Shown piece after piece: positions 1 through 64,000 of a stretch of 64,000 nucleotides of DNA (positions are counted from its first letter, which is position 1; each line of letters begins with the position of its first letter). The position numbers were made by a program, and so were the translations under genes. The stretch is from Gammaproteobacteria bacterium (GTDB lineage Bacteria; Pseudomonadota; Gammaproteobacteria; JADZEE01). The DNA lies in contig JADZEE010000044.1 in the NCBI GenBank assembly GCA_020850735.1, positions 1 through 64,000 on the forward strand, written 5' to 3'. The notes below the pieces were generated by a model. The model was not told the DNA's origin. It did no database searches and saw only the letters and a program-made list of their open reading frames with translations.

Positions 1-146
1 ATGGTGTCGGGATCGTGCCAGTAGAGCGCGGACGGCCGGCGCTTGCGCCGCTCGCCCAGGCCGTTGATGGTGTTGCCGGATACCGCCGGGAACAGCGCGA
101 GTTGCTCGCTGCCCGGCCGGTAATCCGCGTCGATGCGCTTGCGCAT
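1..146 (-). CDS. N-terminal fragment of an unrecognised protein
   Basis: Only the first 48 codons lie in the window; the rest continues off the left edge. The ATG at 144-146 has a strong Shine-Dalgarno sequence (GGAGGTGAG on the minus strand) seven bases upstream, which makes the start convincing. The visible protein begins MRKRIDADYRPG and has a very basic stretch (ERRKRRP, near residues 32-38) before an aromatic segment. There is no signal peptide or membrane segment in the visible part. I do not recognise the family and give it no function. Confidence 0.6.
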   Translation of the reverse strand, partial: MRKRIDADYRPGSEQLALFPAVSGNTINGLGERRKRRPSALYWHDPDT

Positions 147-230
147 GAGTTCTCACCTCCGTGGCAGGGCGCGGTCCGCCCGCGTCTGTCTGGCGCCGCC
201 CCCGGCTGGGCCGCGGCGTAGCGTGCCGGT

Positions 231-677
231 TTATTCTCCGAGCTGTTTCTCCATGCGAATGAGGCGATGGCCGCCGACCACCTCACCGCCCGCGGTCACA
301 TGGTAGCCGAGGCCCGCATAGAAACCTTCCAGGTAATGGTGCGGGAACAGGTAGATGCTGCGCACGCGGGCGCGGCGGCCGAGCGCCTCGAGCGCGCGGA
401 CCAGGCGGGCGCCCAGCCCGCCGCCGCGATGGGCGGGAAGCACGGCAACCCGCGACAGGTGCGCGCTGCCATCGGCGTGCGGTGTCAACCGGGCCGTGCC
501 GATGACGGCGCCGTCCAGCCAGGCGAGCACGTGTATCGAGCCGTCGTCATGACCGTCGTCGTCGAGCTCGGCGGGGATACCCTGCTCATCGACGAACACC
601 CGCCGGCGCAGCGCCCGTGCCTGCGCCAGCTCGGCGGCGCCCGCCGTTTCCCGAATGACGGGCTGCGGCGCGGCCAT
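231..677 (-). CDS. GNAT family N-acetyltransferase
   Basis: A 148-residue cytoplasmic protein with the GNAT fold. Members move an acetyl group from acetyl-CoA to an amine. The acetyl-CoA pyrophosphate loop is visible as HRGGGLGARL (about residues 83-92), after the beta strand LSRVAVLPA. The N-terminal RALRRRVFVDEQGIP (22-35) is typical of the YjcF/ElaA-like branch of small-molecule acetyltransferases. The frame is open further upstream, but the ATG at 677 is preferred because translation before it runs into the neighbouring decarboxylase gene and is compositionally poor. It lies 16 bases downstream of the decarboxylase stop, so the two may be cotranscribed. The substrate is unknown. Confidence 0.85.
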   Translation of the reverse strand: MAAPQPVIRETAGAAELAQARALRRRVFVDEQGIPAELDDDGHDDGSIHVLAWLDGAVIGTARLTPHADGSAHLSRVAVLPAHRGGGLGARLVRALEALGRRARVRSIYLFPHHYLEGFYAGLGYHVTAGGEVVGGHRLIRMEKQLGE

Positions 678-693
678 GACGGTCGACCCGGGT

Positions 694-2181
694 TCACGCA
701 CGGCGGCGCAGCTCGCCGGCCTTGTGCGCGAGCACCTCGAGGGCGAGATCGACGTCGTCGCGGTGGGTATTGAAGCCGAGCACGGCAAAGCGCAGCAGGT
801 ACGTGCCGCGCAGGGAAGTCGAGGACAGGAAGATCCGCCCGTCGTTGCGCAGGGCATCTACCAGGCGGCGGTTGAGCTCGTTCGCATCCCCGCGCGCCGG
901 CAGGAAGCGGAAGGTCACGACGGACAGATCGGGCGGTGGTCCCACCTCGACGCCGTCCAGGCGCTGCACCTGCTCGTGGAAATAACGCGCGAGCAGCAGT
1001 TTCTCCTCCAGCGCGGCCCGAAACGTCGCGACGCCGAACAGCTTCAAGGGCAGCCACACGCGCAGGCCCCGGAACGGCCGGCTCAGCTCCGGCGAGACAT
1101 CGGCCGCGGAGCGGTCGTCGACCGGAAACACGTGCTTGAAGTCCTGCATGTACGGGCCGCGGGCGTGAAAGGCATCGAGCAGCCGCTGGCCGTCGCGCAC
1201 GATCACCACGCCGCAGCCGAACGGCAGGAACAGGCCCTTGTGCGGATCGACGACGAACGAGTCCGATCGTTCGACGCCGGCCAGCCGCGGGCGGCCCGTC
1301 TCGCTCAGCAGGAAGGCGCCGCCGTAAGCGCCGTCGACGTGCATCCACAGGTGATTGCGCGCGCAGATGTCGGCGATGAGCGGCAGCGGATCGATGCTGC
1401 CCATGTCGGTGGTGCCGGCGGTGGCGATGACCAGCCAGGGCGCGAGCCCGGCCCCGTGGTCCGCCGTGACCGCGCGTTCGAGCGCGCCGGCGTCCATGCG
1501 GTAGGCGGCGTCGATCGGCACCTCGCGCACCACGGCCTCGGTGAGACCGGCTACCCGCAGCGCCTTCAATATGGTGTGGTGGCTGAGCGGCGACACGTAC
1601 ACGACCGCGCGTTCGAAGTCGCGGGCGCGCAGACCGTGCGCCTCGCGCGCGGCGACGATGGCCGACAGCGCCGCGACACTGCCACCGGAGGTCAGATCGC
1701 CCTCCGCGCCTTCAGGGTAGCCGGCCAGATCGGCGAACCAGCGCACAACCGAGCGTTCCAGTCGCGTCAGGCCCGGCGCGGAAAATTTCGCGCCGGCATA
1801 CCGGTTGGTCGCCGCGGCGAGAAAGTCCCCGAGGGCCGAGCTGTACAGGCCACCGCTCGGGATGAAACCGAAAAAGCGCGGCGAGACGATGTTGGCGCCG
1901 CTGGCGTCGACGTGTCCGGCGTAGGTGTCGAGCACCTGTGCCAGTGGCTGCGCCTGCTCGCTGAAACGCAGCGACGGCGGCGCCGCGTCGTGTTCCGGAT
2001 CGAACTGATACACCGGCCGATCCTCCACGCCGTCGAGGTAGCTCTCGACGTAGGCGGCAACGGCTCGCAGGCGTTCGGCGCGCACGGGCGCCGGCTCCTC
2101 GAGCACGCTGGCCACTTGCTCGAGCTCGGCGAGCCGCGCTTCGAGGGACGGGAGAACCGCGGATCGTCCTGCTTCAATCAT
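694..2181 (-). CDS. Group II pyridoxal-phosphate-dependent decarboxylase
   Basis: A 495-residue cytoplasmic PLP enzyme of the aromatic-amino-acid/glutamate decarboxylase family. The Schiff-base lysine is Lys315 in VDPHKGLFLP, the PLP-ring aspartate is Asp283 in HVDGAYGG, and the ring-stacking histidine is His201 (PLSHHT). TSGGS near 165 fits the phosphate-binding turn. Length matches the family (about 480-500). Substrate choice within this family (DOPA, tryptophan, tyrosine, glutamate) cannot be assigned by eye. Given the tryptophanase and indolepyruvate genes downstream an aromatic amino acid is plausible, but that is inference. The ATG at 2181 was chosen over earlier in-frame starts because homology begins soon after it. 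Confidence 0.88.
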   Translation of the reverse strand: MIEAGRSAVLPSLEARLAELEQVASVLEEPAPVRAERLRAVAAYVESYLDGVEDRPVYQFDPEHDAAPPSLRFSEQAQPLAQVLDTYAGHVDASGANIVSPRFFGFIPSGGLYSSALGDFLAAATNRYAGAKFSAPGLTRLERSVVRWFADLAGYPEGAEGDLTSGGSVAALSAIVAAREAHGLRARDFERAVVYVSPLSHHTILKALRVAGLTEAVVREVPIDAAYRMDAGALERAVTADHGAGLAPWLVIATAGTTDMGSIDPLPLIADICARNHLWMHVDGAYGGAFLLSETGRPRLAGVERSDSFVVDPHKGLFLPFGCGVVIVRDGQRLLDAFHARGPYMQDFKHVFPVDDRSAADVSPELSRPFRGLRVWLPLKLFGVATFRAALEEKLLLARYFHEQVQRLDGVEVGPPPDLSVVTFRFLPARGDANELNRRLVDALRNDGRIFLSSTSLRGTYLLRFAVLGFNTHRDDVDLALEVLAHKAGELRRRA

Positions 2182-2373
2182 CGTCGTCGTCGCTCCACCG
2201 GCCGTCCGCGAGGCGGCGGCCCAGGTACGAAACCGGATTCTAACCGCTGGCCGGCGCCGACCTGAACAGACGAGCGCCGTGGCACCGTGCCGGCGCCGGC
2301 CGCCCGCCGCCACCGCGGCCCGCGCTTGCTACACTGGCGGCACGCCGCGAACCCGCGGCAGAGAAGACGTGCG

Positions 2374-3153
2374 TTGATCACCACCCACAGTCCCCGCGTC
2401 GCCGTCGTCACCGGCGCCGGGGCCGGCATCGGCCGGGCCTGCGCGTTGCGCTTCGGCCGCGAGGGCTACGGCGTGCTCGCGGTCGATCGCGCGGCGGACG
2501 ATCTCGCCGCGAGCGCCGATCAGTTGCGGGCGGCCGGTGTCGACTGTCTGACCGTCGTGGCGGACGTGAGCGAGGCGCCGGCCTGTGACGCCTTCGCCGC
2601 GGCGGCGCTCGAACGCTGGGGGCGGATCGATGTGCTGGTCGCGAACGCCGGCGTGCAGACCGGCGGTTCGCTGGCGGACGCGGACGCCGACTGGAACCGG
2701 ATCCTCGAGGTCAACGTGAAGGGCGTCGCACGCTCCTGCGCCGCGGTATTGCCGGCGATGCGCGCACGCGGCGGCGGCGCGATCGTCATGGTGTCGTCGA
2801 TCAACGCGGTGATCGGCGTGCGCGGCATGGCCATCTACGATGCGAGCAAGGCCGGCGTGCTCGGCATGATGCGCAGCCTCGCCGTCGAGCACGGCGACCG
2901 GGGCATCCGCGTCAACGCGGTCTGTCCGGGCGCGACGGTGACCGACTTTCACGAGCGTCGTGCCGCGGCCCGGGGCATCACCCCCGCGCAGCTGCGCGAT
3001 CGGACCAGGGGCTACGGCCTGCTCGGCCGGGCGGCGGAACCGGCCGAGCAGGCCGCGGTCATCTATTTTCTCGCCAGCGACGAAGCCGCGTTCATCACCG
3101 GCCAGGCAATCGTCGCCGACGGCGGCTACTCGCTCACTGCCGGATCGAACTGA
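2374..3153 (+). CDS. Short-chain dehydrogenase/reductase (SDR)
   Basis: A 259-residue classical SDR. The NAD(P)-binding motif TGAGAGIG is at residues 13-20, the NAG motif at 91-93, and the catalytic Ser-Tyr-Lys set is Ser141/142, Tyr155 and Lys159 (YDASK). The C-terminal ITGQAIVADGGYS is also classical. No ATG fits; TTG at 2374 is preceded by GAGAAG with an 8-base spacer and places the Rossmann motif at the usual distance, so TTG is the likely start. The gene is divergent from the decarboxylase. Its TGA stop is also the first three bases of a 185-bp interspersed repeat. The alcohol or ketone substrate is unknown. Confidence 0.9.
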   Translation: MITTHSPRVAVVTGAGAGIGRACALRFGREGYGVLAVDRAADDLAASADQLRAAGVDCLTVVADVSEAPACDAFAAAALERWGRIDVLVANAGVQTGGSLADADADWNRILEVNVKGVARSCAAVLPAMRARGGGAIVMVSSINAVIGVRGMAIYDASKAGVLGMMRSLAVEHGDRGIRVNAVCPGATVTDFHERRAAARGITPAQLRDRTRGYGLLGRAAEPAEQAAVIYFLASDEAAFITGQAIVADGGYSLTAGSN

Positions 3154-3335
3154 CAGCTCGTGAAACGATCACCGCGCCGGCTGCGAAGGCTCCTGGGCGT
3201 CTCTGGCGGCGTTGCTGAGACCCCCGAAATCGTTTCCGCAGGCCCGCTACGCGCGCGATTTTGTGCACCCCCGCGCCTTGCCGGACACTCCCAGGGTCCG
3301 TCTCGCCGCGGCGGGCGAATATTTCACCAGCTCTG
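3151..3335 (-). repeat. 185-bp interspersed repeat with terminal inverted repeats, copy 1
   Basis: This copy is the reverse complement of the one at 15161-15345 and has exactly the same length. Shared blocks include CACAAAATCGCGCGCGTAGC, ATTCGCCCGCCG and GGAAACGAT. The two ends resemble each other (CAGCTCGTGAAAC, and on the other strand AGAGCTGGTGAAAT), so it is an imperfect terminal inverted repeat element. It carries no convincing gene. One end begins inside the SDR stop codon (TGA at 3151-3153) and the other lies 20 bases before the next gene. The form suggests a MITE- or REP-like non-autonomous element. Confidence 0.8.
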
Positions 3336-3355
3336 AGTAACGCCGCCGCGACGCC

Positions 3356-4345
3356 ATGCACACACCGGTTCGCTGGGGGATCCTGGGCACCGGCCGGATG
3401 GCCGGGGCATTCGCCACGGCGCTGCGGGCGCTGCCCGACGCCGAGCTGCGCGCCGCGGCCTCACGCAGTCCCGACGCGGCCGCACGATTCGCCGCGGCGC
3501 ACGGGATCCACGTCGGCCACGCGGGTTACGAAGCGCTGGCCGGGGATCCGGACATCGACGTCGTCTACGTGGCCACGCCGCACGCCCGCCACGCCCGCGA
3601 CGCGCTGTTGTGCCTCGCGGCCGGCAAGGCGGTGCTGCTCGAAAAGCCCTTCACCATCAACGCCGGGGAAGCCGCCGCGGTCATCGCCGCCGCACGCGGG
3701 CGCGGCTTGTTCGTGATGGAAGCGATGTGGACCCGCTTCGTGCCGGCGATGGTGGCCCTGCGCCGTCTGCTCGCGGAAGCGGCCATCGGCACGCCACAGC
3801 TGCTGGTCGCCGGCGGGGCCTACATCCCCGACGCCGCGCCCGGGCATTATCTGCTCGAGCGTACGCTCGGCGGCGGTGTGCTGCTCGATGCCGGCGTTTA
3901 CCTGGTTTCGCTCGCGTCGCTGATTTTCGGCACCGCGGTGGACGTGCACGGCACGGCGACCCTGAACGACGACGGTATCGACGTGCAGGACGCCATGGCG
4001 CTGGGCTACGCCGCGGGCGGCGTAGCCAACCTGTACGTCTCGCTGCGCGCACGCCAGTCGCCGGCGGCGACGCTGCTCGGCAGCGAAGGACGGATCACCG
4101 TGCACCCGCCGGTGTTCTGTCCCGACCGGCTCACCCTCGCCCGCAGCGGTGCGGACGAACAGGTCATCGAGGCCCCGCACACCGGCAGCGGCTATCAATA
4201 CCAGGCCGTCGAGGTGATGCGCTGTCTGCGCGAGGGACGCACCGAGAGCGAGACCATGCCGCTCGCGGAGAGCCTCGCGATCATGCGAACCCTGGACGAG
4301 TTGCGGCGCCGGTTCGGCGTCCGATACCCCGGGGAAGGAACCTGA
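3356..4345 (+). CDS. Gfo/Idh/MocA family oxidoreductase, dihydrodiol-dehydrogenase-like
   Basis: A 329-residue NAD(P)-dependent dehydrogenase. The nucleotide-binding motif GILGTGRMA lies at residues 8-16 and the family EKP signature, with its catalytic lysine, at 96-98. MEAMWTRF (121-128) is characteristic of the dimeric dihydrodiol dehydrogenase branch, which oxidises trans-dihydrodiols of aromatics or certain sugars. Length agrees with that branch. It follows the repeat element and is transcribed with the SDR, possibly as a two-gene unit. A role in oxidising a cyclic diol would suit the catabolic setting but is inferred. Confidence 0.85.
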   Translation: MHTPVRWGILGTGRMAGAFATALRALPDAELRAAASRSPDAAARFAAAHGIHVGHAGYEALAGDPDIDVVYVATPHARHARDALLCLAAGKAVLLEKPFTINAGEAAAVIAAARGRGLFVMEAMWTRFVPAMVALRRLLAEAAIGTPQLLVAGGAYIPDAAPGHYLLERTLGGGVLLDAGVYLVSLASLIFGTAVDVHGTATLNDDGIDVQDAMALGYAAGGVANLYVSLRARQSPAATLLGSEGRITVHPPVFCPDRLTLARSGADEQVIEAPHTGSGYQYQAVEVMRCLREGRTESETMPLAESLAIMRTLDELRRRFGVRYPGEGT

Positions 4346-4483
4346 CCGCAGTTACGATCCGCCTGCCTCCGGGGGACGACCCGGGGTGGCGCTCCGGGTG
4401 CAGGTGCACGCGTCTGTCCGCCTGCCCGCCCGCTGCTGACGGTGCGTACCAGTCCGCGCACCACCCGCTCGCGGCCGCGCGGC

Positions 4484-6046
4484 TCAGGCGGCCTGAAACC
4501 CCGGCTTCGAGCCCGTGACGGGACGGGGCCCGCCGACCCGGCTCAACGCCTGATCGAGATGCTCGCCGCGTTCATCGGCCAGTGCCGCCTGGCGCAGCTC
4601 TGCGATCAATGCCGCGGGTTCCTCGAGCTGCCGGACCCGGTTCAAGGCTGCCATGATCCGCCGGAAACTGCTCATCCCCCTCGTATGGGTATCGCCATAA
4701 CCTTTGACGAGCTGTTGACAACGGGCCACTTCGACCGCGAGGTCGTAATCGCTGCCGGCCAGGGTATTGATGGTGGACAACCACGACTGGATATGACCAC
4801 CCTCCGTTTCGTAACGCAGGCTGTAGCGGCGCCACCTGCGCAGACCGGCTATCGCACAGAGCAGCAGAAAACCCCGCACTGTATTCGTGGTCACGCGGCG
4901 CCCTTTGCGGCAAAACAACCCGAGTATCGCGCGGGGCACGCGGTTATCCATGATAGCCCGGCCGAGCATCGCCGGAAGAACGTCACAAATCTCCTGCACG
5001 CGCGGGTGCATGAATTCGGTGACATAGACGATTTGATTCGGGCGGGCGCGGACCTCCTCGCGCACGCGTTCAATTCGCCGGGAGCGGATCTTCAGGTCGG
5101 CAACGCGGATGGCATCTTCATAAGTCATCCACAGCGCGAGGTGGCGCGCTGTCGTCTCCGTCAGGCGATAGCCGGGATCTTCGCCACGCCGTGACTCGTC
5201 GACCTTCAGGATCGTGGCGACCCGTTCGAGGTACTCCTCCGCATATGGAACATCCTGATAGTCGACGAGCCTGCGCACCGCCTCGCTCAGCGTCGCCCAC
5301 GTTGCTTCGGGAAATCCGGCTTTTATCCGCTCGATCAGTTTCTCCGCTGCGGCATTCGCCGGTGTCGCCGGTGTCGTCGCTCGCGGTTCGGGCCGGATCT
5401 GCGCTGCGCCGTGGCTCGCCCGATCGAATCCGCTGGCGAATCCCCGCAGATTCCCTTCCACGGCGATGCCGCTGCCGCGGATCGCGTCCTCGAAATGGTT
5501 ACGGGCCACGGGCAGCACGCCGCTACCGGCGATGGCGCCGAGCAGTACCGCGCTGATCGCACTGGCGCACTGTTGCGCCGCGGCGTCCATGTCGAAACAA
5601 ACGAACCTGGCGGCACGCTGCTCGACGACGCGCAGGATGTGCGCAGCGTCGGCGCGTCCGTCCCCCATGGCCATCCTTTCCGATATGGCGTAATCGCGGT
5701 GATCCGAGGTGATCACGGCGGTACGACCCGGCGTGACGAAACCGCGGACGATCGCCCGCCCCGCTTCGATCAGCTCACCGGCAACGACGATATCCACGTC
5801 CTGGGGCACCGGCATCAATGCCAGAACCGGCGCTTTCCCGGCTTGCGCGGCCTGCGCCCGGGGAAAGAATTCCAGATAATAGACCGTCGCACCGGTACGT
5901 TGTGCGACACCCGGCACCGATGTCGACTGCGCGATGAATCCCGCCCGCTCACCGGCCTTGACGAGCCAGTCGGAAAGCACGCCGCCGCCTTGCCCGCCCA
6001 TGGCGAGAATCGCGACGGATATCGGTTTCGGGCGTTCGTCGTTCAC
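4484..6046 (-). CDS. iorB: Indolepyruvate ferredoxin oxidoreductase, beta-type subunit with C-terminal extension
   Basis: A 520-residue partner of the ThDP subunit encoded just upstream. The first 200 or so residues are the pyruvate-ferredoxin-oxidoreductase gamma domain (AILAMGGQGGGVLSDWL near 14-30; STSVPGVAQRTGATVYY). The remaining 300 residues match the long C-terminal domain found in proteobacterial versions of this subunit (WMTYEDAIRVADLK, FMHPRVQEICDVLP). The complex oxidatively decarboxylates aryl-pyruvates such as indolepyruvate to acyl-CoA with ferredoxin or another acceptor. The GTG start overlaps the iorA stop as GTGA, indicating translational coupling; earlier starts would lie inside iorA. 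Confidence 0.88.
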   Translation of the reverse strand: MNDERPKPISVAILAMGGQGGGVLSDWLVKAGERAGFIAQSTSVPGVAQRTGATVYYLEFFPRAQAAQAGKAPVLALMPVPQDVDIVVAGELIEAGRAIVRGFVTPGRTAVITSDHRDYAISERMAMGDGRADAAHILRVVEQRAARFVCFDMDAAAQQCASAISAVLLGAIAGSGVLPVARNHFEDAIRGSGIAVEGNLRGFASGFDRASHGAAQIRPEPRATTPATPANAAAEKLIERIKAGFPEATWATLSEAVRRLVDYQDVPYAEEYLERVATILKVDESRRGEDPGYRLTETTARHLALWMTYEDAIRVADLKIRSRRIERVREEVRARPNQIVYVTEFMHPRVQEICDVLPAMLGRAIMDNRVPRAILGLFCRKGRRVTTNTVRGFLLLCAIAGLRRWRRYSLRYETEGGHIQSWLSTINTLAGSDYDLAVEVARCQQLVKGYGDTHTRGMSSFRRIMAALNRVRQLEEPAALIAELRQAALADERGEHLDQALSRVGGPRPVTGSKPGFQAA

Positions 6047-8199
6047 GGCGACTGACCCGATTCCCGGGCGCGCGGTCGTTCGAACCCGCGTCGCAATGAA
6101 GTGATAATCCTGGTGCGAACCTGGTGCAGCACACGGTCCCAGGCCGTGGGATTGAAGAGTATGTCGGCCCGATAGAAGGAAGGGCACAAGACCGCCGCAT
6201 GGGCGACCTCGCCACACACGCCACAACCCACGCAACTGTCGACGACATGGGCGACCGGATCCGAACGCAGCGGATCGGGATTGTCCTTGATCGTCAAGGA
6301 CGGACAACCGGACAAGCGGATGCAGGAATGATCGCCGGTACAGGTTTCGGGATCGACGCCGAACCGCTCTCGTACGTGCCGCTTCCCGGCGTCGATCCGT
6401 GCCCGGATCTGCGGCTTGATGCGGCGTTGCCGGTTGAGCTGGCACTCGCCGTCGGCGATGATGACCTTCGGACCCTTGGTCCGGGTCGTCATTGCCTGGC
6501 GCAGCGCCTGCAATGACCGGCGGATATCGTAGGTTCTGACCTGCTTGACCCAGCGCACGCCGACGGCGCGAACGACGTCGGCGAGCGGGATCCGGTATCG
6601 GCGTTGCTCGGCTTCAGCCCTCGACGAAGGGATCCATTGCCCGCCCGTCGCCGCGGAATAACCGTTGTCCACGATGACGATCACGCCGTCGTGCTGATTT
6701 TCCACGGCGTTGCCGACCCCGGTCGTCAGGCCGTTGTGCCAGAACCCGCCGTCGCCCATCACGCTCAGAGCGCGTTTGCGATGGGGAATCATCAAGGCCG
6801 AGGCACTGGCCGGCCCCAGGCCGTAGCCGGTAATCGTATTGCCGATGTTGAACGGGTCCAAGGTCGCGAAGGAGTGACAGCCGATGTCCATACTGGCCTG
6901 CAACGGACCCACCTCCCGCTCCAGCAACTTCATGGCCGAGAAAAAAGGACGCTCCGGACATCCGGTACACAGCCCCGAGGGGCGCACCGGGATCGCGTCG
7001 GCGAGCTGCTGCGCGACCGCGTCACCGCCGTCCGCCCCAGGGCTGCTCCGCCCGACCTCGGCCGACAATTGCGGCGCCCACGCCGCGAGAAACGCACGCA
7101 CGCCCTTCTCGATCACCCGCACGGTATATTCGCCCGACAGGGACAGCACGTCCTTGCCGGCGATCCGCGTCTGCACGTCATTGCGGCGCAGGATGGTATT
7201 GATGTTCTGCTCGAGATAATCGGGCTGACCTTCCTCCACGATCAGGACCGCGCGTTTGCCGCGGCAAAAGCCGATGACCTCGTTGTCGACGACCGGGTAG
7301 ACCACGTTCATCACGTAAATCGGCAGCCGCGTATTGCCGAACACATCGGCGCAGCCGGTCAGCTCCAACGCGCGGTTCAGGTTGTTATACAGACCTCCCG
7401 TGACGATGATGCCGATGTCGTCGGCCTCACCGACGATAAATTCATTGAGGTGCCGGCTCTCGATGAACTGTACGGCGGCAGGCCAGCGCGCATGAACCTT
7501 TTCCGCCTCGTGCTCGTAATTGAAGGGGGGCAGGATAATCCGGTCCAGTTGCCGGGTCGGCGCGTCCAGCGCGTCGCTCACCGTAAACGCGGGTCTGCGG
7601 TTGCTCTTCGCCTTGAACGTGCCGTACACGTGGCACGCCCGCACGCGCATCTGCATCATCACCGGCGTATGGCTGGCCTCTGACAGCTCGAAGCCGTTTT
7701 CCGCCATGTCGGTGATGCACTGCAGATTGGGACGCGGATCGAGCAGCCACATCTGGGACTTCATGGCGAAAGCGTGGGTGCGCTCCTGCATGATCGACGA
7801 GCCTTCACCATAGTCTTCGCCGACGATGATCAGGACACCGCCCCTCACGCCGGCAGAAGCGATGTTGGCCAGCGCGTCCGAGGCCACGTTCGTGCCCACG
7901 GTGGACTTCCAGGCAACAGCGCCCCGCAACGGATAGTTGATGGACGCTGCCAGCATGGCGGCGGCCGTCGCCTCGTTGGCCGAGGATTCGAAATGGATAC
8001 CCATTTCGCCCAGCAGATCCTGGGCGTCGTTGAACACGTCGATGAGATGACTGATCGGAGATCCCTGGTAGCCGCCGATATAAGCGACCCCTGCCTGCAG
8101 CAGGGCCTTGGTCACGGCGAGTATGCCCTCGCCGCTGAACTCGTCACCCTCGCCCAGTCTGAGTTTCTCGATCTCGTTCTTGAATGAACGTTCGGCCAT
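6043..8199 (-). CDS. iorA: Indolepyruvate ferredoxin oxidoreductase, ThDP-binding alpha subunit
   Basis: A 718-residue thiamine-diphosphate 2-oxoacid:ferredoxin oxidoreductase subunit. The N-terminal half holds the pyrimidine-binding domain (AYIGGYQGSPISHLID near 36-51). The ThDP motif begins GDGGFWHNGL and continues through VDNGYSAATGGQ. The C-terminus carries cysteine-rich ferredoxin segments (CTGDHSCIRLSGCPSL and CVGCGVCGEVAHAAVLCPS) for [4Fe-4S] clusters. With iorB it should convert transaminated aromatic amino acids (indolepyruvate, phenylpyruvate) to aryl-acetyl-CoA in the cytoplasm. ATG 8199 is the natural start. A tryptophanase-type gene three genes away also acts on aromatic amino acids. 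Confidence 0.9.
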   Translation of the reverse strand: MAERSFKNEIEKLRLGEGDEFSGEGILAVTKALLQAGVAYIGGYQGSPISHLIDVFNDAQDLLGEMGIHFESSANEATAAAMLAASINYPLRGAVAWKSTVGTNVASDALANIASAGVRGGVLIIVGEDYGEGSSIMQERTHAFAMKSQMWLLDPRPNLQCITDMAENGFELSEASHTPVMMQMRVRACHVYGTFKAKSNRRPAFTVSDALDAPTRQLDRIILPPFNYEHEAEKVHARWPAAVQFIESRHLNEFIVGEADDIGIIVTGGLYNNLNRALELTGCADVFGNTRLPIYVMNVVYPVVDNEVIGFCRGKRAVLIVEEGQPDYLEQNINTILRRNDVQTRIAGKDVLSLSGEYTVRVIEKGVRAFLAAWAPQLSAEVGRSSPGADGGDAVAQQLADAIPVRPSGLCTGCPERPFFSAMKLLEREVGPLQASMDIGCHSFATLDPFNIGNTITGYGLGPASASALMIPHRKRALSVMGDGGFWHNGLTTGVGNAVENQHDGVIVIVDNGYSAATGGQWIPSSRAEAEQRRYRIPLADVVRAVGVRWVKQVRTYDIRRSLQALRQAMTTRTKGPKVIIADGECQLNRQRRIKPQIRARIDAGKRHVRERFGVDPETCTGDHSCIRLSGCPSLTIKDNPDPLRSDPVAHVVDSCVGCGVCGEVAHAAVLCPSFYRADILFNPTAWDRVLHQVRTRIITSLRRGFERPRARESGQSP

Positions 8200-8393
8200 G
8201 GTCAGTCTCTAATTCAGCCCGAGGGGCGTGCGCGGCATTATGAAACAGCGCGAAATCCGCCCGCGACGCACGCTTACGGCAACGCCGATGTCTTCGCGAT
8301 ACGACCCGCGTCCACCGCTACGCAGCGGATGACCGCGCCTCGGCTGAGCAAGCGGTCCGATCCTCATGACATTCGAAAGCTCATTGCCGGACG

Positions 8394-9134
8394 CTAGTCG
8401 ACAATCGCGAGAACGCGAGCGGGCGAGCCGTCCAGTCCCTCCAGCGGCAGCGGCGCCGCGACCAGCGTGAAATCCCTGCCCTTCAGCTGCCGGATGTTCG
8501 TCACCATCTGAATGATGATGGCCCCGTTACCCAACAGCGCTTTGTGATTACGCCCGGGCGGCTGGTCCGCTTCGATCCCCAGCCAGAAGGGTGCCTCCGG
8601 AAAACAGTCGAGGGCGACCGCCTTCACACCCTTGTCGAGCAGCAGACCGGCAGCGCTGACGTCCAGGTAGATGGATTCGTTCCAGAACGCATCCGTCCCC
8701 CATGCGCGCTCGGTCCATCCGGTGTAGAGCACCGGGATCACGGAGCTGTCGATCTCGACTCCTGTCGCGATGATCGCGTCGGCGGTAACGGCTTGCCGGG
8801 GCTGCAGGTGGGTCAGGGGCACGACCCTGCCCGGCCCGACCAGTTGGTCCGGCGGGATCTGGTCCACCGAACGGCGATCGTCCTCGTCGAGGAAGTGGCA
8901 GGGTGCGTCCACGTGGGTACCGATGTGCGTGAGGATCTCCAGGCGGCTGGTCATGTGCAGCGTCAATTCCAGATCATCGGACAGCTCGACGCCCTGGCGC
9001 AGCAGACGCTGCTTCTGTTTTTCGCCCATACAGGTCAAGACGACGCACTTCGTCGGGTTTTCTTCGTACTCGCGCAGGCTGGGGATCCCGCGCATGTGCC
9101 GATTGATCGGCAAAGTCAAATCGAAAACCGGCAT
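8394..9134 (-). CDS. Cyclase-family metal-dependent hydrolase (kynurenine-formamidase-like)
   Basis: A 246-residue protein with the family metal-binding signature HIGTHVDAPCHF at residues 70-81 and the typical N-terminal DLTLPI. Members include arylformamidase (KynB), isatin hydrolase and polyketide cyclases; all use a divalent metal, often Mn or Zn, to open or close an amide or lactone. The ATG at 9134 has GGAGAG eight bases upstream. Next to iorAB and a tryptophanase-like enzyme, an indole/kynurenine-type substrate is attractive, but the motif alone does not separate the subfamilies. Confidence 0.82.
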   Translation of the reverse strand: MPVFDLTLPINRHMRGIPSLREYEENPTKCVVLTCMGEKQKQRLLRQGVELSDDLELTLHMTSRLEILTHIGTHVDAPCHFLDEDDRRSVDQIPPDQLVGPGRVVPLTHLQPRQAVTADAIIATGVEIDSSVIPVLYTGWTERAWGTDAFWNESIYLDVSAAGLLLDKGVKAVALDCFPEAPFWLGIEADQPPGRNHKALLGNGAIIIQMVTNIRQLKGRDFTLVAAPLPLEGLDGSPARVLAIVD

Positions 9135-9395
9135 TGGGTCTCTCCTTCGCGACGAAAAAACAAGGCCTTCCCTCGATCCCTGCGCACCGGGCGAGGCTCG
9201 TTTGCGCAGTTCGTCCACGCGGCTTTCCGACCCGCCCCGGCGAGCGTCCACGCACACACGCGGGCACGTCGAACCGTAGCAGGGTCAACCACCGCTCACC
9301 TCCGATACCACGCCCGTCGCCCGAGCGCCGGCCGCGGTGTTTGCGGCTGGCGTCGGATCGACACCGCCCCCGGAGTCACAGCCCGTCGTGCCGCC

Positions 9396-10844
9396 TCATG
9401 CGGGCCAGGCCGGTGCGGTCATGCGGCGCTTGCCGTCCTTCGTCCGCCTGGTATGAGCATCCATCTGTTCGCGATCCCAGCGCTGGCAGGTCACCTGTTT
9501 GTGCTTCTGGTCCAGTCCCTCGCAGTAATTCGTGAATTTGCAGATCCGGGTCTCCGCGCCGCGGCCGAGTTGCACCTTCCGGAACCAGTCGGGATCCGCC
9601 AGACTCTGCCGGGCGGAGCCGATGATATCGGCGTCTCCGCGCCGCAATGCCGCCTCGCTGCGTTCGAAACCGTGAAAGCCGCCGACGAGCACCACCGGCG
9701 TCTCGAACCCCGCGGCGCGGATGGCTTTGCGGATCCGCGCCGCCGGTGCGGCGTTGCGGCCGAACGGACCGAATTCATCGGAGATGACCACCGGCATGCA
9801 TTCGTAACCGCTGGGGCCCGTGTAGGGATACACGGACCAGCCCACCGCCGGTTGCCTGGCATCCTCGAATTTGCCGCCACGCGACAGGGACAAGAAGTCC
9901 ATCCCTGCGCGGGCGAACGCCGCGCCGAAATACTCGGCATCCTCCGGCGTGCTGCCGCCCGCAATGCAATCATCGGTCAGGAACCGGCAGCCGACGGTGT
10001 AATCGGGCCCGACCACTTCGCGCACACGCGCGTAGACTTCGAGCGGCAGGCGCGCGCGCGCCTCGCGCGTGCCGCCATAACCGTCGGTGCGCCGGTTTCG
10101 CGCCGACAGGAAAGAAGCCATGGTGTACGCATGAGCGTAATGAAGCTCCACGCCGTCGATTCCGGCTTCCATCGCCCGACGCGCGGCCTGCGCGAACAAA
10201 TCGGGCAATACCTGCGGCAGCTCCCGAATGTGCGGCAGATGCACGTCATCGACGCGTTCGCGGTATCCCATGCGCAGCGCTTCGAGCTCACGCTCGTCGA
10301 GGATTTCGTCCAGATCGTCGTCGGCCAGAGCGATCAAATGCTCCCGAATGCGCTCCTCGGGCCAGTATTCGGCCTCCAGGTTGCGACGGAGTCGATCGGT
10401 GATCCGGAGATATTTGCGGAAATACGTCGTCGGATCCGGCCTGCGCTTGATCGCCAGAAAGTCGATGATCTGGATGAACAGGCGGGTGTGGCCGTCGCTC
10501 GCCCGGTGCACGGTCCGGGCGAGCTCCCCGAGCCCCGGTACGAATCGATCGTGGCCGATCCGCAGCAACGGCCCGCTCGGGACATCGCGAATTCCCGTCG
10601 CCTCGATGACGATGGCCCCGGGACGACCGCGGGCGAAGCGCTCATACCAGTCCAGCACATCCTCGGTGACGAAACCGTCCTCGCTCGCTCGCCAAGGCAC
10701 CATGGCTGGTACCCAGGTCCGCTGTTCGAGCTCGAGCCGCCCGACCCGCACGGGACTGTACAACAGCGATTTCGCCGCCTGGTCCGCGGTCGGCCACGGG
10801 CCCGGATCCACTTCGTGCTTGATCTTCTGCGGGGGCTTCCACAC
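9396..10844 (-). CDS. NADH:flavin oxidoreductase, Old Yellow Enzyme family
   Basis: A 482-residue FMN-dependent TIM-barrel oxidoreductase. Family landmarks include DGVELHYAHAYTMASFLS with NRRTDGYGG just after it, the GCRFL strand, and the phosphate-binding VVLVGGF and GDADIIGSARQSLADPDW. A C-terminal cysteine-bearing tail (ICKFTNYCEGLDQKHKQV) recalls the short cluster region of 2,4-dienoyl-CoA reductase relatives, but the canonical four-cysteine cluster is incomplete, so probably only FMN is bound. The GTG start at 10844 has GGAGG seven bases upstream. A perfect 14-bp palindrome lies 40 bases upstream and may be its operator. Ene-reduction of an unsaturated carbonyl compound is the likely chemistry. 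Confidence 0.85.
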   Translation of the reverse strand: MWKPPQKIKHEVDPGPWPTADQAAKSLLYSPVRVGRLELEQRTWVPAMVPWRASEDGFVTEDVLDWYERFARGRPGAIVIEATGIRDVPSGPLLRIGHDRFVPGLGELARTVHRASDGHTRLFIQIIDFLAIKRRPDPTTYFRKYLRITDRLRRNLEAEYWPEERIREHLIALADDDLDEILDERELEALRMGYRERVDDVHLPHIRELPQVLPDLFAQAARRAMEAGIDGVELHYAHAYTMASFLSARNRRTDGYGGTREARARLPLEVYARVREVVGPDYTVGCRFLTDDCIAGGSTPEDAEYFGAAFARAGMDFLSLSRGGKFEDARQPAVGWSVYPYTGPSGYECMPVVISDEFGPFGRNAAPAARIRKAIRAAGFETPVVLVGGFHGFERSEAALRRGDADIIGSARQSLADPDWFRKVQLGRGAETRICKFTNYCEGLDQKHKQVTCQRWDREQMDAHTRRTKDGKRRMTAPAWPA

Positions 10845-10883
10845 CGCCGAACCTCCGGGATTCGTGCCTTTCCAGTCGAGATA

Positions 10884-10897
10884 TTTTAACGTTAAAA
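10884..10897. promoter_or_regulatory. Perfect palindrome TTTTAACGTTAAAA, candidate operator
   Basis: A 14-bp perfect palindrome in the one clearly A+T-rich stretch of this neighbourhood, 40 bases upstream of the flavin oxidoreductase start. It is flanked by near-symmetric ATA and CATAT, so symmetry extends imperfectly. Such sites typically bind a TetR- or MarR-type dimer, but no such regulator gene lies in the window. It differs from the CATAAC-type sites found elsewhere here. Confidence 0.5.
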
Positions 10898-11037
10898 CAT
10901 ATCGGCCAATATACCAGCACACGGAAAGGCCGGGCAACTCCGGCGGCGACGCCCTTGCGGGTCGTGCCGGGGGACCGGACGGCCTGCGAGCGCGATCTCG
11001 ATGTCCTCGGCGAACGGCACGCCGGTGCGGCGTCCCG

Positions 11038-12423
11038 TCACAGCAGCGCGAAGCCCGCGGTGAAGTGGCGCATGGCCGTGATCGGCCCCTCGTACACCAG
11101 ACGCAGACCGCGGCAGGCGTCGCGATCGGCATGGATGTCGCCGAGCGCCGCGGCGATGACGTCCAGATGACTGTTGGTGTACACGCGCCGGGCGATGGCG
11201 ATGCGCATGCACTCGAGCGCCGGCCAGATGTCCGCGCCCGTGTCCGGATCACGGCGGCCGAAGGCGCAGGCCCCGAGCTCGACGGCGCGCACGCCCGCTT
11301 CCTGGTACAAGGCCACGACCAGGCGCTGGGAGGGAAACTGCGCCTGTGCAATGTGCGGAAAGAAACGCCGGCCGTCGACGTACACGCCGTGACCGCCGGT
11401 CGGCTCGATGATCGGCACGCCCCGCGCCTTCAGCTGCTCCCCCAGGTAGCTCACCTGGGCGGTGCGATAGGCGAGATAGGACTCATCGCAACCCTCCTGC
11501 AGCCCGACCGCCAGGGCCTCGAGATCGCGTCCCGCCAGACCCCCGTAAGTGATGAAACCCTCGTGCATGATGGCGAGCTGGTTGGCCTGCCGGAACACCG
11601 TCTCGTCGCGGGTCACGAACAAGCCGCCGATGTTGACCAGGGCGTCCTTTTTCGCGCTCATGATCGCGGTGTCGCAGTACGAGCACATCTCCCGGGTGAT
11701 GTCCTTGACCGGCCGGTCCGCGTAACCCGGCTCGCGGCAGCGGATGAACCAGGCGTTCTCCGCCAGCCGCGCGCTGTCGAGCACCACCGGAATGCCGTGT
11801 GCGCGCGCGAGCTCGGACACCGCGCGGATGTTGTGCATCGACACCGGCTGACCGCCGTTGTTGTTGCAGGTCACGGTGATGATGACCGCGCTGATCTGGT
11901 CCGCGCCCAGCTCGGCGATGCTCTGGCGCATGCGGTCGACGTCGATGTTGCCCTTGAAGGGATGGTAAGGGCTGTCGCCCCGCGCACCCTCGGCGATGAC
12001 CAGGTCGACGGCGTGCGCCCCGTGAACCTCGGCCACCCCCCGCAGGCTGTCGAAATGCATGTTGCCGAGCACGTACTTGCCCGGCCGCATGTAGATGTGG
12101 CCGATGAAGTTGTCCGCCGCCCGGCCCTGGTGAGTGGGCTGCACGTACGGCAGGCCGAACACGTCGCGCACCGACTCCTCGAGGCGGTAGAAGCTGCGGC
12201 AGCCCGCGTAGGACTCGTCGCCGAGCATCATCGCCGACCATTGGTTCGCGCTCATCGCCGAGGCCCCGCTGTCGGTCAGGCAGTCGATGTAGACGTGCTC
12301 GGCGCGCAGCTTGAACACGTTGTAACCGGCCTGCTCCAGATACCCGGTGCGCTCGGCGCGCGTACTCCTGCCGATGTGCTCGACGACCTTGATGCGAAAG
12401 GGCTCGGCGGTCATGTACTTCAT
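11038..12423 (-). CDS. tnaA: Tryptophanase-type beta-eliminating lyase
   Basis: A 461-residue PLP enzyme of the tryptophanase/tyrosine phenol-lyase family. The PLP lysine is in MSAKKD (Lys259), with DSARLAENAWF preceding it. Residues separating the two activities favour tryptophanase: Asp125 (NMHFDSLR) occupies the place of E. coli Asp137 (Thr in phenol-lyase), and His453 (RHFTA) that of His463 (Phe in phenol-lyase). A leucine also stands where phenol-lyase has its phenol-binding arginine. Predicted reaction: tryptophan to indole, pyruvate and ammonia, or a related beta-elimination. ATG 12423 fits the family N-terminus (AEPFRIKVVE). A CATAAC-N5-GTTATG palindrome lies about 105 bases upstream. 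Confidence 0.82.
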   Translation of the reverse strand: MKYMTAEPFRIKVVEHIGRSTRAERTGYLEQAGYNVFKLRAEHVYIDCLTDSGASAMSANQWSAMMLGDESYAGCRSFYRLEESVRDVFGLPYVQPTHQGRAADNFIGHIYMRPGKYVLGNMHFDSLRGVAEVHGAHAVDLVIAEGARGDSPYHPFKGNIDVDRMRQSIAELGADQISAVIITVTCNNNGGQPVSMHNIRAVSELARAHGIPVVLDSARLAENAWFIRCREPGYADRPVKDITREMCSYCDTAIMSAKKDALVNIGGLFVTRDETVFRQANQLAIMHEGFITYGGLAGRDLEALAVGLQEGCDESYLAYRTAQVSYLGEQLKARGVPIIEPTGGHGVYVDGRRFFPHIAQAQFPSQRLVVALYQEAGVRAVELGACAFGRRDPDTGADIWPALECMRIAIARRVYTNSHLDVIAAALGDIHADRDACRGLRLVYEGPITAMRHFTAGFALL

Positions 12424-12526
12424 TGCGCAGTCCTCGGTCCGGCACACCCGGCGTGGGCACCCGGCCGCAAGAATACCGCAGCCGCCGGTGGCGACGGCGC
12501 GCGCGAACCCCGCCCGGGTGTCGACG

Positions 12527-12543
12527 CATAACAATCGGTTATG
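12527..12543. promoter_or_regulatory. Regulon palindrome site 1: CATAACAATCGGTTATG
   Basis: A perfect inverted repeat CATAAC-N5-GTTATG with LysR-type T-N11-A form. It lies in the divergent gap between the tryptophanase-type gene (minus) and the acetoacetate-decarboxylase-like gene (plus), where it could control either or both. It is one of six matching intergenic sites (see 15893, 21601, 26441, 30098 and 46770). Confidence 0.65.
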
Positions 12544-12656
12544 TTGGCCGGAGCAGTTTGAATTGGAATTCGCCCGACCGGCGTGGCAGGCTTTCCGACC
12601 GCGCTACCGTAGCGTGGTCGGTCGCCAACGTCGCTGAATTGCAAAAGGAATCGCCA

Positions 12657-13493
12657 ATGAGTCTCGCTGATCTGAAAGGCTACTCGGTACCCCTGTCCCC
12701 CAACGGCCGGGCGCAGGTGGTCGGTGGGCTGCCGTGGAACTTCGGGGTCGATCTGTTCGCCGTCCACTACCGGGCCGATCCGCGCGAAATCGCCAAGCTG
12801 CTGCCCGAACCCCTCGAACCCTCACGCGAGGAGCCGGACGGCGCCTACGTCTGGTTCGGGGACTGGCAGGGCCTGTGGAGCGGGCACGAGGGCATGCTCG
12901 GCGTGAACCCCGAACGCTGCCTGTACAAGGAGTGCCTGATCGGCGTGCGTTGCAGCTACAAGGGCATCGAGGGCCAGCGCGTGGTCTACATCTGGGTGAA
13001 CAAGGACTTCAGCATGCAGCGCGGCTGGTTCATGGGTTTCCCGAAGAAGATCGGCATGGTCGAGCTGGGCTCGCAGAACCGCCACCTGCACGATCTCAAC
13101 CCGGCAATGCGCAACATCGGCGTCGGCGCGGGGCAGAAGTACGCCGCCATCGCCGAGTCCCATGGCGAGCGCCTGGTCACGGCCGCCATCACGCTCAAGG
13201 AGCGCATCACGCCGGATAAACTGCCCAAACCCTTCGGCACGGACCTGTTTCACACCATTCACTTCCCGGGCGCGGACGTCACGAACCCCGACAAACCGCT
13301 CGTGCACCAGCTCATCCAGACGGTGAGCAGCAACCTGAAGTTCGGCGAGATCTGGTCGGCGGACGGCGAGCTCGAATACCACGCTTCCATCTTCGAGGAA
13401 CATACTGCGATCGGTCCGAAGCAGATCACTGGTGCCTACCTGATCCCTGTCGGGTTCACGATCGAGGGAACCAGGCTGCTGCACAGCTACTGA
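12657..13493 (+). CDS. Acetoacetate decarboxylase family protein
   Basis: A 278-residue protein of the ADC fold. GWFMGFPKKIG (about 123-133) contains the adjacent lysines (Lys130/131) that in true acetoacetate decarboxylase form the substrate Schiff base with a lowered pKa. Relatives without that activity act as aldolases or dehydratases on larger keto acids. ATG 12657 follows AAAAGGAA. It is 34 bases upstream of the UbiD-like gene and probably cotranscribed. The pair suggests carbon-carbon chemistry on a cyclic or aromatic acid; this is inferred from context. Confidence 0.85.
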   Translation: MSLADLKGYSVPLSPNGRAQVVGGLPWNFGVDLFAVHYRADPREIAKLLPEPLEPSREEPDGAYVWFGDWQGLWSGHEGMLGVNPERCLYKECLIGVRCSYKGIEGQRVVYIWVNKDFSMQRGWFMGFPKKIGMVELGSQNRHLHDLNPAMRNIGVGAGQKYAAIAESHGERLVTAAITLKERITPDKLPKPFGTDLFHTIHFPGADVTNPDKPLVHQLIQTVSSNLKFGEIWSADGELEYHASIFEEHTAIGPKQITGAYLIPVGFTIEGTRLLHSY

Positions 13494-13527
13494 TTGCCGA
13501 GACACAGCCCACTCACGGGAGAGAACG

Positions 13528-15153
13528 ATGCCCCATCCATGGACGAGCGTTCGGGACTGGATCGCCGACGAGGAAAAGCGGGGCGAGGTGTTTCGCTTCA
13601 AGACGCCGATCAAGTGCGGCGATCCCGATTCCATCGTCGACGCCGTGCCGGCGGATCTGCGCGAGGAGCAGATGCGCGTCATCAACAACCCGGGCGCGAA
13701 CGGCAAGGTGATGGAGACCGAGCTGCGCGCGGCGCTGCGCTACCTGCACACGCTGCCCAACTGTCCCATTGGCATCATCGAGCAGCCGGTCAACAACCGG
13801 CCCGATATCCCCGTGATCATCAACCCGTGGGCCACCCGCGAGCGGGTACTGCGCATGTGCGGCGTCGACAGCAAGGAGGAGCTGTGCGCCCGCTTTCGCA
13901 CCCTCAAGAGCAACCTGATCCCGCCCAAAGTGATCGACAAGCGCGACGCGCCGGTCAAGCAGGTCGTGATCCGGGAAGCCGAGGTCGACAGCTACCAGCA
14001 CTTGCCGCGCAACTGGATCGAGTTCGAGACCGTGCCCTGGAGCCCGTGCGGCGGCGGCCAGTACATCATCTACGACCCCGAGACCAAGACTCATGACCTG
14101 GGGATCTGGCGCTCGGGGTTTTTCGAGTGGGACGACGGCGACCCGGACCGTCCGCTGCCCGAAGACCGCCGCAAGCGCCACATGTGCGCGGCGATGATTT
14201 ACGACGGACCGATCGCCAGCGACGGCGGCATCTTTTACCGGGACAAGTACCGGCGCTTCAACAAGCCGATGCCGGCTGCGTACGCGATGTGCTGTGACCC
14301 CTCGATCCCGGCGGTCGCGGCGGTGCGCAGCGGCCTGGTGTGGCCGCGCGACGGCGCCGATGAGTACGCGGTCGCCGGCGGCCTGCGCGGGGCACCCGTC
14401 GAGGTCGTGGAGTCCGAAACCATCCCCGGGCTGATGGTGCCCGCGCACGCGGAGATCGTCATCGAGGGCGAGTTCCTGCCCGAGGATTACCTCGTGCCGA
14501 AGTTCGCCGAGGGCGTCTACCAGGGCCACCTGCTCGGCAACCACGAGATGCCCGTGTTCCGCATCAAGTGCATCACCATGCGCAAGAATCCGATGTGGAT
14601 GACTACCTGGTCTTCCAGCGGCATCAACCACCAAGGGCCGCACGTCGCGTTCGCGGACCTGTTCTTCGAGGCCGAGGCGCTGAACTACCTGCGCGACAAC
14701 GATTACAAGGTGCGCGATCTGGTCTCCTACGATCTGGAGACCATCGTCGTGCAGACCGAGATCGACGGCGCCCAGAAGCCGCCGCACTACGGCAAACAGC
14801 TGCTGACGGCGCTGTACGCCTGCCCGCACGGTTACATCGGCAACGGCAGCAAATACTACGTCGCGGTCGGCCCGGACATCGATCCCTACGATCTGCGTGA
14901 TGTCATCTGGGCGATGGGCACGCGCGCGCAACCGGTTTCGGACAGCATCGTGATCGGCGAGGGCCTGTGCGCGTGGGGCGATCCCTCCGGGCTGCCCGGC
15001 CCGCTCGGCTGGCGCTGCTACGGCCAGCAGGTGCTGATCGACGCGCTGATCAAGGTGCCGGAACGGCGCACGAACTGGGAACCACGCACCGAGCCGCGCT
15101 CGTGGGAAGAGCAGGCCGTGGCGCGGATCCGCGCCAAGGTCCAGGGCCGCTAA
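13528..15153 (+). CDS. UbiD family decarboxylase/carboxylase
   Basis: A 541-residue protein of the prenylated-FMN-dependent UbiD family. The central strand PAHAEIVIEGEFLPEDY (about 309-325) is the conserved UbiD segment that includes an active-site glutamate, and VPKFAEGVYQGHLLGNHEMPVF follows as in the family. Members reversibly decarboxylate aromatic or alpha,beta-unsaturated acids and need prFMN made by UbiX. No ubiX is in this window, so the cofactor would come from elsewhere. A GGGAGAG ribosome site precedes ATG 13528. It follows the ADC-like gene and ends 7 bases before repeat copy 2. Confidence 0.88.
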   Translation: MPHPWTSVRDWIADEEKRGEVFRFKTPIKCGDPDSIVDAVPADLREEQMRVINNPGANGKVMETELRAALRYLHTLPNCPIGIIEQPVNNRPDIPVIINPWATRERVLRMCGVDSKEELCARFRTLKSNLIPPKVIDKRDAPVKQVVIREAEVDSYQHLPRNWIEFETVPWSPCGGGQYIIYDPETKTHDLGIWRSGFFEWDDGDPDRPLPEDRRKRHMCAAMIYDGPIASDGGIFYRDKYRRFNKPMPAAYAMCCDPSIPAVAAVRSGLVWPRDGADEYAVAGGLRGAPVEVVESETIPGLMVPAHAEIVIEGEFLPEDYLVPKFAEGVYQGHLLGNHEMPVFRIKCITMRKNPMWMTTWSSSGINHQGPHVAFADLFFEAEALNYLRDNDYKVRDLVSYDLETIVVQTEIDGAQKPPHYGKQLLTALYACPHGYIGNGSKYYVAVGPDIDPYDLRDVIWAMGTRAQPVSDSIVIGEGLCAWGDPSGLPGPLGWRCYGQQVLIDALIKVPERRTNWEPRTEPRSWEEQAVARIRAKVQGR

Positions 15154-15160
15154 AGACCTC

Positions 15161-15345
15161 TCAGAGCTTGTGAAACATTCGCCCGCCGTCGCGAGACGGT
15201 TCCCGGGCGTTCCTGGCCAGGCGCGGGGGTGCACAAAATCGCGCGCGTAGCGGGCCTACGGAAACGATCCGCGGGTCCCCGCAACGCCGTCAGGGGCGTC
15301 CAGGGGTCGTCGCAGCAGGCGCGGTGGTTGTTTCACAAGCTCTCA
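15161..15345 (+). repeat. 185-bp interspersed repeat with terminal inverted repeats, copy 2
   Basis: Same length as the 3151-3335 copy and in opposite orientation. Its ends are almost perfect inverted repeats: AGAGCTTGTGAAAC at the left, and on the other strand AGAGCTTGTGAAAC at the right. The right end overlaps the TGA stop codon of the minus-strand HATPase gene (15343-15345). The interior holds no convincing open frame. Confidence 0.85.
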
Positions 15346-15849
15346 GCGTTCCGGTGTCCGCGCCAGCGTGACGGTGAAGGTCGTGCCCCGGTCCGCGCGG
15401 CTGTCGATCCCGATCTTCGCGCCCACGACCTGCGCCGATTCTTTCACCACCGCCAGCCCCATGCCGGTGCCGGGTCGATCGCCGGCGTTGGAGGCACGGT
15501 AGAACGGCGAGAACAGCTCCGCGATTTCCGCCGCAGGGATCCCGATCCCCTCGTCGCTCACCCGCAGGCAGGCCGCGCGATCGTCGGCCTGCAGCTCTAC
15601 CCGGATCACCGAAGCGGGCGGAGAGTACTTGCAGGCGTTCTGCAGCAGGTTTACCGCGATGTAGCGGATGCGCTCGCGATCGCTGGTCAGGATCCAGCTC
15701 GCCGGGCCGCTGCAGAACTGCATCGCGTGCGCGCCGCGGTCCTGCGCGCACACGAACTCGAAATCCTGACGCAGGGCCAGGACCAGATCGAAGCGGCTGG
15801 CGTTCAGCCGGATCGCGTCGGGGTGGTATTTTCCGAACTTGCCGAACAT
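15343..15849 (-). CDS. Orphan HATPase domain, histidine-kinase-like
   Basis: A 168-residue protein comprising essentially only the ATP-binding half of a sensor kinase: N box NLLQNACKYSPP, G1 box DEGIGIP, and G2 box GTGMGLAVVKE. The usual HisKA dimerisation helix with the phosphorylated histidine is absent, and I see no sensor or membrane segment upstream. It could be the remnant of a larger kinase gene, an ATPase partner of another protein, or a gene with a misjudged start; there is no clear ribosome site at 15849. Its stop codon is provided by, or coincides with, the end of repeat copy 2. Confidence 0.6.
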   Translation of the reverse strand: MFGKFGKYHPDAIRLNASRFDLVLALRQDFEFVCAQDRGAHAMQFCSGPASWILTSDRERIRYIAVNLLQNACKYSPPASVIRVELQADDRAACLRVSDEGIGIPAAEIAELFSPFYRASNAGDRPGTGMGLAVVKESAQVVGAKIGIDSRADRGTTFTVTLARTPER

Positions 15850-15892
15850 GGGGTGCCGATTATCTGCCAGGCCGCCCCGGGACCCAACGCCT

Positions 15893-15909
15893 CATGAGCG
15901 CTGGTTATG
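15893..15909. promoter_or_regulatory. Regulon palindrome site 6: CATGAGCGCTGGTTATG
   Basis: Matches the CATAAC-N5-GTTATG pattern with two changes in the left half and keeps the T-N11-A spacing. It lies between the HATPase gene (minus) and the YdhR-like gene (plus, starting at 15992). It is one of the two weakest of the six matches, with 46770. Confidence 0.4.
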
Positions 15910-15991
15910 CCCGGGTGACCAACAGGCATTTGCACTCGCGGCGGTGCGGCGCCGATGATAGCAGCGCGATCGCGTACACGGGCGGAACGCC

Positions 15992-16303
15992 ATGATCACA
16001 GTCATCGTGCACTGGATAGCCAATGAAGGTCTCGGCCGCGCCGAGATGATCGAGCGGCTGAAAAAATCGATCCCCGTGTACCAGGGACACCCGCACCTGC
16101 TGCGCAAGTACATCTGTCTGGATCTCGCGCACGGGCGCGGCAAGGGCATCTACCTGTGGGACGACCGCCAGGCGGCGGAGAGGTTTTACGAGATGGCGCG
16201 GCCCATCCTCAAACAGGAGACCGGTCACGAGCCCGAGATCGAGTTCCTCGACACCGCCGTCATCGTCGACAACCTCACCGGCGAGACTCAGGTCTTCGAC
16301 TGA
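15992..16303 (+). CDS. YdhR-like / EthD-type alpha-beta-barrel protein
   Basis: A 103-residue cytoplasmic protein resembling the YdhR group of dimeric ferredoxin-like (alpha-beta barrel) proteins, often labelled putative monooxygenases. The RKYICLDLAHGRGKGIYLWDDRQAAERFY segment (shown here in part: KGIYLWDD, AERFY) is the recognisable stretch. These small barrels commonly bind hydrophobic substrates and act as cofactor-free oxygenases, isomerases or accessory proteins. ATG 15992 has a modest GGCGGA ribosome site. Its TGA stop is the first codon of a solo repeat end, and a membrane protein gene follows after 44 bases. The specific reaction is unknown. Confidence 0.7.
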   Translation: MITVIVHWIANEGLGRAEMIERLKKSIPVYQGHPHLLRKYICLDLAHGRGKGIYLWDDRQAAERFYEMARPILKQETGHEPEIEFLDTAVIVDNLTGETQVFD

Positions 16304-16340
16304 GAGCTTGTGAAACCATCACCGCGCCTGCAACGCGAGG
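16301..16340 (-). repeat. Solo end of the 185-bp repeat, truncated copy 3
   Basis: TGAGAGCTTGTGAAAC followed by CATCACCGCGCC matches one specific end of the 185-bp element (the end with CACCGCGCC), but the rest of the element is missing. As at the other two sites, the TGA is the stop codon of the flanking gene. It is either a deletion remnant or a shared short motif. Confidence 0.65.
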
Positions 16341-16347
16341 ACGAACC

Positions 16348-16866
16348 ATGGCACCACTGTCGGCAGCGCACCGGCGCTACTTCGCGATTGAGATCGCGAT
16401 CGGCATGGTCCTCAACGCGGTGATCAGCGCCGCCTTCGCCTGGGGGATCTTCCGCGGCGTCGCGCACGTCCCGCTGTGGGCCGGCACCCGCGGCATGGCC
16501 TTCGACCTGGTACCGACGGTGTTCATGATCACCCTGATGATGACCATCGCGCTCACACTCATCACCCGCGCGCGGCTGCGCAGGGGTGCGGCGCCGGCAC
16601 TGGCCTGGAGCCGCGATTCGCACGTCCTGCTGCGCCTGCTGCCGCGCAACGCCGTGGGCCGCGGCCTGTGCCTGGCGGCCGGTGCGACGACCGTGCTGGT
16701 GCCGCTGTCGGTCGCCTGCCTGGCCGGCGCCGGGTTCCAGACCATGGCGTTCGGTCCCTTCGTGTGGTTCAAGGTCGCCTACGGCGTCGCGCTCGCGGTG
16801 CTGGTCACGCCGATCATTCTGCTGTGCGCCTTCGGCGATCTGCCGGCCGCCAGCGCCGCGCGCTAG
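16348..16866 (+). CDS. Four-helix integral membrane protein, function unknown
   Basis: A 172-residue protein with four predicted membrane segments, roughly residues 10-32, 50-72, 107-127 and 135-157. The helices carry few charges and the loops are short, with an arginine-rich cytoplasmic loop (TRARLRRGAAP). I do not recognise the family; small DUF2798-like inner-membrane proteins have similar shape. ATG 16348 follows GCGAGGACG. Its TAG stop overlaps the stop of the convergent gene through the shared CTAG at 16863-16866. Confidence 0.65.
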   Translation: MAPLSAAHRRYFAIEIAIGMVLNAVISAAFAWGIFRGVAHVPLWAGTRGMAFDLVPTVFMITLMMTIALTLITRARLRRGAAPALAWSRDSHVLLRLLPRNAVGRGLCLAAGATTVLVPLSVACLAGAGFQTMAFGPFVWFKVAYGVALAVLVTPIILLCAFGDLPAASAAR

Positions 16867-17390
16867 GACTCCAGGAAACGGTAGGAAAGGTCCTCGCGGC
16901 TGCGCAGGCCCTTGGACATCTGTTCGTTGTCCTCGAACCAGCGCTCGCCGATCGGCACCATCCGCCCCCAGTCCAGCACCTCGGTGCGAAAGGCGATCCG
17001 CCACTGCCCGCCGCGGCGCTCGAAGCGGTCCAGGTAGCGCGCACCGACGGTGAGTTCCATCAGGCCGTCCGACTGCGCGATCACGTGGTGGGCGTGCACG
17101 TAGGACTCGGCGCGCGCCTCATCGGCGTGGATCTCGATCAGCACGTTGCCCACCTGGTGGTGGGTGTCGCGCATCGCCCCCTGGAACTGCATGGCGACCT
17201 CCACGAAGCCCTCCACTCCGCCGCGGTAGATGCTGCCGTAGTCGAGCTGCGCGTCGGCGTGGAAGACCGAGGCTAGCAGCTCGCGGTCGAGGCGATCGAG
17301 CGCCCGGCAGAAGCGTTGGATGCAATCGCGGATGGCCTCGCGTGCCGTGAGTTCCTCCACCTGCCTGAGCAGGTCCGTGTTCGTGTTCAC
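16863..17390 (-). CDS. SnoaL-like (NTF2 fold) protein
   Basis: A 175-residue cytoplasmic protein with the NTF2-like cone fold: an N-terminal helix pair (REAIRDCIQRFCRALDRLD), then FHADAQLDYG and ARYLDRFERRGGQWRIAFRTEVLDW. The DRLD/FHADAQLDYG pattern is typical of the SnoaL_4 group, which includes isomerases, dehydratases and the small-subunit-like relatives of ring-hydroxylating dioxygenases. No dioxygenase alpha subunit is nearby. The GTG start at 17390 has GAGGAG at good spacing. It lies 21 bases downstream of the molybdopterin oxidoreductase gene, implying cotranscription. Confidence 0.78.
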   Translation of the reverse strand: MNTNTDLLRQVEELTAREAIRDCIQRFCRALDRLDRELLASVFHADAQLDYGSIYRGGVEGFVEVAMQFQGAMRDTHHQVGNVLIEIHADEARAESYVHAHHVIAQSDGLMELTVGARYLDRFERRGGQWRIAFRTEVLDWGRMVPIGERWFEDNEQMSKGLRSREDLSYRFLES

Positions 17391-17411
17391 TCGTGCTCCT
17401 CGCTTGCCCGT

Positions 17412-20141
17412 TCAGTTCGCCGCCGGCAGGCGGCGCACACTGACCTTGACCGCATCCGCCCCCGAGCCCGTGCCGCAGATCATCAGGTCCTTTGCCATCG
17501 GCACCAGCTCGTTCATGGTCGGCACCCCCAGATCCTTCGCATACGGCGTCTTCCAGTGCCCGAACTGGCCGATCATGAGCAGCACGTCGGGGCGGATCCC
17601 CTCGCGCAGCACGGCGCGGCCGCGCACCTTCGCCGCCGGCGTGGCGACCTCGATCGGATCCCCGTCCGCGATACCCAGCGCCGCCGCGCGGGTCCGGTTG
17701 ATCATCACGCCGTCGTGGCCGGCGACGTTGCCGGCCGCCTCGTTGATGAGCGGGATGCCGGCGTTGCCGCCGTAGGCGTACTGCATGCTGCGGGAGGTGA
17801 GCAGCCAGAACGGATACTCCCGCATGTCCGCGCGGTAGTAATCCGCGAGTGAGTCCTCCCACAGGCGGCCGATGTCGTTCCAGGTCGGCAGGGCTTCGTA
17901 CTCGTGCAACTGCCGGTCCCACCAGTGGATGCCCTGCTCGTGCAGCCGTCGGCCCAGCTCGGTGCCGATGCGCTGGATCCGCTCCTGGTAGGGCAGTTCG
18001 AAGCGCAGCCCCAGGTCGGCCAGCTTCGGGTACAGATACCAGTTCAACGGCGAGAACGGCCGCAGTCGAAAGCCGTGTTCCTTGTACCAGGCGAGACCGT
18101 CACCCGCCGCGCCGCCGGTGACCTCGGCGCTCGCCGCGCGGCACACGGCATCCCAGGTCTCCTCCACGCTGTGCGCGCGCCCGGGATCCAGGGCGTGATC
18201 CCACAGCGGCGTCTTCAGCGGTACACCCAGTACGCCGGCGTTGACCAGGCCGTTGTACGCCTCGAGCAGACCGGTCCGGCGCGCCAGCTCGGTCGTGATC
18301 CAGGTGATATCGCGCACGTCGCCGCGCGCTGCGACCGCCGGCTGGCGCAGCGCCCAGCCCTGTGCCTCCCAGAACTGCTCGAAGTAGTGCGTGCCACCCA
18401 GGCGAATGAGCTGCGTGCTCTCCAGATCGGTCGCTTCGGGCAGCAGCACGTCGGCGTAATGGTTGGTCTCGTCCAGGGTGTAGGCGAAGGCGACGATGAA
18501 CGGGAACTCGGCCAAGGTCTGCTCCAGCGCGCCCAACTCCCAGAACGACAGCGCCGGGTTGCAGCGGTAGACGAACCACAGATCGGGTGGATCCGGCTTG
18601 GGCCAACTGTCCGCCGCACGCCCCTGCAGGCGCAGCCAGGCGAGCGTGGTCGCGCCAAACACCTGGCTGTAGAGCGTGTCGCCGGCGATGGGGATGAGCG
18701 TGGAGTGGCCGTGCCGGACCTGCGGCCGGCTCAGCCAGTGCTCGCGGTCGGTGGGGTTGAAGGGGTAGTCCATGAAGCCGTCCGGCCCCGGGCGCACGCT
18801 CGCCATGCGATCGTGCTCCTGGCCGCTGATGACCACAGTGGCCCCGAGCAACCCGCCCGGGACCTCGAGCGCGCCGACCAGCGTCTGCAGCGTGGTCCGG
18901 GCCCACACGCACTCGTAACCGCCCCAGCCGTTGTTGACCGAGCGGCCGAGCAGGATCGCGACCGGCCGCCATGGCAGGGTGCGACCGTCGATCTCGATGC
19001 TTTGGCCGATCTGCGCCTCGGCCAGGAACTCCCCGGCGATGCGCCGGATGTTTTCCGCGGGCACGTCGCACACCGGCGCGGCCCATTCCGGCGAATTGGA
19101 TTTGACGTGGGCGCGCAGCCGCTCGAAGGCCGTGCTCACCTCGACGTCGCGGTGCTCCCAGCGGTCGGCATCGGCGCCGGTCTCTACGCCGCTGGCACTG
19201 AACGTACCGAGCAGGGCGGGCTCGATCCCCGGCGCGTCCCAGGGCAGCGCCCGGCCGCTGCGCAGATCCCGCACCAGCGGCTTGCCGCTGGCCGCGTCGC
19301 GCAGGTAGTACCCGTTCGGCGCGATCAGGTAGGGCGCCGCCGTGCGCTCGCGCAGGAACGAAACGTCGAGTTCTTCGACCTCATGCTCGTGCAGCAACAC
19401 GTGCAGCATCGCGTACAGGAAGGCGGAATCGGCCTTGGGCCGGATCGGCACCCACTCGCTGGCGCTGGCGCCGGTCACCGACAGGTGCGGTTCGATCTGT
19501 ACACGCCGCAGCCCCCGCACGCGCGCATCCGCGTGCCGGCGCACGCTCGTCACGCCGCCGGAGGCATCACCGTTGGAACCGAAGGCGACGATGTAGTTGC
19601 AGCGCGGCGTGTCGGGCAGGACGATGAAGCCGCGGTGCCACAGCTCGCCGTAGACGTGCTCGCTGTGATAGCACTTGACGGTCGCGCCGGAGCCCAAGCT
19701 CATGTCCACCGGCCCCCAGGCGGCCAGCAACGCCGGGAACGAGCCGAGGTAGTTGACCGGCGTGCCGCCGCCTCCGAGCGTGAATGCGACCCGGGGATTG
19801 CCGTCCTCGCCGACCAGGCCGCGCTCGCGGATCGCGTTCAGCCGCTGCGCGACCAGCTCGAGCGCCTCGTCCCAGGCGATCGGGATCCAGCCCGGATCCT
19901 CGTCGCGCCCCTTGCGCGGGTTGGTACGCTTCATCGGGCGCAGCAGGCGCGCCGGATTGTAGGTCTTCTGCACCAGGCCGTAGGGCTTGACGCAGATGCG
20001 GCCGTGGCCGGGGTGCTCGGCCTCGATTGCGAGATTCCCATCCACGCGCGTGGCGACCCCGTCGTGCACCTCGACCGTGAACAGATCCGGGCCGTTGACG
20101 CATTGGTAGCAGAAGGTCTGGACCTTATCGGATCCGCTCAT
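17412..20141 (-). CDS. Molybdopterin oxidoreductase, DMSO-reductase family catalytic subunit
   Basis: A 909-residue bis-MGD oxidoreductase. The N-terminal cluster region reads FCYQCVNGPD with a later RICVKPYG, so Cys11, Cys14 and Cys50 are present but the usual third cysteine after CxxC is missing. Cys157 in VKCYHSEHVYG is placed like a molybdenum ligand (inference). The C-terminal MopB domain has EYPFWLLTSRSMQY and DLMICGTGSGADAVKVSV. There is no Tat signal, so it should be cytoplasmic. No dedicated iron-sulfur or membrane subunit is adjacent. The nearest relatives I can suggest are acyl-CoA or phenyl-substrate dehydrogenases/hydroxylases, but the substrate is not identifiable. An acyl-CoA dehydrogenase gene lies 22 bases upstream. 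Confidence 0.85.
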   Translation of the reverse strand: MSGSDKVQTFCYQCVNGPDLFTVEVHDGVATRVDGNLAIEAEHPGHGRICVKPYGLVQKTYNPARLLRPMKRTNPRKGRDEDPGWIPIAWDEALELVAQRLNAIRERGLVGEDGNPRVAFTLGGGGTPVNYLGSFPALLAAWGPVDMSLGSGATVKCYHSEHVYGELWHRGFIVLPDTPRCNYIVAFGSNGDASGGVTSVRRHADARVRGLRRVQIEPHLSVTGASASEWVPIRPKADSAFLYAMLHVLLHEHEVEELDVSFLRERTAAPYLIAPNGYYLRDAASGKPLVRDLRSGRALPWDAPGIEPALLGTFSASGVETGADADRWEHRDVEVSTAFERLRAHVKSNSPEWAAPVCDVPAENIRRIAGEFLAEAQIGQSIEIDGRTLPWRPVAILLGRSVNNGWGGYECVWARTTLQTLVGALEVPGGLLGATVVISGQEHDRMASVRPGPDGFMDYPFNPTDREHWLSRPQVRHGHSTLIPIAGDTLYSQVFGATTLAWLRLQGRAADSWPKPDPPDLWFVYRCNPALSFWELGALEQTLAEFPFIVAFAYTLDETNHYADVLLPEATDLESTQLIRLGGTHYFEQFWEAQGWALRQPAVAARGDVRDITWITTELARRTGLLEAYNGLVNAGVLGVPLKTPLWDHALDPGRAHSVEETWDAVCRAASAEVTGGAAGDGLAWYKEHGFRLRPFSPLNWYLYPKLADLGLRFELPYQERIQRIGTELGRRLHEQGIHWWDRQLHEYEALPTWNDIGRLWEDSLADYYRADMREYPFWLLTSRSMQYAYGGNAGIPLINEAAGNVAGHDGVMINRTRAAALGIADGDPIEVATPAAKVRGRAVLREGIRPDVLLMIGQFGHWKTPYAKDLGVPTMNELVPMAKDLMICGTGSGADAVKVSVRRLPAAN

Positions 20142-20163
20142 GACGATGTCCCGCGATCCCCGC

Positions 20164-21348
20164 TCAGGGAAGCTGAGCCGCCATGCGGATGCGCAGCAGA
20201 TCGCCCGTAAAGTCGAGGGCGTAGCCCATCATGGCATCGCACAGGTACTTTGCGGCCTTGTATTCGCGGCTGACCCCGTAGGCGCCGAGCACCTTCACCG
20301 CGTTCTGCGTGGTCCTGATCGCGACGTCGACTGCGTAGGCCTTGGCCGCCATTGCCTTGAGGGTCATGGAGGGATCGAAGCGTTCGGCCGCGTGGACCGA
20401 ATCCCAGGTCAGCAGCCGGGCGGCGCGCACGTGCATCTCCATATCGGCGAGCATCAGGGCGATAGCCTGGTGCTCGATCAGCGGTTTGCCCCAGCTTCGC
20501 CGCTGTCGCGCGTAATCGAGCGCGTAGCGGTAGGCGGCGCGCGCCAGTCCGACGAACGGTGCCCCCAGCCCCTGACCGAGCACCGTCGACAGAATACCGA
20601 GCGCCGCCCCCTCGCCGCCGATCAGGTTCAGCGCCGGCACCCGCACGTCCTCGAGCCTGAGTTCCGCGTGATGACCGGTCTTCATGCCGAGCATGTGCGT
20701 GCGCCGGCCGACGTGCAGACCCGGTGTACCGGCAGGCACGTAGAACAGCGACAGGGTGTCGGCCTGCGGGCGCGCCAGATCCGTGCGCGCGACGATAAAG
20801 TAGTGATCGGCAATGCCCGCGTTGGTGATAAAGGCCGACTTGCTGCCGTTCAGCACGTACTCGTCGCCGTCGCGGCGCGCGCGGGTGCGCATGCCGAGCG
20901 CGGGATCGGCGTCGGTGCAGAACAGCTCCGAGCCGGCGACGTCGGGTTCGCTCTGCGCGCCGGCGAGGATGTGCAGCTCGCCATCGCACAGCGCCGGCAG
21001 GAACTGCTGTTTCTGCTCGTCCGTGCCCGCCGCGAGGATGAACATCGGGTAGCCCATGGTCGCACCCAGCGTCATGGCAATGCCAATGTCGACGGCGGCG
21101 ATCTCCTCGATAAAGATAGCGCCGTCCATCGGGCTGCGGCCGCTGCCACCGAATGGCTCCGGGATATAGAAGGTGGTGAAGCCCAGCTCCGCAGCCTGCT
21201 CGAACACCGGGCGCACGATCGCCCAGGTGTCGCCGCCCTCGGCCATCGCGTCCACGCGCTCGGCCACCGGCCGGATCTCATTTTCAGCGAAATCGCGGGC
21301 GGTCCTGCGGATCAGCTCCTGGTCCTCGGTGAGCGTGAAATCGATCAT
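20164..21348 (-). CDS. Acyl-CoA dehydrogenase, atypical catalytic residue
   Basis: A 394-residue FAD-dependent acyl-CoA dehydrogenase. Visible are the N-terminal helical domain (DFTLTEDQELIRRTARDFA), the FAD/substrate segment AGAQSEPDVAGS and the C-terminal KVLGAYGVSREYKAAKY. At the place of the usual catalytic glutamate (YEGT in medium-chain enzymes) this protein has Asp379 (LDFTGD). Ring-acting acyl-CoA dehydrogenases are known to depart from the usual glutamate, so a cyclic acyl-CoA substrate is possible. The ATG at 21348 fits the family N-terminus. It probably shares an operon with the molybdopterin oxidoreductase, and palindrome site 2 is 253 bases upstream. Confidence 0.87.
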   Translation of the reverse strand: MIDFTLTEDQELIRRTARDFAENEIRPVAERVDAMAEGGDTWAIVRPVFEQAAELGFTTFYIPEPFGGSGRSPMDGAIFIEEIAAVDIGIAMTLGATMGYPMFILAAGTDEQKQQFLPALCDGELHILAGAQSEPDVAGSELFCTDADPALGMRTRARRDGDEYVLNGSKSAFITNAGIADHYFIVARTDLARPQADTLSLFYVPAGTPGLHVGRRTHMLGMKTGHHAELRLEDVRVPALNLIGGEGAALGILSTVLGQGLGAPFVGLARAAYRYALDYARQRRSWGKPLIEHQAIALMLADMEMHVRAARLLTWDSVHAAERFDPSMTLKAMAAKAYAVDVAIRTTQNAVKVLGAYGVSREYKAAKYLCDAMMGYALDFTGDLLRIRMAAQLP

Positions 21349-21600
21349 CAACGTGTCCCCATGCGGGCTTCTGTGCGCGCAATATGCACGCTGCGCCGGC
21401 GCCGGCAAACCCTCATAACCGCGGGTAAGGACCGGCCGGTGCAAAGGAATCGGCCGCGCCGTGCAGCCTGCCCGCCACTGCAGGAAACCCGGGTCGCGCG
21501 CCCGTCGGCGGACTACGGTCCGGGCGCCCTCCCGCCAGCACGGCGGGCGAACCGGTGGCTATCGGCGGCCAGGTTGGCGCCGCATGGCACACATACCACA

Positions 21601-21617
21601 CATAACCGGCGGTTATG
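21601..21617. promoter_or_regulatory. Regulon palindrome site 2: CATAACCGGCGGTTATG
   Basis: A perfect CATAAC-N5-GTTATG inverted repeat in the 405-base divergent gap (21349-21753) between the acyl-CoA dehydrogenase and TonB receptor genes. It is 137 bases upstream of the receptor ATG. Nothing else clear is seen in this gap. Confidence 0.65.
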
Positions 21618-21753
21618 CGACCGCGACGTACAGGAAGTTTTTGCCTTGGATACGGCGTGTCATCATCCGAACCTGTGAAGTCGGGCAGAGCGGTGTTGTA
21701 GCTTTTGAGCAACGCGCCTGTCTACTGCGAAACACACTGAGAGAGGAAGCAGC

Positions 21754-24111
21754 ATGCGCCGGCCGCTGAACGGATCGATTCTGGGACTGGTGGTGGCGGC
21801 CTTGCCGTCGCTGGTAGCGGTTGAATCTGCCCACGCGCAACAGGCGGCGCTCGAGGAGATCGTGGTCACCGCCCGCCGCGTCGAGGAACGCCTGCAGACG
21901 ACGCCCGTCGCGGTCAGCGCATTCACGACTGACATGCTCGAGCAACTGTCGGCCACCAACGTCGGCGACCTCGCCGGCTTCGCGCCCAACCTGTACAAGA
22001 ACACCGGACCGACGGGCGGCAACGACGGCTACTACTACATCCGCGGTGTCGGCCAGTTCGATCTGAACCCGGCGGTCGACCCGGGCGTGGGCACCTACCT
22101 CGACGGAGTCTACCTCGGCCGCATCATGGGCGCGTCCTTCGACACCATGGACGTTGCGCGCGTAGAGGTGCTGCGCGGACCGCAGGGCACGCTCTACGGC
22201 CGCAACACCATGGGCGGGGCGATCAACGTGGTCACCTCGGATCCCGGCGAGGTCTTCGGCGCGAAGGCCAGGATCACGGCGGGCTCCCGGGATCGCATCG
22301 ACGGCCAGGTGTCGGTGGATCTGCCGGTCAACGACCAATTCAAACTCAAGCTCTCCGGGCTCACCCGCAACCAGGACGGCTGGGGCCATCGTCGCAGCGA
22401 CGGCGAGACCTTCGCCGACACCGAGACGCTCGCGGGTCGCATCAAGGCGCTGTGGGAACCGACCGACAATCTCGCCGTGCGTCTGTCGCTGGACGGCACC
22501 GACAGCGACGGCACGCCGGCCCACCAGATCCTGGTGGGCTACCAGGCCCTGCCGCACCCCTTCCTGCCCGTGCCGAGCACGCCGCTGGGCGTGCCGTTCC
22601 CGTTCCCCGGCACGCCCTTCGATTTCACACCGTTCGTATCGAAGCAGAATGCCGGGGTCGACATCTACGATCACAACAGCTCGGTACCGGCGAAGGCCAA
22701 CCTCGACGTCTGGGGCGTCAGCGGCACCATCGACTGGGACGTGGCCAACCTGCACGTGAAGTCGATCACCTCCTACCGCGAGCTGGAGCAGTTTCACCCG
22801 CAGGACTACGACGAAACGCCATTCGCTTTCTTCGACGGCGCGTTCAACACCGACCAGGACCAGTTCAGCCAGGAACTGCAGTTGCGCAGCGCCTTCATGG
22901 ACGAGCGCGTCGACTGGCTGCTGGGTGTGTACTACTTCAAGGAGAACGTATTCCACAACAACCAGGTCTGTCTCGGCGGCAACAACGGCCTGCCGCCGTT
23001 CGCCCCCGGCTTCGCCATCCTGACCGACCGCAGCGCCTGCCTGCAGAACAACCAGCGCTATGATCTGGATATCGAGACCTGGGCCGTGTTCGCGAACGTG
23101 AATTTCCACGTGACCGATCGGATCACCGCCATCGCCGGCTTCCGCTATACGGACGAGACCAAGAAATACGCCTTCGACAACTTCATCGACAACACCGCCG
23201 GTGTGTTCTCGTTCTTCGGCTTCCCGCCGATCGCCTTCCCGACCCTGTCGCCGGACAACCCGGCCCTGACGGTGTCGCCGTTCGCCGAGGATTCCTGGGA
23301 CGACTGGACCCCGAAGTTCGGCCTCAACTACCAGGTCAACGACGACATGATGCTGTATTTCTCCTATTCGGAGGGCTTCAAGTCCGGCGGCTTCAATGGC
23401 CGGCAGTCGCCCAACGCGCTCACCGGGCTGTTCGATCCGCTGAGTTCCTTCGACCCGGAGACGATCACGACCTATGAGTTCGGCATGAAGAGCGAGTGGC
23501 TCGACCGCCGGGTGCGCCTGAACGTCGCGGGGTTCCTGTCGACCTACGAGAACATCCAGATGCTCGTGGTCGATCCGACCTCCGGCTTCTTCAACCAGAT
23601 CAACGCCGCGGCGGCCGACGTCGACGGCTTCGAGGTCGAGTTGCTGGCCCGGCCGATCGAGCCGCTCGACCTCATGGCGAACCTCGGTTACGCCGACGCC
23701 GGGTACACCAAGCTCGATCCCGTACTCGCGTTCAACGGTATCACCACCGACGACCCGCTGGTGAACACGCCCGAGTGGACGATGAGCTACGGCGCGCAGT
23801 ACACCCTACCGCTCGGTGGTTGGGGCAGCTTCGCCGTGCGCGGCGATTACGTGTACATCGACGACCTGTGCTACCAGGCGGCCTGCAACCGCCTGGACCT
23901 GCAGGACGGCTACGGCATCGTCAACATCCGCGGCACCTGGACCTCGCCCGACGAGCGCCTGAGCGTCTCGGCGTTCGGCCTGAACGTACTGGACGAGGAG
24001 TACTACGCCAACAGCCAGGACGTGATCAGCCAGGGCCTGGGTGTCGCCTTCGCGCAGCCCGGCCGTCCGGCCGAGTGGGGGCTGGAGCTGTCCTACCGCT
24101 ACGGCTACTGA
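21754..24111 (+). CDS. TonB-dependent outer-membrane receptor 1
   Basis: A 785-residue outer-membrane receptor for energised uptake. It has a signal peptide (cleavage near AHAQ, residue 29), a TonB-box-like segment EEIVVTARR (35-43), a plug domain with VARVEVLRGPQGTLYGRNTMGG, and a 22-strand-type barrel ending in an aromatic residue (LSYRYGY). The subfamily is the one abundant in degraders of hydrophobic compounds rather than siderophore receptors, though that assignment is by resemblance. A proline-rich loop follows residue 260 (HPFLPVPSTPLGVPFPFPG). GAGAGG precedes ATG 21754. It stands alone and is followed by a strong terminator. Confidence 0.9.
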   Translation: MRRPLNGSILGLVVAALPSLVAVESAHAQQAALEEIVVTARRVEERLQTTPVAVSAFTTDMLEQLSATNVGDLAGFAPNLYKNTGPTGGNDGYYYIRGVGQFDLNPAVDPGVGTYLDGVYLGRIMGASFDTMDVARVEVLRGPQGTLYGRNTMGGAINVVTSDPGEVFGAKARITAGSRDRIDGQVSVDLPVNDQFKLKLSGLTRNQDGWGHRRSDGETFADTETLAGRIKALWEPTDNLAVRLSLDGTDSDGTPAHQILVGYQALPHPFLPVPSTPLGVPFPFPGTPFDFTPFVSKQNAGVDIYDHNSSVPAKANLDVWGVSGTIDWDVANLHVKSITSYRELEQFHPQDYDETPFAFFDGAFNTDQDQFSQELQLRSAFMDERVDWLLGVYYFKENVFHNNQVCLGGNNGLPPFAPGFAILTDRSACLQNNQRYDLDIETWAVFANVNFHVTDRITAIAGFRYTDETKKYAFDNFIDNTAGVFSFFGFPPIAFPTLSPDNPALTVSPFAEDSWDDWTPKFGLNYQVNDDMMLYFSYSEGFKSGGFNGRQSPNALTGLFDPLSSFDPETITTYEFGMKSEWLDRRVRLNVAGFLSTYENIQMLVVDPTSGFFNQINAAAADVDGFEVELLARPIEPLDLMANLGYADAGYTKLDPVLAFNGITTDDPLVNTPEWTMSYGAQYTLPLGGWGSFAVRGDYVYIDDLCYQAACNRLDLQDGYGIVNIRGTWTSPDERLSVSAFGLNVLDEEYYANSQDVISQGLGVAFAQPGRPAEWGLELSYRYGY

Positions 24112-24134
24112 CCCCGAAGACTCACCGGTGACGG

Positions 24135-24163
24135 AAAGCGGGCTTCGGCCCGCTTTTCTTTTT
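24135..24163 (+). terminator. Rho-independent terminator after TonB receptor 1
   Basis: Perfect stem AAAGCGGGC / GCCCGCTTT with a TTCG-containing loop, followed by TTTTCTTTTT. It starts 24 bases after the receptor stop. The rest of the 324-base gap (24164-24435) before the convergent NmrA-like gene shows no gene or clear signal. Confidence 0.9.
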
Positions 24164-24435
24164 CCGCCGAGCCGGATCCGCTGTACTGCGATGTCGTGAA
24201 CGTGCCGCCCGGAACGCGTGGCTGTGCAGCGACGACCGGCAGCCGCAGACTTCGCGCCGCGTGGCCGTGTTCGGGAATGTGCGCTGAACCGGGGAGATCC
24301 ACCCGGATCGCGAGCCGCCAAGGCGCAGGACGAATCGGCAGCTCTGATCGGCCATCGGCGTAACGATCGGGAGCGACTTGCGATGGTGGCGATGACTGCT
24401 CTTGCGGTCTGGTACCGTCCATACCGGAACTCGGA

Positions 24436-25314
24436 TCACGACGTTCCCGCGCCGTCAGCCGAAGCCTGCGCCTCGCACCACTGCGCCAACGTCGTCGCGG
24501 GCGCACCAAGCAGCCGGTTTGCCTGCGCCGGATCGCCGCTCTCGCCAATCAGCGTAAAACCCGCGAACAGCATCGCCGCGAACGTCATGCCCTCGTCGCG
24601 GCGCAAAGCCGCCAGCAGGCGGAACAGCCATAGCGGCATCGTTCCCACCCGAACGCCGGGATGACAGCGTGCACAGTAGAGCTGCAGCGCCTCCAGCATG
24701 GTGTAGGCCTGCGGGCCGAACACGACCAGTTCCCGGTTCGCCGCCGCGTCGAGATCGAAGGCGCGCGAGACCATGCGCGCGTAGTCGGCCGCGGCGAGGT
24801 AATGGTAGCGGTGCGGCTGGTTCCCGATCACCGTCGCGCGCCCATCGTGCAAAAACAGCCGCAGCGATTCCATGAAGTGCGTCGCGCGAAAGATCGTGTA
24901 CGGCACGGGGCCCGTGCGAATCGCTTCCAGCGCGGCAGCCTTCACTGGCGACAGGGGGAAGGCGCGCGCGCCCTCGAGATCGCCGGCGCCGGCGAGGTAG
25001 CTGATGCGCCGGATACCACAGCCCGCGGCGAGTCGCGCGACGTTCTCGCAGCCCCCCTGCTCCGCCGCGACATAGCTCGCAACCGTGGTGCCACCGCGCA
25101 GGTTCAGGTGCACGCCATCGCAACCCTCGAGCGCGGCCCGCAGCGTATCCGGCCGGGTCACATCACCGCTGACCACCTCGAAACCTGCGCCGAAACGGGT
25201 CCGTGCGCGCGGCGGATCACGCGCGAGGATCCGCACTGCGCGACCGTCCGCGTGCAGGCGCCGCGCCACCGGTTCGCCGAGCATGCCCGTTGCACCGATC
25301 ACCAGAACCTTCAT
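24436..25314 (-). CDS. NAD(P)-binding NmrA-like protein
   Basis: A 292-residue atypical SDR. The Rossmann motif MKVLVIGATGMLGEPVARRL lies at residues 1-20, with ILARDPPRA marking the NADP-preferring second strand. There is no YxxxK catalytic pair at the usual place, so it may be a redox-sensing or quinone-linked NmrA/HSCARG relative rather than a classical dehydrogenase. The C-terminal third is longer than usual and may form a small helical cap. ATG 25314 was chosen because the Rossmann strand starts at once. It is divergent from the LysR gene, the usual arrangement for a LysR target. Confidence 0.8.
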   Translation of the reverse strand: MKVLVIGATGMLGEPVARRLHADGRAVRILARDPPRARTRFGAGFEVVSGDVTRPDTLRAALEGCDGVHLNLRGGTTVASYVAAEQGGCENVARLAAGCGIRRISYLAGAGDLEGARAFPLSPVKAAALEAIRTGPVPYTIFRATHFMESLRLFLHDGRATVIGNQPHRYHYLAAADYARMVSRAFDLDAAANRELVVFGPQAYTMLEALQLYCARCHPGVRVGTMPLWLFRLLAALRRDEGMTFAAMLFAGFTLIGESGDPAQANRLLGAPATTLAQWCEAQASADGAGTS

Positions 25315-25500
25315 CGCCTGCAGCAACCTCCATACCCGGCCCGGAGTGAAACGGTAGCACAACGGGGCTTTGAAGCGGTGCCGGCACGGGTCGGGCGCGG
25401 CGCGTATGCGGTATCATGCTGCCTGTCGGTCGGGCGCGCGGCGCGAAGTCTGCGCACACGGCGATCACGGATCCAGCCTTCCAGACATCAACCTTGCGAC

Positions 25501-26394
25501 ATGGACTCTAGGCGACTACGACATTTCCTGGCAGTTTTCGAGCACGGTAGTCTCGGGCGCGCGGCGGAGGTGCTCAACCTGACCCAACCTGCGCTCAGCA
25601 AGAGCGTGCACCAGCTCGAGGAAGAGCTGGGTGTAAAGCTGTTCGATCGCACCCCGTTCGGTGTCGTGCCGACCGTGTACGGCAAGACGCTTTCGCATCA
25701 TGCCAAGATCATCCAGTCCGAGATGCACCACGCCGAACGCGAGATCGCGAGCCTGACCGGTGCCACCAAGGGAGAAATCGTCGTGGGTGTCGGCCCTGGT
25801 GCCGCCGTGGGACTGATGCCCGCCGCCGCGCTGCGCCTGCAACAGGAGCGACCCAACGTCCAGATCACGGTCATCGAGGGACTGGCGGATGATCACATCC
25901 CGGCACTGCGGCGCGGGGAGATCGATCTCGCGGTCGGCAACTGGCCTAGCGTCACCGATCCCAATCTCACCTGCGAGGTGCTCGCGCGTGACAAAGTGGT
26001 CGTGGTGGCCGGTAGCAAGCACCCGCTGGCCGACACGGACGTCCAGATCGCCCAGCTCCTGGAATATCCGTGGGCGCTGCCGTCGCGCAGCCAGATCTGG
26101 CGCGAGTGCCTCGACCAGCACTTCACCGCCAAGGGGCTCACCCCGCCGGTGCCGCGCATGATCGCCGCGAACGCGGCCGGATTCCTGCGCGCGCTCATTC
26201 TGCAGAGCGATTACCTGACGCTCTTGCCCCGCCACCTGATCAGCTTCGAGGAGCGCGCCGGACTGGTGAGTCTCATCGACATCGAGGAGATCGCGATCGA
26301 CGTCGAGATCAGTGTGACCTACCGCGACCGCCCCTCCATGTCACCGGCCTGCCAGTTGCTGGTGCGGGCGCTGGGGGAGATCTGCGGCCGGTAG
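25501..26394 (+). CDS. LysR-type transcriptional regulator
   Basis: A 297-residue DNA-binding regulator. The winged helix-turn-helix is residues 1-60 (RRLRHFLAVFEHGSLGRAAE, then LNLTQPALSKSVHQLEEELG), followed by the linker helix and a periplasmic-binding-like effector domain (GEIVVGVGPGAAVGLMP onward). LysR proteins bind inverted repeats with T-N11-A form, and six sites of that form occur at intergenic positions around this gene, including one 47 bases after its stop. It is therefore the best candidate for the regulator of those sites. The likely inducer would be a pathway intermediate (inference). ATG 25501 is the start that gives the standard N-terminus. Confidence 0.92.
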   Translation: MDSRRLRHFLAVFEHGSLGRAAEVLNLTQPALSKSVHQLEEELGVKLFDRTPFGVVPTVYGKTLSHHAKIIQSEMHHAEREIASLTGATKGEIVVGVGPGAAVGLMPAAALRLQQERPNVQITVIEGLADDHIPALRRGEIDLAVGNWPSVTDPNLTCEVLARDKVVVVAGSKHPLADTDVQIAQLLEYPWALPSRSQIWRECLDQHFTAKGLTPPVPRMIAANAAGFLRALILQSDYLTLLPRHLISFEERAGLVSLIDIEEIAIDVEISVTYRDRPSMSPACQLLVRALGEICGR

Positions 26395-26440
26395 CGGAGA
26401 ACGGCGGGCGCAGGTCCCGGGGCTCAAACACCAAGGGCAA

Positions 26441-26457
26441 CATAACCACCCGGTATG
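26441..26457. promoter_or_regulatory. Regulon palindrome site 3: CATAACCACCCGGTATG
   Basis: CATAAC-N5-GGTATG, one mismatch from the perfect inverted repeat, keeping T-N11-A. It lies 60 bases upstream of the Tat-signal protein gene that starts the first GMC oxidoreductase unit and just after the LysR gene. Confidence 0.6.
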
Positions 26458-26517
26458 GGTGGCGCAGCGGATGTCATTGGACGCCCGGCGCAGCCTCACG
26501 TAGAAAGCATTGTTCAT

Positions 26518-27081
26518 ATGCAAACTGACACCCGGCGCCGCAGCCTGCTCAAAGCCGGGGGCCTGGGGCTGCTGCTGATCAACGTCGATGGCGCCGAGCG
26601 CTGGCTCAGTCCGCGCGTAGCGCGCGCCGAGACGCATCCCTATCGTGTGCTCGACGCGACGGCCGTGGTTGCGCTCGAGGCCTTCGGCGAGACGCTACTG
26701 GCCGGTGCCGCGGAGGCGGGCCTGGCGCACTACATCGACTATCACCTGAGCGTTCCGGCGCCGGACAGCCTGCTGCTGCTGCGCTACCTGGACGCGCCGC
26801 CGCCGTATGCCCCGTTCTACCAGGCGGGCCTCGCCGCGCTCGACAACCACGCGCAGGCGCTGGACGGCATGCGCTTCAGCGAGCTGACAGCGGAGCGCCG
26901 CACCGAGATCGTCAGTGCGATCAGCGCGGAGAACCCCGCGGGGTGGCAGGGCCCGCCGGCGCCGCTGTTCTATTTCGCGGTCCGCGCCGACGCCGTCGAC
27001 GTCGTCTACGGCACGGTCGAGGGCTTCGAGAAGCTCGGCGTTCCGTACATGCCGCACATCCTGCCGCCGAGCAAGTGGTGA
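26518..27081 (+). CDS. Tat-exported small subunit of a GMC-type dehydrogenase (gluconate 2-dehydrogenase subunit 3-like)
   Basis: A 187-residue protein with a twin-arginine signal (RRRSLLKAGGLGLLLINV, residues 7-24) followed by a compact helical domain like gluconate 2-dehydrogenase subunit 3 (ATAVVALEAFGETLLAGAAE, ALDNHAQALDGMRFSELTAERR). Such small subunits accompany the FAD-containing large subunit to the periplasm, where the Tat route carries the folded complex. The partner gene starts 19 bases downstream. ATG 26518 follows AGAAAGC. The second GMC gene (30258-31832) has no equivalent small-subunit gene next to it. Confidence 0.8.
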   Translation: MQTDTRRRSLLKAGGLGLLLINVDGAERWLSPRVARAETHPYRVLDATAVVALEAFGETLLAGAAEAGLAHYIDYHLSVPAPDSLLLLRYLDAPPPYAPFYQAGLAALDNHAQALDGMRFSELTAERRTEIVSAISAENPAGWQGPPAPLFYFAVRADAVDVVYGTVEGFEKLGVPYMPHILPPSKW

Positions 27082-27100
27082 GCCGGCACGGGCGGCGGGC

Positions 27101-28672
27101 GTGAGGCGCCCGGAAAAGGTCGACGTCGCCATCGTCGGCGCCGGGGCCGCGGGCAGCGTTTTCGCAGCGCAGCTGGCCGAGGCCGGCAGAAGCACCGTCG
27201 TGATCGAGGCCGGGCGCCCCTGGCAGCTTTCCGATCTGGTCAGCTCGCAGATCTGGGCGCGGCGCCTGAAGTGGCTGGCGGCCGTGGCCGAACAGGCGGG
27301 CAGCCATCGGGTGAGTCTCGCCGCCGGAATGGGCTCGGGTTTCGGCGGCGCGGCCCTGCACCATTACGGCACTTGGCCACGCTTCAGCGTCGACACCTTT
27401 GCCCTGGCGTCGCTGTACGGCCGGGGGCTGGACTGGCCGATCGGCTACGACGACCTGCGGCCCTACTATGACCGCATCCAGGCCGAACTCGGGATCTGCG
27501 GCGACACCGAGGCCGAGACTTGGCGCCCGCCGGCCGATCCCTACCCGCTGCCGCCGATGCCGCAATTCGCGCAGGCCCGCGTGCTCAAGCGCGGCTTCGA
27601 CGCCCTGGGCATGCCCACCGCCCAGCTGCCACTCATCATCAATTCGCGGCCCTACCGCGGCCGCCCGGCCTGTCTGTATGACGGCTGGTGCGACGCCGGC
27701 TGCCCGACCGGTGCGCTGGCCAACCCGCTGGTCAACTACTTCGAGCGGGCGCGCACGGCCGGCGCCGAGCTGCGCTCCGGCTGCACCGCGACGCGCATCC
27801 TGAGCGATGCGCGCGGGCGCGCCAGCGCCGTGGAGTACGTCTGCGGGGGCGAACGGCTCGAGCAGCACGCCGACGTCATCGTGGTCGCGGCCTCCTTCGT
27901 GGAGACACCGCGGCTGCTGCTGAACTCCGCCTCGGGCCGGTATCCGCAAGGTCTGGCCAACGGCAGCGGCCTGGTCGGCGCCTATTTCCTCACCGAGGCC
28001 TCGGCCTTCGCCTATGGCTTGTTCGACGAGCCCACCGAGCCGCACATGGGCGTCAATGCCGGGCAGCTCATCTACCGGGGAGCCATCGACGCACCCAAGA
28101 CCGACCCGCAGGCCTTCGGTGGCTACCAGTGGCAGATCGCGCCGGCGGTGAAGCCGAACGACATCTTCGGCATCGCCGTGGCACGCGCCGAGCTGTTCGG
28201 CGCGCCGCTGCACAGCTTCGTGGCCGAGGCCGTCGGCCATTACGCGAGCCTGCTGTCCTTCGGCAGTGGCGCCCCCGTGCGCGCCAATCGGATCGAGCTG
28301 GATGGGACGAAGGACGCACACGGCATGCCGCTCGCGCGCGTCGTGCACGAGTTTCCACCCGAGGCACTGGGCTTGTGGCGGCACCTGCTCGAGGAGGGCC
28401 GCCGGATCGTGCAGGCGGCCGAAGCGCGTGAGGTGTGGACGTCACAGCGGCCGATGACCGGCCACATCGTCGGCGGCACGGTAATGGGCAGCGACCCCGC
28501 GCAATCGGTCACCAACAGCTACGGGCGCTGCCACGAGGTGCCGAACCTGATCCTCGCCGGGGCCGGCCTGTTTCCCAGCAGCGGCGGCACCAGCCCCACC
28601 TTTACGATCCACGCCGTGTCCGTGCGCGCCGTCGAGCACCTGCTCGACCACTGGAGCGATTACGCGGGCTGA
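27101..28672 (+). CDS. GMC-family FAD oxidoreductase 1
   Basis: A 523-residue flavoprotein. The FAD-binding motif VAIVGAGAAGS begins near residue 9, the mid-region CDAGCPTGALANPLV resembles choline-dehydrogenase/gluconate-dehydrogenase relatives, and the C-terminal GMC_oxred_C segment contains HIVGGTVMGSDP and LFPSSGGTSPTFTIHA. It should oxidise an alcohol, passing electrons to a cytochrome or quinone. It has no signal of its own and would be exported with the Tat-bearing small subunit. The start is uncertain: GTG 27101 is the first suitable codon after the upstream gene, with a weak ribosome site. It is closely similar in layout to the 30258-31832 protein. Confidence 0.87.
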   Translation: MRRPEKVDVAIVGAGAAGSVFAAQLAEAGRSTVVIEAGRPWQLSDLVSSQIWARRLKWLAAVAEQAGSHRVSLAAGMGSGFGGAALHHYGTWPRFSVDTFALASLYGRGLDWPIGYDDLRPYYDRIQAELGICGDTEAETWRPPADPYPLPPMPQFAQARVLKRGFDALGMPTAQLPLIINSRPYRGRPACLYDGWCDAGCPTGALANPLVNYFERARTAGAELRSGCTATRILSDARGRASAVEYVCGGERLEQHADVIVVAASFVETPRLLLNSASGRYPQGLANGSGLVGAYFLTEASAFAYGLFDEPTEPHMGVNAGQLIYRGAIDAPKTDPQAFGGYQWQIAPAVKPNDIFGIAVARAELFGAPLHSFVAEAVGHYASLLSFGSGAPVRANRIELDGTKDAHGMPLARVVHEFPPEALGLWRHLLEEGRRIVQAAEAREVWTSQRPMTGHIVGGTVMGSDPAQSVTNSYGRCHEVPNLILAGAGLFPSSGGTSPTFTIHAVSVRAVEHLLDHWSDYAG

Positions 28673-28714
28673 GGGTCGCGCCGGTGCCCTCCCGGCCAGC
28701 GGCGCGGGCGAGGT

Positions 28715-29797
28715 TCAGGCGGCGTACGCGGGCCGCATGGCCAGATCGCCGCTCGTCACGCCCCGCTCGTATGCCGAGCGGCCGACGACAAAGGTCTGGT
28801 CGTCCGTGCGCGGTTCGATGCCGATCCGGCGCAACGCCGCCTTGATCGCCTCCCGGTCCTGCGGTCGCAGCGGGAACTCGCGCTCGTTGGGATCCTGAGC
28901 CTCGCGCAGCAGCCCGCCGTTGCCGCCGACCGCCCACTGGTAATACTTCAGATGGGTGAACGGATGCACGCCCTTGGGCAGCATGGGCGCCATCAGCGCA
29001 AACAGCGCGTCGTAGGCCGGCTTGATGTGCCAGTACGCCTGCATCGCCTGTGCATCGCGCCCGGCGACCAGGTGGTCCAGGTACTGCACGACGTAGGGAT
29101 GCTCCGGCGACTGCAGGGCCTCGATGGTCCACGCGCCGCTCCACTGCATGCCGTAGTGCTTCACGAGCATCGGCATGATCCCCAGGTGCACGCCGCCGAT
29201 CAGCAGTTTGCGGTGCATGCGCTCACACAGTTCGTACACCACCGGCAGGTCGAGCGTGGTCATGAGCTTCAGCGCCACCACGTTCGGCAGGTCCGCGAGC
29301 CGATCGTAGACGCCAACGACGACGTTGCTCGGGTGCAGGTGCGTAAACTGCCGCCCGTCGGTCGCCCACAGCGCGACGCGCAGGTCGGTGGCATCGATGA
29401 ATTCGCGGTAGTAGCGGTACAGCTGCTCCTCCGTCTCGACGCGCAGGTCGTGCCAGGGATGCACCAGCACGTGGGTGCAGCCCGCGGTCTCGGCCGCCCG
29501 CAGCAGCCCCAGTCCCGCCTCGCGGGTCGGGGCGATGAGCGGCAACCCGACCGCGATCCGGCCGCCCGCCTCGTCACAGACGACTTGCAGGTACTGCTGC
29601 GTCTCCTGCGGGCTCAGCGCCAGCGGCACGGCGAACACCGAGAACACCCCGTGCTCGATGCTGCGGCGCACGTCCCGGCGCACGCCTTCCTCGTCCAGGG
29701 CGGAGAAGTCGGGCGTGAACGAGGGCATCAGGATGTTCTCGAAGCCCTTGAAATGCTCCCGTGCCCATTGCTTGTGTTCCGCGTTGTTCGCTGCCAT
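28715..29797 (-). CDS. DHDPS/NAL-family aldolase-like protein 1 (Schiff-base lysine kept)
   Basis: A 360-residue (beta/alpha)8-barrel protein of the dihydrodipicolinate synthase / N-acetylneuraminate lyase family, longer than DapA (about 290) by a C-terminal extension with KYYQWAVGGNGG. Lys177 (VVALKLMTT) is at the Schiff-base position. The usual tyrosine of the YNVP segment is replaced: the strand reads VALWATDG (Trp144). Family members cleave or form carbon-carbon bonds with 2-oxo acids, including hydratase-aldolases of aromatic side chains. GGAGGAG precedes ATG 29797. A paralogue with the opposite pattern is at 31839-32900. Confidence 0.82.
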   Translation of the reverse strand: MAANNAEHKQWAREHFKGFENILMPSFTPDFSALDEEGVRRDVRRSIEHGVFSVFAVPLALSPQETQQYLQVVCDEAGGRIAVGLPLIAPTREAGLGLLRAAETAGCTHVLVHPWHDLRVETEEQLYRYYREFIDATDLRVALWATDGRQFTHLHPSNVVVGVYDRLADLPNVVALKLMTTLDLPVVYELCERMHRKLLIGGVHLGIMPMLVKHYGMQWSGAWTIEALQSPEHPYVVQYLDHLVAGRDAQAMQAYWHIKPAYDALFALMAPMLPKGVHPFTHLKYYQWAVGGNGGLLREAQDPNEREFPLRPQDREAIKAALRRIGIEPRTDDQTFVVGRSAYERGVTSGDLAMRPAYAA

Positions 29798-30097
29798 GAC
29801 TGTCCGCTCCTCCGTATCTGTCGCGTTGCCGTTGCGCGTGGCCAGAAATGATCAGGCGGCTTCGATCTCGCACACCTCCGGGCCGGTCCGCCATGTGCTG
29901 GCGATGCCGGGCTGGCGGCGAGATCCTGCACTTGCTCGCCCATGTCAGGCTCGTGCAGGTCGCGGCCGAACAACGCATCGCGCAACGGTGCGGCCGCTCT
30001 GCGCTCGACACGCCGAGCAGGCCGGAATTCGCGCCCACCGCTGCCGTGACTCTATCCCAGGTCACCGCGGTTCGCCCCTGAAAGTTCCACGCCGGCC

Positions 30098-30114
30098 CAT
30101 AAACCCCGGTTATC
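30098..30114. promoter_or_regulatory. Regulon palindrome site 4: CATAAACCCCGGTTATC
   Basis: Matches CATAAC-N5-GTTATG with one change in each half and keeps T-N11-A. It lies in the 460-base gap 29798-30257 between the two minus-strand genes for aldolase-like protein 1 and GMC oxidoreductase 2. The rest of the gap shows no convincing gene; a faint frameshifted open frame near 29850-30050 was considered and rejected. Confidence 0.5.
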
Positions 30115-30257
30115 GTTCCCCTGGTGACAGGGTGCACAGACATTGCACACGAACGTGAACAGCCACCGGCAAACCGCTTGCGCGCACACCTCGCCCGGCG
30201 GAACCCGCGTACGGTTCCCGGCCCGATGCAGGCGCACACCCGTTCCCGCGTGCAAGC

Positions 30258-31832
30258 TCAGGCGGTGAATTCGGCTGCGTGACTGAGCATCCGTTCGGCG
30301 GTACGCAATGCCAGTGCGTGGATCGTGAAAGTCGGCGACATGGCGCCGCAGGACGGGAACAGGCCGCTGCCCGCGACCACCACGTTCGGCGCCTCGTAAA
30401 GTTGCCCCCAGGCATTGGTCACCGAGGCGGCCGGGTCGCGGCCCATCAGCGTGCCGCCGAGCAGATGCGCGCCGAGCAGCGGGCCGTGCCAGACCTCGTC
30501 CGCGCCCGCCGCGCGCATGAGCGCCGTGCCGTGCTCCCGCGCCCGGTTCCACAGCGCAATGCTCTCGTCGCTGAAACCGTTAACGATGCGGGCGAGCGGC
30601 ATACCGTGGCGATCGGTCTGCGACGCCAGCTCGATCCGGTTGTCGTGTTCGGGCAGGGTCTCGCACAGCGACACGATCGAGCCGAGCCCGCGCGCAGCGC
30701 GCTTCATGAAGGCGTGCAACCCGGCGCCGAACAGATCGGCGCGGCTGATCGCGATGCCGAGCAGATCGTTCGGCTTGAGCGCCGGTGCGATGCCGAATCC
30801 GTAGCTGCCGAACGGACCGCCGTCGCGCTGCTTGTCATAGGTACCGTCGGCGCAGCTGACCGATGGTACGGTCAAGCCCATGTGGTTCTCCAGGTCCTCG
30901 TCGAACAGGCCGTACACGTTGAGCACGGTGTGGCTGAAAAAGCGGCGGCCGAGCAGGCCGCTGCCGTTGCCCAGGCCGCCCGGATGCAGCGCATGCGTGG
31001 AATTGAGCAGGATGCGCGGGTTCTGCACCGCCGCGGCGGCGAGCACGATGACCTCGGCGGGCTGCAGGCGCGCGTTGCCGGCGGCGTCACGCAACTCGAC
31101 GCCGGTGGCACGGCCGCGCGCGTCGAGCGCAATGCGGGTGATCTGGTGGCCGCTGGCGAAGCGCGCGCCCGCCGCGATCGCCCGCGGCTGGTAGGTCACC
31201 AGGGGATTGGCCAGTGCGCCGGTCGGACAGCCGGCGTCGCACCAGCCGTCGTAGATGCACGCGGGCCGGCCGGCATACGGCGCGGAGTTGATCGCCACTG
31301 GCGTCGGCCCGACCCGCAGGCCCTGCGCCTCGAAACCACGGGCAATGACCCGTGCCTGGCGGAAGGTCTGCACGGGCGCCATGGGATAGGGCTCGGGGTC
31401 CGGCCGCCAGGGCTCGCTGGCGACGTCGCCGGCAACGCCCACTTCCCGCTCGATGCGGGCATACCACGGCCGCAGCTCCTCGTAGCCGAACGGCCAGTCG
31501 ATGCCGCGACCGTAGCGGCTTTGCAGCTCGAAGTCCTCAGGCCTCAGGCGCGGCCAGCCGGCATAGTGGTGCAGTGCCGCGCCACCGAGTCCCCAGCCGG
31601 TGGCGTAGTTATGCCCGAACGGGTGCGTGCCGGCGCGCTGCACCGGCGCGCCGCCCCATTTCAGGCGCCGCGCCCAGATCTGCGAGCTGACCAGGTCATC
31701 GAGCCGCCACGGCGGCCCGGCCTCGTACACCACCACCTCGCGCCCGGCGCCGGCGAGGGTCGCCGCGAACAGGCAGCCGGCCGGCCCGGCGCCGACGATG
31801 ACGACCTGTACCTTCCTGAGAGTGTCTTTCAC
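30258..31832 (-). CDS. GMC-family FAD oxidoreductase 2
   Basis: A 524-residue flavoprotein paralogous to the 27101-28672 protein. Shared landmarks are VVIVGAGPAG near the N-terminus, DLVSSQIWARRLKW, CDAGCPTGALANPLV and the C-terminal LLGGTLMGRDPAASVTNAWG with LFPSCGAMSPTFTIHAL. It lacks a signal peptide and no Tat small-subunit gene is adjacent, so it is either cytoplasmic or shares the small subunit at 26518. The GTG start at 31832 lies 6 bases after the stop of aldolase-like protein 2, so the two are tightly cotranscribed. Predicted role: alcohol oxidation on a hydrophobic or polycyclic substrate (inference). Confidence 0.87.
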   Translation of the reverse strand: MKDTLRKVQVVIVGAGPAGCLFAATLAGAGREVVVYEAGPPWRLDDLVSSQIWARRLKWGGAPVQRAGTHPFGHNYATGWGLGGAALHHYAGWPRLRPEDFELQSRYGRGIDWPFGYEELRPWYARIEREVGVAGDVASEPWRPDPEPYPMAPVQTFRQARVIARGFEAQGLRVGPTPVAINSAPYAGRPACIYDGWCDAGCPTGALANPLVTYQPRAIAAGARFASGHQITRIALDARGRATGVELRDAAGNARLQPAEVIVLAAAAVQNPRILLNSTHALHPGGLGNGSGLLGRRFFSHTVLNVYGLFDEDLENHMGLTVPSVSCADGTYDKQRDGGPFGSYGFGIAPALKPNDLLGIAISRADLFGAGLHAFMKRAARGLGSIVSLCETLPEHDNRIELASQTDRHGMPLARIVNGFSDESIALWNRAREHGTALMRAAGADEVWHGPLLGAHLLGGTLMGRDPAASVTNAWGQLYEAPNVVVAGSGLFPSCGAMSPTFTIHALALRTAERMLSHAAEFTA

Positions 31833-31838
31833 CTCAGC

Positions 31839-32900
31839 TCATTCTACCGCAGCGGCGCCCGCCGGCGGCCGCAGGCGGCCCTGACGGATCTTCTCGAAGT
31901 TCAGGCGACCGTAGTAGAACTCCTCGTCCGGCTCGCGCGGCAGGATGCCGATCGACATGAGCATGAACTTGATCGGCTCCATCTCGTGCTGGTGGATCTT
32001 CATGCACGGCTGGCGCGTGTAGCCACCGTTACCGCCCACCAGCCACTGGTAGTACTTGAGCAGCGGCCAGTGGTAGCAGCCCAGCATCGCCGTTTGCATC
32101 ATCTTCATGTCGAACAGGCCGCGCACCGGCGCCAGCTGCCAGTAGATGGCCATGGCTTCTGCGGCACGCCCGTCGCGCAGCAGGCGGAAGTAGTCGACGA
32201 CGTAGGGCTTGTCGGGTGATTGCATGGCCTCGTAGGTGCCCGGCGCGATGAACTGCTGGCGCCCGGCCTGCCACATGAGCGGCAGCAGGCGCTCGACCGG
32301 GTTGGCGACCAGGACCCGGTCGCCGACGCGCCCGATCAGGTCGGCGGCCAGACCCGGCTCGCCGGCTTCCACCGCCACCACCCCGGGCAGATCGGCGAGG
32401 CGTTCGAGCACACCGAGGGGAAAGCCCGCCGGATGCATGCGCTCGAGATTGTAGTGCGGACTGGGATAGAGGATGACCGCGATGCGGGCGGCATCGCACA
32501 TCGACTTCGCCGCGCCGTAGACTTGCTCCTCGTCGTGCGGATACCAGTTCGGGGGAAAGCCGATCTGCAGCGTATGGCAGCCACTGCGCTGAGCGTGCTC
32601 CAGCATCTCCATGTTCTGCGCCAGCGAATCGAACAGCAGCGTGACCGACACCAGGATCCGATCCGCAGCCTCATCGGCGACGATGGCGACGAAACGCTTC
32701 GCCTCCTCGAAGCTCAGGCCGGTTTCGCAAGCGGCGAGGGTGGAGCGGAACCCGTGTCGGATCGCCTGTTGCACATCCCAGCGTATGCCTTCCTCGTCGA
32801 GCGCCGACAGATCCGGTGTGAACGAGGGAAAGGTGATGTTGCCCACGCCGACCAGATTTGCCCTGGCCCAGGCCTTGAGATCCGTCTTGGCGATCTGCAT
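31839..32900 (-). CDS. DHDPS/NAL-family aldolase-like protein 2 (Schiff-base lysine replaced)
   Basis: A 353-residue paralogue of the 28715-29797 protein, sharing the N-terminal FPSFTPDLSALDEEGI and the C-terminal KYYQWLVGGNGG. The tyrosine of the YNVP-like segment is kept (Tyr145, VILYPSP), but the strand that should carry the Schiff-base lysine reads GVVAVEAGEPG, with Glu178 at the lysine position. It is thus unlikely to be a classical class I aldolase on its own. It could be a non-Schiff-base lyase, a regulatory paralogue or one half of a mixed oligomer. GGAGG lies seven bases before ATG 32900. It precedes GMC oxidoreductase 2 in the same operon. Confidence 0.8.
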   Translation of the reverse strand: MQIAKTDLKAWARANLVGVGNITFPSFTPDLSALDEEGIRWDVQQAIRHGFRSTLAACETGLSFEEAKRFVAIVADEAADRILVSVTLLFDSLAQNMEMLEHAQRSGCHTLQIGFPPNWYPHDEEQVYGAAKSMCDAARIAVILYPSPHYNLERMHPAGFPLGVLERLADLPGVVAVEAGEPGLAADLIGRVGDRVLVANPVERLLPLMWQAGRQQFIAPGTYEAMQSPDKPYVVDYFRLLRDGRAAEAMAIYWQLAPVRGLFDMKMMQTAMLGCYHWPLLKYYQWLVGGNGGYTRQPCMKIHQHEMEPIKFMLMSIGILPREPDEEFYYGRLNFEKIRQGRLRPPAGAAAVE

Positions 32901-32944
32901 GTGCGCCTCCTGCCAATGTGCTCGCGGCGCGCCGGCTGCGGCGC

Positions 32945-33571
32945 TCAATAGCTGACGATCGGCATCCGCCGCAGGTAGGTATCGTCGCCGAGCTGCTGCA
33001 GGACGAAAGCGGCGACGTCGGCGCGCGACATCGCCTGCAGGCTGGGCTTGATGTAGCCGTGGCGGTACGTGCCGCGTGCCGGCGCATCGCCCAGGCGCGG
33101 TGCGCGCACGATCACCCAGTCGAGCCCGCTGCCGCTGATGGTGGCCACGCCGCGCTCGGAATCCTCCAGCACCGTGCGCGCGAGCAGCCGCATCAGCGGC
33201 AACATGATCTTCGGCGCCAGCGCGGGTGGATCCTCCGGCTGCAGGACGCCCGCCCCGGTCATGTACACCAGCCGGCGCACGCCGTTTGCCCGCATGGCGG
33301 CGACGATGTTGCCCGCTGTCGCGACCATGACTCCCGGGGCATCGCCGCGCACAGGGCCGATCGCGCTCAGCACGCCATCGGCGCCGCCTATCGCCTCCTG
33401 CACCCGCGCGGCCTCCTGCACCGTGCCGGTGACCACACGCAGGCGCTCGTGCTGGAGATCGAGCTTGCGCGGATCACGCACGAAGGCGCTGACCTCGTGC
33501 TCCGCGGCCAGCGCCCGTTCGACCAGGATGCGGCCGGTCCGGCCGGCCGCCCCGAACACCGTCAGCTTCAT
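32945..33571 (-). CDS. NAD(P)-binding SDR-like oxidoreductase
   Basis: A 208-residue atypical SDR of the NAD(P)H-binding (BVR/NmrA-like) type. The motif TVFGAAGRTGRILVERAL starts at residue 4, VSAFVRDPRKL supports NADP binding, and VYMTGAGVLQPE follows. No YxxxK pair is evident, as usual for this subgroup. It may act as a flavin or quinone reductase-like protein. The ATG overlaps the upstream stop (ATGA), indicating translational coupling with the membrane protein gene at 33568-34260. Confidence 0.82.
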   Translation of the reverse strand: MKLTVFGAAGRTGRILVERALAAEHEVSAFVRDPRKLDLQHERLRVVTGTVQEAARVQEAIGGADGVLSAIGPVRGDAPGVMVATAGNIVAAMRANGVRRLVYMTGAGVLQPEDPPALAPKIMLPLMRLLARTVLEDSERGVATISGSGLDWVIVRAPRLGDAPARGTYRHGYIKPSLQAMSRADVAAFVLQQLGDDTYLRRMPIVSY

Positions 33572-34260
33572 GCCGCGGCCTTCCGTGCGGGGGATTCCGC
33601 TGCCGGCACCGCGGTGTTCTTCCACACGGCGCGGGCAATCGCGATCGCGACGATCAGCAGCACAAAGCCGCCGCTGCACTCGACCACATAGGACAGCGGC
33701 GCCAGCACCGTCAGCGCGAGAGCGTGATAGAGGTAAGGGATCGCCGTCCAGGCCGGCAGCACGGGCGACTTCCACAGCAGCAGGCTCACCAGCACCGAGC
33801 CCGCGAGCAGCATGATCCCCGACGCCGCCAGCAGCGCCCCCGACAGCGGCGCCTCGACCCCTGCGGAAGAGATCGCCAGCACCTGCGTATCGCCATCCTG
33901 GTAGAGCTGCGCGATGGCGGGGTCGACGAAGGCGAGGATCCCCGTGTACGGCAGGAACAGGCCGTTGCCGGCGATGCTGAGCATCACGCCCCAGAAGGCA
34001 ATGCCGTCCTGCGACGAGTCCTTGACACAGGCGTACAGGGCGAGGAAGCCGAAGCACTGGATGACCAGACTCGGCAGCAGGATCGCCCAGGCCAGGCGGT
34101 GGGTGTCGAGCAGCGCCACCTGCGCCCACAGATCGGGGGCGTCCTGCGGCAGCACGATCGGCCCGCGCAGCGGCAGGCCGATCGCCGAGAGCACCCCCGA
34201 GGCGAGCAGGCACAGGATGCCGAGGCGGATCCGTAACGCGTCGCGTTGCGTCAAAGGCAT
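33568..34260 (-). CDS. Six-helix integral membrane protein, function unknown
   Basis: A 230-residue inner-membrane protein with about six hydrophobic segments (near 13-33, 58-78, 88-108, 135-158, 168-188, 194-212) and a short charged C-terminal tail. It resembles DUF4386-like or similar hydrophobic proteins often found near dehydrogenase genes, but I cannot name the family with confidence. ATG 34260 starts it and its stop overlaps the next gene. Position between a cytochrome b561 gene and a reductase gene suggests a membrane electron-transfer or substrate-handling role (inference). Confidence 0.65.
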   Translation of the reverse strand: MPLTQRDALRIRLGILCLLASGVLSAIGLPLRGPIVLPQDAPDLWAQVALLDTHRLAWAILLPSLVIQCFGFLALYACVKDSSQDGIAFWGVMLSIAGNGLFLPYTGILAFVDPAIAQLYQDGDTQVLAISSAGVEAPLSGALLAASGIMLLAGSVLVSLLLWKSPVLPAWTAIPYLYHALALTVLAPLSYVVECSGGFVLLIVAIAIARAVWKNTAVPAAESPARKAAA

Positions 34261-34310
34261 GCCGGCACGCTGCTGCCGTCGTCGCTACCGGCCTTCGCGC
34301 CTGGCCATGT

Positions 34311-34850
34311 TCACTGCGTGCGCCGGCCGAACCACATGCGCGATAGCAGCCGGTCCTTGCGCACGCATTGGTGGTACAGCGCGCCGGCCACGTGCAGCGC
34401 GATCAGCACCAGCAACAGCGTCGCGAACAAACCGTGCCCGGTACGCGGCGGCAGCGCCTCGAAATCGAAATCCGCCGGAAAACTCGCGCTACCGTACACG
34501 ACGTCGAACAACCCGCCCACGGTCGCCATACCCAGGCCGGTCGAGACCATCGCCAATACAGCGACGTACAGCAGCACGTGCACGCCCAGGCGCAGGCGGT
34601 CGAGCCAGCGGTTGCCGGTGCTGGCCGTCGGCGGCTTGCACGTGGTGAAACGCACCAGCAGGCGCACCAGCATCAGTACCCCGATGGCGATGTTCACTGC
34701 CATGTGTCCCTGCAGCGGCTGGATTTTCTGGCCGAGCGGCATCTGCGCCATGACCGGACCGAGGATCAGGCCCAGGATCACGAACACCGCGATCAGCCAG
34801 TGCAGCGCCACCAGCAGCGGGTGGTACCGCGTCACAGCCGCGATTGCCAT
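34311..34850 (-). CDS. Cytochrome b561-family membrane protein
   Basis: A 179-residue four-helix di-haem b-type cytochrome of the bacterial b561/YodB/YceJ kind. Candidate haem ligands are His10 and His17 in RYHPLLVALHW, His49 in QGHMAVNIAIG, and histidines in the last helix (ALHVAGALYHQ). It would pass electrons between the quinone pool and a periplasmic partner. GGGGGTG lies just before ATG 34850. It sits between a TonB receptor gene and the oxidoreductase block, and a GMC dehydrogenase or cytochrome c from the neighbourhood would be a reasonable partner. Confidence 0.85.
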   Translation of the reverse strand: MAIAAVTRYHPLLVALHWLIAVFVILGLILGPVMAQMPLGQKIQPLQGHMAVNIAIGVLMLVRLLVRFTTCKPPTASTGNRWLDRLRLGVHVLLYVAVLAMVSTGLGMATVGGLFDVVYGSASFPADFDFEALPPRTGHGLFATLLLVLIALHVAGALYHQCVRKDRLLSRMWFGRRTQ

Positions 34851-34926
34851 CGTCACCCCCGTTGCTCGCGCCGGGACGGATCGCGTCGGACGCCGGGCAT
34901 CGTGCAGGCCCCGCGCCGTCGCGGCC

Positions 34927-37374
34927 TCAGAAGCGCACTCCCAGCTCCAGGCCCCACTCCGCGCCCGGCGCGGGCACGCCCTGCCACACACCCAGGCTGG
35001 TGCGCACGTCGCTGAGAGTCAGGTAATACTCCTCATCGAGCACGTTGCGCCCGACGGCCGCCACCGTGATGTGCTCGTTACCCGGCGGCGTCCAGGTGCC
35101 GCGCAGGTTGAGCACGTCGTAGCCGTCCTGGATGTCGCCGGGATTGTTGGCGGCCTGAAACGAATGCTCGCTGCGATAGCTCCAGTCCCCCCGCATACTG
35201 AATGATCCGTACTCCCCGAGCGGCAGCAGGTACTGCGCGCCGAGGTTGACGGTCCATTCGGGCGCGTTCGGCAGGCTGTCGCTCGCATCGACGCCCTGCG
35301 CCGCGGCGCCGGGATTGAGCTCGGAGTACTCGTTGTCCAGCCAGCCGACGCCGAGCATGAGGTCGAGGTTGTCGATCGGGCGCGCGAACGCCTCCAGCTC
35401 CACGCCGCTGATGTCGACGCTGCCCGCATTGCGGGTGGTGAACTGCGGCGTGCCGCCGATGACTTCGGCGATCAGCAGCTGGATGTCCTGGTAGTCGGAG
35501 AAAAAGCCGGCGATGTTCATACGCAGCCGCCGGCCGAACCATTCGGACTTCACGCCGAACTCGAAGGTCTCGATCGTCTCCGGACCAAAGGAATCCAGGG
35601 GATTCCCGGGTGTCGCCCGCCCCTGCACACCACCGCTCTTGAAGCCGTTCGACCACGAAAAATAGAACATGACGTCGTCGGTCCACTGGAAGTTCAGGCC
35701 GACCTTGGGTGAGAAATCGTTCCACGAGTCGCTGAACGAATGCGGACTGCCGAGGATCTGCGACTGCGAGCCCGGCCGCGGCGAGACGATGTGGATGAGC
35801 GGACCATTGCCGCCGCACGGGAAGGTGAACGCCGGGTGCGAGCAGCCGGCGGCCGGCATCAGCGGGCCGGGACCGTCCGGGTCGAACATCGTCACCGTAA
35901 ACACGCCGTCGGTGTTGTCGTTGGCGTTGTCGAAGGCCTGGTCCTTGCTCTCGTCCGTGTAGCGGAAGCCGAAGATGCCCGTCAGGCGATCGGTGATCTC
36001 GTACTCGAACTGGCCGAAGATCGCCCAGGATTCCACATCCAGGAACAGGTTACTGTCGAATCGCAGGCAGCGGTCGTCGTTGCGCACGGCCGCCCCGGCC
36101 GCGGGGATGACGCCGCCCAGCGGTGCGCCGGTCGGGAACGCGCTGCCCGTGCCAACGCAGATCTGCGTCTGGTTGTCGACGCTCTCGTCGAAGTAGTAAC
36201 CACCGAGCAGCCACTGCAGGCGATCGTCAAACAGCTTGCCCGAGAGCTGGATCTCCTGGCTGAATTGGTCCTGGTCGACACCGAAGAAGGCGTCATAGAA
36301 CTCGTAGCTCGTGCCGTCCAGATCGCTGTGTACGTCCTGCTCAGCCTCGCGATAGGCGGTGATGGACTTGACGTTGACCGGCCCGGCGTCCCAGTTGAGG
36401 GTGAAATTGACTCCCCCGCGGTCGATGTCGTTGTCGGGCGGGATCGAGCTGGCAATGTGATCGTCGAAGGGGCGCGCATCGATCTCGGTTGCGATGTCGG
36501 CCGGGAACGGCACTAGCAGCGGCGACGAGAGCAACGGCACGATGGGCGGCGTGCCGCCGGGACCGATCGGAAAAAAAATCGGCGCGACGGCGAGCAGCGT
36601 GGTGGGCAGCGGAGAGCCTCGGCCGCGCGCGTAGTCCCCTGCCAGCTTCAGCTCCACGCGGTCGGTCGCGTCCCAGACCAGCTTGATGCGCCCGCCCATG
36701 TCCTCCCGATCGCCATAGGTGGCGCCGGTACGAATGTCGTCGGCCCAGCCGTCCTGGTTGCGCGAATAACCGGAAACGAGCACGCCCAACCCGGGCGCGA
36801 TCGGCCCGTCGGCGGACAGATGCGCATCGATGCGATCGCGCGAGCCGGTCACGACCTTGCCGCGCCAGGAGAACACCTCACCCGGATCGCGGGTGGTCGC
36901 GCTGACGGCGCCGCCGATGGTGTTGCGACCAAAGAAGGTGCCCTGCGGTCCACGCAGGATCTCGATCCGGTCGATGTCGAGCACATCAAAGGACGCGCCC
37001 TGGATCCGGCCGAGATAAACCTCGTCGATGTAGACGCCGACACCGGGATCGACATTGGTGCTGTTGTCGACCTGACCCACGCCGCGAAAGAAGAAGAATC
37101 CGTCGTCTCCCGAGCTGGGCCCCGAGCTGCGCATGACGTTCGGCGCGAAGTTGAGCGCCTCGCCGACATTCTGGATCGACAAGCTCTCGATAGCTTCGGC
37201 GCTGAAGGCGGAGACCGAGATGGGCACATCCTGCAGACTCTGCTCGCGCTTCTGGGCGGTGACGACGATCTCCTCCAGTCCTTGTGCCAACGCCGCTGGT
37301 GCGTGCACGCACGCGGCGAACACGCAGCCCAATGCCTGGACCAGGGACGGCTTCTTGCGTTTCAGGTACCCCAT
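34927..37374 (-). CDS. TonB-dependent outer-membrane receptor 2
   Basis: An 815-residue receptor with a signal peptide (cleavage near ALAQ, residue 31), a TonB-box-like EEIVVTAQK (34-42), a plug with IDRIEILRGPQGTFFGRNTIGG, and a barrel ending in phenylalanine (GLELGVRF). A proline-rich loop around residues 265-300 (FFPIGPGGTPPIVPLL) is at the same place as in receptor 1. Its transcript appears to begin with the hairpin/terminator leader at 37416-37505, so its expression is probably decided by antitermination. Downstream are the cytochrome b561, membrane protein, reductase, aldolase-like and GMC genes on the same strand. Confidence 0.9.
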   Translation of the reverse strand: MGYLKRKKPSLVQALGCVFAACVHAPAALAQGLEEIVVTAQKREQSLQDVPISVSAFSAEAIESLSIQNVGEALNFAPNVMRSSGPSSGDDGFFFFRGVGQVDNSTNVDPGVGVYIDEVYLGRIQGASFDVLDIDRIEILRGPQGTFFGRNTIGGAVSATTRDPGEVFSWRGKVVTGSRDRIDAHLSADGPIAPGLGVLVSGYSRNQDGWADDIRTGATYGDREDMGGRIKLVWDATDRVELKLAGDYARGRGSPLPTTLLAVAPIFFPIGPGGTPPIVPLLSSPLLVPFPADIATEIDARPFDDHIASSIPPDNDIDRGGVNFTLNWDAGPVNVKSITAYREAEQDVHSDLDGTSYEFYDAFFGVDQDQFSQEIQLSGKLFDDRLQWLLGGYYFDESVDNQTQICVGTGSAFPTGAPLGGVIPAAGAAVRNDDRCLRFDSNLFLDVESWAIFGQFEYEITDRLTGIFGFRYTDESKDQAFDNANDNTDGVFTVTMFDPDGPGPLMPAAGCSHPAFTFPCGGNGPLIHIVSPRPGSQSQILGSPHSFSDSWNDFSPKVGLNFQWTDDVMFYFSWSNGFKSGGVQGRATPGNPLDSFGPETIETFEFGVKSEWFGRRLRMNIAGFFSDYQDIQLLIAEVIGGTPQFTTRNAGSVDISGVELEAFARPIDNLDLMLGVGWLDNEYSELNPGAAAQGVDASDSLPNAPEWTVNLGAQYLLPLGEYGSFSMRGDWSYRSEHSFQAANNPGDIQDGYDVLNLRGTWTPPGNEHITVAAVGRNVLDEEYYLTLSDVRTSLGVWQGVPAPGAEWGLELGVRF

Positions 37375-37415
37375 GTCCGTCGATCTCCGTGTGTCATCCC
37401 CGAGGATGCGTAGTG

Positions 37416-37455
37416 AAAAAAAAAGCCTCCTTCGCCCACGAGGAGCGAAGGAGGC
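37416..37455 (-). terminator. Leader terminator A, upstream of TonB receptor 2
   Basis: On the minus strand an 11-bp perfect stem (GCCTCCTTCGC / GCGAAGGAGGC, 37445-37455 and 37425-37435) is followed by nine T residues (37416-37424). It lies 42 bases upstream of the receptor start, reading toward the gene, so it should block transcription of the gene unless its formation is prevented. Confidence 0.9.
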
Positions 37456-37505
37456 TTCATTACCTCCGATAGGGCGATGATGTGGCGGCAGGTATGTGAA
37501 GTCAA
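37450..37505 (-). promoter_or_regulatory. Leader element A: promoter plus ANTAR-like hexaloop hairpin
   Basis: On the minus strand, TTGACT (37500-37505), 17 bases, and CATCAT (37477-37482) form a sigma-70-type promoter. Nine bases on is GGAGGUAAUGAAGCCUCC (37450-37467): a 6-bp stem closed by U-G with the six-base loop AAUGAA (A at 1, G at 4). The 3' arm of this hairpin is the 5' arm of terminator A, so the two structures exclude each other. Confidence 0.75.
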
Positions 37506-37705
37506 TACGCGCGACGTGTCCGGCCGCATCGACCCATAACTGTCATGACATGACCCATTACCTCCGGGACACGGGCGCGGGCTGCCTGCCACAACTGAAC
37601 TCGCGTGACGCTGCCCGCGTTCCACGCCTCGTCCACTTTCCCGTAGACGCGATCGATCGCCTTCGTCGTGATTGCCGTGGTGCCCGGATCAAGTGCGCGC
37701 GACAT
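37502..37705 (-). CDS. Possible small hypothetical protein
   Basis: A 67-residue open frame starting at ATG 37705 and ending exactly at the promoter of leader element A (its TGA is part of TTGACT). The predicted protein is basic and largely helical (AIDRVYGKVDEAWNAG, VQLWQAARARVPEVMG) with no cysteine motif except one CGR near the end and no signal peptide. There is no strong ribosome site. It fills the gap between the dihaem cytochrome gene and the leader; it may be real or chance. Confidence 0.3.
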   Translation of the reverse strand: MSRALDPGTTAITTKAIDRVYGKVDEAWNAGSVTRVQLWQAARARVPEVMGHVMTVMGRCGRTRRAY

Positions 37706-37732
37706 CCGGTCTGCGGACGGTGCAGCCCCGCC

Positions 37733-38623
37733 TCAGTCCGGTCCTGCGCCGGTGGGCAGCGAACGCAGGTACCGGAACAGGATCTCGATATCCGCGGTGC
37801 TCATGTTCTCGTAGCCGTTGCGCCAGGGCATGAACATGGGGTTGATGATGTCGCCTTCGGGCTTGCGGCCTTCGCGCATCACCGCGGCGAACTGTTCCGG
37901 CGTCCAAGTGGCGATGCGGCTGCTGCCGGTGATGTCCGGTCCGGGCGGTGCGCCGGGCTCGGGCCCCTGGCCGCCGCGCAAGCCGGGGCCGTGACAGAAA
38001 TCGCAGCCGCCCACGATGGCGAGGTAGGCGCCGCGTTCAGCTGGTGGCGTCGGCCGCGGCCCGCCGTGGTCCATGATCCCGGCGCGTACCAGATCGCCCA
38101 GCAGACCCGAGTTGATGATCGCGCGCGTGACGATGTTGAGATCCACCACCGCGCCCTCGTTGTCGACCGGCGCCAGGCTCTCCAGGTAGGCGATCATGTC
38201 GCCCAGGTCCGCATCGATGATGTGGTAGTAGTGATCGACGGGCATGAAGGCGAAAGCCCGACCGTCGACCGCCAGCCCGTGCCGAATGGCCCGGGCCCAA
38301 TCGACCGGACGGTAATACTGCCCGACCCCGTTGCGCCCGGGGGTCAGGTTCGGCGTGCGCACGTGGCCGAAGATCGGTGAATCGGACATGACCTGGCCGG
38401 CCAGATCCAAGCCGTGACAGACGCCGCATACGGCGATCGCGTGCACGAAATAACGGCCCCGTTCGATCGCCGCCGGATCGCCGCTCGACACGGGCACCGC
38501 CTCGACCGCCACCTCGAAATACTGTTCGCGGGGCGATCGGGATCCGAGGATCCCGATCGCCGTGATCAACACCAGGAGCAACACCAGCACGGCGGCTCCG
38601 ACCAAGCGCAACACCTTCGTCAT
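37733..38623 (-). CDS. Dihaem c-type cytochrome, membrane-anchored
   Basis: A 296-residue protein with one N-terminal hydrophobic segment (residues 6-25, probably an uncleaved anchor) and two haem c motifs, CGVCH and CDFCH, in the periplasmic part. Distal methionines are likely among MPVDHYYH, MPWRNGY and neighbouring residues. The layout resembles cytochrome subunits of periplasmic alcohol dehydrogenases, which accept electrons from flavo- or quinoproteins; the GMC enzymes nearby are possible donors. ATG 38623 is preferred over an upstream TTG. Its transcript begins with leader element B (38711-38801). Confidence 0.88.
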   Translation of the reverse strand: MTKVLRLVGAAVLVLLLVLITAIGILGSRSPREQYFEVAVEAVPVSSGDPAAIERGRYFVHAIAVCGVCHGLDLAGQVMSDSPIFGHVRTPNLTPGRNGVGQYYRPVDWARAIRHGLAVDGRAFAFMPVDHYYHIIDADLGDMIAYLESLAPVDNEGAVVDLNIVTRAIINSGLLGDLVRAGIMDHGGPRPTPPAERGAYLAIVGGCDFCHGPGLRGGQGPEPGAPPGPDITGSSRIATWTPEQFAAVMREGRKPEGDIINPMFMPWRNGYENMSTADIEILFRYLRSLPTGAGPD

Positions 38624-38710
38624 CCTGAGCTCTCTCGATCGCAATGTCCGTGTGCGCGCACGGCCTGGTGATTGCGGTCATCGCGGTCCCATCCCGATGC
38701 GCGCTTGCGC

Positions 38711-38747
38711 AAAAAAAAACCTCCTCCACCCGCACGGGCGAAGGAGG
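38711..38747 (-). terminator. Leader terminator B, upstream of the dihaem cytochrome
   Basis: On the minus strand a 12-bp stem with two G-U pairs (38736-38747 with 38720-38731) and a four-base loop is followed by nine T residues (38711-38719). It lies 88 bases upstream of the cytochrome start and reads toward it. Confidence 0.88.
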
Positions 38748-38801
38748 CTTCGTTACCTCCGGTTGGCGCAGATGGTGATCGGACACGCGCAAACCTGTCA
38801 A
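38743..38801 (-). promoter_or_regulatory. Leader element B: promoter plus ANTAR-like hexaloop hairpin
   Basis: Minus strand: TTGACA (38796-38801), 18 bases, CACCAT (38772-38777), then GGAGGUAACGAAGCCUCC (38743-38760), a 6-bp stem with loop AACGAA (A at 1, G at 4). The hairpin shares its 3' arm with terminator B. The -35 box lies 18 bases after the stop of the MFS transporter gene, so the element opens a new transcription unit. Confidence 0.75.
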
Positions 38802-38818
38802 GCGCCGCGCAGGCGCCG

Positions 38819-40000
38819 TCATGCGGGGGCGGTCTTTACCGCGCGCGCTGCAGCGGCGGCGCGCGTGCGCACGCCGGCAAACAACAGCAGGCTCGCGATG
38901 AGGCACGCACCGGCCAGCAGACGTGCGGGCGCGTAGCTCTCGCCGGTGACCAGCAGTCCCGCCAGCGCCGGTCCCACGGACACACCGGCGGCCTGAAACG
39001 CGAGCGCGAGCACGAACAGCCGCCCGCCGCGATCCACGCTGGCGATGATGCCGAGCTGGTACGGCACCGCGAACAGCCAGAAGAACTGGAACAATCCGGC
39101 AGCCAGCATGAACGCGAGCGGTGTCGCACGGTCGGCGAGCACGAGCAGTGCGAGTCCCTTGGCAATCACGGCCAGGGCGAGCGGCGCGATCCGTCCCAGA
39201 CGCACGCTCAGCGCGCTCGCAGCCAGCGCCCCGAGCAGGCCACACACCACCGCCGCACCCAGCGCCTTGCCGACTACGGCCGCCTCGAGACCCGCCGCGG
39301 CGCCCATGCGCTCGATGAAGGCCCAGATCGCCCCGAGCGCGACGTGGTAGACCGCGGTGGCCGTGAGTGCGATCAACACCGGCCGCGCGGGGGTCCCGGC
39401 GCCGCCGGACGCTGCTACCGGCACCCGGCCGGCGCGCGGCAACCCCGACGTCGCGGTTGCGATCGCCAGCGTGAGCCCGGCGAACGCGAGCACCACGCCG
39501 TCGTAACCCCAGCGTGCGACGATCGGCGGCAAGACCTGGAAGCCGATGAGCCCGATGAGGATGGGTGCGGCCATGGCCAAGCCGAAGATCCGATCCGGAT
39601 TGCGCGTATCGCTGAGCATCACCAACGCCAGTCCGGTCGCCGCGCCTTCCCCCAGGCCGGTCACGAAGCGTACTGCCAGCAGCCCGGGAAGGACGTCCAC
39701 GCAGGCCGAGGCCAGGTTGCCGGCGACGACGACCAGCAGTGCGGCACGGGCCGCGCGCCGCCAGTCCACCCGCCGCACCCACAGCGGCGCGAGCAGCGCG
39801 GCACAGAACACCCCGGCGAGGTCCGATGCGGCGAGCAGCCCGAGCTGGCGCGGTTGCAGACCAAAGCTCGCCGCCGCGGCACCGACCACCAGCGGCAGGA
39901 CCTTGAACAGCATGGGTCCCGTGACCGACAGGCACAGCGCGGCCAGGACCGGCAACGTGCCGCCCACATAACCGGCGCCGCTGGCGGCGTTCGTGTTCAA
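38819..40000 (-). CDS. Major facilitator superfamily transporter
   Basis: A 393-residue inner-membrane protein with about twelve hydrophobic segments and a charged central loop (RAGRVPVAASGGAG, near 190). MFS hallmarks such as the basic loop after helix 2 (LWVRRVDWRRAARA) are visible. It probably imports or exports a pathway substrate. The start is uncertain: a TTG at 40000 is the first usable codon after the upstream stop, without a strong ribosome site. It is the last gene of the molybdopterin oxidoreductase series before leader element B. Confidence 0.82.
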   Translation of the reverse strand: MNTNAASGAGYVGGTLPVLAALCLSVTGPMLFKVLPLVVGAAAASFGLQPRQLGLLAASDLAGVFCAALLAPLWVRRVDWRRAARAALLVVVAGNLASACVDVLPGLLAVRFVTGLGEGAATGLALVMLSDTRNPDRIFGLAMAAPILIGLIGFQVLPPIVARWGYDGVVLAFAGLTLAIATATSGLPRAGRVPVAASGGAGTPARPVLIALTATAVYHVALGAIWAFIERMGAAAGLEAAVVGKALGAAVVCGLLGALAASALSVRLGRIAPLALAVIAKGLALLVLADRATPLAFMLAAGLFQFFWLFAVPYQLGIIASVDRGGRLFVLALAFQAAGVSVGPALAGLLVTGESYAPARLLAGACLIASLLLFAGVRTRAAAAARAVKTAPA

Positions 40001-40078
40001 GGCCGGGTTGCGATCGTGGACGCAGCGTGCGGCGCGGGCCGCCAGCCGCGGTTCGTTGCCTGGCGCACGCCGGAACCC

Positions 40079-41365
40079 TCAGCGCCTGGCGTGCACGCGC
40101 TCGGCGCGCGCCGGCCATGGCACCTCGAAATCGGCCGGGGCTCGGACCGGCACCAGTGTGCCGGGATCGAAGCCGGGATCCGCGGCCTGCGCTGGCGTCA
40201 GCGCGATGCCGGCGTTCAGCAGCCGCCGGACCGTGCCGAAGTCTGCGGGCCGGTTCACGCAATTCACGCCGGTGAGCCGTCCACGTTCGAAGTAAAACAG
40301 CGAGAACCGGCCCTCGCCCGGGGCTCCGCGCAGAACCTGCTGGTCACTGTCACCGGTCGCGCCGACCGCCTGCAGGCGCAGGCCGTACTGATCCGACCAC
40401 ACCCACGGGATCTGCCGGTAGGGGAACTCGCGCCCGCACAAGGCCGCGGCCGCGCTCTTGGCCTGCTCGACCGCGTTGTGTACGGTCTCCAGACGCAGCT
40501 GCCGGCCGAGCAGGGCATTCGGGTGCCGGGTGCAGTCGCCCGCCGCGACGATGTCCTCATCACTGGTACGCGCGCACTCGTCGACGACGATGCCGTCATC
40601 GCAGGCGAGCCCCGCCTCGGCGGCCAGCTCCACGTTGGGCAACACGCCGATGCCGGCGAGCACCAGTTCCCCCTCGTGGCGCGTCCCGTCGCCGCAGGCG
40701 ACCGTAATCGGCTCGCTGCCGCCGCCGCTGACCTGGCTGATCTGCACGCCGGTGCGGATGCACACGCCATGCGCAGCATGCTGCGCGCGGAAAAACTCCG
40801 ACACCAGCGGCGCCACCACGCGCGGCAGTACGCGGTCCTGCGCCTCCAGCACCGTGACCTCGCGACCGAGCTGCGCAAGCACTGCGGCTACCTCCAGACC
40901 GATGAACCCCGCGCCGACGATCACCACGCGCCGCGTCTCCCCAAGCCGTGCGCGGATCCGATCGACGTCCGCGATCGTGCGCAGGTAGTGCACCCGCCCC
41001 GCTTCGGCGCCCGACACCGGCAGCGGCCGGATGCGGCAGCCGGTGGTGAGCGCGAGCTTGTCCCAGCGCAGACGCGTGCCGTCGTCCAGTTCGACGTCGT
41101 GCCCCTCGCGATCGATGCGCACGGCGCGCCGCCCCAAGCGGGTGTCCACGCCGTGCGCGGCATAGAACTCGCGTGGCCGGTACAGCAGCCAGTCGAGGTC
41201 GTGCGCACCGGCCAGGTACTGCTTGGAAAGCGGCGGGCGCTGATAGGGCGGGACGGGCTCCTCTCCGACCAGGGTGACGGCGCCGCGGTAGCCTTCGCGG
41301 CGCAGCGAATCGACGAGCTGGCCTGCGGCGTGGCCGGCGCCGACCACCACGATGCGTTGAGTCAT
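40079..41365 (-). CDS. FAD-dependent ferredoxin/rubredoxin reductase-like oxidoreductase
   Basis: A 428-residue flavoprotein of the NAD(P)H:ferredoxin reductase type seen in oxygenase systems. The FAD motif VVVGAGHAAGQLVDSLR begins at residue 6, PPYQRPPLSKQYLAG is the family signature, the NADH motif VVIVGAGFIGLEVAA lies near 148-162, and the second FAD motif is AAGDCTRHPN. It would link NAD(P)H to the ferredoxin subunit encoded just upstream. ATG 41365 is 5 bases beyond the ferredoxin stop, so the genes are cotranscribed. Together they suggest that the molybdenum enzymes exchange electrons with NAD(P) through the ferredoxin. Confidence 0.88.
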   Translation of the reverse strand: MTQRIVVVGAGHAAGQLVDSLRREGYRGAVTLVGEEPVPPYQRPPLSKQYLAGAHDLDWLLYRPREFYAAHGVDTRLGRRAVRIDREGHDVELDDGTRLRWDKLALTTGCRIRPLPVSGAEAGRVHYLRTIADVDRIRARLGETRRVVIVGAGFIGLEVAAVLAQLGREVTVLEAQDRVLPRVVAPLVSEFFRAQHAAHGVCIRTGVQISQVSGGGSEPITVACGDGTRHEGELVLAGIGVLPNVELAAEAGLACDDGIVVDECARTSDEDIVAAGDCTRHPNALLGRQLRLETVHNAVEQAKSAAAALCGREFPYRQIPWVWSDQYGLRLQAVGATGDSDQQVLRGAPGEGRFSLFYFERGRLTGVNCVNRPADFGTVRRLLNAGIALTPAQAADPGFDPGTLVPVRAPADFEVPWPARAERVHARR

Positions 41366-41370
41366 GGCGC

Positions 41371-41943
41371 TCACGGCGAGAGGTAGTGGATCTGTGGCCG
41401 GGCGCCCGAGCCCTCGGCCAGCACCCGGGCCTCGCGGGTAGCGAGCAGCTCGTGCACCTTCGACCGGGGGTCGTCGAGATCCCCGAAATGGATCGCCCGG
41501 GTCGGGCACACGACCTGGCACATGGGCGCCTGCTGCTCGGCGAGCCGGTGTTCGCAGGCGCTGCACTTGTCTGCGGTGCCGGTCTCGGCGTCGAAGGCCA
41601 GCGCGTCGTAGGGGCACTCCTCGCCGCAGCGCTGGCAGCCGATGCACTTGTCCTTGTCGAGCATCACCAGTCCGTCCTCGTCGCGGCGCCACAGGGCGCG
41701 CGTCGGGCAGGCCTGCACGCACGGCGCGTCGGCGCAGTGCTGGCACATGGTCGGCAGCCAGTACATGTCCAGGTTCGGGTAGCTGCCTACCGGTTTCTCG
41801 AGCTGCAGGTTGTGCTGGGAGTCGAACACCTTGAGGCGAAACTGACCGAGGGGAACGTGGTTCTCCATTTTGCAGCCGACCACGCAGGTGTCGCAGCCGA
41901 TGCAGCGCCACAGATCGATGACAAAGACGTATCGCTTGCTCAT
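41371..41943 (-). CDS. Four-cluster ferredoxin-type electron-transfer subunit
   Basis: A 190-residue iron-sulfur protein like the B subunits of DMSO-reductase-family complexes. Four cysteine groups fit four [4Fe-4S] clusters: CIGCDTCVVGC, CQHCADAPCVQACP, CIGCQRCGEECP, and CSACEHRLAEQQAPMCQVVCP. It has no signal peptide and stays cytoplasmic. The ATG overlaps the upstream molybdopterin oxidoreductase stop (ATGA), so it is translationally coupled and is surely the electron-transfer partner of that enzyme. No membrane anchor subunit follows; instead a flavoprotein reductase does. Confidence 0.92.
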   Translation of the reverse strand: MSKRYVFVIDLWRCIGCDTCVVGCKMENHVPLGQFRLKVFDSQHNLQLEKPVGSYPNLDMYWLPTMCQHCADAPCVQACPTRALWRRDEDGLVMLDKDKCIGCQRCGEECPYDALAFDAETGTADKCSACEHRLAEQQAPMCQVVCPTRAIHFGDLDDPRSKVHELLATREARVLAEGSGARPQIHYLSP

Positions 41944-44285
41944 GTCTGCCTGCCGTGCCGGATCGCCGGTTCCGTGCCGATCCCGTGCCGCCCGCCTGCC
42001 GGCGCGCCGGCGCGCGCGACTTGCACCAGGACATCCCATACCGGGAAGTTGGTCTCGAGGATGGCGTCCTGAACGGGGTTCGGGGTGAGGTGACTCAGAT
42101 CGTTGTAGTGCCCGTGCGCGAAATCCCGGGGCCACCAGCCCTGTGGCAGGTTGAGCATGCCGGGCCGCACCGCCTCGGTCAGGGTCACGCGCACCTCGAC
42201 CCTGCCGCGGTCGTTCCATACGCTGACCGGATCGCCATCCCGGATCCCGCGCTCGCCGGCGTCGCGCGGATGCATCTCCAGCCGCGGCCCGGGCAGCAGC
42301 TCGCGGATCCAGGCGAGGTTGGTGTGCTGACTGTGGACGGTGTGCATCGGGTGGCTGGTCATGAGGGTCAGGGGGAACTCGCACGCGCGGGCGGCGCGAT
42401 TGCTCTCCAGCGGTTCAGCGTGCACGAGCACTGCCTGGCCGAACTCGCGCAGCCGCTCCGTGTACAGCTCGACCCGCCCGGACTCCGTGGGGAAACGCTG
42501 ATCGGCGAACGGCACGTGCGGCCGCGGCAGATCCAGCCGCGCCACCCCGTCGCGAGCGAGGCTGTCCCAGTCCAGGGCGCGCACTGCCGGATCGCCCGAC
42601 TGCTCCAGGATCTGGCGGCAGGATTCTTCCGCGCTCTGGCGCCAGTCCTCGCCCCGACCCACCCGCTCGCACACGCCGGCGAAGATGTCCCAGTCGTTCT
42701 TCGACTCACCGATCGGCGCGATGGCCCGCCGGCGCAGCTGCACGTAGAGGTTCTCGGCACTCGGCACGACGTCCAGATCGTCCTCGTAATACGAGACACA
42801 GGGCAGGACGATGTCGGCGTACTGCGCCGCCGGGGTCATGACCTGCTCGGTGACGGCGAACAGCTCCAGCTTCGGCAGCGCCTCGCGCACGAAGCGGTCG
42901 AAGTTCGGGCTTTGAGTCCCGAAGCCGTAGCCGGCGAGCCACAAGCTCTTGACCGTGTAGGGTTCCCCGCGCGCGATGGTCTCCAGCATGCGCGTGCCCG
43001 GCAACGTGTGGGCGCGCCGGCCACCCGGCTCCAGCCAGTCCCCGGGCACGTTGAAGAACACCCGCAGCATGGCGCCATCGGACCAGGACACGCCCGCGTG
43101 GCGCCTGCCGATGTTGCCGCACACCGCGGCGAGCGTAGTCGCGGCGCGGAAGGCGAGATGGCCGTGACGGTAACGCTGCGCGCCCTGGCCGAGCCAGATC
43201 GCCGCCGGCTGCGTGGTTGCGTATTCACGCGCGAGGTCGCGGATGACCGCGGCCGGCACCTCGCAGATCCCGGCGGCCCGCTGCGGCGTGTACGCCGCCC
43301 AAGCCTCGCGCATGATCGCGAACGCGCTGCGGCAGCGCACTCGCCTGCCGTCGGCGATCTGCACCGTGATGTCCGCGGACAGCCGCGGCGCGCCTGCCTC
43401 GTCCACCGGACAAGTCTCGCCGCCGGTGCTGTCACAAACCACAAAGCGCGCGTCGCCCACCGGCGTGAGATCGCGCATGCGCAGCAAGGCACCGGTGTCC
43501 TCGCGCACGAGGAATGGCGCGTTGGTATGGTGCAGGAGGTAATCGGCGTCGTGCAGCCCGGCGTCGAGGATCACGTTGAGCATGCCCAGGATCAGGGCCG
43601 CGTCGGTACCGGGCCGCGGCGACACCCATTGATCGGCCTTGGTCGCCGTGCGCGAGTAACGCGGGTCCACCACCACCAGCCGCGCCCCGGCCTCCAGCGC
43701 ATCGAACAGGAAATGCATCTCGCTGTGCGCGGTGTCGGCGACATTGCGCGCGAAGATCACGATGAGGCGGGCACCGACCAGGTCCTCCCACTCGTGGCCA
43801 GTGGCGAACACGCCCAGGGTGGGCAGGAACCCCATCGCGCAGCCGAGATCCCCCATCAGTCCGACGTAGGTGAACCAGGTGCCCTCGAGGCAGTTCGCGA
43901 TCCGGTTCGGCGCCATCACCGCGCGCACGCCGTAATTGCCGGTCATGGTCGTCCAGGCGTTGGCCCGCTGGCCGTGGCGTGCGGCGATGCGGGTCAGCTC
44001 CGCGGCGAGGTGATCGAAGGCCTCGTCCCAGGAGATGCGCTCGAAACGCCCTTCACCGCGCGCACCGACCCGGCGCAGCGGGTGGCGCAGCCGGTCCGGA
44101 TGCGTCACGCGCTGCATCGCCATGGCCATGCCCTTGAGGCAGATGCGCCGGTAGCGCGGGTCCGGAAAATCGGCCGGTTCGATTTTCAGGATGCGCCCGT
44201 CGCGCACGTGCGCGTTGACGCCGCAGGTACCGCTGCAGTTCGGCGAGCAGACCGTGCGCACCACCCGCGCCGCCGGCGTGCTCAC
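41940..44285 (-). CDS. Molybdopterin oxidoreductase, cytoplasmic paralogue 2
   Basis: A 781-residue bis-MGD oxidoreductase. The N-terminal [4Fe-4S] motif is complete: CSPNCSGTC, with a fourth cysteine in RICLKG (Cys13, 17, 21, 49). Cys149 in GDLGCAMG is a possible molybdenum ligand (inference). The C-terminal domain has FPLTLMTSHPMHTVHSQHTN and PGMLNLPQGWW. There is no Tat signal. It is a close paralogue of the next gene upstream along nearly its whole length. GTG 44285 is preferred to a TTG that would overlap the upstream gene. Substrate unknown; acetylene hydratase-like or hydroxylase-type chemistry cannot be told apart by eye. Confidence 0.87.
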   Translation of the reverse strand: MSTPAARVVRTVCSPNCSGTCGVNAHVRDGRILKIEPADFPDPRYRRICLKGMAMAMQRVTHPDRLRHPLRRVGARGEGRFERISWDEAFDHLAAELTRIAARHGQRANAWTTMTGNYGVRAVMAPNRIANCLEGTWFTYVGLMGDLGCAMGFLPTLGVFATGHEWEDLVGARLIVIFARNVADTAHSEMHFLFDALEAGARLVVVDPRYSRTATKADQWVSPRPGTDAALILGMLNVILDAGLHDADYLLHHTNAPFLVREDTGALLRMRDLTPVGDARFVVCDSTGGETCPVDEAGAPRLSADITVQIADGRRVRCRSAFAIMREAWAAYTPQRAAGICEVPAAVIRDLAREYATTQPAAIWLGQGAQRYRHGHLAFRAATTLAAVCGNIGRRHAGVSWSDGAMLRVFFNVPGDWLEPGGRRAHTLPGTRMLETIARGEPYTVKSLWLAGYGFGTQSPNFDRFVREALPKLELFAVTEQVMTPAAQYADIVLPCVSYYEDDLDVVPSAENLYVQLRRRAIAPIGESKNDWDIFAGVCERVGRGEDWRQSAEESCRQILEQSGDPAVRALDWDSLARDGVARLDLPRPHVPFADQRFPTESGRVELYTERLREFGQAVLVHAEPLESNRAARACEFPLTLMTSHPMHTVHSQHTNLAWIRELLPGPRLEMHPRDAGERGIRDGDPVSVWNDRGRVEVRVTLTEAVRPGMLNLPQGWWPRDFAHGHYNDLSHLTPNPVQDAILETNFPVWDVLVQVARAGAPAGGRHGIGTEPAIRHGRQT

Positions 44286-44313
44286 GGGATTGCGACCCCG
44301 GCCAGCCACGGGC

Positions 44314-46647
44314 TCACGCCGCCGCCTCGCGCGCAACCTCGACCAGGATGTCCCACACCGGGTAATTGGTCTCGATGATCACGTCCTGGACCGGGTTGCG
44401 GACGATGTGCCCGAGATCCGCGAAGTGCCCGGCGACGAAGTGCTCGCGCCAGAAGCCCTGCGGCACCACCACCATCCCCGGCTTCACGCCCTCGCTGAGG
44501 CTGGCGTGCAGGCTGAGACTGCCGCGATCGTTGTACACGCGCACCCGATCGCCCTCGCCGATGGCGCGTGCCCGCGCGTCTCGCGGGTGCATTTCCAGCC
44601 GCGGCTCGGGAAGCTGCTCGCGGATCCAGGGCAGCATGGTGTGTTGCGAGTGCGTGGAGTGCACGTGCTTGGGCGAGATGAGCACCAGCGGCAGCCGCCG
44701 GGCCAGCGGCCGGCGGCTGCTCTCCAGCGGCTCCTCGTACACGAGCACGCCCTGGCCGAAGGGCGCCAGCCGCTCGGTATACAGCTCGATGCGGCCCGAG
44801 GGCGTCGGGAAGCGCAGGTCGGCGAACGGCACGTGCGGCCGGGGGATCTCGACGCGCGCCACGCCGTCGCGGCGCAGAGCTTTCCAGTCGATGGCGCGGA
44901 TGACTGGATCATCATGGTGCTCGAGCACGAAGCGGCAGACCTCTTCGTTGCTCATGCGCCAGTGCTCGCCTTCGCCGAGCCGCTCGCACACGCCGGCGAA
45001 GATCTCGTAGTCGTTCCTCGACTCCCCGACCGGCGGGATCGCCCGCTGGCGCAGCTGCAGGTACCAGTGTTCGCCGCCCGCCACCAGGTCCATCTCCTCC
45101 TCGTAATAGGACACGCACGGCAGGACGATGTCGGCGTGGCGCGCGGCCGGCGTCATCAACTGCTCGGTGACCACGAACAGCTCGAGCTGCGGCAACGCCT
45201 CCTGCACGAAGCGGTCGAAATTCGGGCTCTGTGAGCCCATGCCGTAGGCGGTGATCCACAGGCTCTTGATCGGATAAGGATCGCCGCGCGAGATGATGTC
45301 CAGCATGTGCACGCCGGGCAGCGAGTGCCCGCGCCGCCCCCCGGGCGCCATCCACTCCTGCGGCGGGAAGAAGGTCAGGCGCATGTGCGCGCCGTCCAGG
45401 CAGTTCACACCCGCGTGAGGCTTGCCGATGTTGCCGGTGAGTGCGCCGAGGGTGACGTAAGCGCGGTGCACGAGATGGCCATGGTGATAACGCTGCGGCC
45501 CGGCGCCGGCCCACAACCAGGCCCGATCGCTGCGCGCGTACTCGCGGGCGAGGTGGCGTATGGTCCCGGCCGGCACCTCGCAGATCTGCGCCGCGCGCTC
45601 CGGCGTGTAGGGCGCCCATGCCCCGAGCATGAGCTCGAAGGCGGTGCAGCACTCGACCGGTCCGCCCGGCCCGAGGTCGATGCGCCAGCGGCCGCGCAGC
45701 TCGGCGTTGCGCGCCGAGGCCGCGGGACACGGCAGGCCGCGCACCGCGTCCCAAACCACGAAGGCCTCGCCGTCGGCGCCGATATCGCGCGCGCGCAGCA
45801 GCGCCCCCGAATCGCAGCGGACCAGGAACGGGGCGTTGGTGTGCTGGCGGATGTAGTCCTCGGCGATCAGTCCCTCGGCGACGATGACGTTGATCATGCC
45901 CAGCACCAGGGCCGCGTCGGTGCCCGGGCGCGGCGACACCCATTCGTCGGCTTTGGCCGCCGTACGCGAGTAGCGCGGGTCCACCACCACCACCTTCGCG
46001 CCCGCCTCCATCGCATCGAAGAGGAAGCGCATCTCGCTGTGATCGGTGTCGGCCGCATTGCGGCCGAAGATGATGATGTACCGCGCGTGCTTCAGATCGG
46101 CGAGATCGTTGCACGTGCTGCCCACCCCGAGCAGCGGCAGGTAGCCCATCGCGCAGTTCAGGTCGCCCATCATGCCGCCGTGAGTGAGCACAGTACCGCC
46201 GAGACAGTTGGCGATGCGCTCGGGCACGGTGGTCGCCTTGAAACCGTAGTTCCCGGACATGGTCATCCAGGCGTTGGCGCGTGCGCCGTCGCGCGCGCGG
46301 ATGCGGCCGAGCGCCGCCGCGATGTCATCGAGGGCCTGTTCCCAGGAGATGCGCTCCCACTCGCCGGCGCCACGGGCGCCGCGCCGGCGCAGCGGGTGAC
46401 GCAGGCGATCGGGATGTTCGATACGCTGCATCGCCATGGCGATGCCCTTGAGGCAGATGCGCTCGAAACCGGGATCGGGGAACGCGGCCGGCTCGATCTT
46501 GACGATGCGGTCGTCCTTGACCCAGGCGTCGATGCCGCAGGTGCCGCTGCAGTTCGGCGAGCACACCGTGCGCACCACGCGGTCGGGCTGGCTCCGATCG
46601 GCATCGGCACGAACGGCGAACGGCACTGCGGACTCGCGACCTGTCAC
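44314..46647 (-). CDS. Molybdopterin oxidoreductase, cytoplasmic paralogue 1
   Basis: A 777-residue paralogue of the 41940-44285 protein. It keeps the same landmarks: CSPNCSGTC with RICLKG, GDLNCAMG as the possible molybdenum ligand site, HSEMRFLFDAMEAG, DPRYSRTAAKADEWVSPRPGTD (quoted in part: VDPRYSRT), and the C-terminal TNYPVWDILVEVAREAAA (in part). No Tat signal. The start is uncertain: GTG 46647 has GGGGG just upstream, but GTG 46653 or 46731 is possible. It heads the operon that continues with paralogue 2, the ferredoxin, the flavoprotein reductase and the transporter. Palindrome site 5 lies about 125 bases upstream. Confidence 0.85.
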   Translation of the reverse strand: MTGRESAVPFAVRADADRSQPDRVVRTVCSPNCSGTCGIDAWVKDDRIVKIEPAAFPDPGFERICLKGIAMAMQRIEHPDRLRHPLRRRGARGAGEWERISWEQALDDIAAALGRIRARDGARANAWMTMSGNYGFKATTVPERIANCLGGTVLTHGGMMGDLNCAMGYLPLLGVGSTCNDLADLKHARYIIIFGRNAADTDHSEMRFLFDAMEAGAKVVVVDPRYSRTAAKADEWVSPRPGTDAALVLGMINVIVAEGLIAEDYIRQHTNAPFLVRCDSGALLRARDIGADGEAFVVWDAVRGLPCPAASARNAELRGRWRIDLGPGGPVECCTAFELMLGAWAPYTPERAAQICEVPAGTIRHLAREYARSDRAWLWAGAGPQRYHHGHLVHRAYVTLGALTGNIGKPHAGVNCLDGAHMRLTFFPPQEWMAPGGRRGHSLPGVHMLDIISRGDPYPIKSLWITAYGMGSQSPNFDRFVQEALPQLELFVVTEQLMTPAARHADIVLPCVSYYEEEMDLVAGGEHWYLQLRQRAIPPVGESRNDYEIFAGVCERLGEGEHWRMSNEEVCRFVLEHHDDPVIRAIDWKALRRDGVARVEIPRPHVPFADLRFPTPSGRIELYTERLAPFGQGVLVYEEPLESSRRPLARRLPLVLISPKHVHSTHSQHTMLPWIREQLPEPRLEMHPRDARARAIGEGDRVRVYNDRGSLSLHASLSEGVKPGMVVVPQGFWREHFVAGHFADLGHIVRNPVQDVIIETNYPVWDILVEVAREAAA

Positions 46648-46769
46648 TTGCACCCCCGCCAGCGCGCCACGTCCGGCACGCCGCCAACCGCAGCGTATGG
46701 CCTGGTCGCACACCTCGTCAATGCGGCGCACACGCGCATCGGGCTACACCAGCATTTTCGTGCAAGTGC

Positions 46770-46786
46770 AATGAATTCCGGTTATG
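46770..46786. promoter_or_regulatory. Regulon palindrome site 5: AATGAATTCCGGTTATG
   Basis: The GTTATG half is perfect, the other half keeps only part of CATAAC, and the T-N11-A spacing holds. It is upstream of the molybdopterin oxidoreductase operon (minus strand). With site 6 it is one of the two weakest matches. Confidence 0.4.
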
Positions 46787-46882
46787 AGGCAGTGACGCGA
46801 CACCCGGCAATCGGGACTCGCGCCCAAGCTGCCGGCGGTCGATCAGCCCGCACCGATCACGGCTGCGTACGTTCACGTGGGC

Positions 46883-47860
46883 TCACGGCTGCTCATCCTC
46901 CGGCCGCAGCCCCGCCAGCGCACTGCTCGCCCGCCACAGCCGGAGCGCGCTGTCGCCGTCCCGGGCCTGCAGTGATGGCATCTGTTGCCCGGCGCCCGCG
47001 AAATAGCGTCCGCTGACGCGCTCGAGCGCCGGGTCCAGAAGCATCGCGGCCAGCTGCGAGCCGGCGCGTTCGGGTGTCGACATGCCGGGCATCACGCGGG
47101 CGAGCGGCGCCAACAGGCCGCCGAACAACGCCCGCGCGAGGAGCCCGTGGGCGCGGCCGAGATCCGTTGCGGGCATGAATCCGGGATCGAAGGCGTTGAC
47201 CGTAATCGGCGCTCGCGCGGTGCTCCGGCCGCTGCGCTCCAGGCGCCGGCACAGCTCGTGGACGAACAGCAGGTTGCACAGCTTGGAGGTCGCGTACGCC
47301 CTGCGCGCGGCGAGGCCGGGTCCCGAATCCAGAAGTGGATCCAACTCGGGGTGGGCGAGCCGCATCGCGTCGGCGTCGCGCGGTGGCGGCATGCCGGTGC
47401 GCCGCGCGGGATCGTGGCTCGCACTGCTCACCACCACGATGCGAGCGGGCGCCACGAGGCGTCCGAGCAGCAGGTGCACGAGCAGGAAGTGTCCGAGATG
47501 GTTGACGCCGAACGTCAACTCGTAGCCGTCGGCCGTGCGCGGGCCGATGCGCGCGAGCTGCACACCGGCGTTGCACACCAGCGCCCGCAGGGGCGGTAGT
47601 CCGCGCGCCGCAAACGCGTTGGCGAACTCGCGCACGGACTCCAGCGCGCCGAGGTCGAGCGCCATCGCCTCCACGGTCGGGTTGCCGCTGGCGCTCGCGA
47701 TCGCGGACACCGCGCGCAGCGACTTGCGTTGATCGCGGCCCGCGATCAGTACGTGCCAGTGCGCGCCCGACGCGGCGACCGCTCGGGCGCAGTGCAAACC
47801 CAGCCCGCCGTTGCCGCCGGTGACGATGAGCGTGCGCCGCGCTGGCCCGGGGGTGCTCAG
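46883..47860 (-). CDS. Short-chain dehydrogenase, retinol-dehydrogenase-like
   Basis: A 325-residue SDR of the retinol/protochlorophyllide-reductase-like branch. The cofactor motif TGGNGGLG begins near residue 14, NAGV lies near 96, SSASHD holds the catalytic serine and YATSK the Tyr-Lys pair. No ATG, GTG or TTG lies between the upstream stop and the Rossmann strand. The CTG at 47858-47860 overlaps the cytochrome stop as CTGA, copying the ATGA/GTGA coupling seen at other junctions here, so a CTG start (or translation continuing by re-initiation) is proposed. Substrate unknown; hydrophobic alcohols or ketones are usual. Confidence 0.8.
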   Translation of the reverse strand: MSTPGPARRTLIVTGGNGGLGLHCARAVAASGAHWHVLIAGRDQRKSLRAVSAIASASGNPTVEAMALDLGALESVREFANAFAARGLPPLRALVCNAGVQLARIGPRTADGYELTFGVNHLGHFLLVHLLLGRLVAPARIVVVSSASHDPARRTGMPPPRDADAMRLAHPELDPLLDSGPGLAARRAYATSKLCNLLFVHELCRRLERSGRSTARAPITVNAFDPGFMPATDLGRAHGLLARALFGGLLAPLARVMPGMSTPERAGSQLAAMLLDPALERVSGRYFAGAGQQMPSLQARDGDSALRLWRASSALAGLRPEDEQP

Positions 47861-48192
47861 TGCCGTTGCGGTCGAGGCGCTTCCTCGCCCGAGAGCCGGC
47901 TGTAGAAGGCCACGATGTCGTCGATGTCTTCGTCGCTGAGCGTCTTGACCAGCGGCTGCATGATCGGATCTTTGCGCGCACCGTCGCGGAACGCCTCGAT
48001 CTGCTTGCGCAGATAGCCCTCGCGCTGGGCGGCCAGGTTGGGCCACAGATCGTTGATGCTGATCCCGTCCTTGCCGTGGCAGGCGTGGCAGCTGCCGGAC
48101 TTACGCTCGCCGGCGACCGGATCGCCGGCCGCGGCGACGTGACCCGCGCACGCGATCAACACGGCGGCGAGCATCGACCGGACGGCGGTCAC
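47857..48192 (-). CDS. Small monohaem cytochrome c
   Basis: A 111-residue exported protein with a signal peptide (MLAAVLIACAGHVAAA, after a short basic N-terminus) and one haem c motif CHACH followed by GKDGISINDLWPNLAAQ. The distal methionine is probably in DPIMQPL. It is a class I cytochrome of the cytochrome c553/c4 half type and resembles each half of the dihaem protein at 54681-55244. GTG 48192 is chosen because it gives a basic n-region; an ATG at 48174 is possible. It is the fifth gene of the operon that begins at 51094. Confidence 0.85.
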   Translation of the reverse strand: MTAVRSMLAAVLIACAGHVAAAGDPVAGERKSGSCHACHGKDGISINDLWPNLAAQREGYLRKQIEAFRDGARKDPIMQPLVKTLSDEDIDDIVAFYSRLSGEEAPRPQRH

Positions 48193-48235
48193 CGGCCCGG
48201 ACCCGCGGGTTCGCCGCGTGCGAGACGTACTGCCG

Positions 48236-48805
48236 CTATTTCGGCAGATCATAATCCAAGGTCACTTTGTAGGTGATCGGCTGGCCCGGCGGATCCTGCT
48301 GGATGCTGACCTGTCCGCGCGCACCGCGGTAACTGCCGGTACCGCCGGTGACGGCGATCGACAGCGGCACGTCCTTCTCCATCGCGTTCAGATCGATGTT
48401 GCCGTCGGCGACCAACTGGCCGTCGGCCATGATGTAGGAAAACTGGCAGGCGGAGTTGAACGGGCCGCCGGCGCCCATCGTCACGTCGCCCTTCCATGGG
48501 CCGTCCGGGCCATGATCGATGGTGACGCAGATTCCGCGCATCATGCCGATTTCCTCGTTGTCCTCCCATCCGTACAATCTGTTGTTGAGGAACACGTAGC
48601 CACCGGCGCCGCGACCGGGTCCGATCGGGTGGGGATTCTTCAGGTCGTCGATTACCAGTACGGGATGATCCTTTTCGTCGTTCCACGAACCGGAGTAGGT
48701 CACCGCGCTGATCTCGCGCAGCACCAGCGTCTCGGCGTGCACGCCAACCGCACTTGCTGCCAGCGCCGCCGCGGCACCGGCCAATACAATGAACCTGGTC
48801 TTCAT
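48236..48805 (-). CDS. Exported allene-oxide-cyclase/dirigent-like barrel protein
   Basis: A 189-residue secreted protein. The signal peptide (KTRFIVLAGAAAALAASAVGVHA) ends near residue 25. The mature part is a beta-rich domain whose GGTGSYRGARGQVSIQ segment is the signature of the allene oxide cyclase/dirigent barrel; SACQFSYIMADGQLVADG precedes it. Plant members guide stereospecific coupling or cyclisation; bacterial members are poorly known. AGGAG precedes a run of three ATGs, and the third (48805) has the best spacing. It lies between an exported protein of unknown family and a cytochrome c gene. Confidence 0.75.
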   Translation of the reverse strand: MKTRFIVLAGAAAALAASAVGVHAETLVLREISAVTYSGSWNDEKDHPVLVIDDLKNPHPIGPGRGAGGYVFLNNRLYGWEDNEEIGMMRGICVTIDHGPDGPWKGDVTMGAGGPFNSACQFSYIMADGQLVADGNIDLNAMEKDVPLSIAVTGGTGSYRGARGQVSIQQDPPGQPITYKVTLDYDLPK

Positions 48806-48860
48806 CATCATCTCCTGCGTGTGCCAGCAAACGCGGGGCGTTCGGGCGCCCCGATAACCC

Positions 48861-49499
48861 TTAATCTGTTTTTGGCGCCGGCCTGCCGGCAAGCCAGGCC
48901 ACCCCGCCCCAGTTGGAGAACTTCAGCGCGAGCAGGCCGGAGTCGAGACCGCGCTTGACCAGTGCCGCGTCGGTGAGTGGCTGCCATTCATCCCCGAAGT
49001 TGATCGCGTAGGCGAGCGGCGCGCCGGCGAGGCTCTGCTCGGGCATCGCCCGCGTCCGCACCGTCTCAGCAGTCGCGCGTGGCCCCGCAATCACCCAATG
49101 CCCGAAGGTATCTACCGGCGCGTCTGCGCCCGCGTAGCTCGCGAAAGTGTCGTCGTGAGCGGGAATGACGATCTCCCCGATCGGCCGGCCGTGCTCGTCC
49201 AACAACGGCCTACCAGTCGCCGGATCGATGGCCGGGCGGCGCACCTCGGGTCCGTAGGAGTCGCCTTCGTCGACCGAACCTATCAGGTACACGTCAACGT
49301 CCGCATACGCCGCCGACGGCTCGTTGGGCCCCTTGCCCCCCGCGATCTGCGGCATCAGGACGAAGACGTCGACGGTCCGGCCCCCGACCCAGACCCTCTT
49401 GGTCAGGTCGAAGCCTTCGCCACCGTCGGCGTACACGACGGCTCCCGTCAGCGCGACCGCTGCGCCGAGCAGTAATCCTGCAATCCTGCACCCAGTCAT
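48861..49499 (-). CDS. Exported protein of a three-member local family, copy 1
   Basis: A 212-residue secreted protein with a signal peptide (residues 1-25, ending near YADG). I do not recognise a named family, but it clearly shares a pattern with proteins at 55294-55998 and 59711-60391: a middle IPAHDDT (compare IPPHQGV, LPPHQDT), a G-W-V-x-x-GP segment, and the C-terminal RGLDSGLLALKFSNWGG (compare YGLHKGLLRLRFFGA, YGLKSGLLALEYFDIGG). GGAGAGG precedes ATG 49499. It sits between an acyl-CoA dehydrogenase gene and the dirigent-like gene. Confidence 0.72.
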   Translation of the reverse strand: MTGCRIAGLLLGAAVALTGAVVYADGGEGFDLTKRVWVGGRTVDVFVLMPQIAGGKGPNEPSAAYADVDVYLIGSVDEGDSYGPEVRRPAIDPATGRPLLDEHGRPIGEIVIPAHDDTFASYAGADAPVDTFGHWVIAGPRATAETVRTRAMPEQSLAGAPLAYAINFGDEWQPLTDAALVKRGLDSGLLALKFSNWGGVAWLAGRPAPKTD

Positions 49500-49555
49500 G
49501 GATACGCCTCTCCTTCGCGCTGATGCACCCGGCAGAGCGCTGTTCAATTCGATCC

Positions 49556-50779
49556 TCAGATGCCGCGCATCATGCGCAGCGTGTTGAGCATGTTCAGCAG
49601 CAGCATGTCGCGTGTGCCGTCACACGCTTCACCGATCCAGGCGTCGTTCAGGAAGCGCCCGGTCGCATACTCGGCGGCGACGCCGTAACCGCCGAGGATC
49701 TTCACGGCGCGCTCGGCGTTGCGGATGGCGGCATCGACCGCGAAGGTCTTCGCGGCGGGTGACTGCATCAGCGCGACACCCATGTCGCCGGAATCGGCCG
49801 CGGCCGCGAGCTTCCAGACCATCAGCCGGGCCGCCTCGACGTCGACCATCATTTCCGCGAGCTTCAGGCCCACCGCCTGGTGGTTGATGATCGCTTGCCC
49901 CCAGGACACGCGCTGTGTGGCGTACTCGAGCGCGTACTCGAACGCGGCGCGGGCCATGCCCACGTAGCAGGCAGCCAGACCCGCGGCCAGGTAGGGGATC
50001 ACCTCCATGAAGAACAACCCGAAATTCGCGCCTTCCTCGCCGATACGATTCGCCACTGGTACCTTTACATCGTCCAGGTAGACCTCCGCGTGCATGGCCG
50101 TCTTCCAGCCGATCAACTCCGTCTTCTTGCCCACCGTCAGACCGGGCGAGTCCGCCGGGACGAAGAACATCGAGGTGCTCTCGTAGCCCGGCTTGCTCAG
50201 ATCGGTCCGCGCCATGATGAAGAACGACCTGGCGGCACCTGCATTGGTCGAGAAGCCGGCCTTGCTGCCGTTGAGCACGTAGTGATCCCCATCGCGCCGT
50301 GCGGTCGTTTTCAGACCGATCTTCGGGTCCGGGATCGGGCACAGGGAATCGGCGCCGGCCACGTTGGCTTCGCTGCTGGCGCTGGCGAGCACATAGTCGT
50401 CGGCAGCCGCAATCTGTGTGAGCCAGTGTTCGCGCTGCGCGTCGTTGCCGCCCTTCATGATGATGACGGGCGCGGTCATGCTGACGTTGAAGTAGGACGC
50501 GGCGATGCCCATGTCCACCGCGCCCATCTCCTCCATGATGACGGCGTTGTCCAGGCAGCCGCCGCCAAGTCCGCCGTACTGCTCGGGGATGAGCAGCTTG
50601 TGAAAGCCGAGTTGGCAACCCTTGGCATATACCGGTCGGCACAACTCCCACGGCGTCTGCCCCTGGCTGCGGTCCATGCGCGCGATCGCCTCGGCGGCCT
50701 GCCGGATCTCCTTGCCCGCAAAGTCCCGCGCCGTCTTCTGGTACAGCGCCTGTTCGTCACTGAGAGTGAAATCCACCAT
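49556..50779 (-). CDS. Acyl-CoA dehydrogenase, atypical catalytic residue, copy 2
   Basis: A 407-residue FAD acyl-CoA dehydrogenase with DFTLSDEQALYQKTARDFAG at the N-terminus (quoted in part), ASSEANVAGADS at the flavin site and KILGGYGVAAEYATGRF near the C-terminus. At the catalytic base position it reads CDGTRD, so Asp387 replaces the usual glutamate of YEGT. It is related to the enzyme at 20164-21348, which has the same exchange. ATG 50779 is the natural start. It is the second gene of the operon controlled by leader elements C and D. Confidence 0.88.
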   Translation of the reverse strand: MVDFTLSDEQALYQKTARDFAGKEIRQAAEAIARMDRSQGQTPWELCRPVYAKGCQLGFHKLLIPEQYGGLGGGCLDNAVIMEEMGAVDMGIAASYFNVSMTAPVIIMKGGNDAQREHWLTQIAAADDYVLASASSEANVAGADSLCPIPDPKIGLKTTARRDGDHYVLNGSKAGFSTNAGAARSFFIMARTDLSKPGYESTSMFFVPADSPGLTVGKKTELIGWKTAMHAEVYLDDVKVPVANRIGEEGANFGLFFMEVIPYLAAGLAACYVGMARAAFEYALEYATQRVSWGQAIINHQAVGLKLAEMMVDVEAARLMVWKLAAAADSGDMGVALMQSPAAKTFAVDAAIRNAERAVKILGGYGVAAEYATGRFLNDAWIGEACDGTRDMLLLNMLNTLRMMRGI

Positions 50780-50857
50780 GTCTGCGGGGTTCCAGTCGTG
50801 TTCGTCCGGCTGTCAGTCCCCGCGCCGGACCCGGCTGCGGGGGCTCGCGGCGCCTGC

Positions 50858-51094
50858 TCAGCTCTTCAGCGCCCGGAGCTTTGCCAGCACCATGGGCTGA
50901 ATGGGCTTGGGCACGGTCTCGACGACGTGCCGCTCGAGCAGTTCCTCGGTCAGGGTGGTCACGTCGTTCGCCGCAACCCAGCCGTTGAAGGAGGCGAGCG
51001 CCCGATCCTTCATGAAGGCCGGCGTATCCGCCAGCATCCGGTCAAACATCGCCCGGCTGTTGCCTTCCCAGCCGAGCTCGTCGATCGCCCGCAT
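50858..51094 (-). CDS. Small PCP_red-like protein
   Basis: A 78-residue cytoplasmic protein starting with ATG 51094, which has GGGGGAG six bases upstream. The sequence (MFDRMLADTPAFMKDRALAS, then VTTLTEELLERHV) follows the pattern of the PCP_red domain, a small helical module at the C-terminus of protochlorophyllide reductase subunits and in stand-alone proteins of non-photosynthetic bacteria. Its role in the latter is not established to my knowledge. It is the first gene after leader elements C and D and is followed after 78 bases by the acyl-CoA dehydrogenase. Confidence 0.6.
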   Translation of the reverse strand: MRAIDELGWEGNSRAMFDRMLADTPAFMKDRALASFNGWVAANDVTTLTEELLERHVVETVPKPIQPMVLAKLRALKS

Positions 51095-51136
51095 ACACAA
51101 CTCCCCCGGCGAACCCGCCCTAACGCGGGCCTGCCG

Positions 51137-51176
51137 AAAAAAAAAAGCCTCCTTCGCCCTGCGAGGCGAAAGAGGC
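51137..51176 (-). terminator. Leader terminator C
   Basis: Minus strand: a 12-bp stem with one G-U pair (51165-51176 with 51147-51158) and a six-base loop, followed by ten T residues (51137-51146). It lies 42 bases upstream of the PCP_red-like gene and reads toward it. Confidence 0.9.
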
Positions 51177-51188
51177 TTCGTTACCTCC
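51171..51188 (-). promoter_or_regulatory. Leader element C: ANTAR-like hexaloop hairpin (gene-proximal)
   Basis: GGAGGUAACGAAGCCUCU on the minus strand: a 6-bp stem (one terminal G-U) with loop AACGAA. It shares its 3' arm with terminator C. There is no separate promoter; it is the second of two tandem elements read from the promoter of element D. Confidence 0.75.
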
Positions 51189-51226
51189 GGTTCGGGTCGC
51201 GTGCTCGCGCCCGACGTACAAATGCA

Positions 51227-51264
51227 AACGGCGCTCCCCACCCGCGGGCAGGGAAGGCGCCGTT
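51227..51264 (-). terminator. Terminator-like hairpin D (weak)
   Basis: Minus strand: an 8-bp perfect stem AACGGCGC / GCGCCGTT plus four inner pairs, followed only by TTTGCATTTG instead of a T run. It occupies the same place relative to hairpin D as the good terminators do in A-C, but may pause or terminate weakly. Confidence 0.5.
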
Positions 51265-51308
51265 ACCTTCTGCTGACGATGATGGCTCCCGTACGGGCGC
51301 GCTGTCAA
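51253..51308 (-). promoter_or_regulatory. Leader element D: promoter plus ANTAR-like hexaloop hairpin (distal)
   Basis: Minus strand: TTGACA (51303-51308), 18 bases, CATCAT (51279-51284), then GAAGGUAACGGCGCCUUC (51253-51270), a 6-bp stem with loop AACGGC (A at 1, G at 4). Compared with A-C the stem has an A-U in place of a G-C pair at the second position, a compensatory change. The promoter lies 50 bases after the ANTAR regulator stop. Confidence 0.75.
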
Positions 51309-51357
51309 GCACCAGTCGGTGATCGCGGGCAAGCCTCGCGATCGCGCACCAAGCGCT

Positions 51358-51921
51358 TCAATTCGGTGTGCCGATAATGGTCTCGGCAACGTCGCGCATG
51401 GGAATGTTGCTCTCCATGCTCAGCTTCTGCATGAACCGGAACGCCTGCGCCTCGCTGAGCCCTTCGCGATCCATGATGAGACCCTTGGCCCGATCCACCA
51501 GTCGCCGCGTCTCGAGCTGCTGCTTCAGCACCGCTACGCGCCCGCCCAGATGAGACTCGCGCAGAAAGTGGGTGACGGCAAGTTCGATTGCCGGTGCGAT
51601 GTCCTTCTCCCTGAACGGCTTGGTCAGGTAGGCCATCACGCCGGCATCGCGTGCCGGCAGGATCAGATCCGGGCTCGAGAAGGCGGTGAGCACGATCACC
51701 GGATACTCGGCGCTGATCTCACGCGCGACGGCGATGCCGTCCAGAGCCGGCATCTTGATGTCGACGATGACGACGTCCGGCCTGTGCCTGGCGACCAGTT
51801 CCAGCGCTTGCACGCCGTCTTTCGCCTCCGCAACGACGTCGTGCCCGATGCCCTGGAGCAACTCGCGCAGGTCGCGGCGAATGATCGGCTCATCGTCGGC
51901 AATCAGTATCCGGAAGCTCAT
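51358..51921 (-). CDS. ANTAR-domain response regulator (RNA-binding antiterminator)
   Basis: A 187-residue response regulator. The receiver domain (residues 1-120) has the acidic pair in IADDEP, the phosphoacceptor aspartate in VIVDIKMP, the switch threonine in VLTAF and the lysine in YLTKPF. The C-terminal ANTAR domain (about 125-185) shows QLETRRLVDRAKGLIMDREG and AFRFMQKLSMESNIPMRDVAE. ANTAR domains of AmiR, NasR and EutV bind hairpins with six-base loops in leader RNA and stop terminator formation. Four such hairpins occur in this window, two directly downstream of this gene. Its start (ATG 51921, with GGAGG nine bases upstream) overlaps the kinase gene by 32 bases. Confidence 0.92.
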   Translation of the reverse strand: MSFRILIADDEPIIRRDLRELLQGIGHDVVAEAKDGVQALELVARHRPDVVIVDIKMPALDGIAVAREISAEYPVIVLTAFSSPDLILPARDAGVMAYLTKPFREKDIAPAIELAVTHFLRESHLGGRVAVLKQQLETRRLVDRAKGLIMDREGLSEAQAFRFMQKLSMESNIPMRDVAETIIGTPN

Positions 51922-53086
51922 ACCCGCCATCCTCCCCGTCCTGCAGCGCCGGGAACACCACGCGCGCTACCGTGCCGTGCGAGCCGCTCAGCACGAATTC
52001 GCCCTTGAGCTCGTCCTCGACCAGCGTCGCGACGATCGTCAATCCGAGATTCGCATCGCGGCCGATGTCGAAACCATCCGGCAGGCCCGCCCCGTCGTCG
52101 ATGACGGCGACTTCAATGCGCTCGTCCGCTTGCTGCACACCCACGTGTACGCGCCCCCCCTCCGAGCCGCTGCGGCTGTGCTGGATCGCGTTCTGCACCA
52201 GTTCGTTGACGACCAGCGCGAGCGACGTCGCCTCCCGCGACGTCAGCATGACCGTCGGCCCGACGATTTCCACTGTCACCTGCGGCGGCGACGGCATCTC
52301 CGCAGTCTGCAGGCTGACGATACGCGAGACGAGCTGGCCGAAGTCCACCATGCCGATCTCGCCCTGCGCGAGGGTATCGTGCACCAGCGCGATGCTGAGG
52401 ATGCGGTTGATGCTGTCCTCGAGCGCCTGCTCCGCGGACAGGCGGTCCAGCCGCCGGATCTGCATCCGCAGCAAGCCGGCCACGGTCTGCAGATTGTTCT
52501 TTACGCGATGATGGATCTCCTTGTAGAAGGTGCTGATCCCCTCCAGCGAGCGGTTCTCGGCGAAAATCGCCATCTGTCCCGCGAGACTGCGAAGAAATTG
52601 CATATTGCGCGCCTGGTCACGGCGCTGGAAAAACCACTCCGAACCGTCGCGCGAGTACAGGTTCAGCGCGCCCCGCCGCTCGCCTTTGTGCTCCACGGGC
52701 AGGGACACGAAGCTCAGGTCGAAGTTCTCCGGAAGCGAGACGGCGCACGGGGTCTGCTCGCGCGCAGGGCACACGAGCGGCCTGCCGTGCTCCAGCTGCC
52801 AGCGTGCCAGTTTCTCGTCGGCCTCCAACTCCGCCCACCCCGGCTCCAGCTCCGGCACGACATCCATGGCCTCCTTGACCAGGATCCGGTGCGTCCGATC
52901 CACGATCCACACGCTGACCGCAGCGACATCGAGCAGTGTGCGGAGCTGACGGGCGACCTCCGGATAGCCGGAGCGCACGCCGGTGGACATGGCCAACTCC
53001 TCACCGATCCGGTTCAGCAGCGCGATGTGATCGACCCGGCCACTGGATCGCTGCTCCTCAGTCCTCCGTGATCTTGCGCGCTTCAT
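51890..53086 (-). CDS. GAF-domain sensor histidine kinase (HisKA_2/HWE type)
   Basis: A 398-residue soluble kinase without membrane segments. A GAF sensor domain covers about residues 20-175, ending near GALNLYSRDG. The HisKA_2 dimerisation segment has its phosphoacceptor histidine in KEIHHRVKNNLQTVAGLL, and the HATPase follows with ELVQNAIQHS, DDGAGLP and NLGLTIV. Such kinases typically pair with ANTAR regulators, and the next gene overlaps this one. A cytoplasmic ligand or redox state is presumably sensed by the GAF domain; what it binds is unknown. ATG 53086 is the start. Confidence 0.92.
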   Translation of the reverse strand: MKRARSRRTEEQRSSGRVDHIALLNRIGEELAMSTGVRSGYPEVARQLRTLLDVAAVSVWIVDRTHRILVKEAMDVVPELEPGWAELEADEKLARWQLEHGRPLVCPAREQTPCAVSLPENFDLSFVSLPVEHKGERRGALNLYSRDGSEWFFQRRDQARNMQFLRSLAGQMAIFAENRSLEGISTFYKEIHHRVKNNLQTVAGLLRMQIRRLDRLSAEQALEDSINRILSIALVHDTLAQGEIGMVDFGQLVSRIVSLQTAEMPSPPQVTVEIVGPTVMLTSREATSLALVVNELVQNAIQHSRSGSEGGRVHVGVQQADERIEVAVIDDGAGLPDGFDIGRDANLGLTIVATLVEDELKGEFVLSGSHGTVARVVFPALQDGEDGGYELPDTDCRR

Positions 53087-53163
53087 CGGCCCTCACTCGG
53101 GTACGGAACCTCAAGCCGGTGGCAGGTAATGCCCCAGGTGCGTATGCGCTGATTGCGTATGCG

Positions 53164-53604
53164 CTAATAATGGATGCGAACGTCGATGGTCAATCGTTCG
53201 GCGGCGAGTTCGAACGCCGCATCCTTGAATCGCGGCGGTCCCATGACGCCCTTGGCATCCCGGGAAATCCCGACGCCTTCGACCGGTATGGATCCATACA
53301 CCGTCTTCATCTTGCCGTTGCCGTCCTCGTCATGATAGGCGGCCACCGCATACTCGCCGTATGGCAGGCCCTCGAACACGACCGTCGCCAGGCCGCCCGC
53401 CTGTTTCGCGGTCAGCGTCTGCAACGCCTTCTCTTCCTTTCCCGGGAAGCCTTCCGCCTGATTGTACAGACTCACGAATACCTGGCCGTCGTCGTTGCGG
53501 ACGGCGGTCACCCGGACTTCGATGGCGCCGCTCTGGGCAGCACCCGTCGGCGCGACCATCGTCAGCAGTATCAACCCGAGCAGCAACGTTCTCATCGTTT
53601 CCAT
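53164..53604 (-). CDS. Exported DUF2141-family protein
   Basis: A 146-residue secreted protein with a signal peptide (TLLLGLILLTMVAPTGAAQ) and a beta-sandwich domain of the DUF2141 kind: VRNDDGQVFVSLYN, LPYGEYAVAAYHDEDGNGKM, and GPPRFKDAAFEL are the family hallmarks. Function is unknown; it may act in the periplasm or outer membrane. It ends 77 bases upstream of the kinase start on the same strand, so it may be transcribed with the sensor pair. Confidence 0.85.
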   Translation of the reverse strand: METMRTLLLGLILLTMVAPTGAAQSGAIEVRVTAVRNDDGQVFVSLYNQAEGFPGKEEKALQTLTAKQAGGLATVVFEGLPYGEYAVAAYHDEDGNGKMKTVYGSIPVEGVGISRDAKGVMGPPRFKDAAFELAAERLTIDVRIHY

Positions 53605-53930
53605 CTCCGCGTCTCGTGATACCAGTGGCTAATTCAGCGTTGACCCTCACGCCGCGTAATGCCGGCGCGACGACCACCTTGAATCGATCGAGCACCCACC
53701 GTCGTGAAATGGCTCCGACGATGGTCCGCTGCGTCGCCGTCGTATTCGGGCACGGCAATCGTCCGTGAATGCGGCAGGGGGATCAATCGGCATGACTCGA
53801 AGGCATGGGGTGGCACACCGAAGTTATAGGCAACAGGGTCGACCCGCGTATAGGCTAGCGCCGGAGCGCCCTGTCGATGATGGATACGGACCGCTCGCCC
53901 TGAAACACGCGACACGAGGATTGCACAGTG
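53605..53930. other. 326-base gap with no recognised gene
   Basis: The divergent gap between the DUF2141 gene and the glutathione S-transferase gene. It must hold both promoters, but I see no strong boxes, repeat, terminator or regulon palindrome in it. Confidence 0.5.
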
Positions 53931-54581
53931 ATGCAGCTCTACAACGCAGACAGCTCGCCCTTCGCGACGCGGGTGCGGATCCAGATCTATCACAAGCGGC
54001 TCGACGTCGGGATCACATCGCCCCCGGGCGGCCTCGGCTCGGATGACTTCCGCGCGCAGGTGCCGCTCGGGCGCATACCCGCGCTCGCAGTGAACGGCCA
54101 CGTGATCTCCGAGTCCCTCGCAATCATGGAGTACCTGGAAGATCGCTTCCCGGAACCCGCGATGCGACCCGCGGTGGCCGAGGACCGCGCCCGGATGCGC
54201 ACGCTCGCGCTGGCTCACGACTGCTACGTGCAGCCGGAACTTCGCAGGCTGTTTTTTCTCTTCCGGGAGGGCAAGGGCGACAGCCAGGCGGTCGCGTCTG
54301 CAGCTGCCGATCTGAAAAAAGCGCTCGGTCAGCTCAGCGCGGCCATGGGTGCGGGCGCGTTCGCGGCCGGCGACACGCCCACGATCGCCGACTGCGCGAT
54401 GGCACCGAGCTTCAGCTTCGTCGTGGCTCTGCCGGGATTGCTCGAGATCGATCCGCTGGTTGCCGGGCTCCAGCGGCTGTCCGCCTGGTGGGGGCAGGTC
54501 TGCAAACTGCCGGCTTTCACCCGCGCCCTGGGCGAGATGGAGGCCGCTTTCCGCGCCTACACGAGCGCACCGCAGGGCTGA
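53931..54581 (+). CDS. Glutathione S-transferase
   Basis: A 216-residue cytosolic GST. The thioredoxin-like N-domain has NADSSPFATRVRI, with Ser near residue 9 as the likely glutathione-activating residue. The cis-proline segment is GRIPALAV, and ISESLAIMEYLEDRFPE binds the gamma-glutamyl part. The helical C-domain has AAGDTPTIADCAMAPS. Zeta, nu or ring-cleavage-linked GSTs share these features, so detoxification or isomerisation and ether cleavage in aromatic catabolism are possible. ATG 53931 is preferred to the GTG directly before it. Confidence 0.9.
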   Translation: MQLYNADSSPFATRVRIQIYHKRLDVGITSPPGGLGSDDFRAQVPLGRIPALAVNGHVISESLAIMEYLEDRFPEPAMRPAVAEDRARMRTLALAHDCYVQPELRRLFFLFREGKGDSQAVASAAADLKKALGQLSAAMGAGAFAAGDTPTIADCAMAPSFSFVVALPGLLEIDPLVAGLQRLSAWWGQVCKLPAFTRALGEMEAAFRAYTSAPQG

Positions 54582-54680
54582 AGCGCAACGAGCTTACCCG
54601 GCTGAGCCGGGACGACGATGGCTTGCCACGCGAGCGGCGCTCGATCGCCACGGCGATGCCGGCACCCGGGCTGCGTCTGC

Positions 54681-55244
54681 CTAGCGTGCGCCCATGCGGG
54701 CGAAGTGGGCGAGGATTGCCTCCAGCTGCGCAGCATCGACCATCCCGCCCCACATCTTCATCATGTCATCGACGCGGCTGCCGGTTTGAAAGGCTCGCAC
54801 CTGCCGGCGCTGATATTCCAGGCTCTGGCCCGCGAGGCTCGGCCAGATGTCATTGGGACTGATCCCGTCGGCACCGTGACAGCGCACGCAGAACACCAGC
54901 GGCTGCGTGGTCGGATCGAGCGACTGCCCCGCGCCCGTCGCGGGCGGCAACGGCAGGCCGCTGTAGAAGGCGGCCAGTTCGTCGATCTGGGTGTCCGACA
55001 GCGAACTGGCAGTCGGACCCATCAGCGGATCGACACGCTCACCGATGCGGAACGCCCGCAGTTGCTTGCGCAGGTAGCCGGCCTTCTGGCCGGCGAGGTG
55101 CGGCCAGGCCGGGTCGCGGCTGATCCCGTTGTCGCCGTGACAGATCGCGCAGCTCGCGCGCAGCCCCGCGGCAGCGTCCGCGGCCTGGACCGCGACGGCG
55201 TACGCCATCAGCAACAGCAGGCTCGCCACGCGCATCGCCATCAT
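54681..55244 (-). CDS. Dihaem cytochrome c (c4-like)
   Basis: A 187-residue exported protein with a signal peptide (MRVASLLLLMAYAVAVQAA) and two tandem c-type domains, each with a CxxCH motif: CAICHGDNGISRDPAWPHLAGQ (in part) and CVRCHGADGISPNDIWPSLAGQ (in part). It resembles cytochrome c4 and, half by half, the monohaem protein at 47857. It is the third gene of the minus-strand unit TonB receptor 3 - exported protein - cytochrome, so it may accept electrons from a periplasmic dehydrogenase of this island. Confidence 0.9.
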   Translation of the reverse strand: MMAMRVASLLLLMAYAVAVQAADAAAGLRASCAICHGDNGISRDPAWPHLAGQKAGYLRKQLRAFRIGERVDPLMGPTASSLSDTQIDELAAFYSGLPLPPATGAGQSLDPTTQPLVFCVRCHGADGISPNDIWPSLAGQSLEYQRRQVRAFQTGSRVDDMMKMWGGMVDAAQLEAILAHFARMGAR

Positions 55245-55293
55245 CGCGGCGCCTGCCGGACCCGTCGCGGACGGATCGGGTCACGCGTGCGCA

Positions 55294-55998
55294 TCAGTGA
55301 GCCGGCACGACCAGGGCCGGATCGGCCGGCAGCATGAATTCACGCGGAGCGCGTGCCGGCTGCGTGCACGGCCGCACCATCGACGCCATGTACGGGTAGT
55401 TGCCATCCCAGTCCGGCGTTGCCCAGTGCACGGGACTTGCTCCGAAGAAGCGCAGGCGCAGCAGCCCCTTGTGCAGACCGTACTCGATCACCTCGTGGCT
55501 GGTGAGCGGCACCCAGGTGGGCCCGATTCGGATCGCGTTCGCCAGCGGCCCACCGATCACGCTGCCCTCGGGCATCGGGTCGGCACGAACGTCGTGCGCG
55601 CTGGCCGCCGGGCCCGGCAGCACCGAGTAAGCAATGCCGAATACGGGCGAGGCGGGCGTCGCGAGGCAGGGCAGCACACCCTGATGGGGCGGGATGACGA
55701 TGGTGCGGCCGTCCGGCAGGGCGATGCGCTGGCGCGGCGAGGCGCCGATGCTTGCGTCGGCGACGCCGACAATGTAGCCGATCCGTTGCTTCCAGGGATC
55801 ACTGTCGCCGGGCACCTGCTCTTCCCGCATGATCGGCGACCCGAGCTCGAACGCCCGCATCATCACGGGCATGCCCAGGTACCAGGCCGGCACGACGTGG
55901 TCCGGCGGCGGCACCTGTGGCGCCTGCGCGCGCGCCGCCGCGCACGCGAGCAGTACCGTGACCCACGTGGTCCACCCGCAGGCAGCACTGAACCTCAC
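55294..55998 (-). CDS. Exported protein of a three-member local family, copy 2
   Basis: A 234-residue secreted protein with an N-terminal signal (TTWVTVLLACAAARAQA). It shares with copies 1 and 3 the middle proline-histidine motif (IPPHQGVLP), a PGPAASAHDVRADPMPEGS segment (in part), the NAIRIGPTWVPLTSHEVIEY stretch (in part) and the YGLHKGLLRLRF motif. Copies 2 and 3 also share an N-terminal pattern VPAWYLGMPV / VPGWYVGLPV. Function unknown. GTG 55998 is the best start because it avoids the TonB receptor gene, which ends 19 bases upstream. Confidence 0.72.
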   Translation of the reverse strand: MRFSAACGWTTWVTVLLACAAARAQAPQVPPPDHVVPAWYLGMPVMMRAFELGSPIMREEQVPGDSDPWKQRIGYIVGVADASIGASPRQRIALPDGRTIVIPPHQGVLPCLATPASPVFGIAYSVLPGPAASAHDVRADPMPEGSVIGGPLANAIRIGPTWVPLTSHEVIEYGLHKGLLRLRFFGASPVHWATPDWDGNYPYMASMVRPCTQPARAPREFMLPADPALVVPAH

Positions 55999-56017
55999 GC
56001 GGCCACCGCAGCGCCGA

Positions 56018-58627
56018 TCAGAACTGCCAGCGCAGCGTAGCACCGCCTGTTCGCGGCCGGATGGTCGACAGGAATGGGAAGCCGAAGCCACCCGTGTCGC
56101 CCGAGGCGGTCACGCCGAATTCGTCGAGCAGGTTGGTAATGAAGGCCTCGGCCCGCACGCTGCCGGTGATGTCGATGCCAGCGCGCAGATTGAGCTGGTG
56201 GTAGTTGCCGATCTCGAACGGGATCGGGGCCACGTAGTTATCCGGATCCAGATCCAGCGGCAGCGGCTCCTTCTCGCTCACGTAGTGCCACTCGAAGCGC
56301 CCCCAGGCCGGCAGCGCGGCAACGTTGAAGTCGTACTGAAGGGCTACGAACGAAGTCACGTCCGGTGTGAGCGGAATGGTATCGCCCTTGCTCACCAGCG
56401 GCCCGGTCGGGGTCATGATGGTGTCTTCGAATTCCGCGTCGACGTAGCTGAACGAGGCGTCCAGGCGCAGCCGCTCGGTCAGCAGCGCGCTCACCTCGAG
56501 CTCCATCCCCATGCTGCTCGCGTCGCCGAAGTTCGCGACCGCGGGAAACGTGCACTGGCTGACGCCGGAGCCGAAGGGGTTGAAGGCGCTAAGAACAAAG
56601 GTCTGCTGCACCTTGCTCCAGTCGATATAGAACAGTGCGCCGTTGACCTGCAGGCGCCGATCGAACATGCCGAGCTTGGCGCCGAGCTCGTAATTCCACA
56701 GCGTGTCCGGGTCGACGTCCGGTAGCCCGCCCGGAAAGCCGGCGTTCGCCAGCTCCACGCCGCAGCTCGCCAGCGGCACGTCGATGTTGACGATACCGGT
56801 GCGAAAGCCCTTGGAGGCACTCGCGTAGTAGAGCTGATCGTCCCCCGGCTTCCAGGACAGCTCGAACCTGGGCGTGAAGATCTCGTCGTCGTTGGCACCA
56901 GACTGCGAGCCCTGCGCGAAACCGAACTGGAAACCTTTGCTGACCGAGCTGAACTCCTGGTCCAGGGTCAGCCAGCGGAAGCTGACGGCTGCATGGATGG
57001 TCTCGGTCAGGTCGAACCCGATCTGGCCGAAGAAGGCGATCTGCTCGTCGGTGAACTCGCCCCGGTTGTCCGCCAGGGTGGTCGTGGTCGGCGGCAACGG
57101 CGCGAAGGGACCGGGGATCCCGGAGAGCACCACGTCGGTCCAGTAGCGCAGGTCCAGGCCGCTCTGGTCCACGCCCAGCACCCGGTGACGCTGGTCGATC
57201 TCCTGGTAGAAGAACCCCGCCAGCCAGTCGACGCGGCTATCGGTATCGTTGGAGGTCAGGCGCAGCTCCTGGACCCAGACCTCGGGATTGTCCCAGCGGT
57301 TGGAGACCAGCGGGACCGTATCGAACACGCCGGTGATCCGGATCGAGGCCATGCTCAGATCCGAGGCCAGGAACTCGGTCCGTTCCCAGTAGGAGGTGGA
57401 CGAGGTAAGCGTGGCGAAATCGAAATCGTACTCGAGCACCAGGTTGTACAGGTGCATGTCGTCCTTCGTGCCGGCGCGCGCCGCCTCGAAGTGCTCGTAG
57501 TCCCGGAAGTCGGTGGATGCGCCGAAGTTGGGCGTCGGCGGCCCGCCGAGGGGATCGGGCGAGAACGCGGGCACGTATTCGGCGAACGAGCTGCCGAAGG
57601 TTTCGCGATCCTCGATGGCGATCATCACGTCGGCGCTGAAGCGCTCGTTCGGCTGCCAGCTGAGCATCAGCCGGCCGCCGTTGATGTCGGTCGCGTTGGT
57701 GTCCTCCGTCCGGCTCAGCGGCGGCGCCGAGAAGGCGGCCGCGGCGGCGGGATTGGGGTGGATGCCGAGGACGCCCGGTGGTCCGCCCGGCACGATCACC
57801 GGCGGTCCCGGCGGCGCGGGCGGCGGTGCCGGCGGGATCAGCACCACGTTCGCGGCGGGCAGGGTCGAGCCCGGCGGTGCCGCGATCGGTCCGGGGAAGA
57901 AACCGGCGACGGCGATGTAGGGCGGCGCGACACCGGGTGCCGCGAGCGAGGCCATGCTCGGCCCGCCGCGGAAGGCGTTATCGTACCAGCCGCTGTCGTC
58001 GCTGGTGTACAGCGCCAGGCGGGCGCCGAGCACGTTAGTGATGAGCGGAACGTTCAGCACGACGTCACCGTTCCAGCCACCGGCGCCGTCACCGGTGTAC
58101 GAGCCGGTGACGTTGACCTTGGCCTGGAACGCGTCCAGCACGGGTTTCGCCGGAATGTTGCGCACCGCGCCGCCGAGTGAATTCGAACCGAACAGCTGCC
58201 CCTGCGGGCCGCGCAGCACCTCCACCCGCTCCAGGTCGACGAGCCAGAAATTGTAGCTGGAATTGACGTTGCGCCCGGTATGGATGACCGGCACCTCACC
58301 GAGGTAGATCGCCGTGGTCGGCGACATCTGCGCGTTGATACCGGTGCCGACGCCGCGGAACTTCACTTCGCCGCCGAAGCCGGTCGAATCGACCACAGCC
58401 GCGCCGGGGATGGTCGTGAGATAGCTGGCAAAGTCATGGATGCCGCGCTGATCCAGCATCTCAGCGCTGAGGGCGGTCACGGCAACCGGCACGTCACGCA
58501 GAGTCTGCTGGCGTCGCTGGGCGGTGACCACGAGTTCCTCGATCTGCGCCTGCGCGGGTACCGCACACAGACCGCTGAACAACGTGATCACGAACCGCGC
58601 CGCTCGCCTCGTTCGGATCCTTTCCAT
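56018..58627 (-). CDS. TonB-dependent outer-membrane receptor 3
   Basis: An 869-residue receptor. A signal peptide ends near PAQAQ, the TonB-box-like IEELVVTAQR follows, the plug has LERVEVLRGPQGQLFGSNSLGG, and the barrel ends with RWQF. Around residues 270-320 lies an unusually proline-, glycine- and alanine-rich insertion (LIPPAPPPAPPGPPVIVPGG). The ATG at 58627 directly follows a GGGGGG-rich ribosome site and gives a normal signal peptide, so it is preferred to an ATG 126 bases upstream. It is divergent from a GntR/FCD regulator, with a palindrome between them. Confidence 0.9.
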   Translation of the reverse strand: MERIRTRRAARFVITLFSGLCAVPAQAQIEELVVTAQRRQQTLRDVPVAVTALSAEMLDQRGIHDFASYLTTIPGAAVVDSTGFGGEVKFRGVGTGINAQMSPTTAIYLGEVPVIHTGRNVNSSYNFWLVDLERVEVLRGPQGQLFGSNSLGGAVRNIPAKPVLDAFQAKVNVTGSYTGDGAGGWNGDVVLNVPLITNVLGARLALYTSDDSGWYDNAFRGGPSMASLAAPGVAPPYIAVAGFFPGPIAAPPGSTLPAANVVLIPPAPPPAPPGPPVIVPGGPPGVLGIHPNPAAAAAFSAPPLSRTEDTNATDINGGRLMLSWQPNERFSADVMIAIEDRETFGSSFAEYVPAFSPDPLGGPPTPNFGASTDFRDYEHFEAARAGTKDDMHLYNLVLEYDFDFATLTSSTSYWERTEFLASDLSMASIRITGVFDTVPLVSNRWDNPEVWVQELRLTSNDTDSRVDWLAGFFYQEIDQRHRVLGVDQSGLDLRYWTDVVLSGIPGPFAPLPPTTTTLADNRGEFTDEQIAFFGQIGFDLTETIHAAVSFRWLTLDQEFSSVSKGFQFGFAQGSQSGANDDEIFTPRFELSWKPGDDQLYYASASKGFRTGIVNIDVPLASCGVELANAGFPGGLPDVDPDTLWNYELGAKLGMFDRRLQVNGALFYIDWSKVQQTFVLSAFNPFGSGVSQCTFPAVANFGDASSMGMELEVSALLTERLRLDASFSYVDAEFEDTIMTPTGPLVSKGDTIPLTPDVTSFVALQYDFNVAALPAWGRFEWHYVSEKEPLPLDLDPDNYVAPIPFEIGNYHQLNLRAGIDITGSVRAEAFITNLLDEFGVTASGDTGGFGFPFLSTIRPRTGGATLRWQF

Positions 58628-58692
58628 GTCCCCCCCCTCGAGCCGCCGCCAGCATGCCCTGGTGCCGGACTGACCAGCGTACGGCTTGCATA

Positions 58693-58712
58693 TGTCGAAA
58701 TTAATGTTGACA
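58693..58712. promoter_or_regulatory. Imperfect palindrome in the TonB receptor 3 / GntR divergent region
   Basis: TGTCGAAATTAATGTTGACA, an A+T-rich inverted repeat centred on ATTAAT with perfect TGTC/GACA ends (14 of 20 positions symmetric). It lies 65 bases upstream of the receptor start and 109 bases before the GntR start. A divergent GntR/FCD regulator commonly binds such a site. Confidence 0.5.
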
Positions 58713-58821
58713 ATAATGACGCCAACGCTGGCATACAGCCTTCGACAAGTCAAGCAGGGGGATGCGGCTGCTTGCGGATGAGGGAGCGCGTTCGAACAAT
58801 GGCGAACAGCCCACGGAGACG

Positions 58822-59586
58822 ATGGCGATCATGAGCAAACCTGGTTTCGGAGCCACCGCGAATCCCGACGCGGGGACGGGGAAGGCGCGCCTGCGAGCGC
58901 GCGCCCCCATTGCCCGTGCAGCCATCCGCGAGCATCCGGCGGCCAGCTCGCTCGAGCGCATCGTGAACCAGATCAAGCAGGGGATCCGCGAGCGCCGCTA
59001 CGCACCCGGCCAGCGTCTGATCGAGGCTGACCTGGCCGCCGAGCTGGGTGTCAAGCGCCAACCGGTCCGCGATGCGCTGCGTGTGCTCGCGGGCGACGGC
59101 ATCGTCCAGCTCATACCGCAGCGCGGCGCACGGGTACGCAAGCTCCAGCGCGACGAGCTGCGTGAAATGATCCCCGTGCTCGCCGGACTGCTCACGATCA
59201 CCGTCCGGCTCGCCATCGGCAAGCTGAACACGCCGGCGATCCGGGCCCGATTGCAGGACGCGATGGACAGCATGCGGCACGCGCGGCGCGTGGGCGACTT
59301 GGTGCAGTTCCATCGTGCCGGAATGGCCTACGGCGAGGCTCTGCACGGCGTGGCCGGTAACCGCTATCTCGATTACCTGCACGGCAAACTGCACCCCGAT
59401 CTGTTTCACGATCAGTTGAGCTCCGCGCTGCACATCGAAAGCTGGGATCCCTACCTCGAGCACTTCGAGCAGATGCACGCAGCCCTGCTGGCTGCGAACC
59501 TCGACCAGGCGCTCGAACTGATCGCGGCGCACGAGCAATCGATGCTTGCCATGCTCGAGCCGCGGGGCGAAACGGTCTGGCGCTGA
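58822..59586 (+). CDS. GntR/FCD-family transcriptional regulator
   Basis: A 254-residue regulator. The N-terminal winged helix (about residues 40-105) has SSLERIVNQIKQGIRERRYA (in part), PGQRLIEADLAAELGVKRQP (in part) and VRDALRVLAGDGIVQLIPQRG (in part), the GntR hallmark. The C-terminal helical domain is of FCD type, with histidines suited to metal-assisted binding of a carboxylic acid effector (FHRAGMAYGEALHGVAGN, FEQMHAALLAANLDQAL). It is divergent from TonB receptor 3, its most probable target. ATG 58822 with GGAG upstream is the preferred start. Confidence 0.88.
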   Translation: MAIMSKPGFGATANPDAGTGKARLRARAPIARAAIREHPAASSLERIVNQIKQGIRERRYAPGQRLIEADLAAELGVKRQPVRDALRVLAGDGIVQLIPQRGARVRKLQRDELREMIPVLAGLLTITVRLAIGKLNTPAIRARLQDAMDSMRHARRVGDLVQFHRAGMAYGEALHGVAGNRYLDYLHGKLHPDLFHDQLSSALHIESWDPYLEHFEQMHAALLAANLDQALELIAAHEQSMLAMLEPRGETVWR

Positions 59587-59710
59587 AGGCAGGTGCGAGC
59601 TCAGTCCAGGGAACGATAGCCTTGAATTCAACGATCGGTGGCTGGCACCGGCGATGACCGGCACCACGACTATGGCGGCGCGCGACCGGATCCGCTGCGC
59701 TATACGGGCG

Positions 59711-60391
59711 ATGATCAGCCCGCGCCTGCGCGCGATGATCGCAGTCACATTGTTGGCTGCGTCGACGACCGGCACCGCTGCCACCGACGCGCCGACCGCT
59801 GCCGGACAGCATGCCGTACCCGGCTGGTACGTCGGACTGCCGGTAATACTGCGCGGCTCATTGCCGCCCGTGGGCGTCGATCGCCGGACGCTGCCCAGGT
59901 TCCGGGTGTACGTGCACGCGCCGGTCAGCGCGACCGCCGGCGCGGCGCCGATGAAAACGGTGCGACACCCGGTCAGCGGTGAGATGGTGGCCTTGCCGCC
60001 CCACCAGGACACCATCGAGGCGCTCAACTCGGCAACGGCGCCAAAGCTGGCGATCGGTTACTTCGTGCTACGCGGGCCCAAAGCGGCGGACGACGACGTG
60101 CGTGTACAGGCGCAACCCGAGCGCAGTTGGCCCAGCTCACCGCTGATAGCCGAGATCCGCATTGGCTCGGAGTGGGTGAAGGTCAACAACCACGTCGTCA
60201 TCGAGTACGGGCTGAAGAGCGGATTGCTGGCGCTGGAGTACTTCGACATCGGCGGCATGATGTGGGGCCAGTTCTTCGAATCCGCAGCCGAATCACTGCG
60301 CGACGGCGCCTGCACCGTCGGCTCGCCGTCAGCGACGCCGCCGATCGACTGGGAACACGACATCGACCACGTGCCGGGGCAGAGCGACTGA
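59711..60391 (+). CDS. Exported protein of a three-member local family, copy 3
   Basis: A 226-residue secreted protein with a signal peptide (RLRAMIAVTLLAASTTGTAA). It shares VPGWYVGLPVILRG with copy 2, LPPHQDTIEA with copies 1 and 2, then IGYFVLRGPKAADDDVRV, IRIGSEWVKVNNHVVIEY and YGLKSGLLALEYFDIGG. No named domain is recognised. Several in-frame ATGs (59654, 59672, 59711) precede the signal; 59711 gives the best signal peptide but its ribosome site is weak. It follows the GntR gene and may be part of its regulon. Confidence 0.7.
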   Translation: MISPRLRAMIAVTLLAASTTGTAATDAPTAAGQHAVPGWYVGLPVILRGSLPPVGVDRRTLPRFRVYVHAPVSATAGAAPMKTVRHPVSGEMVALPPHQDTIEALNSATAPKLAIGYFVLRGPKAADDDVRVQAQPERSWPSSPLIAEIRIGSEWVKVNNHVVIEYGLKSGLLALEYFDIGGMMWGQFFESAAESLRDGACTVGSPSATPPIDWEHDIDHVPGQSD

Positions 60392-60587
60392 GACGCGCCT
60401 GGCGGGGTGCCGATGCAGATCCGGCGCCAATTTCTACGGTCCCCGGCGTGACAGGGCCGCCTTCCTTCTTCCAGATGTTGCAGTCGCCCCGCTGCGCGCG
60501 ACCTGCGCATGATCTGCACAGCGAGAATGGCCGGCGCCGGACCGGGGCGTGGCACGTGATCGCGATTATGCCGTCGCGGCCACCGTC

Positions 60588-62231
60588 TCAGCGGCAGCGC
60601 TGGCGGCGGTTCTGACCGAGCATGATGAACGGCCACGGCGAGGCCATGCGGCTCGCGACCGGCACGTCGATGATCACCGGGCCGCCGTCGGCGAAACCCT
60701 GTTCGAGTGCGCTGCGCAGCGCCGCGGGCGACCCGGCGCGCAGGCCGAGGGCGCCGAAAGCCTCGGCGAGGCGGACGAAATCCGGGTTGGTGAGATCCGA
60801 GCAGATGCGCCGGCCGGCGAACCACTCGTCCTGCTGGCGCTGCACGTTGGCGAACTTGCCGTCGTTGAAAATCACCGTCACCAGCGGCAGGCGGTGGTGC
60901 ACGGCGGTGGCCAGCTCCTGGACGTTGAACATGAAGCCCCCGTCACCGCTCACCTGTACCACGTGTCTGCCCGGGTTGGCGGCGACGACACCGAGCGCGG
61001 TGGCGTAACCGTAGCCGAGCGTGCCCTGGTAGCCGGCGGTGACGAACTGGCGCGGGCGATAGACCGGAAAGCCGTACCAGGACACGAAGCCGACCTGCGT
61101 CACCTCGTCGACGAAGATGCCGTCCTGCGGCAGCACCGCGCGGATGGCATCGAGGTAGGCCATCTGCTCGGGCACCTGCGCGCGGATCTCGGCCGCCACC
61201 TCGCTTTTCAGCGCGGTCAGCTCGGCGCTGCGCGACGCCCGCCGGCGGTTGTGGCGCGGCACCGCCGCGGCGAGCGCGGCGAGCACCACCGAGGCGTCAC
61301 CGACCAGGCCCACGTCCGGCGTGCAGATGCGGTTCATCTCGACCGGATCGATGTCCACGCGCACCAGCTTCAGATCCTCGTCCCGGCCCCAGTCGGTGAG
61401 CGGGATCATCAGCCGCGTGCCGACCGCGAGCACCGCATCGGCCCGTCCCCACAGGCGATGCCCGGCCGGCCAGCTCTGGCTGAGCGGTTCACGTTCATCG
61501 ACGATGCCGCGGCCCTTGCGGAACGCAACCACCGGGGCCTGCAGCGCCATGGCCAGCGCGTGCAGCGGTGCGCCGGCATCGAGCGCACCCGAGCCGACGA
61601 CGATGAGCGGGCGCTCGGCCCGGCCGAGCAGGCGCGCCGCCGCTTCAACCAGATCCGCGTCCACCGGCCAGGTTCGCGACTCGACCGCCACGGCCACGGA
61701 CTCTACCTCGGCCCGCTGCCCCATGACGTCCATCGCCATCTCGATCTCCACCGGGCGCGGCCGGCCGCTGCGCAACTGGCGTACCGCCTCGGCGACCAGC
61801 GCCGGCGCCTGCGCGGGATGGTCGATACGCGCCGCCCACTTGGTCAGGTGGCGGACGAGGCCGAGCTGATCCGGGATCTCGTGCAGGTGACCGTAGCCGC
61901 TGTCGATGCCGGCCGCGTGCACCTGGCCGCACACGCACAGCACCGGCGCGTTGTTCGCATACGCAGTGGCCAGCGCCGCCCCGGTGTTGAGCAGGCCCGG
62001 TCCCGGCACGACCGCGTAAGCGCCGATGCGGCCGGTGGACGCCGCGTAGCCGTAGGCCATGTAGGCGGCCCCCTGCTCGTGGCGGGTGTGCAGGACACGC
62101 AGGCGGTCCCGGCGCGCGTGCATGGCGTCGAACAGGTGATCGAGCTGCCCGCCCGGCAAGCCGAACACGGTATCGATGCCGTGGGCGAGCAACGCCTCGA
62201 CGATGGCCTCGGCGCCGGTCATGTGTGGCAT
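60588..62231 (-). CDS. Thiamine-diphosphate-dependent acetolactate-synthase-like enzyme
   Basis: A 547-residue ThDP enzyme with the three-domain arrangement of acetolactate synthase, benzoylformate decarboxylase and oxalyl-CoA decarboxylase. The catalytic glutamate is in LHTRHEQGAAYMAYG (about residue 51), the central domain has IVVGSGALDAG, and the ThDP/Mg motif begins VSGDGGFMFNVQELATA with FNDGKFANVQ closing it. No regulatory subunit gene is adjacent, which argues against biosynthetic acetolactate synthase and for a catabolic decarboxylase or carboligase. AGGAGAG precedes ATG 62231. Confidence 0.88.
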   Translation of the reverse strand: MPHMTGAEAIVEALLAHGIDTVFGLPGGQLDHLFDAMHARRDRLRVLHTRHEQGAAYMAYGYAASTGRIGAYAVVPGPGLLNTGAALATAYANNAPVLCVCGQVHAAGIDSGYGHLHEIPDQLGLVRHLTKWAARIDHPAQAPALVAEAVRQLRSGRPRPVEIEMAMDVMGQRAEVESVAVAVESRTWPVDADLVEAAARLLGRAERPLIVVGSGALDAGAPLHALAMALQAPVVAFRKGRGIVDEREPLSQSWPAGHRLWGRADAVLAVGTRLMIPLTDWGRDEDLKLVRVDIDPVEMNRICTPDVGLVGDASVVLAALAAAVPRHNRRRASRSAELTALKSEVAAEIRAQVPEQMAYLDAIRAVLPQDGIFVDEVTQVGFVSWYGFPVYRPRQFVTAGYQGTLGYGYATALGVVAANPGRHVVQVSGDGGFMFNVQELATAVHHRLPLVTVIFNDGKFANVQRQQDEWFAGRRICSDLTNPDFVRLAEAFGALGLRAGSPAALRSALEQGFADGGPVIIDVPVASRMASPWPFIMLGQNRRQRCR

Positions 62232-62381
62232 GGTCTGTCGCTCTCCTGTGGCTCCGGGCGCGCGTGTTCGAGCGCCCGCAAAGAACTTTGCACGCCGGGC
62301 GGGCGGCGCGCTTCGCGACTCGCCGTACACCTGGATTGCCACGCCCGCCGCGCGGGCTCGCAATGACGAGCCCGTGCGCGG

Positions 62382-62660
62382 TCAGTCGTCCCAGGGATCT
62401 CTCGGCGCGCCTGCCTGCGCCGGCGTCGTCGCGGCGCCGCGGCGGCCGCGCAACCAGAACCACGGCAGGGCGAGCACGAACACGAGCGCGGACGGGCTGC
62501 GCAGCAACTGGCGGAAAAACTCGAGCACGTCCTGCGCCGTGACGTACACCCGGCTGCGCATCGGCTGCGCGGGGTCGTTGGCGATCACCAGCGTGTCGCC
62601 CTCGCGCGCGAGCGCGCCGATCCGGAACTCGATGTCGGCGAGCTTGCTCCTGACTTTCAT
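62382..62660 (-). CDS. Small membrane-associated hypothetical protein
   Basis: A 92-residue protein with one hydrophobic segment near residues 56-73 (SPSALVFVLALPWFWLRG) and a basic, then proline/alanine-rich C-terminus. The N-terminal half (ADIEFRIGALAREGDTLVIA, VYVTAQDVLEFF) looks like a small soluble domain. The ATG overlaps the stop of the upstream hydrolase gene (ATGA), so it is translationally coupled and is probably real. Family unknown. Confidence 0.65.
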   Translation of the reverse strand: MKVRSKLADIEFRIGALAREGDTLVIANDPAQPMRSRVYVTAQDVLEFFRQLLRSPSALVFVLALPWFWLRGRRGAATTPAQAGAPRDPWDD

Positions 62661-63829
62661 CGGCCGCCGTCCACCGCGTCGGGCTTGCGCAGGCGGCCGG
62701 TCTCCTGGGCGTAACGGATACGGTCCTCGAGCAACTGCACCATGTCCTCGGCCGTGCGCCCCGCCGGCGGCACGAACGTGCCACGCGCGTACAGCTCGCG
62801 CAGGACTTCCTTGCACGGTCCCATCTTGTCGGCGAGGCTGCGCGGCGGGCGGCCCGACGGGAAGCGGTTCGGCGGGTAGATCGGCTGATCGTAGATCTGG
62901 CGGAACACCTCGGCGCGCACGTCGATCCAGCAGTTGTGATTGATGTGCGATCGATGCTCGCGCAGGCCCTCGATGTCGATGGTCGCGGCGATGACCTGTT
63001 CCTCGGGATAGGGCGCCTCGCGCAGGATCATGCCGGTGTAGTCGATGATCAGCGAATGCCCGGGGCAGAAGGCGCGCGGATAATAATCGTAGTTGACCTT
63101 GCCCCAGTTGGAGCCGAGCAGGTAGCACATGTTGTCGTGCGCGCGCGTACGGCGGGTGAAGCGCCAGAAGTCCCAGGGATCGGACACGCCCTCGACCTCC
63201 TGCAATGCGACCGGGTGGCACAGTACTTCCACGCCGTTGTAGCCGAGGGCGCGCGACACCTCCGGCGTGCAGCCGTCGTGGCAGGTCATGGTGCCGAGCC
63301 GGCCGATGTCGGTGTCGACGACGGGGAAAAGGTTCTTGATGTCGCCGCCGATCTTGTCCCGATACTCGTCGAAGATGTCGTGCGGGCTGCAGCCGAGGCC
63401 GATGTAGGCCGGCACGTGCCACTTGTGATAGCGCAGGATCACCTCGCCCGTGGGCCCGATGACGAAAGCGGTATTGAACCAGCGATCCGGGAACTCGGGC
63501 ACCTGCTCGACCACGCCGCCGCCGGCAATGTACAGACCGTACTCGCGCGCCTTGGCGCCGAGCGCGTCCATCTCCGGCCCCGGAATCGTGATCGCCTTTT
63601 TCATGAACGAGTCGATCCCGTGCTCGCCCTTGCCCGGGGTGGTCACGCCCTGGAGGAAGTACTCCGGCAGCACCACCAGGCGCACGGGCACCTCCAGGAA
63701 GTAGCCGACGCCGAAATCGATCATGTTGCAGACGCGGTCGAGATTCTTCCGGATGCCCACACGGTCCTCGGCCACGGTGACCTCGGGCTGTATCACCAGG
63801 GCGGTGTACTTGTCGATGCGTTTGCTCAT
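62657..63829 (-). CDS. Nitrilase-superfamily carbon-nitrogen hydrolase
   Basis: A 390-residue cytoplasmic hydrolase. The catalytic Glu-Lys-Cys triad is visible: glutamate in VVLPEYFLQG (about residue 56), lysine in LRYHKWHVPA, and cysteine in GTMTCHDGCTPEV. Length and the long C-terminal tail fit aliphatic amidase/nitrilase-like members. It would hydrolyse an amide, nitrile or carbamoyl group. ATG 63829 is the start. The next gene downstream is the small membrane protein, translationally coupled, and the upstream neighbour is a flavoprotein gene. Confidence 0.9.
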   Translation of the reverse strand: MSKRIDKYTALVIQPEVTVAEDRVGIRKNLDRVCNMIDFGVGYFLEVPVRLVVLPEYFLQGVTTPGKGEHGIDSFMKKAITIPGPEMDALGAKAREYGLYIAGGGVVEQVPEFPDRWFNTAFVIGPTGEVILRYHKWHVPAYIGLGCSPHDIFDEYRDKIGGDIKNLFPVVDTDIGRLGTMTCHDGCTPEVSRALGYNGVEVLCHPVALQEVEGVSDPWDFWRFTRRTRAHDNMCYLLGSNWGKVNYDYYPRAFCPGHSLIIDYTGMILREAPYPEEQVIAATIDIEGLREHRSHINHNCWIDVRAEVFRQIYDQPIYPPNRFPSGRPPRSLADKMGPCKEVLRELYARGTFVPPAGRTAEDMVQLLEDRIRYAQETGRLRKPDAVDGGR

Positions 63830-63901
63830 CTTCGCTGCCTCACGATGGTCGATGCGCCGGCGGCGTGATCCGCCGCGGGCGCGTGAATGCGTCCGGATCG
63901 G

Positions 63902-64000
63902 TCACAGATCCGCGGGAGCTTTCAGGCCGAAATCCTCCAGCATGACGTTGGCGGTGTTGGTACCCATCGCGCAGATGCCGCCGCCGGGGTGACACGACGG
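63902..64000 (-). CDS. C-terminal end of an FAD-dependent oxidoreductase (fragment)
   Basis: The last 32 codons and stop of a gene that continues off the right edge. The segment CHPGGGICAMGTNTANVMLE resembles the C-terminal FAD-binding loop of phytoene-desaturase-like NAD(P)/FAD oxidoreductases, in which a PGGG turn is followed by a helix under the flavin. With so little sequence the family is a suggestion. It lies 72 bases upstream of the nitrilase-superfamily gene on the same strand. Confidence 0.6.
   Translation of the reverse strand, partial: PSCHPGGGICAMGTNTANVMLEDFGLKAPADL

Follow-up and report, generated by a model that had tools for sequence, protein, structure and literature searches.

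A candidate ANTAR antitermination system with single-hexaloop leaders before TonB receptor, cytochrome and acyl-CoA dehydrogenase genes in a gammaproteobacterium

Introduction

ANTAR antitermination is described for the EutV/EutW pair of Enterococcus faecalis and its eut leaders (PMC3369931, PMC8934654). A sensor kinase is paired there with a receiver-ANTAR regulator, and the leaders carry a hexaloop with A at position 1 and G at position 4 (A1/G4), one arm of which overlaps an intrinsic terminator. Published ANTAR targets are described as dual hexaloops (PMC3369931; PMC8934654; PMC8164766). Both EutV hairpins are called essential (PMC3369931), and the dimer is reported to have to contact each of the two hairpins in turn, though the source of this statement also revises the minimal binding motif to one hexaloop and anticipates single sites (PMC8934654). 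Nitrogen metabolism is given as the main theme of ANTAR attenuation (PMC3369931). For the mycobacterial pair PdtaS/PdtaR, the kinase is described with a GAF domain and links to redox, iron and lipid metabolism are reported; few ANTAR target RNAs of actinobacteria are reported to lie upstream of a terminator (PMC11537054, PMC8164766).

Here we analyse a window of 64,000 nucleotides (positions 1 to 64,000 of contig JADZEE010000044.1, assembly GCA_020850735.1, a gammaproteobacterium). Like the eut system, it encodes a kinase and a receiver-ANTAR regulator and carries A1/G4 hexaloops with an arm that overlaps an intrinsic terminator. In contrast to the eut motif with its two hexaloops, there is one hexaloop per terminator in five of the six leaders described below, and the target genes are not ethanolamine genes. 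Because two hexaloops are described as needed for EutV, the window system would be a variant of ANTAR antitermination. Its kinase shares the GAF domain with PdtaS. Unlike PdtaS/PdtaR, its kinase and regulator genes are adjacent, and the domain search gave no PAS match in the kinase, again unlike PdtaS. Other gammaproteobacterial ANTAR regulators, which we call NasT-like (our own label, not an annotation), likewise have a hexaloop overlapping a terminator near the ANTAR gene. They fall into a separate group of the regulator tree (100/100), and most of their examined leaders (15 of 17) have a first hexaloop.

We consider it very probable that the kinase at 51890-53086 and the regulator at 51358-51930 control three units by ANTAR antitermination through single hexaloops. 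It also seems rather probable, with less assurance, that this is a PdtaR/EutV-type system in Gammaproteobacteria which uses minimal attenuators, with a single hexaloop at or near the first mRNA base, and jointly controls uptake across the outer membrane, electron transfer and acyl-CoA oxidation. The computed part of the case is the alternative folds, the conservation together with orthologous genes in a distant relative, the regulator family, the RNA-contact residues and the lack of a detectable first hexaloop in five of the six leaders; phosphotransfer, RNA binding, readthrough, transcript starts next to the hexaloop and the sufficiency of a single one are what we infer. Such a system would extend ANTAR attenuation from nitrogen metabolism to a conserved set of TonB receptor, cytochrome and acyl-CoA dehydrogenase. 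Neither a single-hexaloop attenuator nor an ANTAR-TonB regulon was found in the titles and abstracts of the surveyed papers on ANTAR hexaloops, EutV, NasT, PdtaR and Geobacter.

Results and Discussion

Kinase, regulator and target genes

The genes of the proposed system are as follows, with G086 being a relative described further below.

51890-53086, minus strand: sensor kinase with GAF, HisKA_2 and HATPase_c domains (domain search)
51358-51930, minus strand: response regulator with receiver and ANTAR domains, PdtaR/EutV type (domain search, tree)
50858-51094, minus strand: small open reading frame of 78 aa, no family found (Pfam, NCBIfam)
49556-50779, minus strand: acyl-CoA dehydrogenase (72% identity to its counterpart behind the G086 leader)
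37733-38644, minus strand: c-type cytochrome behind leader B (domain search)
34927-37374, minus strand: TonB-dependent receptor behind leader A (44% identity to its counterpart behind the second G086 leader)
34311-34991, minus strand: cytochrome b561 (reading frame as listed, true start perhaps internal), 51% identical to the G086 one
33568-34260, minus strand: uncharacterised protein of 230 aa, with 54% identity to the likewise uncharacterised product of the gene in the corresponding position of the G086 operon

The ANTAR domain of the regulator (Pfam PF03861) scores 79 bits against a cut-off of 27.3. The small reading frame at 50858-51094 had been taken for a PCP_red protein in an earlier reading of the sequence alone; this label finds no backing, as searches with Pfam up to E 10 and with NCBIfam up to E 0.001 gave no such domain. 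The proposed regulon would comprise the acyl-CoA dehydrogenase unit with tandem leaders D and C, the c-type cytochrome with leader B, and the operon of TonB receptor, cytochrome b561 and 230-aa protein with leader A. Judging from these targets, the system may serve to take up and oxidise an organic substrate, or it may be linked to iron or redox state as reported for PdtaS (PMC11537054).

The minus strand at 28715-34260 and 38819-48892 further encodes two DHDPS-like genes, a GMC oxidoreductase, an NAD(P)-binding protein, an MFS transporter, a dioxygenase-type ferredoxin reductase with an N-terminal extension of ~220 residues, a molybdopterin oxidoreductase of the DMSO-reductase family and an allene oxide cyclase-like protein. 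Judged by its genes, this island looks catabolic. More TonB receptors are encoded at 56018-58753 and at 21754-24111, the latter sharing 40% identity with that of G086, and the reading frame at 20164-21444 is 46% identical to the G086 acyl-CoA dehydrogenase.

Leader hairpins and their alternative folds

51221-51270, minus strand: leader D, hexaloop 51253-51270 (GAAGGTAACGGCGCCTTC), loop AACGGC, overlaps a weak terminator-like stem
51138-51188, minus strand: leader C, hexaloop 51171-51188 (GGAGGTAACGAAGCCTCT), loop AACGAA, overlaps a 16-pair terminator, heads the unit of the reading frame 50858-51094 and the acyl-CoA dehydrogenase
38710-38760, minus strand: leader B, hexaloop 38743-38760 (GGAGGTAACGAAGCCTCC), loop AACGAA, overlaps a terminator, precedes the c-type cytochrome gene
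37416-37467, minus strand: leader A, hexaloop 37450-37467 (GGAGGTAATGAAGCCTCC), loop AATGAA, overlaps a terminator, precedes the TonB receptor operon

The sequence-only reading had described four minus-strand hairpins of the form GGAGGU-loop-GCCUCC or a variant, with six-base loops carrying A1 and G4. All four are present at these coordinates with such loops. On folding, each 18-mer forms a stem of 6 bp, whose last pair is U-G, closed by a six-base loop, at -6.1 to -8.7 kcal/mol. For the full window leaders, the favoured fold is the overlapping terminator, with -27.4 to -31.5 kcal/mol and terminator z-scores of -2.5 to -4.3; leader D has an imperfect terminator stem and a weak T run. In all four leaders, the 3' arm of the hexaloop doubles as the 5' arm of the terminator and therefore the two forms exclude each other, as had been proposed. 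Imposing the hexaloop fold raises the energy by 8 to 12.5 kcal/mol for the window leaders and by 10 to 13.5 kcal/mol for the two G086 leaders. With the hexaloop fold 8 to 13.5 kcal/mol worse than the terminator in solution, a bound protein would be needed to hold the hexaloop. Rfam gave four matches in the window at E up to 5, all below the gathering scores and none at the leaders.

The kinase would sense a signal and phosphorylate the ANTAR regulator. The active regulator would bind the hexaloop as the first mRNA bases emerge and keep the hairpin folded. Thus withheld by the bound hexaloop, the 3' arm would be missing from the overlapping terminator and RNA polymerase would read through. As leaders D and C directly follow the kinase-regulator genes, their terminators may also end that transcript; the first G086 leader is placed likewise behind its kinase-regulator genes.

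Promoter-like sites stand directly upstream of two of the hexaloops.

51279-51308, minus strand: promoter-like site TTGACA-18-CATCAT, stops 8 bases before hexaloop D (consensus match only)
37477-37505, minus strand: promoter-like site TTGACT-17-CATCAT, stops 9 bases before hexaloop A (consensus match only)

No site passed the promoter scan for leader B or either G086 leader; in leader B and in the first G086 leader, a TTGAC can be seen 39 to 41 bases upstream of the hexaloop. At 37556-37565 on the minus strand, there is a fourth GGAGGTAAYG 10-mer that has no matching 3' arm. It lies 88 bases upstream of the start of the leader A hexaloop and upstream of the leader A promoter-like site, and it is possibly the remnant of a leader or of a first hexaloop.

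The arm sequence itself offers another explanation. Since the arm reads GGAGG and an ATG follows closely in leaders A and F, it could be the Shine-Dalgarno sequence of a leader peptide, with translation and not an ANTAR protein controlling the terminator. However, leaders B, C, D and E have ACG at the place of the ATG, the gap between GGAGG and ATG in leader A is just two bases, and the linkage to the regulator gene would be a coincidence. We give this explanation almost no credence.

Chance expectation and covariation

Scanning the window for hexaloops that have a stem of 6 bp or longer and overlap a terminator gives five sites, four of which have A1/G4 and are leaders A-D. In 100 dinucleotide shuffles of the window, the A1/G4 sites average 0.03 with a maximum of 1 (against four in the real sequence), and sites with any loop average 0.66 with a maximum of 4 (against five). 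The 18-base pattern alone is weaker evidence: with up to 3 mismatches the window contains 5 matches where 1.66 are expected, and 2 of 100 shuffles reach 5. In the own genome, up to 1 mismatch recovers A, B and C only, and 2 mismatches add copy D and three other places. With up to 3 mismatches, there are 56 matches versus 76 for the reversed control, so that the loose pattern is meaningless genome-wide.

Support from covariation across six leader sequences is thin. Both sides change in one of the six stem pairs, and the score is reached by 22 of 500 shuffles. Slides of +2 and +3 outscore the real register, yet they pair only 67 and 72% of the cells compared with 97%. The double change from G-C to A-U at stem pair 2 of copy D, pointed out in the sequence-only reading, is real and recurs in a G086 leader.

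The own genome and the relative G086

The own genome assembly comprises 4.99 Mb in 170 contigs (94.96% complete, 5.89% contamination). By Pfam, it has one ANTAR domain, that of the window regulator. A model built from the four window leaders, R1, gives just leaders A-D as matches in this genome at E up to 0.01 with strict filters.

Scoring the best 8 or 9 candidates per genome at E 1e-28, we find a close orthologue of the regulator (65% identical) in G086 alone among 369 genomes of the class. The lineage is rare: by the same scoring, 2 of 398 Pseudomonadota genomes, the own one and G086, have it at E 1e-28, followed by G601 at 1.9e-26 with 36% identity. With the G086 regulator as query, G086 is again alone among 352 genomes around it (best 8 or 9 candidates per genome). 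Many genomes are common to these draws of 369, 398 and 352. One of four genomes in the order of G086 has the regulator, and the order of the window consists of one genome. G086 is the single relative found with the same system. The G601 regulator was rejected as a relative, as it falls outside the PdtaR/EutV group in the tree and its stretch L153 gave no leader.

Leader-like sequences beside ANTAR genes of relatives had been named as a check on the proposal, and in G086 they are found. The top match of R1 outside the own genome (39 bits) starts 60 bp past the stop codon of the G086 regulator; the match ranking third by E-value, with 28 bits, is found 1.5 kb downstream of this orthologous ANTAR gene. 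Both stand before orthologous target genes. The gene order of kinase, regulator, leader and acyl-CoA dehydrogenase is that of the window, with the kinases 47% identical. The second leader precedes an NmrA-like gene followed by the TonB receptor, cytochrome b561 and a 213-residue protein, which are 44, 51 and 54% identical to the genes behind leader A. Altogether, A1/G4 hexaloops overlapping an intrinsic terminator number four in the window and two in G086. With a GC content of 43% in the G086 stretch versus 68% in the window, mere DNA kinship is an unlikely cause of the likeness of the leaders.

This conservation also bears on whether the leaders could simply be intrinsic terminators that belong to the upstream genes and have spread as a repeat, with the hexaloop complementarity having no regulatory role. 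A, B and C are very alike, and D and C stand directly behind the kinase-regulator genes, where a terminator is expected. But the 5' arm, superfluous for a terminator, is complementary to the 3' arm in all four leaders and in G086, the own genome has no further R1 match, and the leaders hold their position before orthologous genes in G086. Plain terminators are thus a very unlikely explanation.

Beyond G086, R1 at E 0.01 mostly finds other hairpins, and the case for ANTAR control therefore rests on rank, position and synteny. Four of the 44 outside matches at E up to 0.01 have an ANTAR domain within 2 kb: G086 contributes two, and G052 and G250 contribute one apiece. The other 40 have none at that distance. 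Those in G052 and G250 are within 300 bp of ANTAR genes and carry hexaloop-terminators. ANTAR genes are no commoner in genomes with a loose match (9 of 36) than overall (114 of 369), and weak matches in G274, G089, G321 and G087 were discarded as plain GC-rich hairpins by eye. The second-best outside match (32 bits), in G367 (L117 around 1501-1549), is a 3-bp A1/G4 hairpin before a strong terminator; a search of that genome gave no ANTAR match.

Regulator family and RNA-contact residues

By sequence, the solved proteins nearest to the window regulator are Rv1626 (PdtaR) of mycobacteria with 184 bits and EutV with 122 bits. In a tree of 45 rows, with a midpoint root for drawing only, the window and G086 regulators pair at 99/93 inside a 10-row group at 100/100. 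This group also holds Acidimicrobiales and other actinobacterial regulators, one from Acetoanaerobium and one from Cetobacterium that adjoins eutP. The remaining 35 rows, from Pseudomonadota, form the NasT-like group. Nine of 54 matched loci were excluded from the tree because the match started past query residue 25 or was too short. The regulator thus belongs with the PdtaR/EutV types and not with the ANTAR regulators usual in Pseudomonadota.

A polA gene adjoins the regulator gene of Microbacterium (annotated) and is also read from the sequence behind the L031 gene. A polA neighbourhood is typical of PdtaR. The Acidimicrobiales PdtaR-like loci L031-L034 contain some hexaloop-like hairpins, none of which has an overlapping terminator.

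The EutV residues named as RNA contacts are R142, K143, K147, K149, E160, Y164 and M172 (PMC8934654). By hand alignment, the corresponding residues are R, R, R, K, E, F and M in the window and R, K, R, K, E, Y and M in G086. In the window regulator, 143 and 147 are conservative changes and Y164 becomes F, so that most contacts are kept.

One hexaloop or two

The main difference from described leaders is the number of hexaloops. One per terminator, as proposed, is what we see in A, B, D and the two G086 leaders: neither the preceding 90 bases, searched for stems of at least 3 bp, nor the preceding 110 bases, searched for stems of at least 4 bp, contain a first hexaloop. C differs in having D 82 bases upstream. 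Controls were 17 hexaloop-terminator leaders beside other gammaproteobacterial ANTAR genes, 16 from 29 loci with the best-scoring ANTAR matches (13 of the 29 gave no leader in the stretch examined) and one from G052 (L122). With a detector for A1/G4 hexaloops of at least 4 bp in the 110 bases upstream, 15 of 17 controls have a first hexaloop (shuffles predict 1.1) versus one of six leaders here (shuffles predict 0.5). The Fisher p of this contrast is 0.003 at 4 bp or more, and 0.009 and 0.018 at 5 or 6 bp, values that are optimistic because some controls are closely related (L162, L163, L174). In a by-eye set from another draw of loci, 12 leader-like places picked from a longer list, ten have a first hexaloop and two in Marinobacter have none.

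These numbers bear on ordinary dual-hexaloop attenuation, in which the first hexaloop would be non-canonical, further upstream or supplied by the D-C tandem, and the AmiR/NasR/EutV scheme would be unchanged. The spacing of D and C would fit this scheme, and the transcript starts are predicted positions only. Two of the 17 controls, L156 and L159, show no detectable first hexaloop either, so that the detector may miss some. Yet the same detector is positive in the other 15 and negative in five of the six leaders here, and in A and D the promoter-like site would leave only 8-9 bases before the hexaloop. We regard dual attenuation as unlikely, though a serious contender, and prefer single-hexaloop control. 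If true, these minimal attenuators would make the first hexaloop dispensable for ANTAR antitermination. Whether it is needed can be tested directly on such natural leaders, whose one hexaloop adjoins the promoter.

The hexaloop-terminators of L156 (813) and L159 (1303), on the minus strand, may be further single-hexaloop leaders or detector misses. The leaders at L060 4456 (Methylophaga) and L083 2418 (another gammaproteobacterium) have the core GGUAAYGAAGCC in common with the leaders here; they are dual and lie near another ANTAR type.
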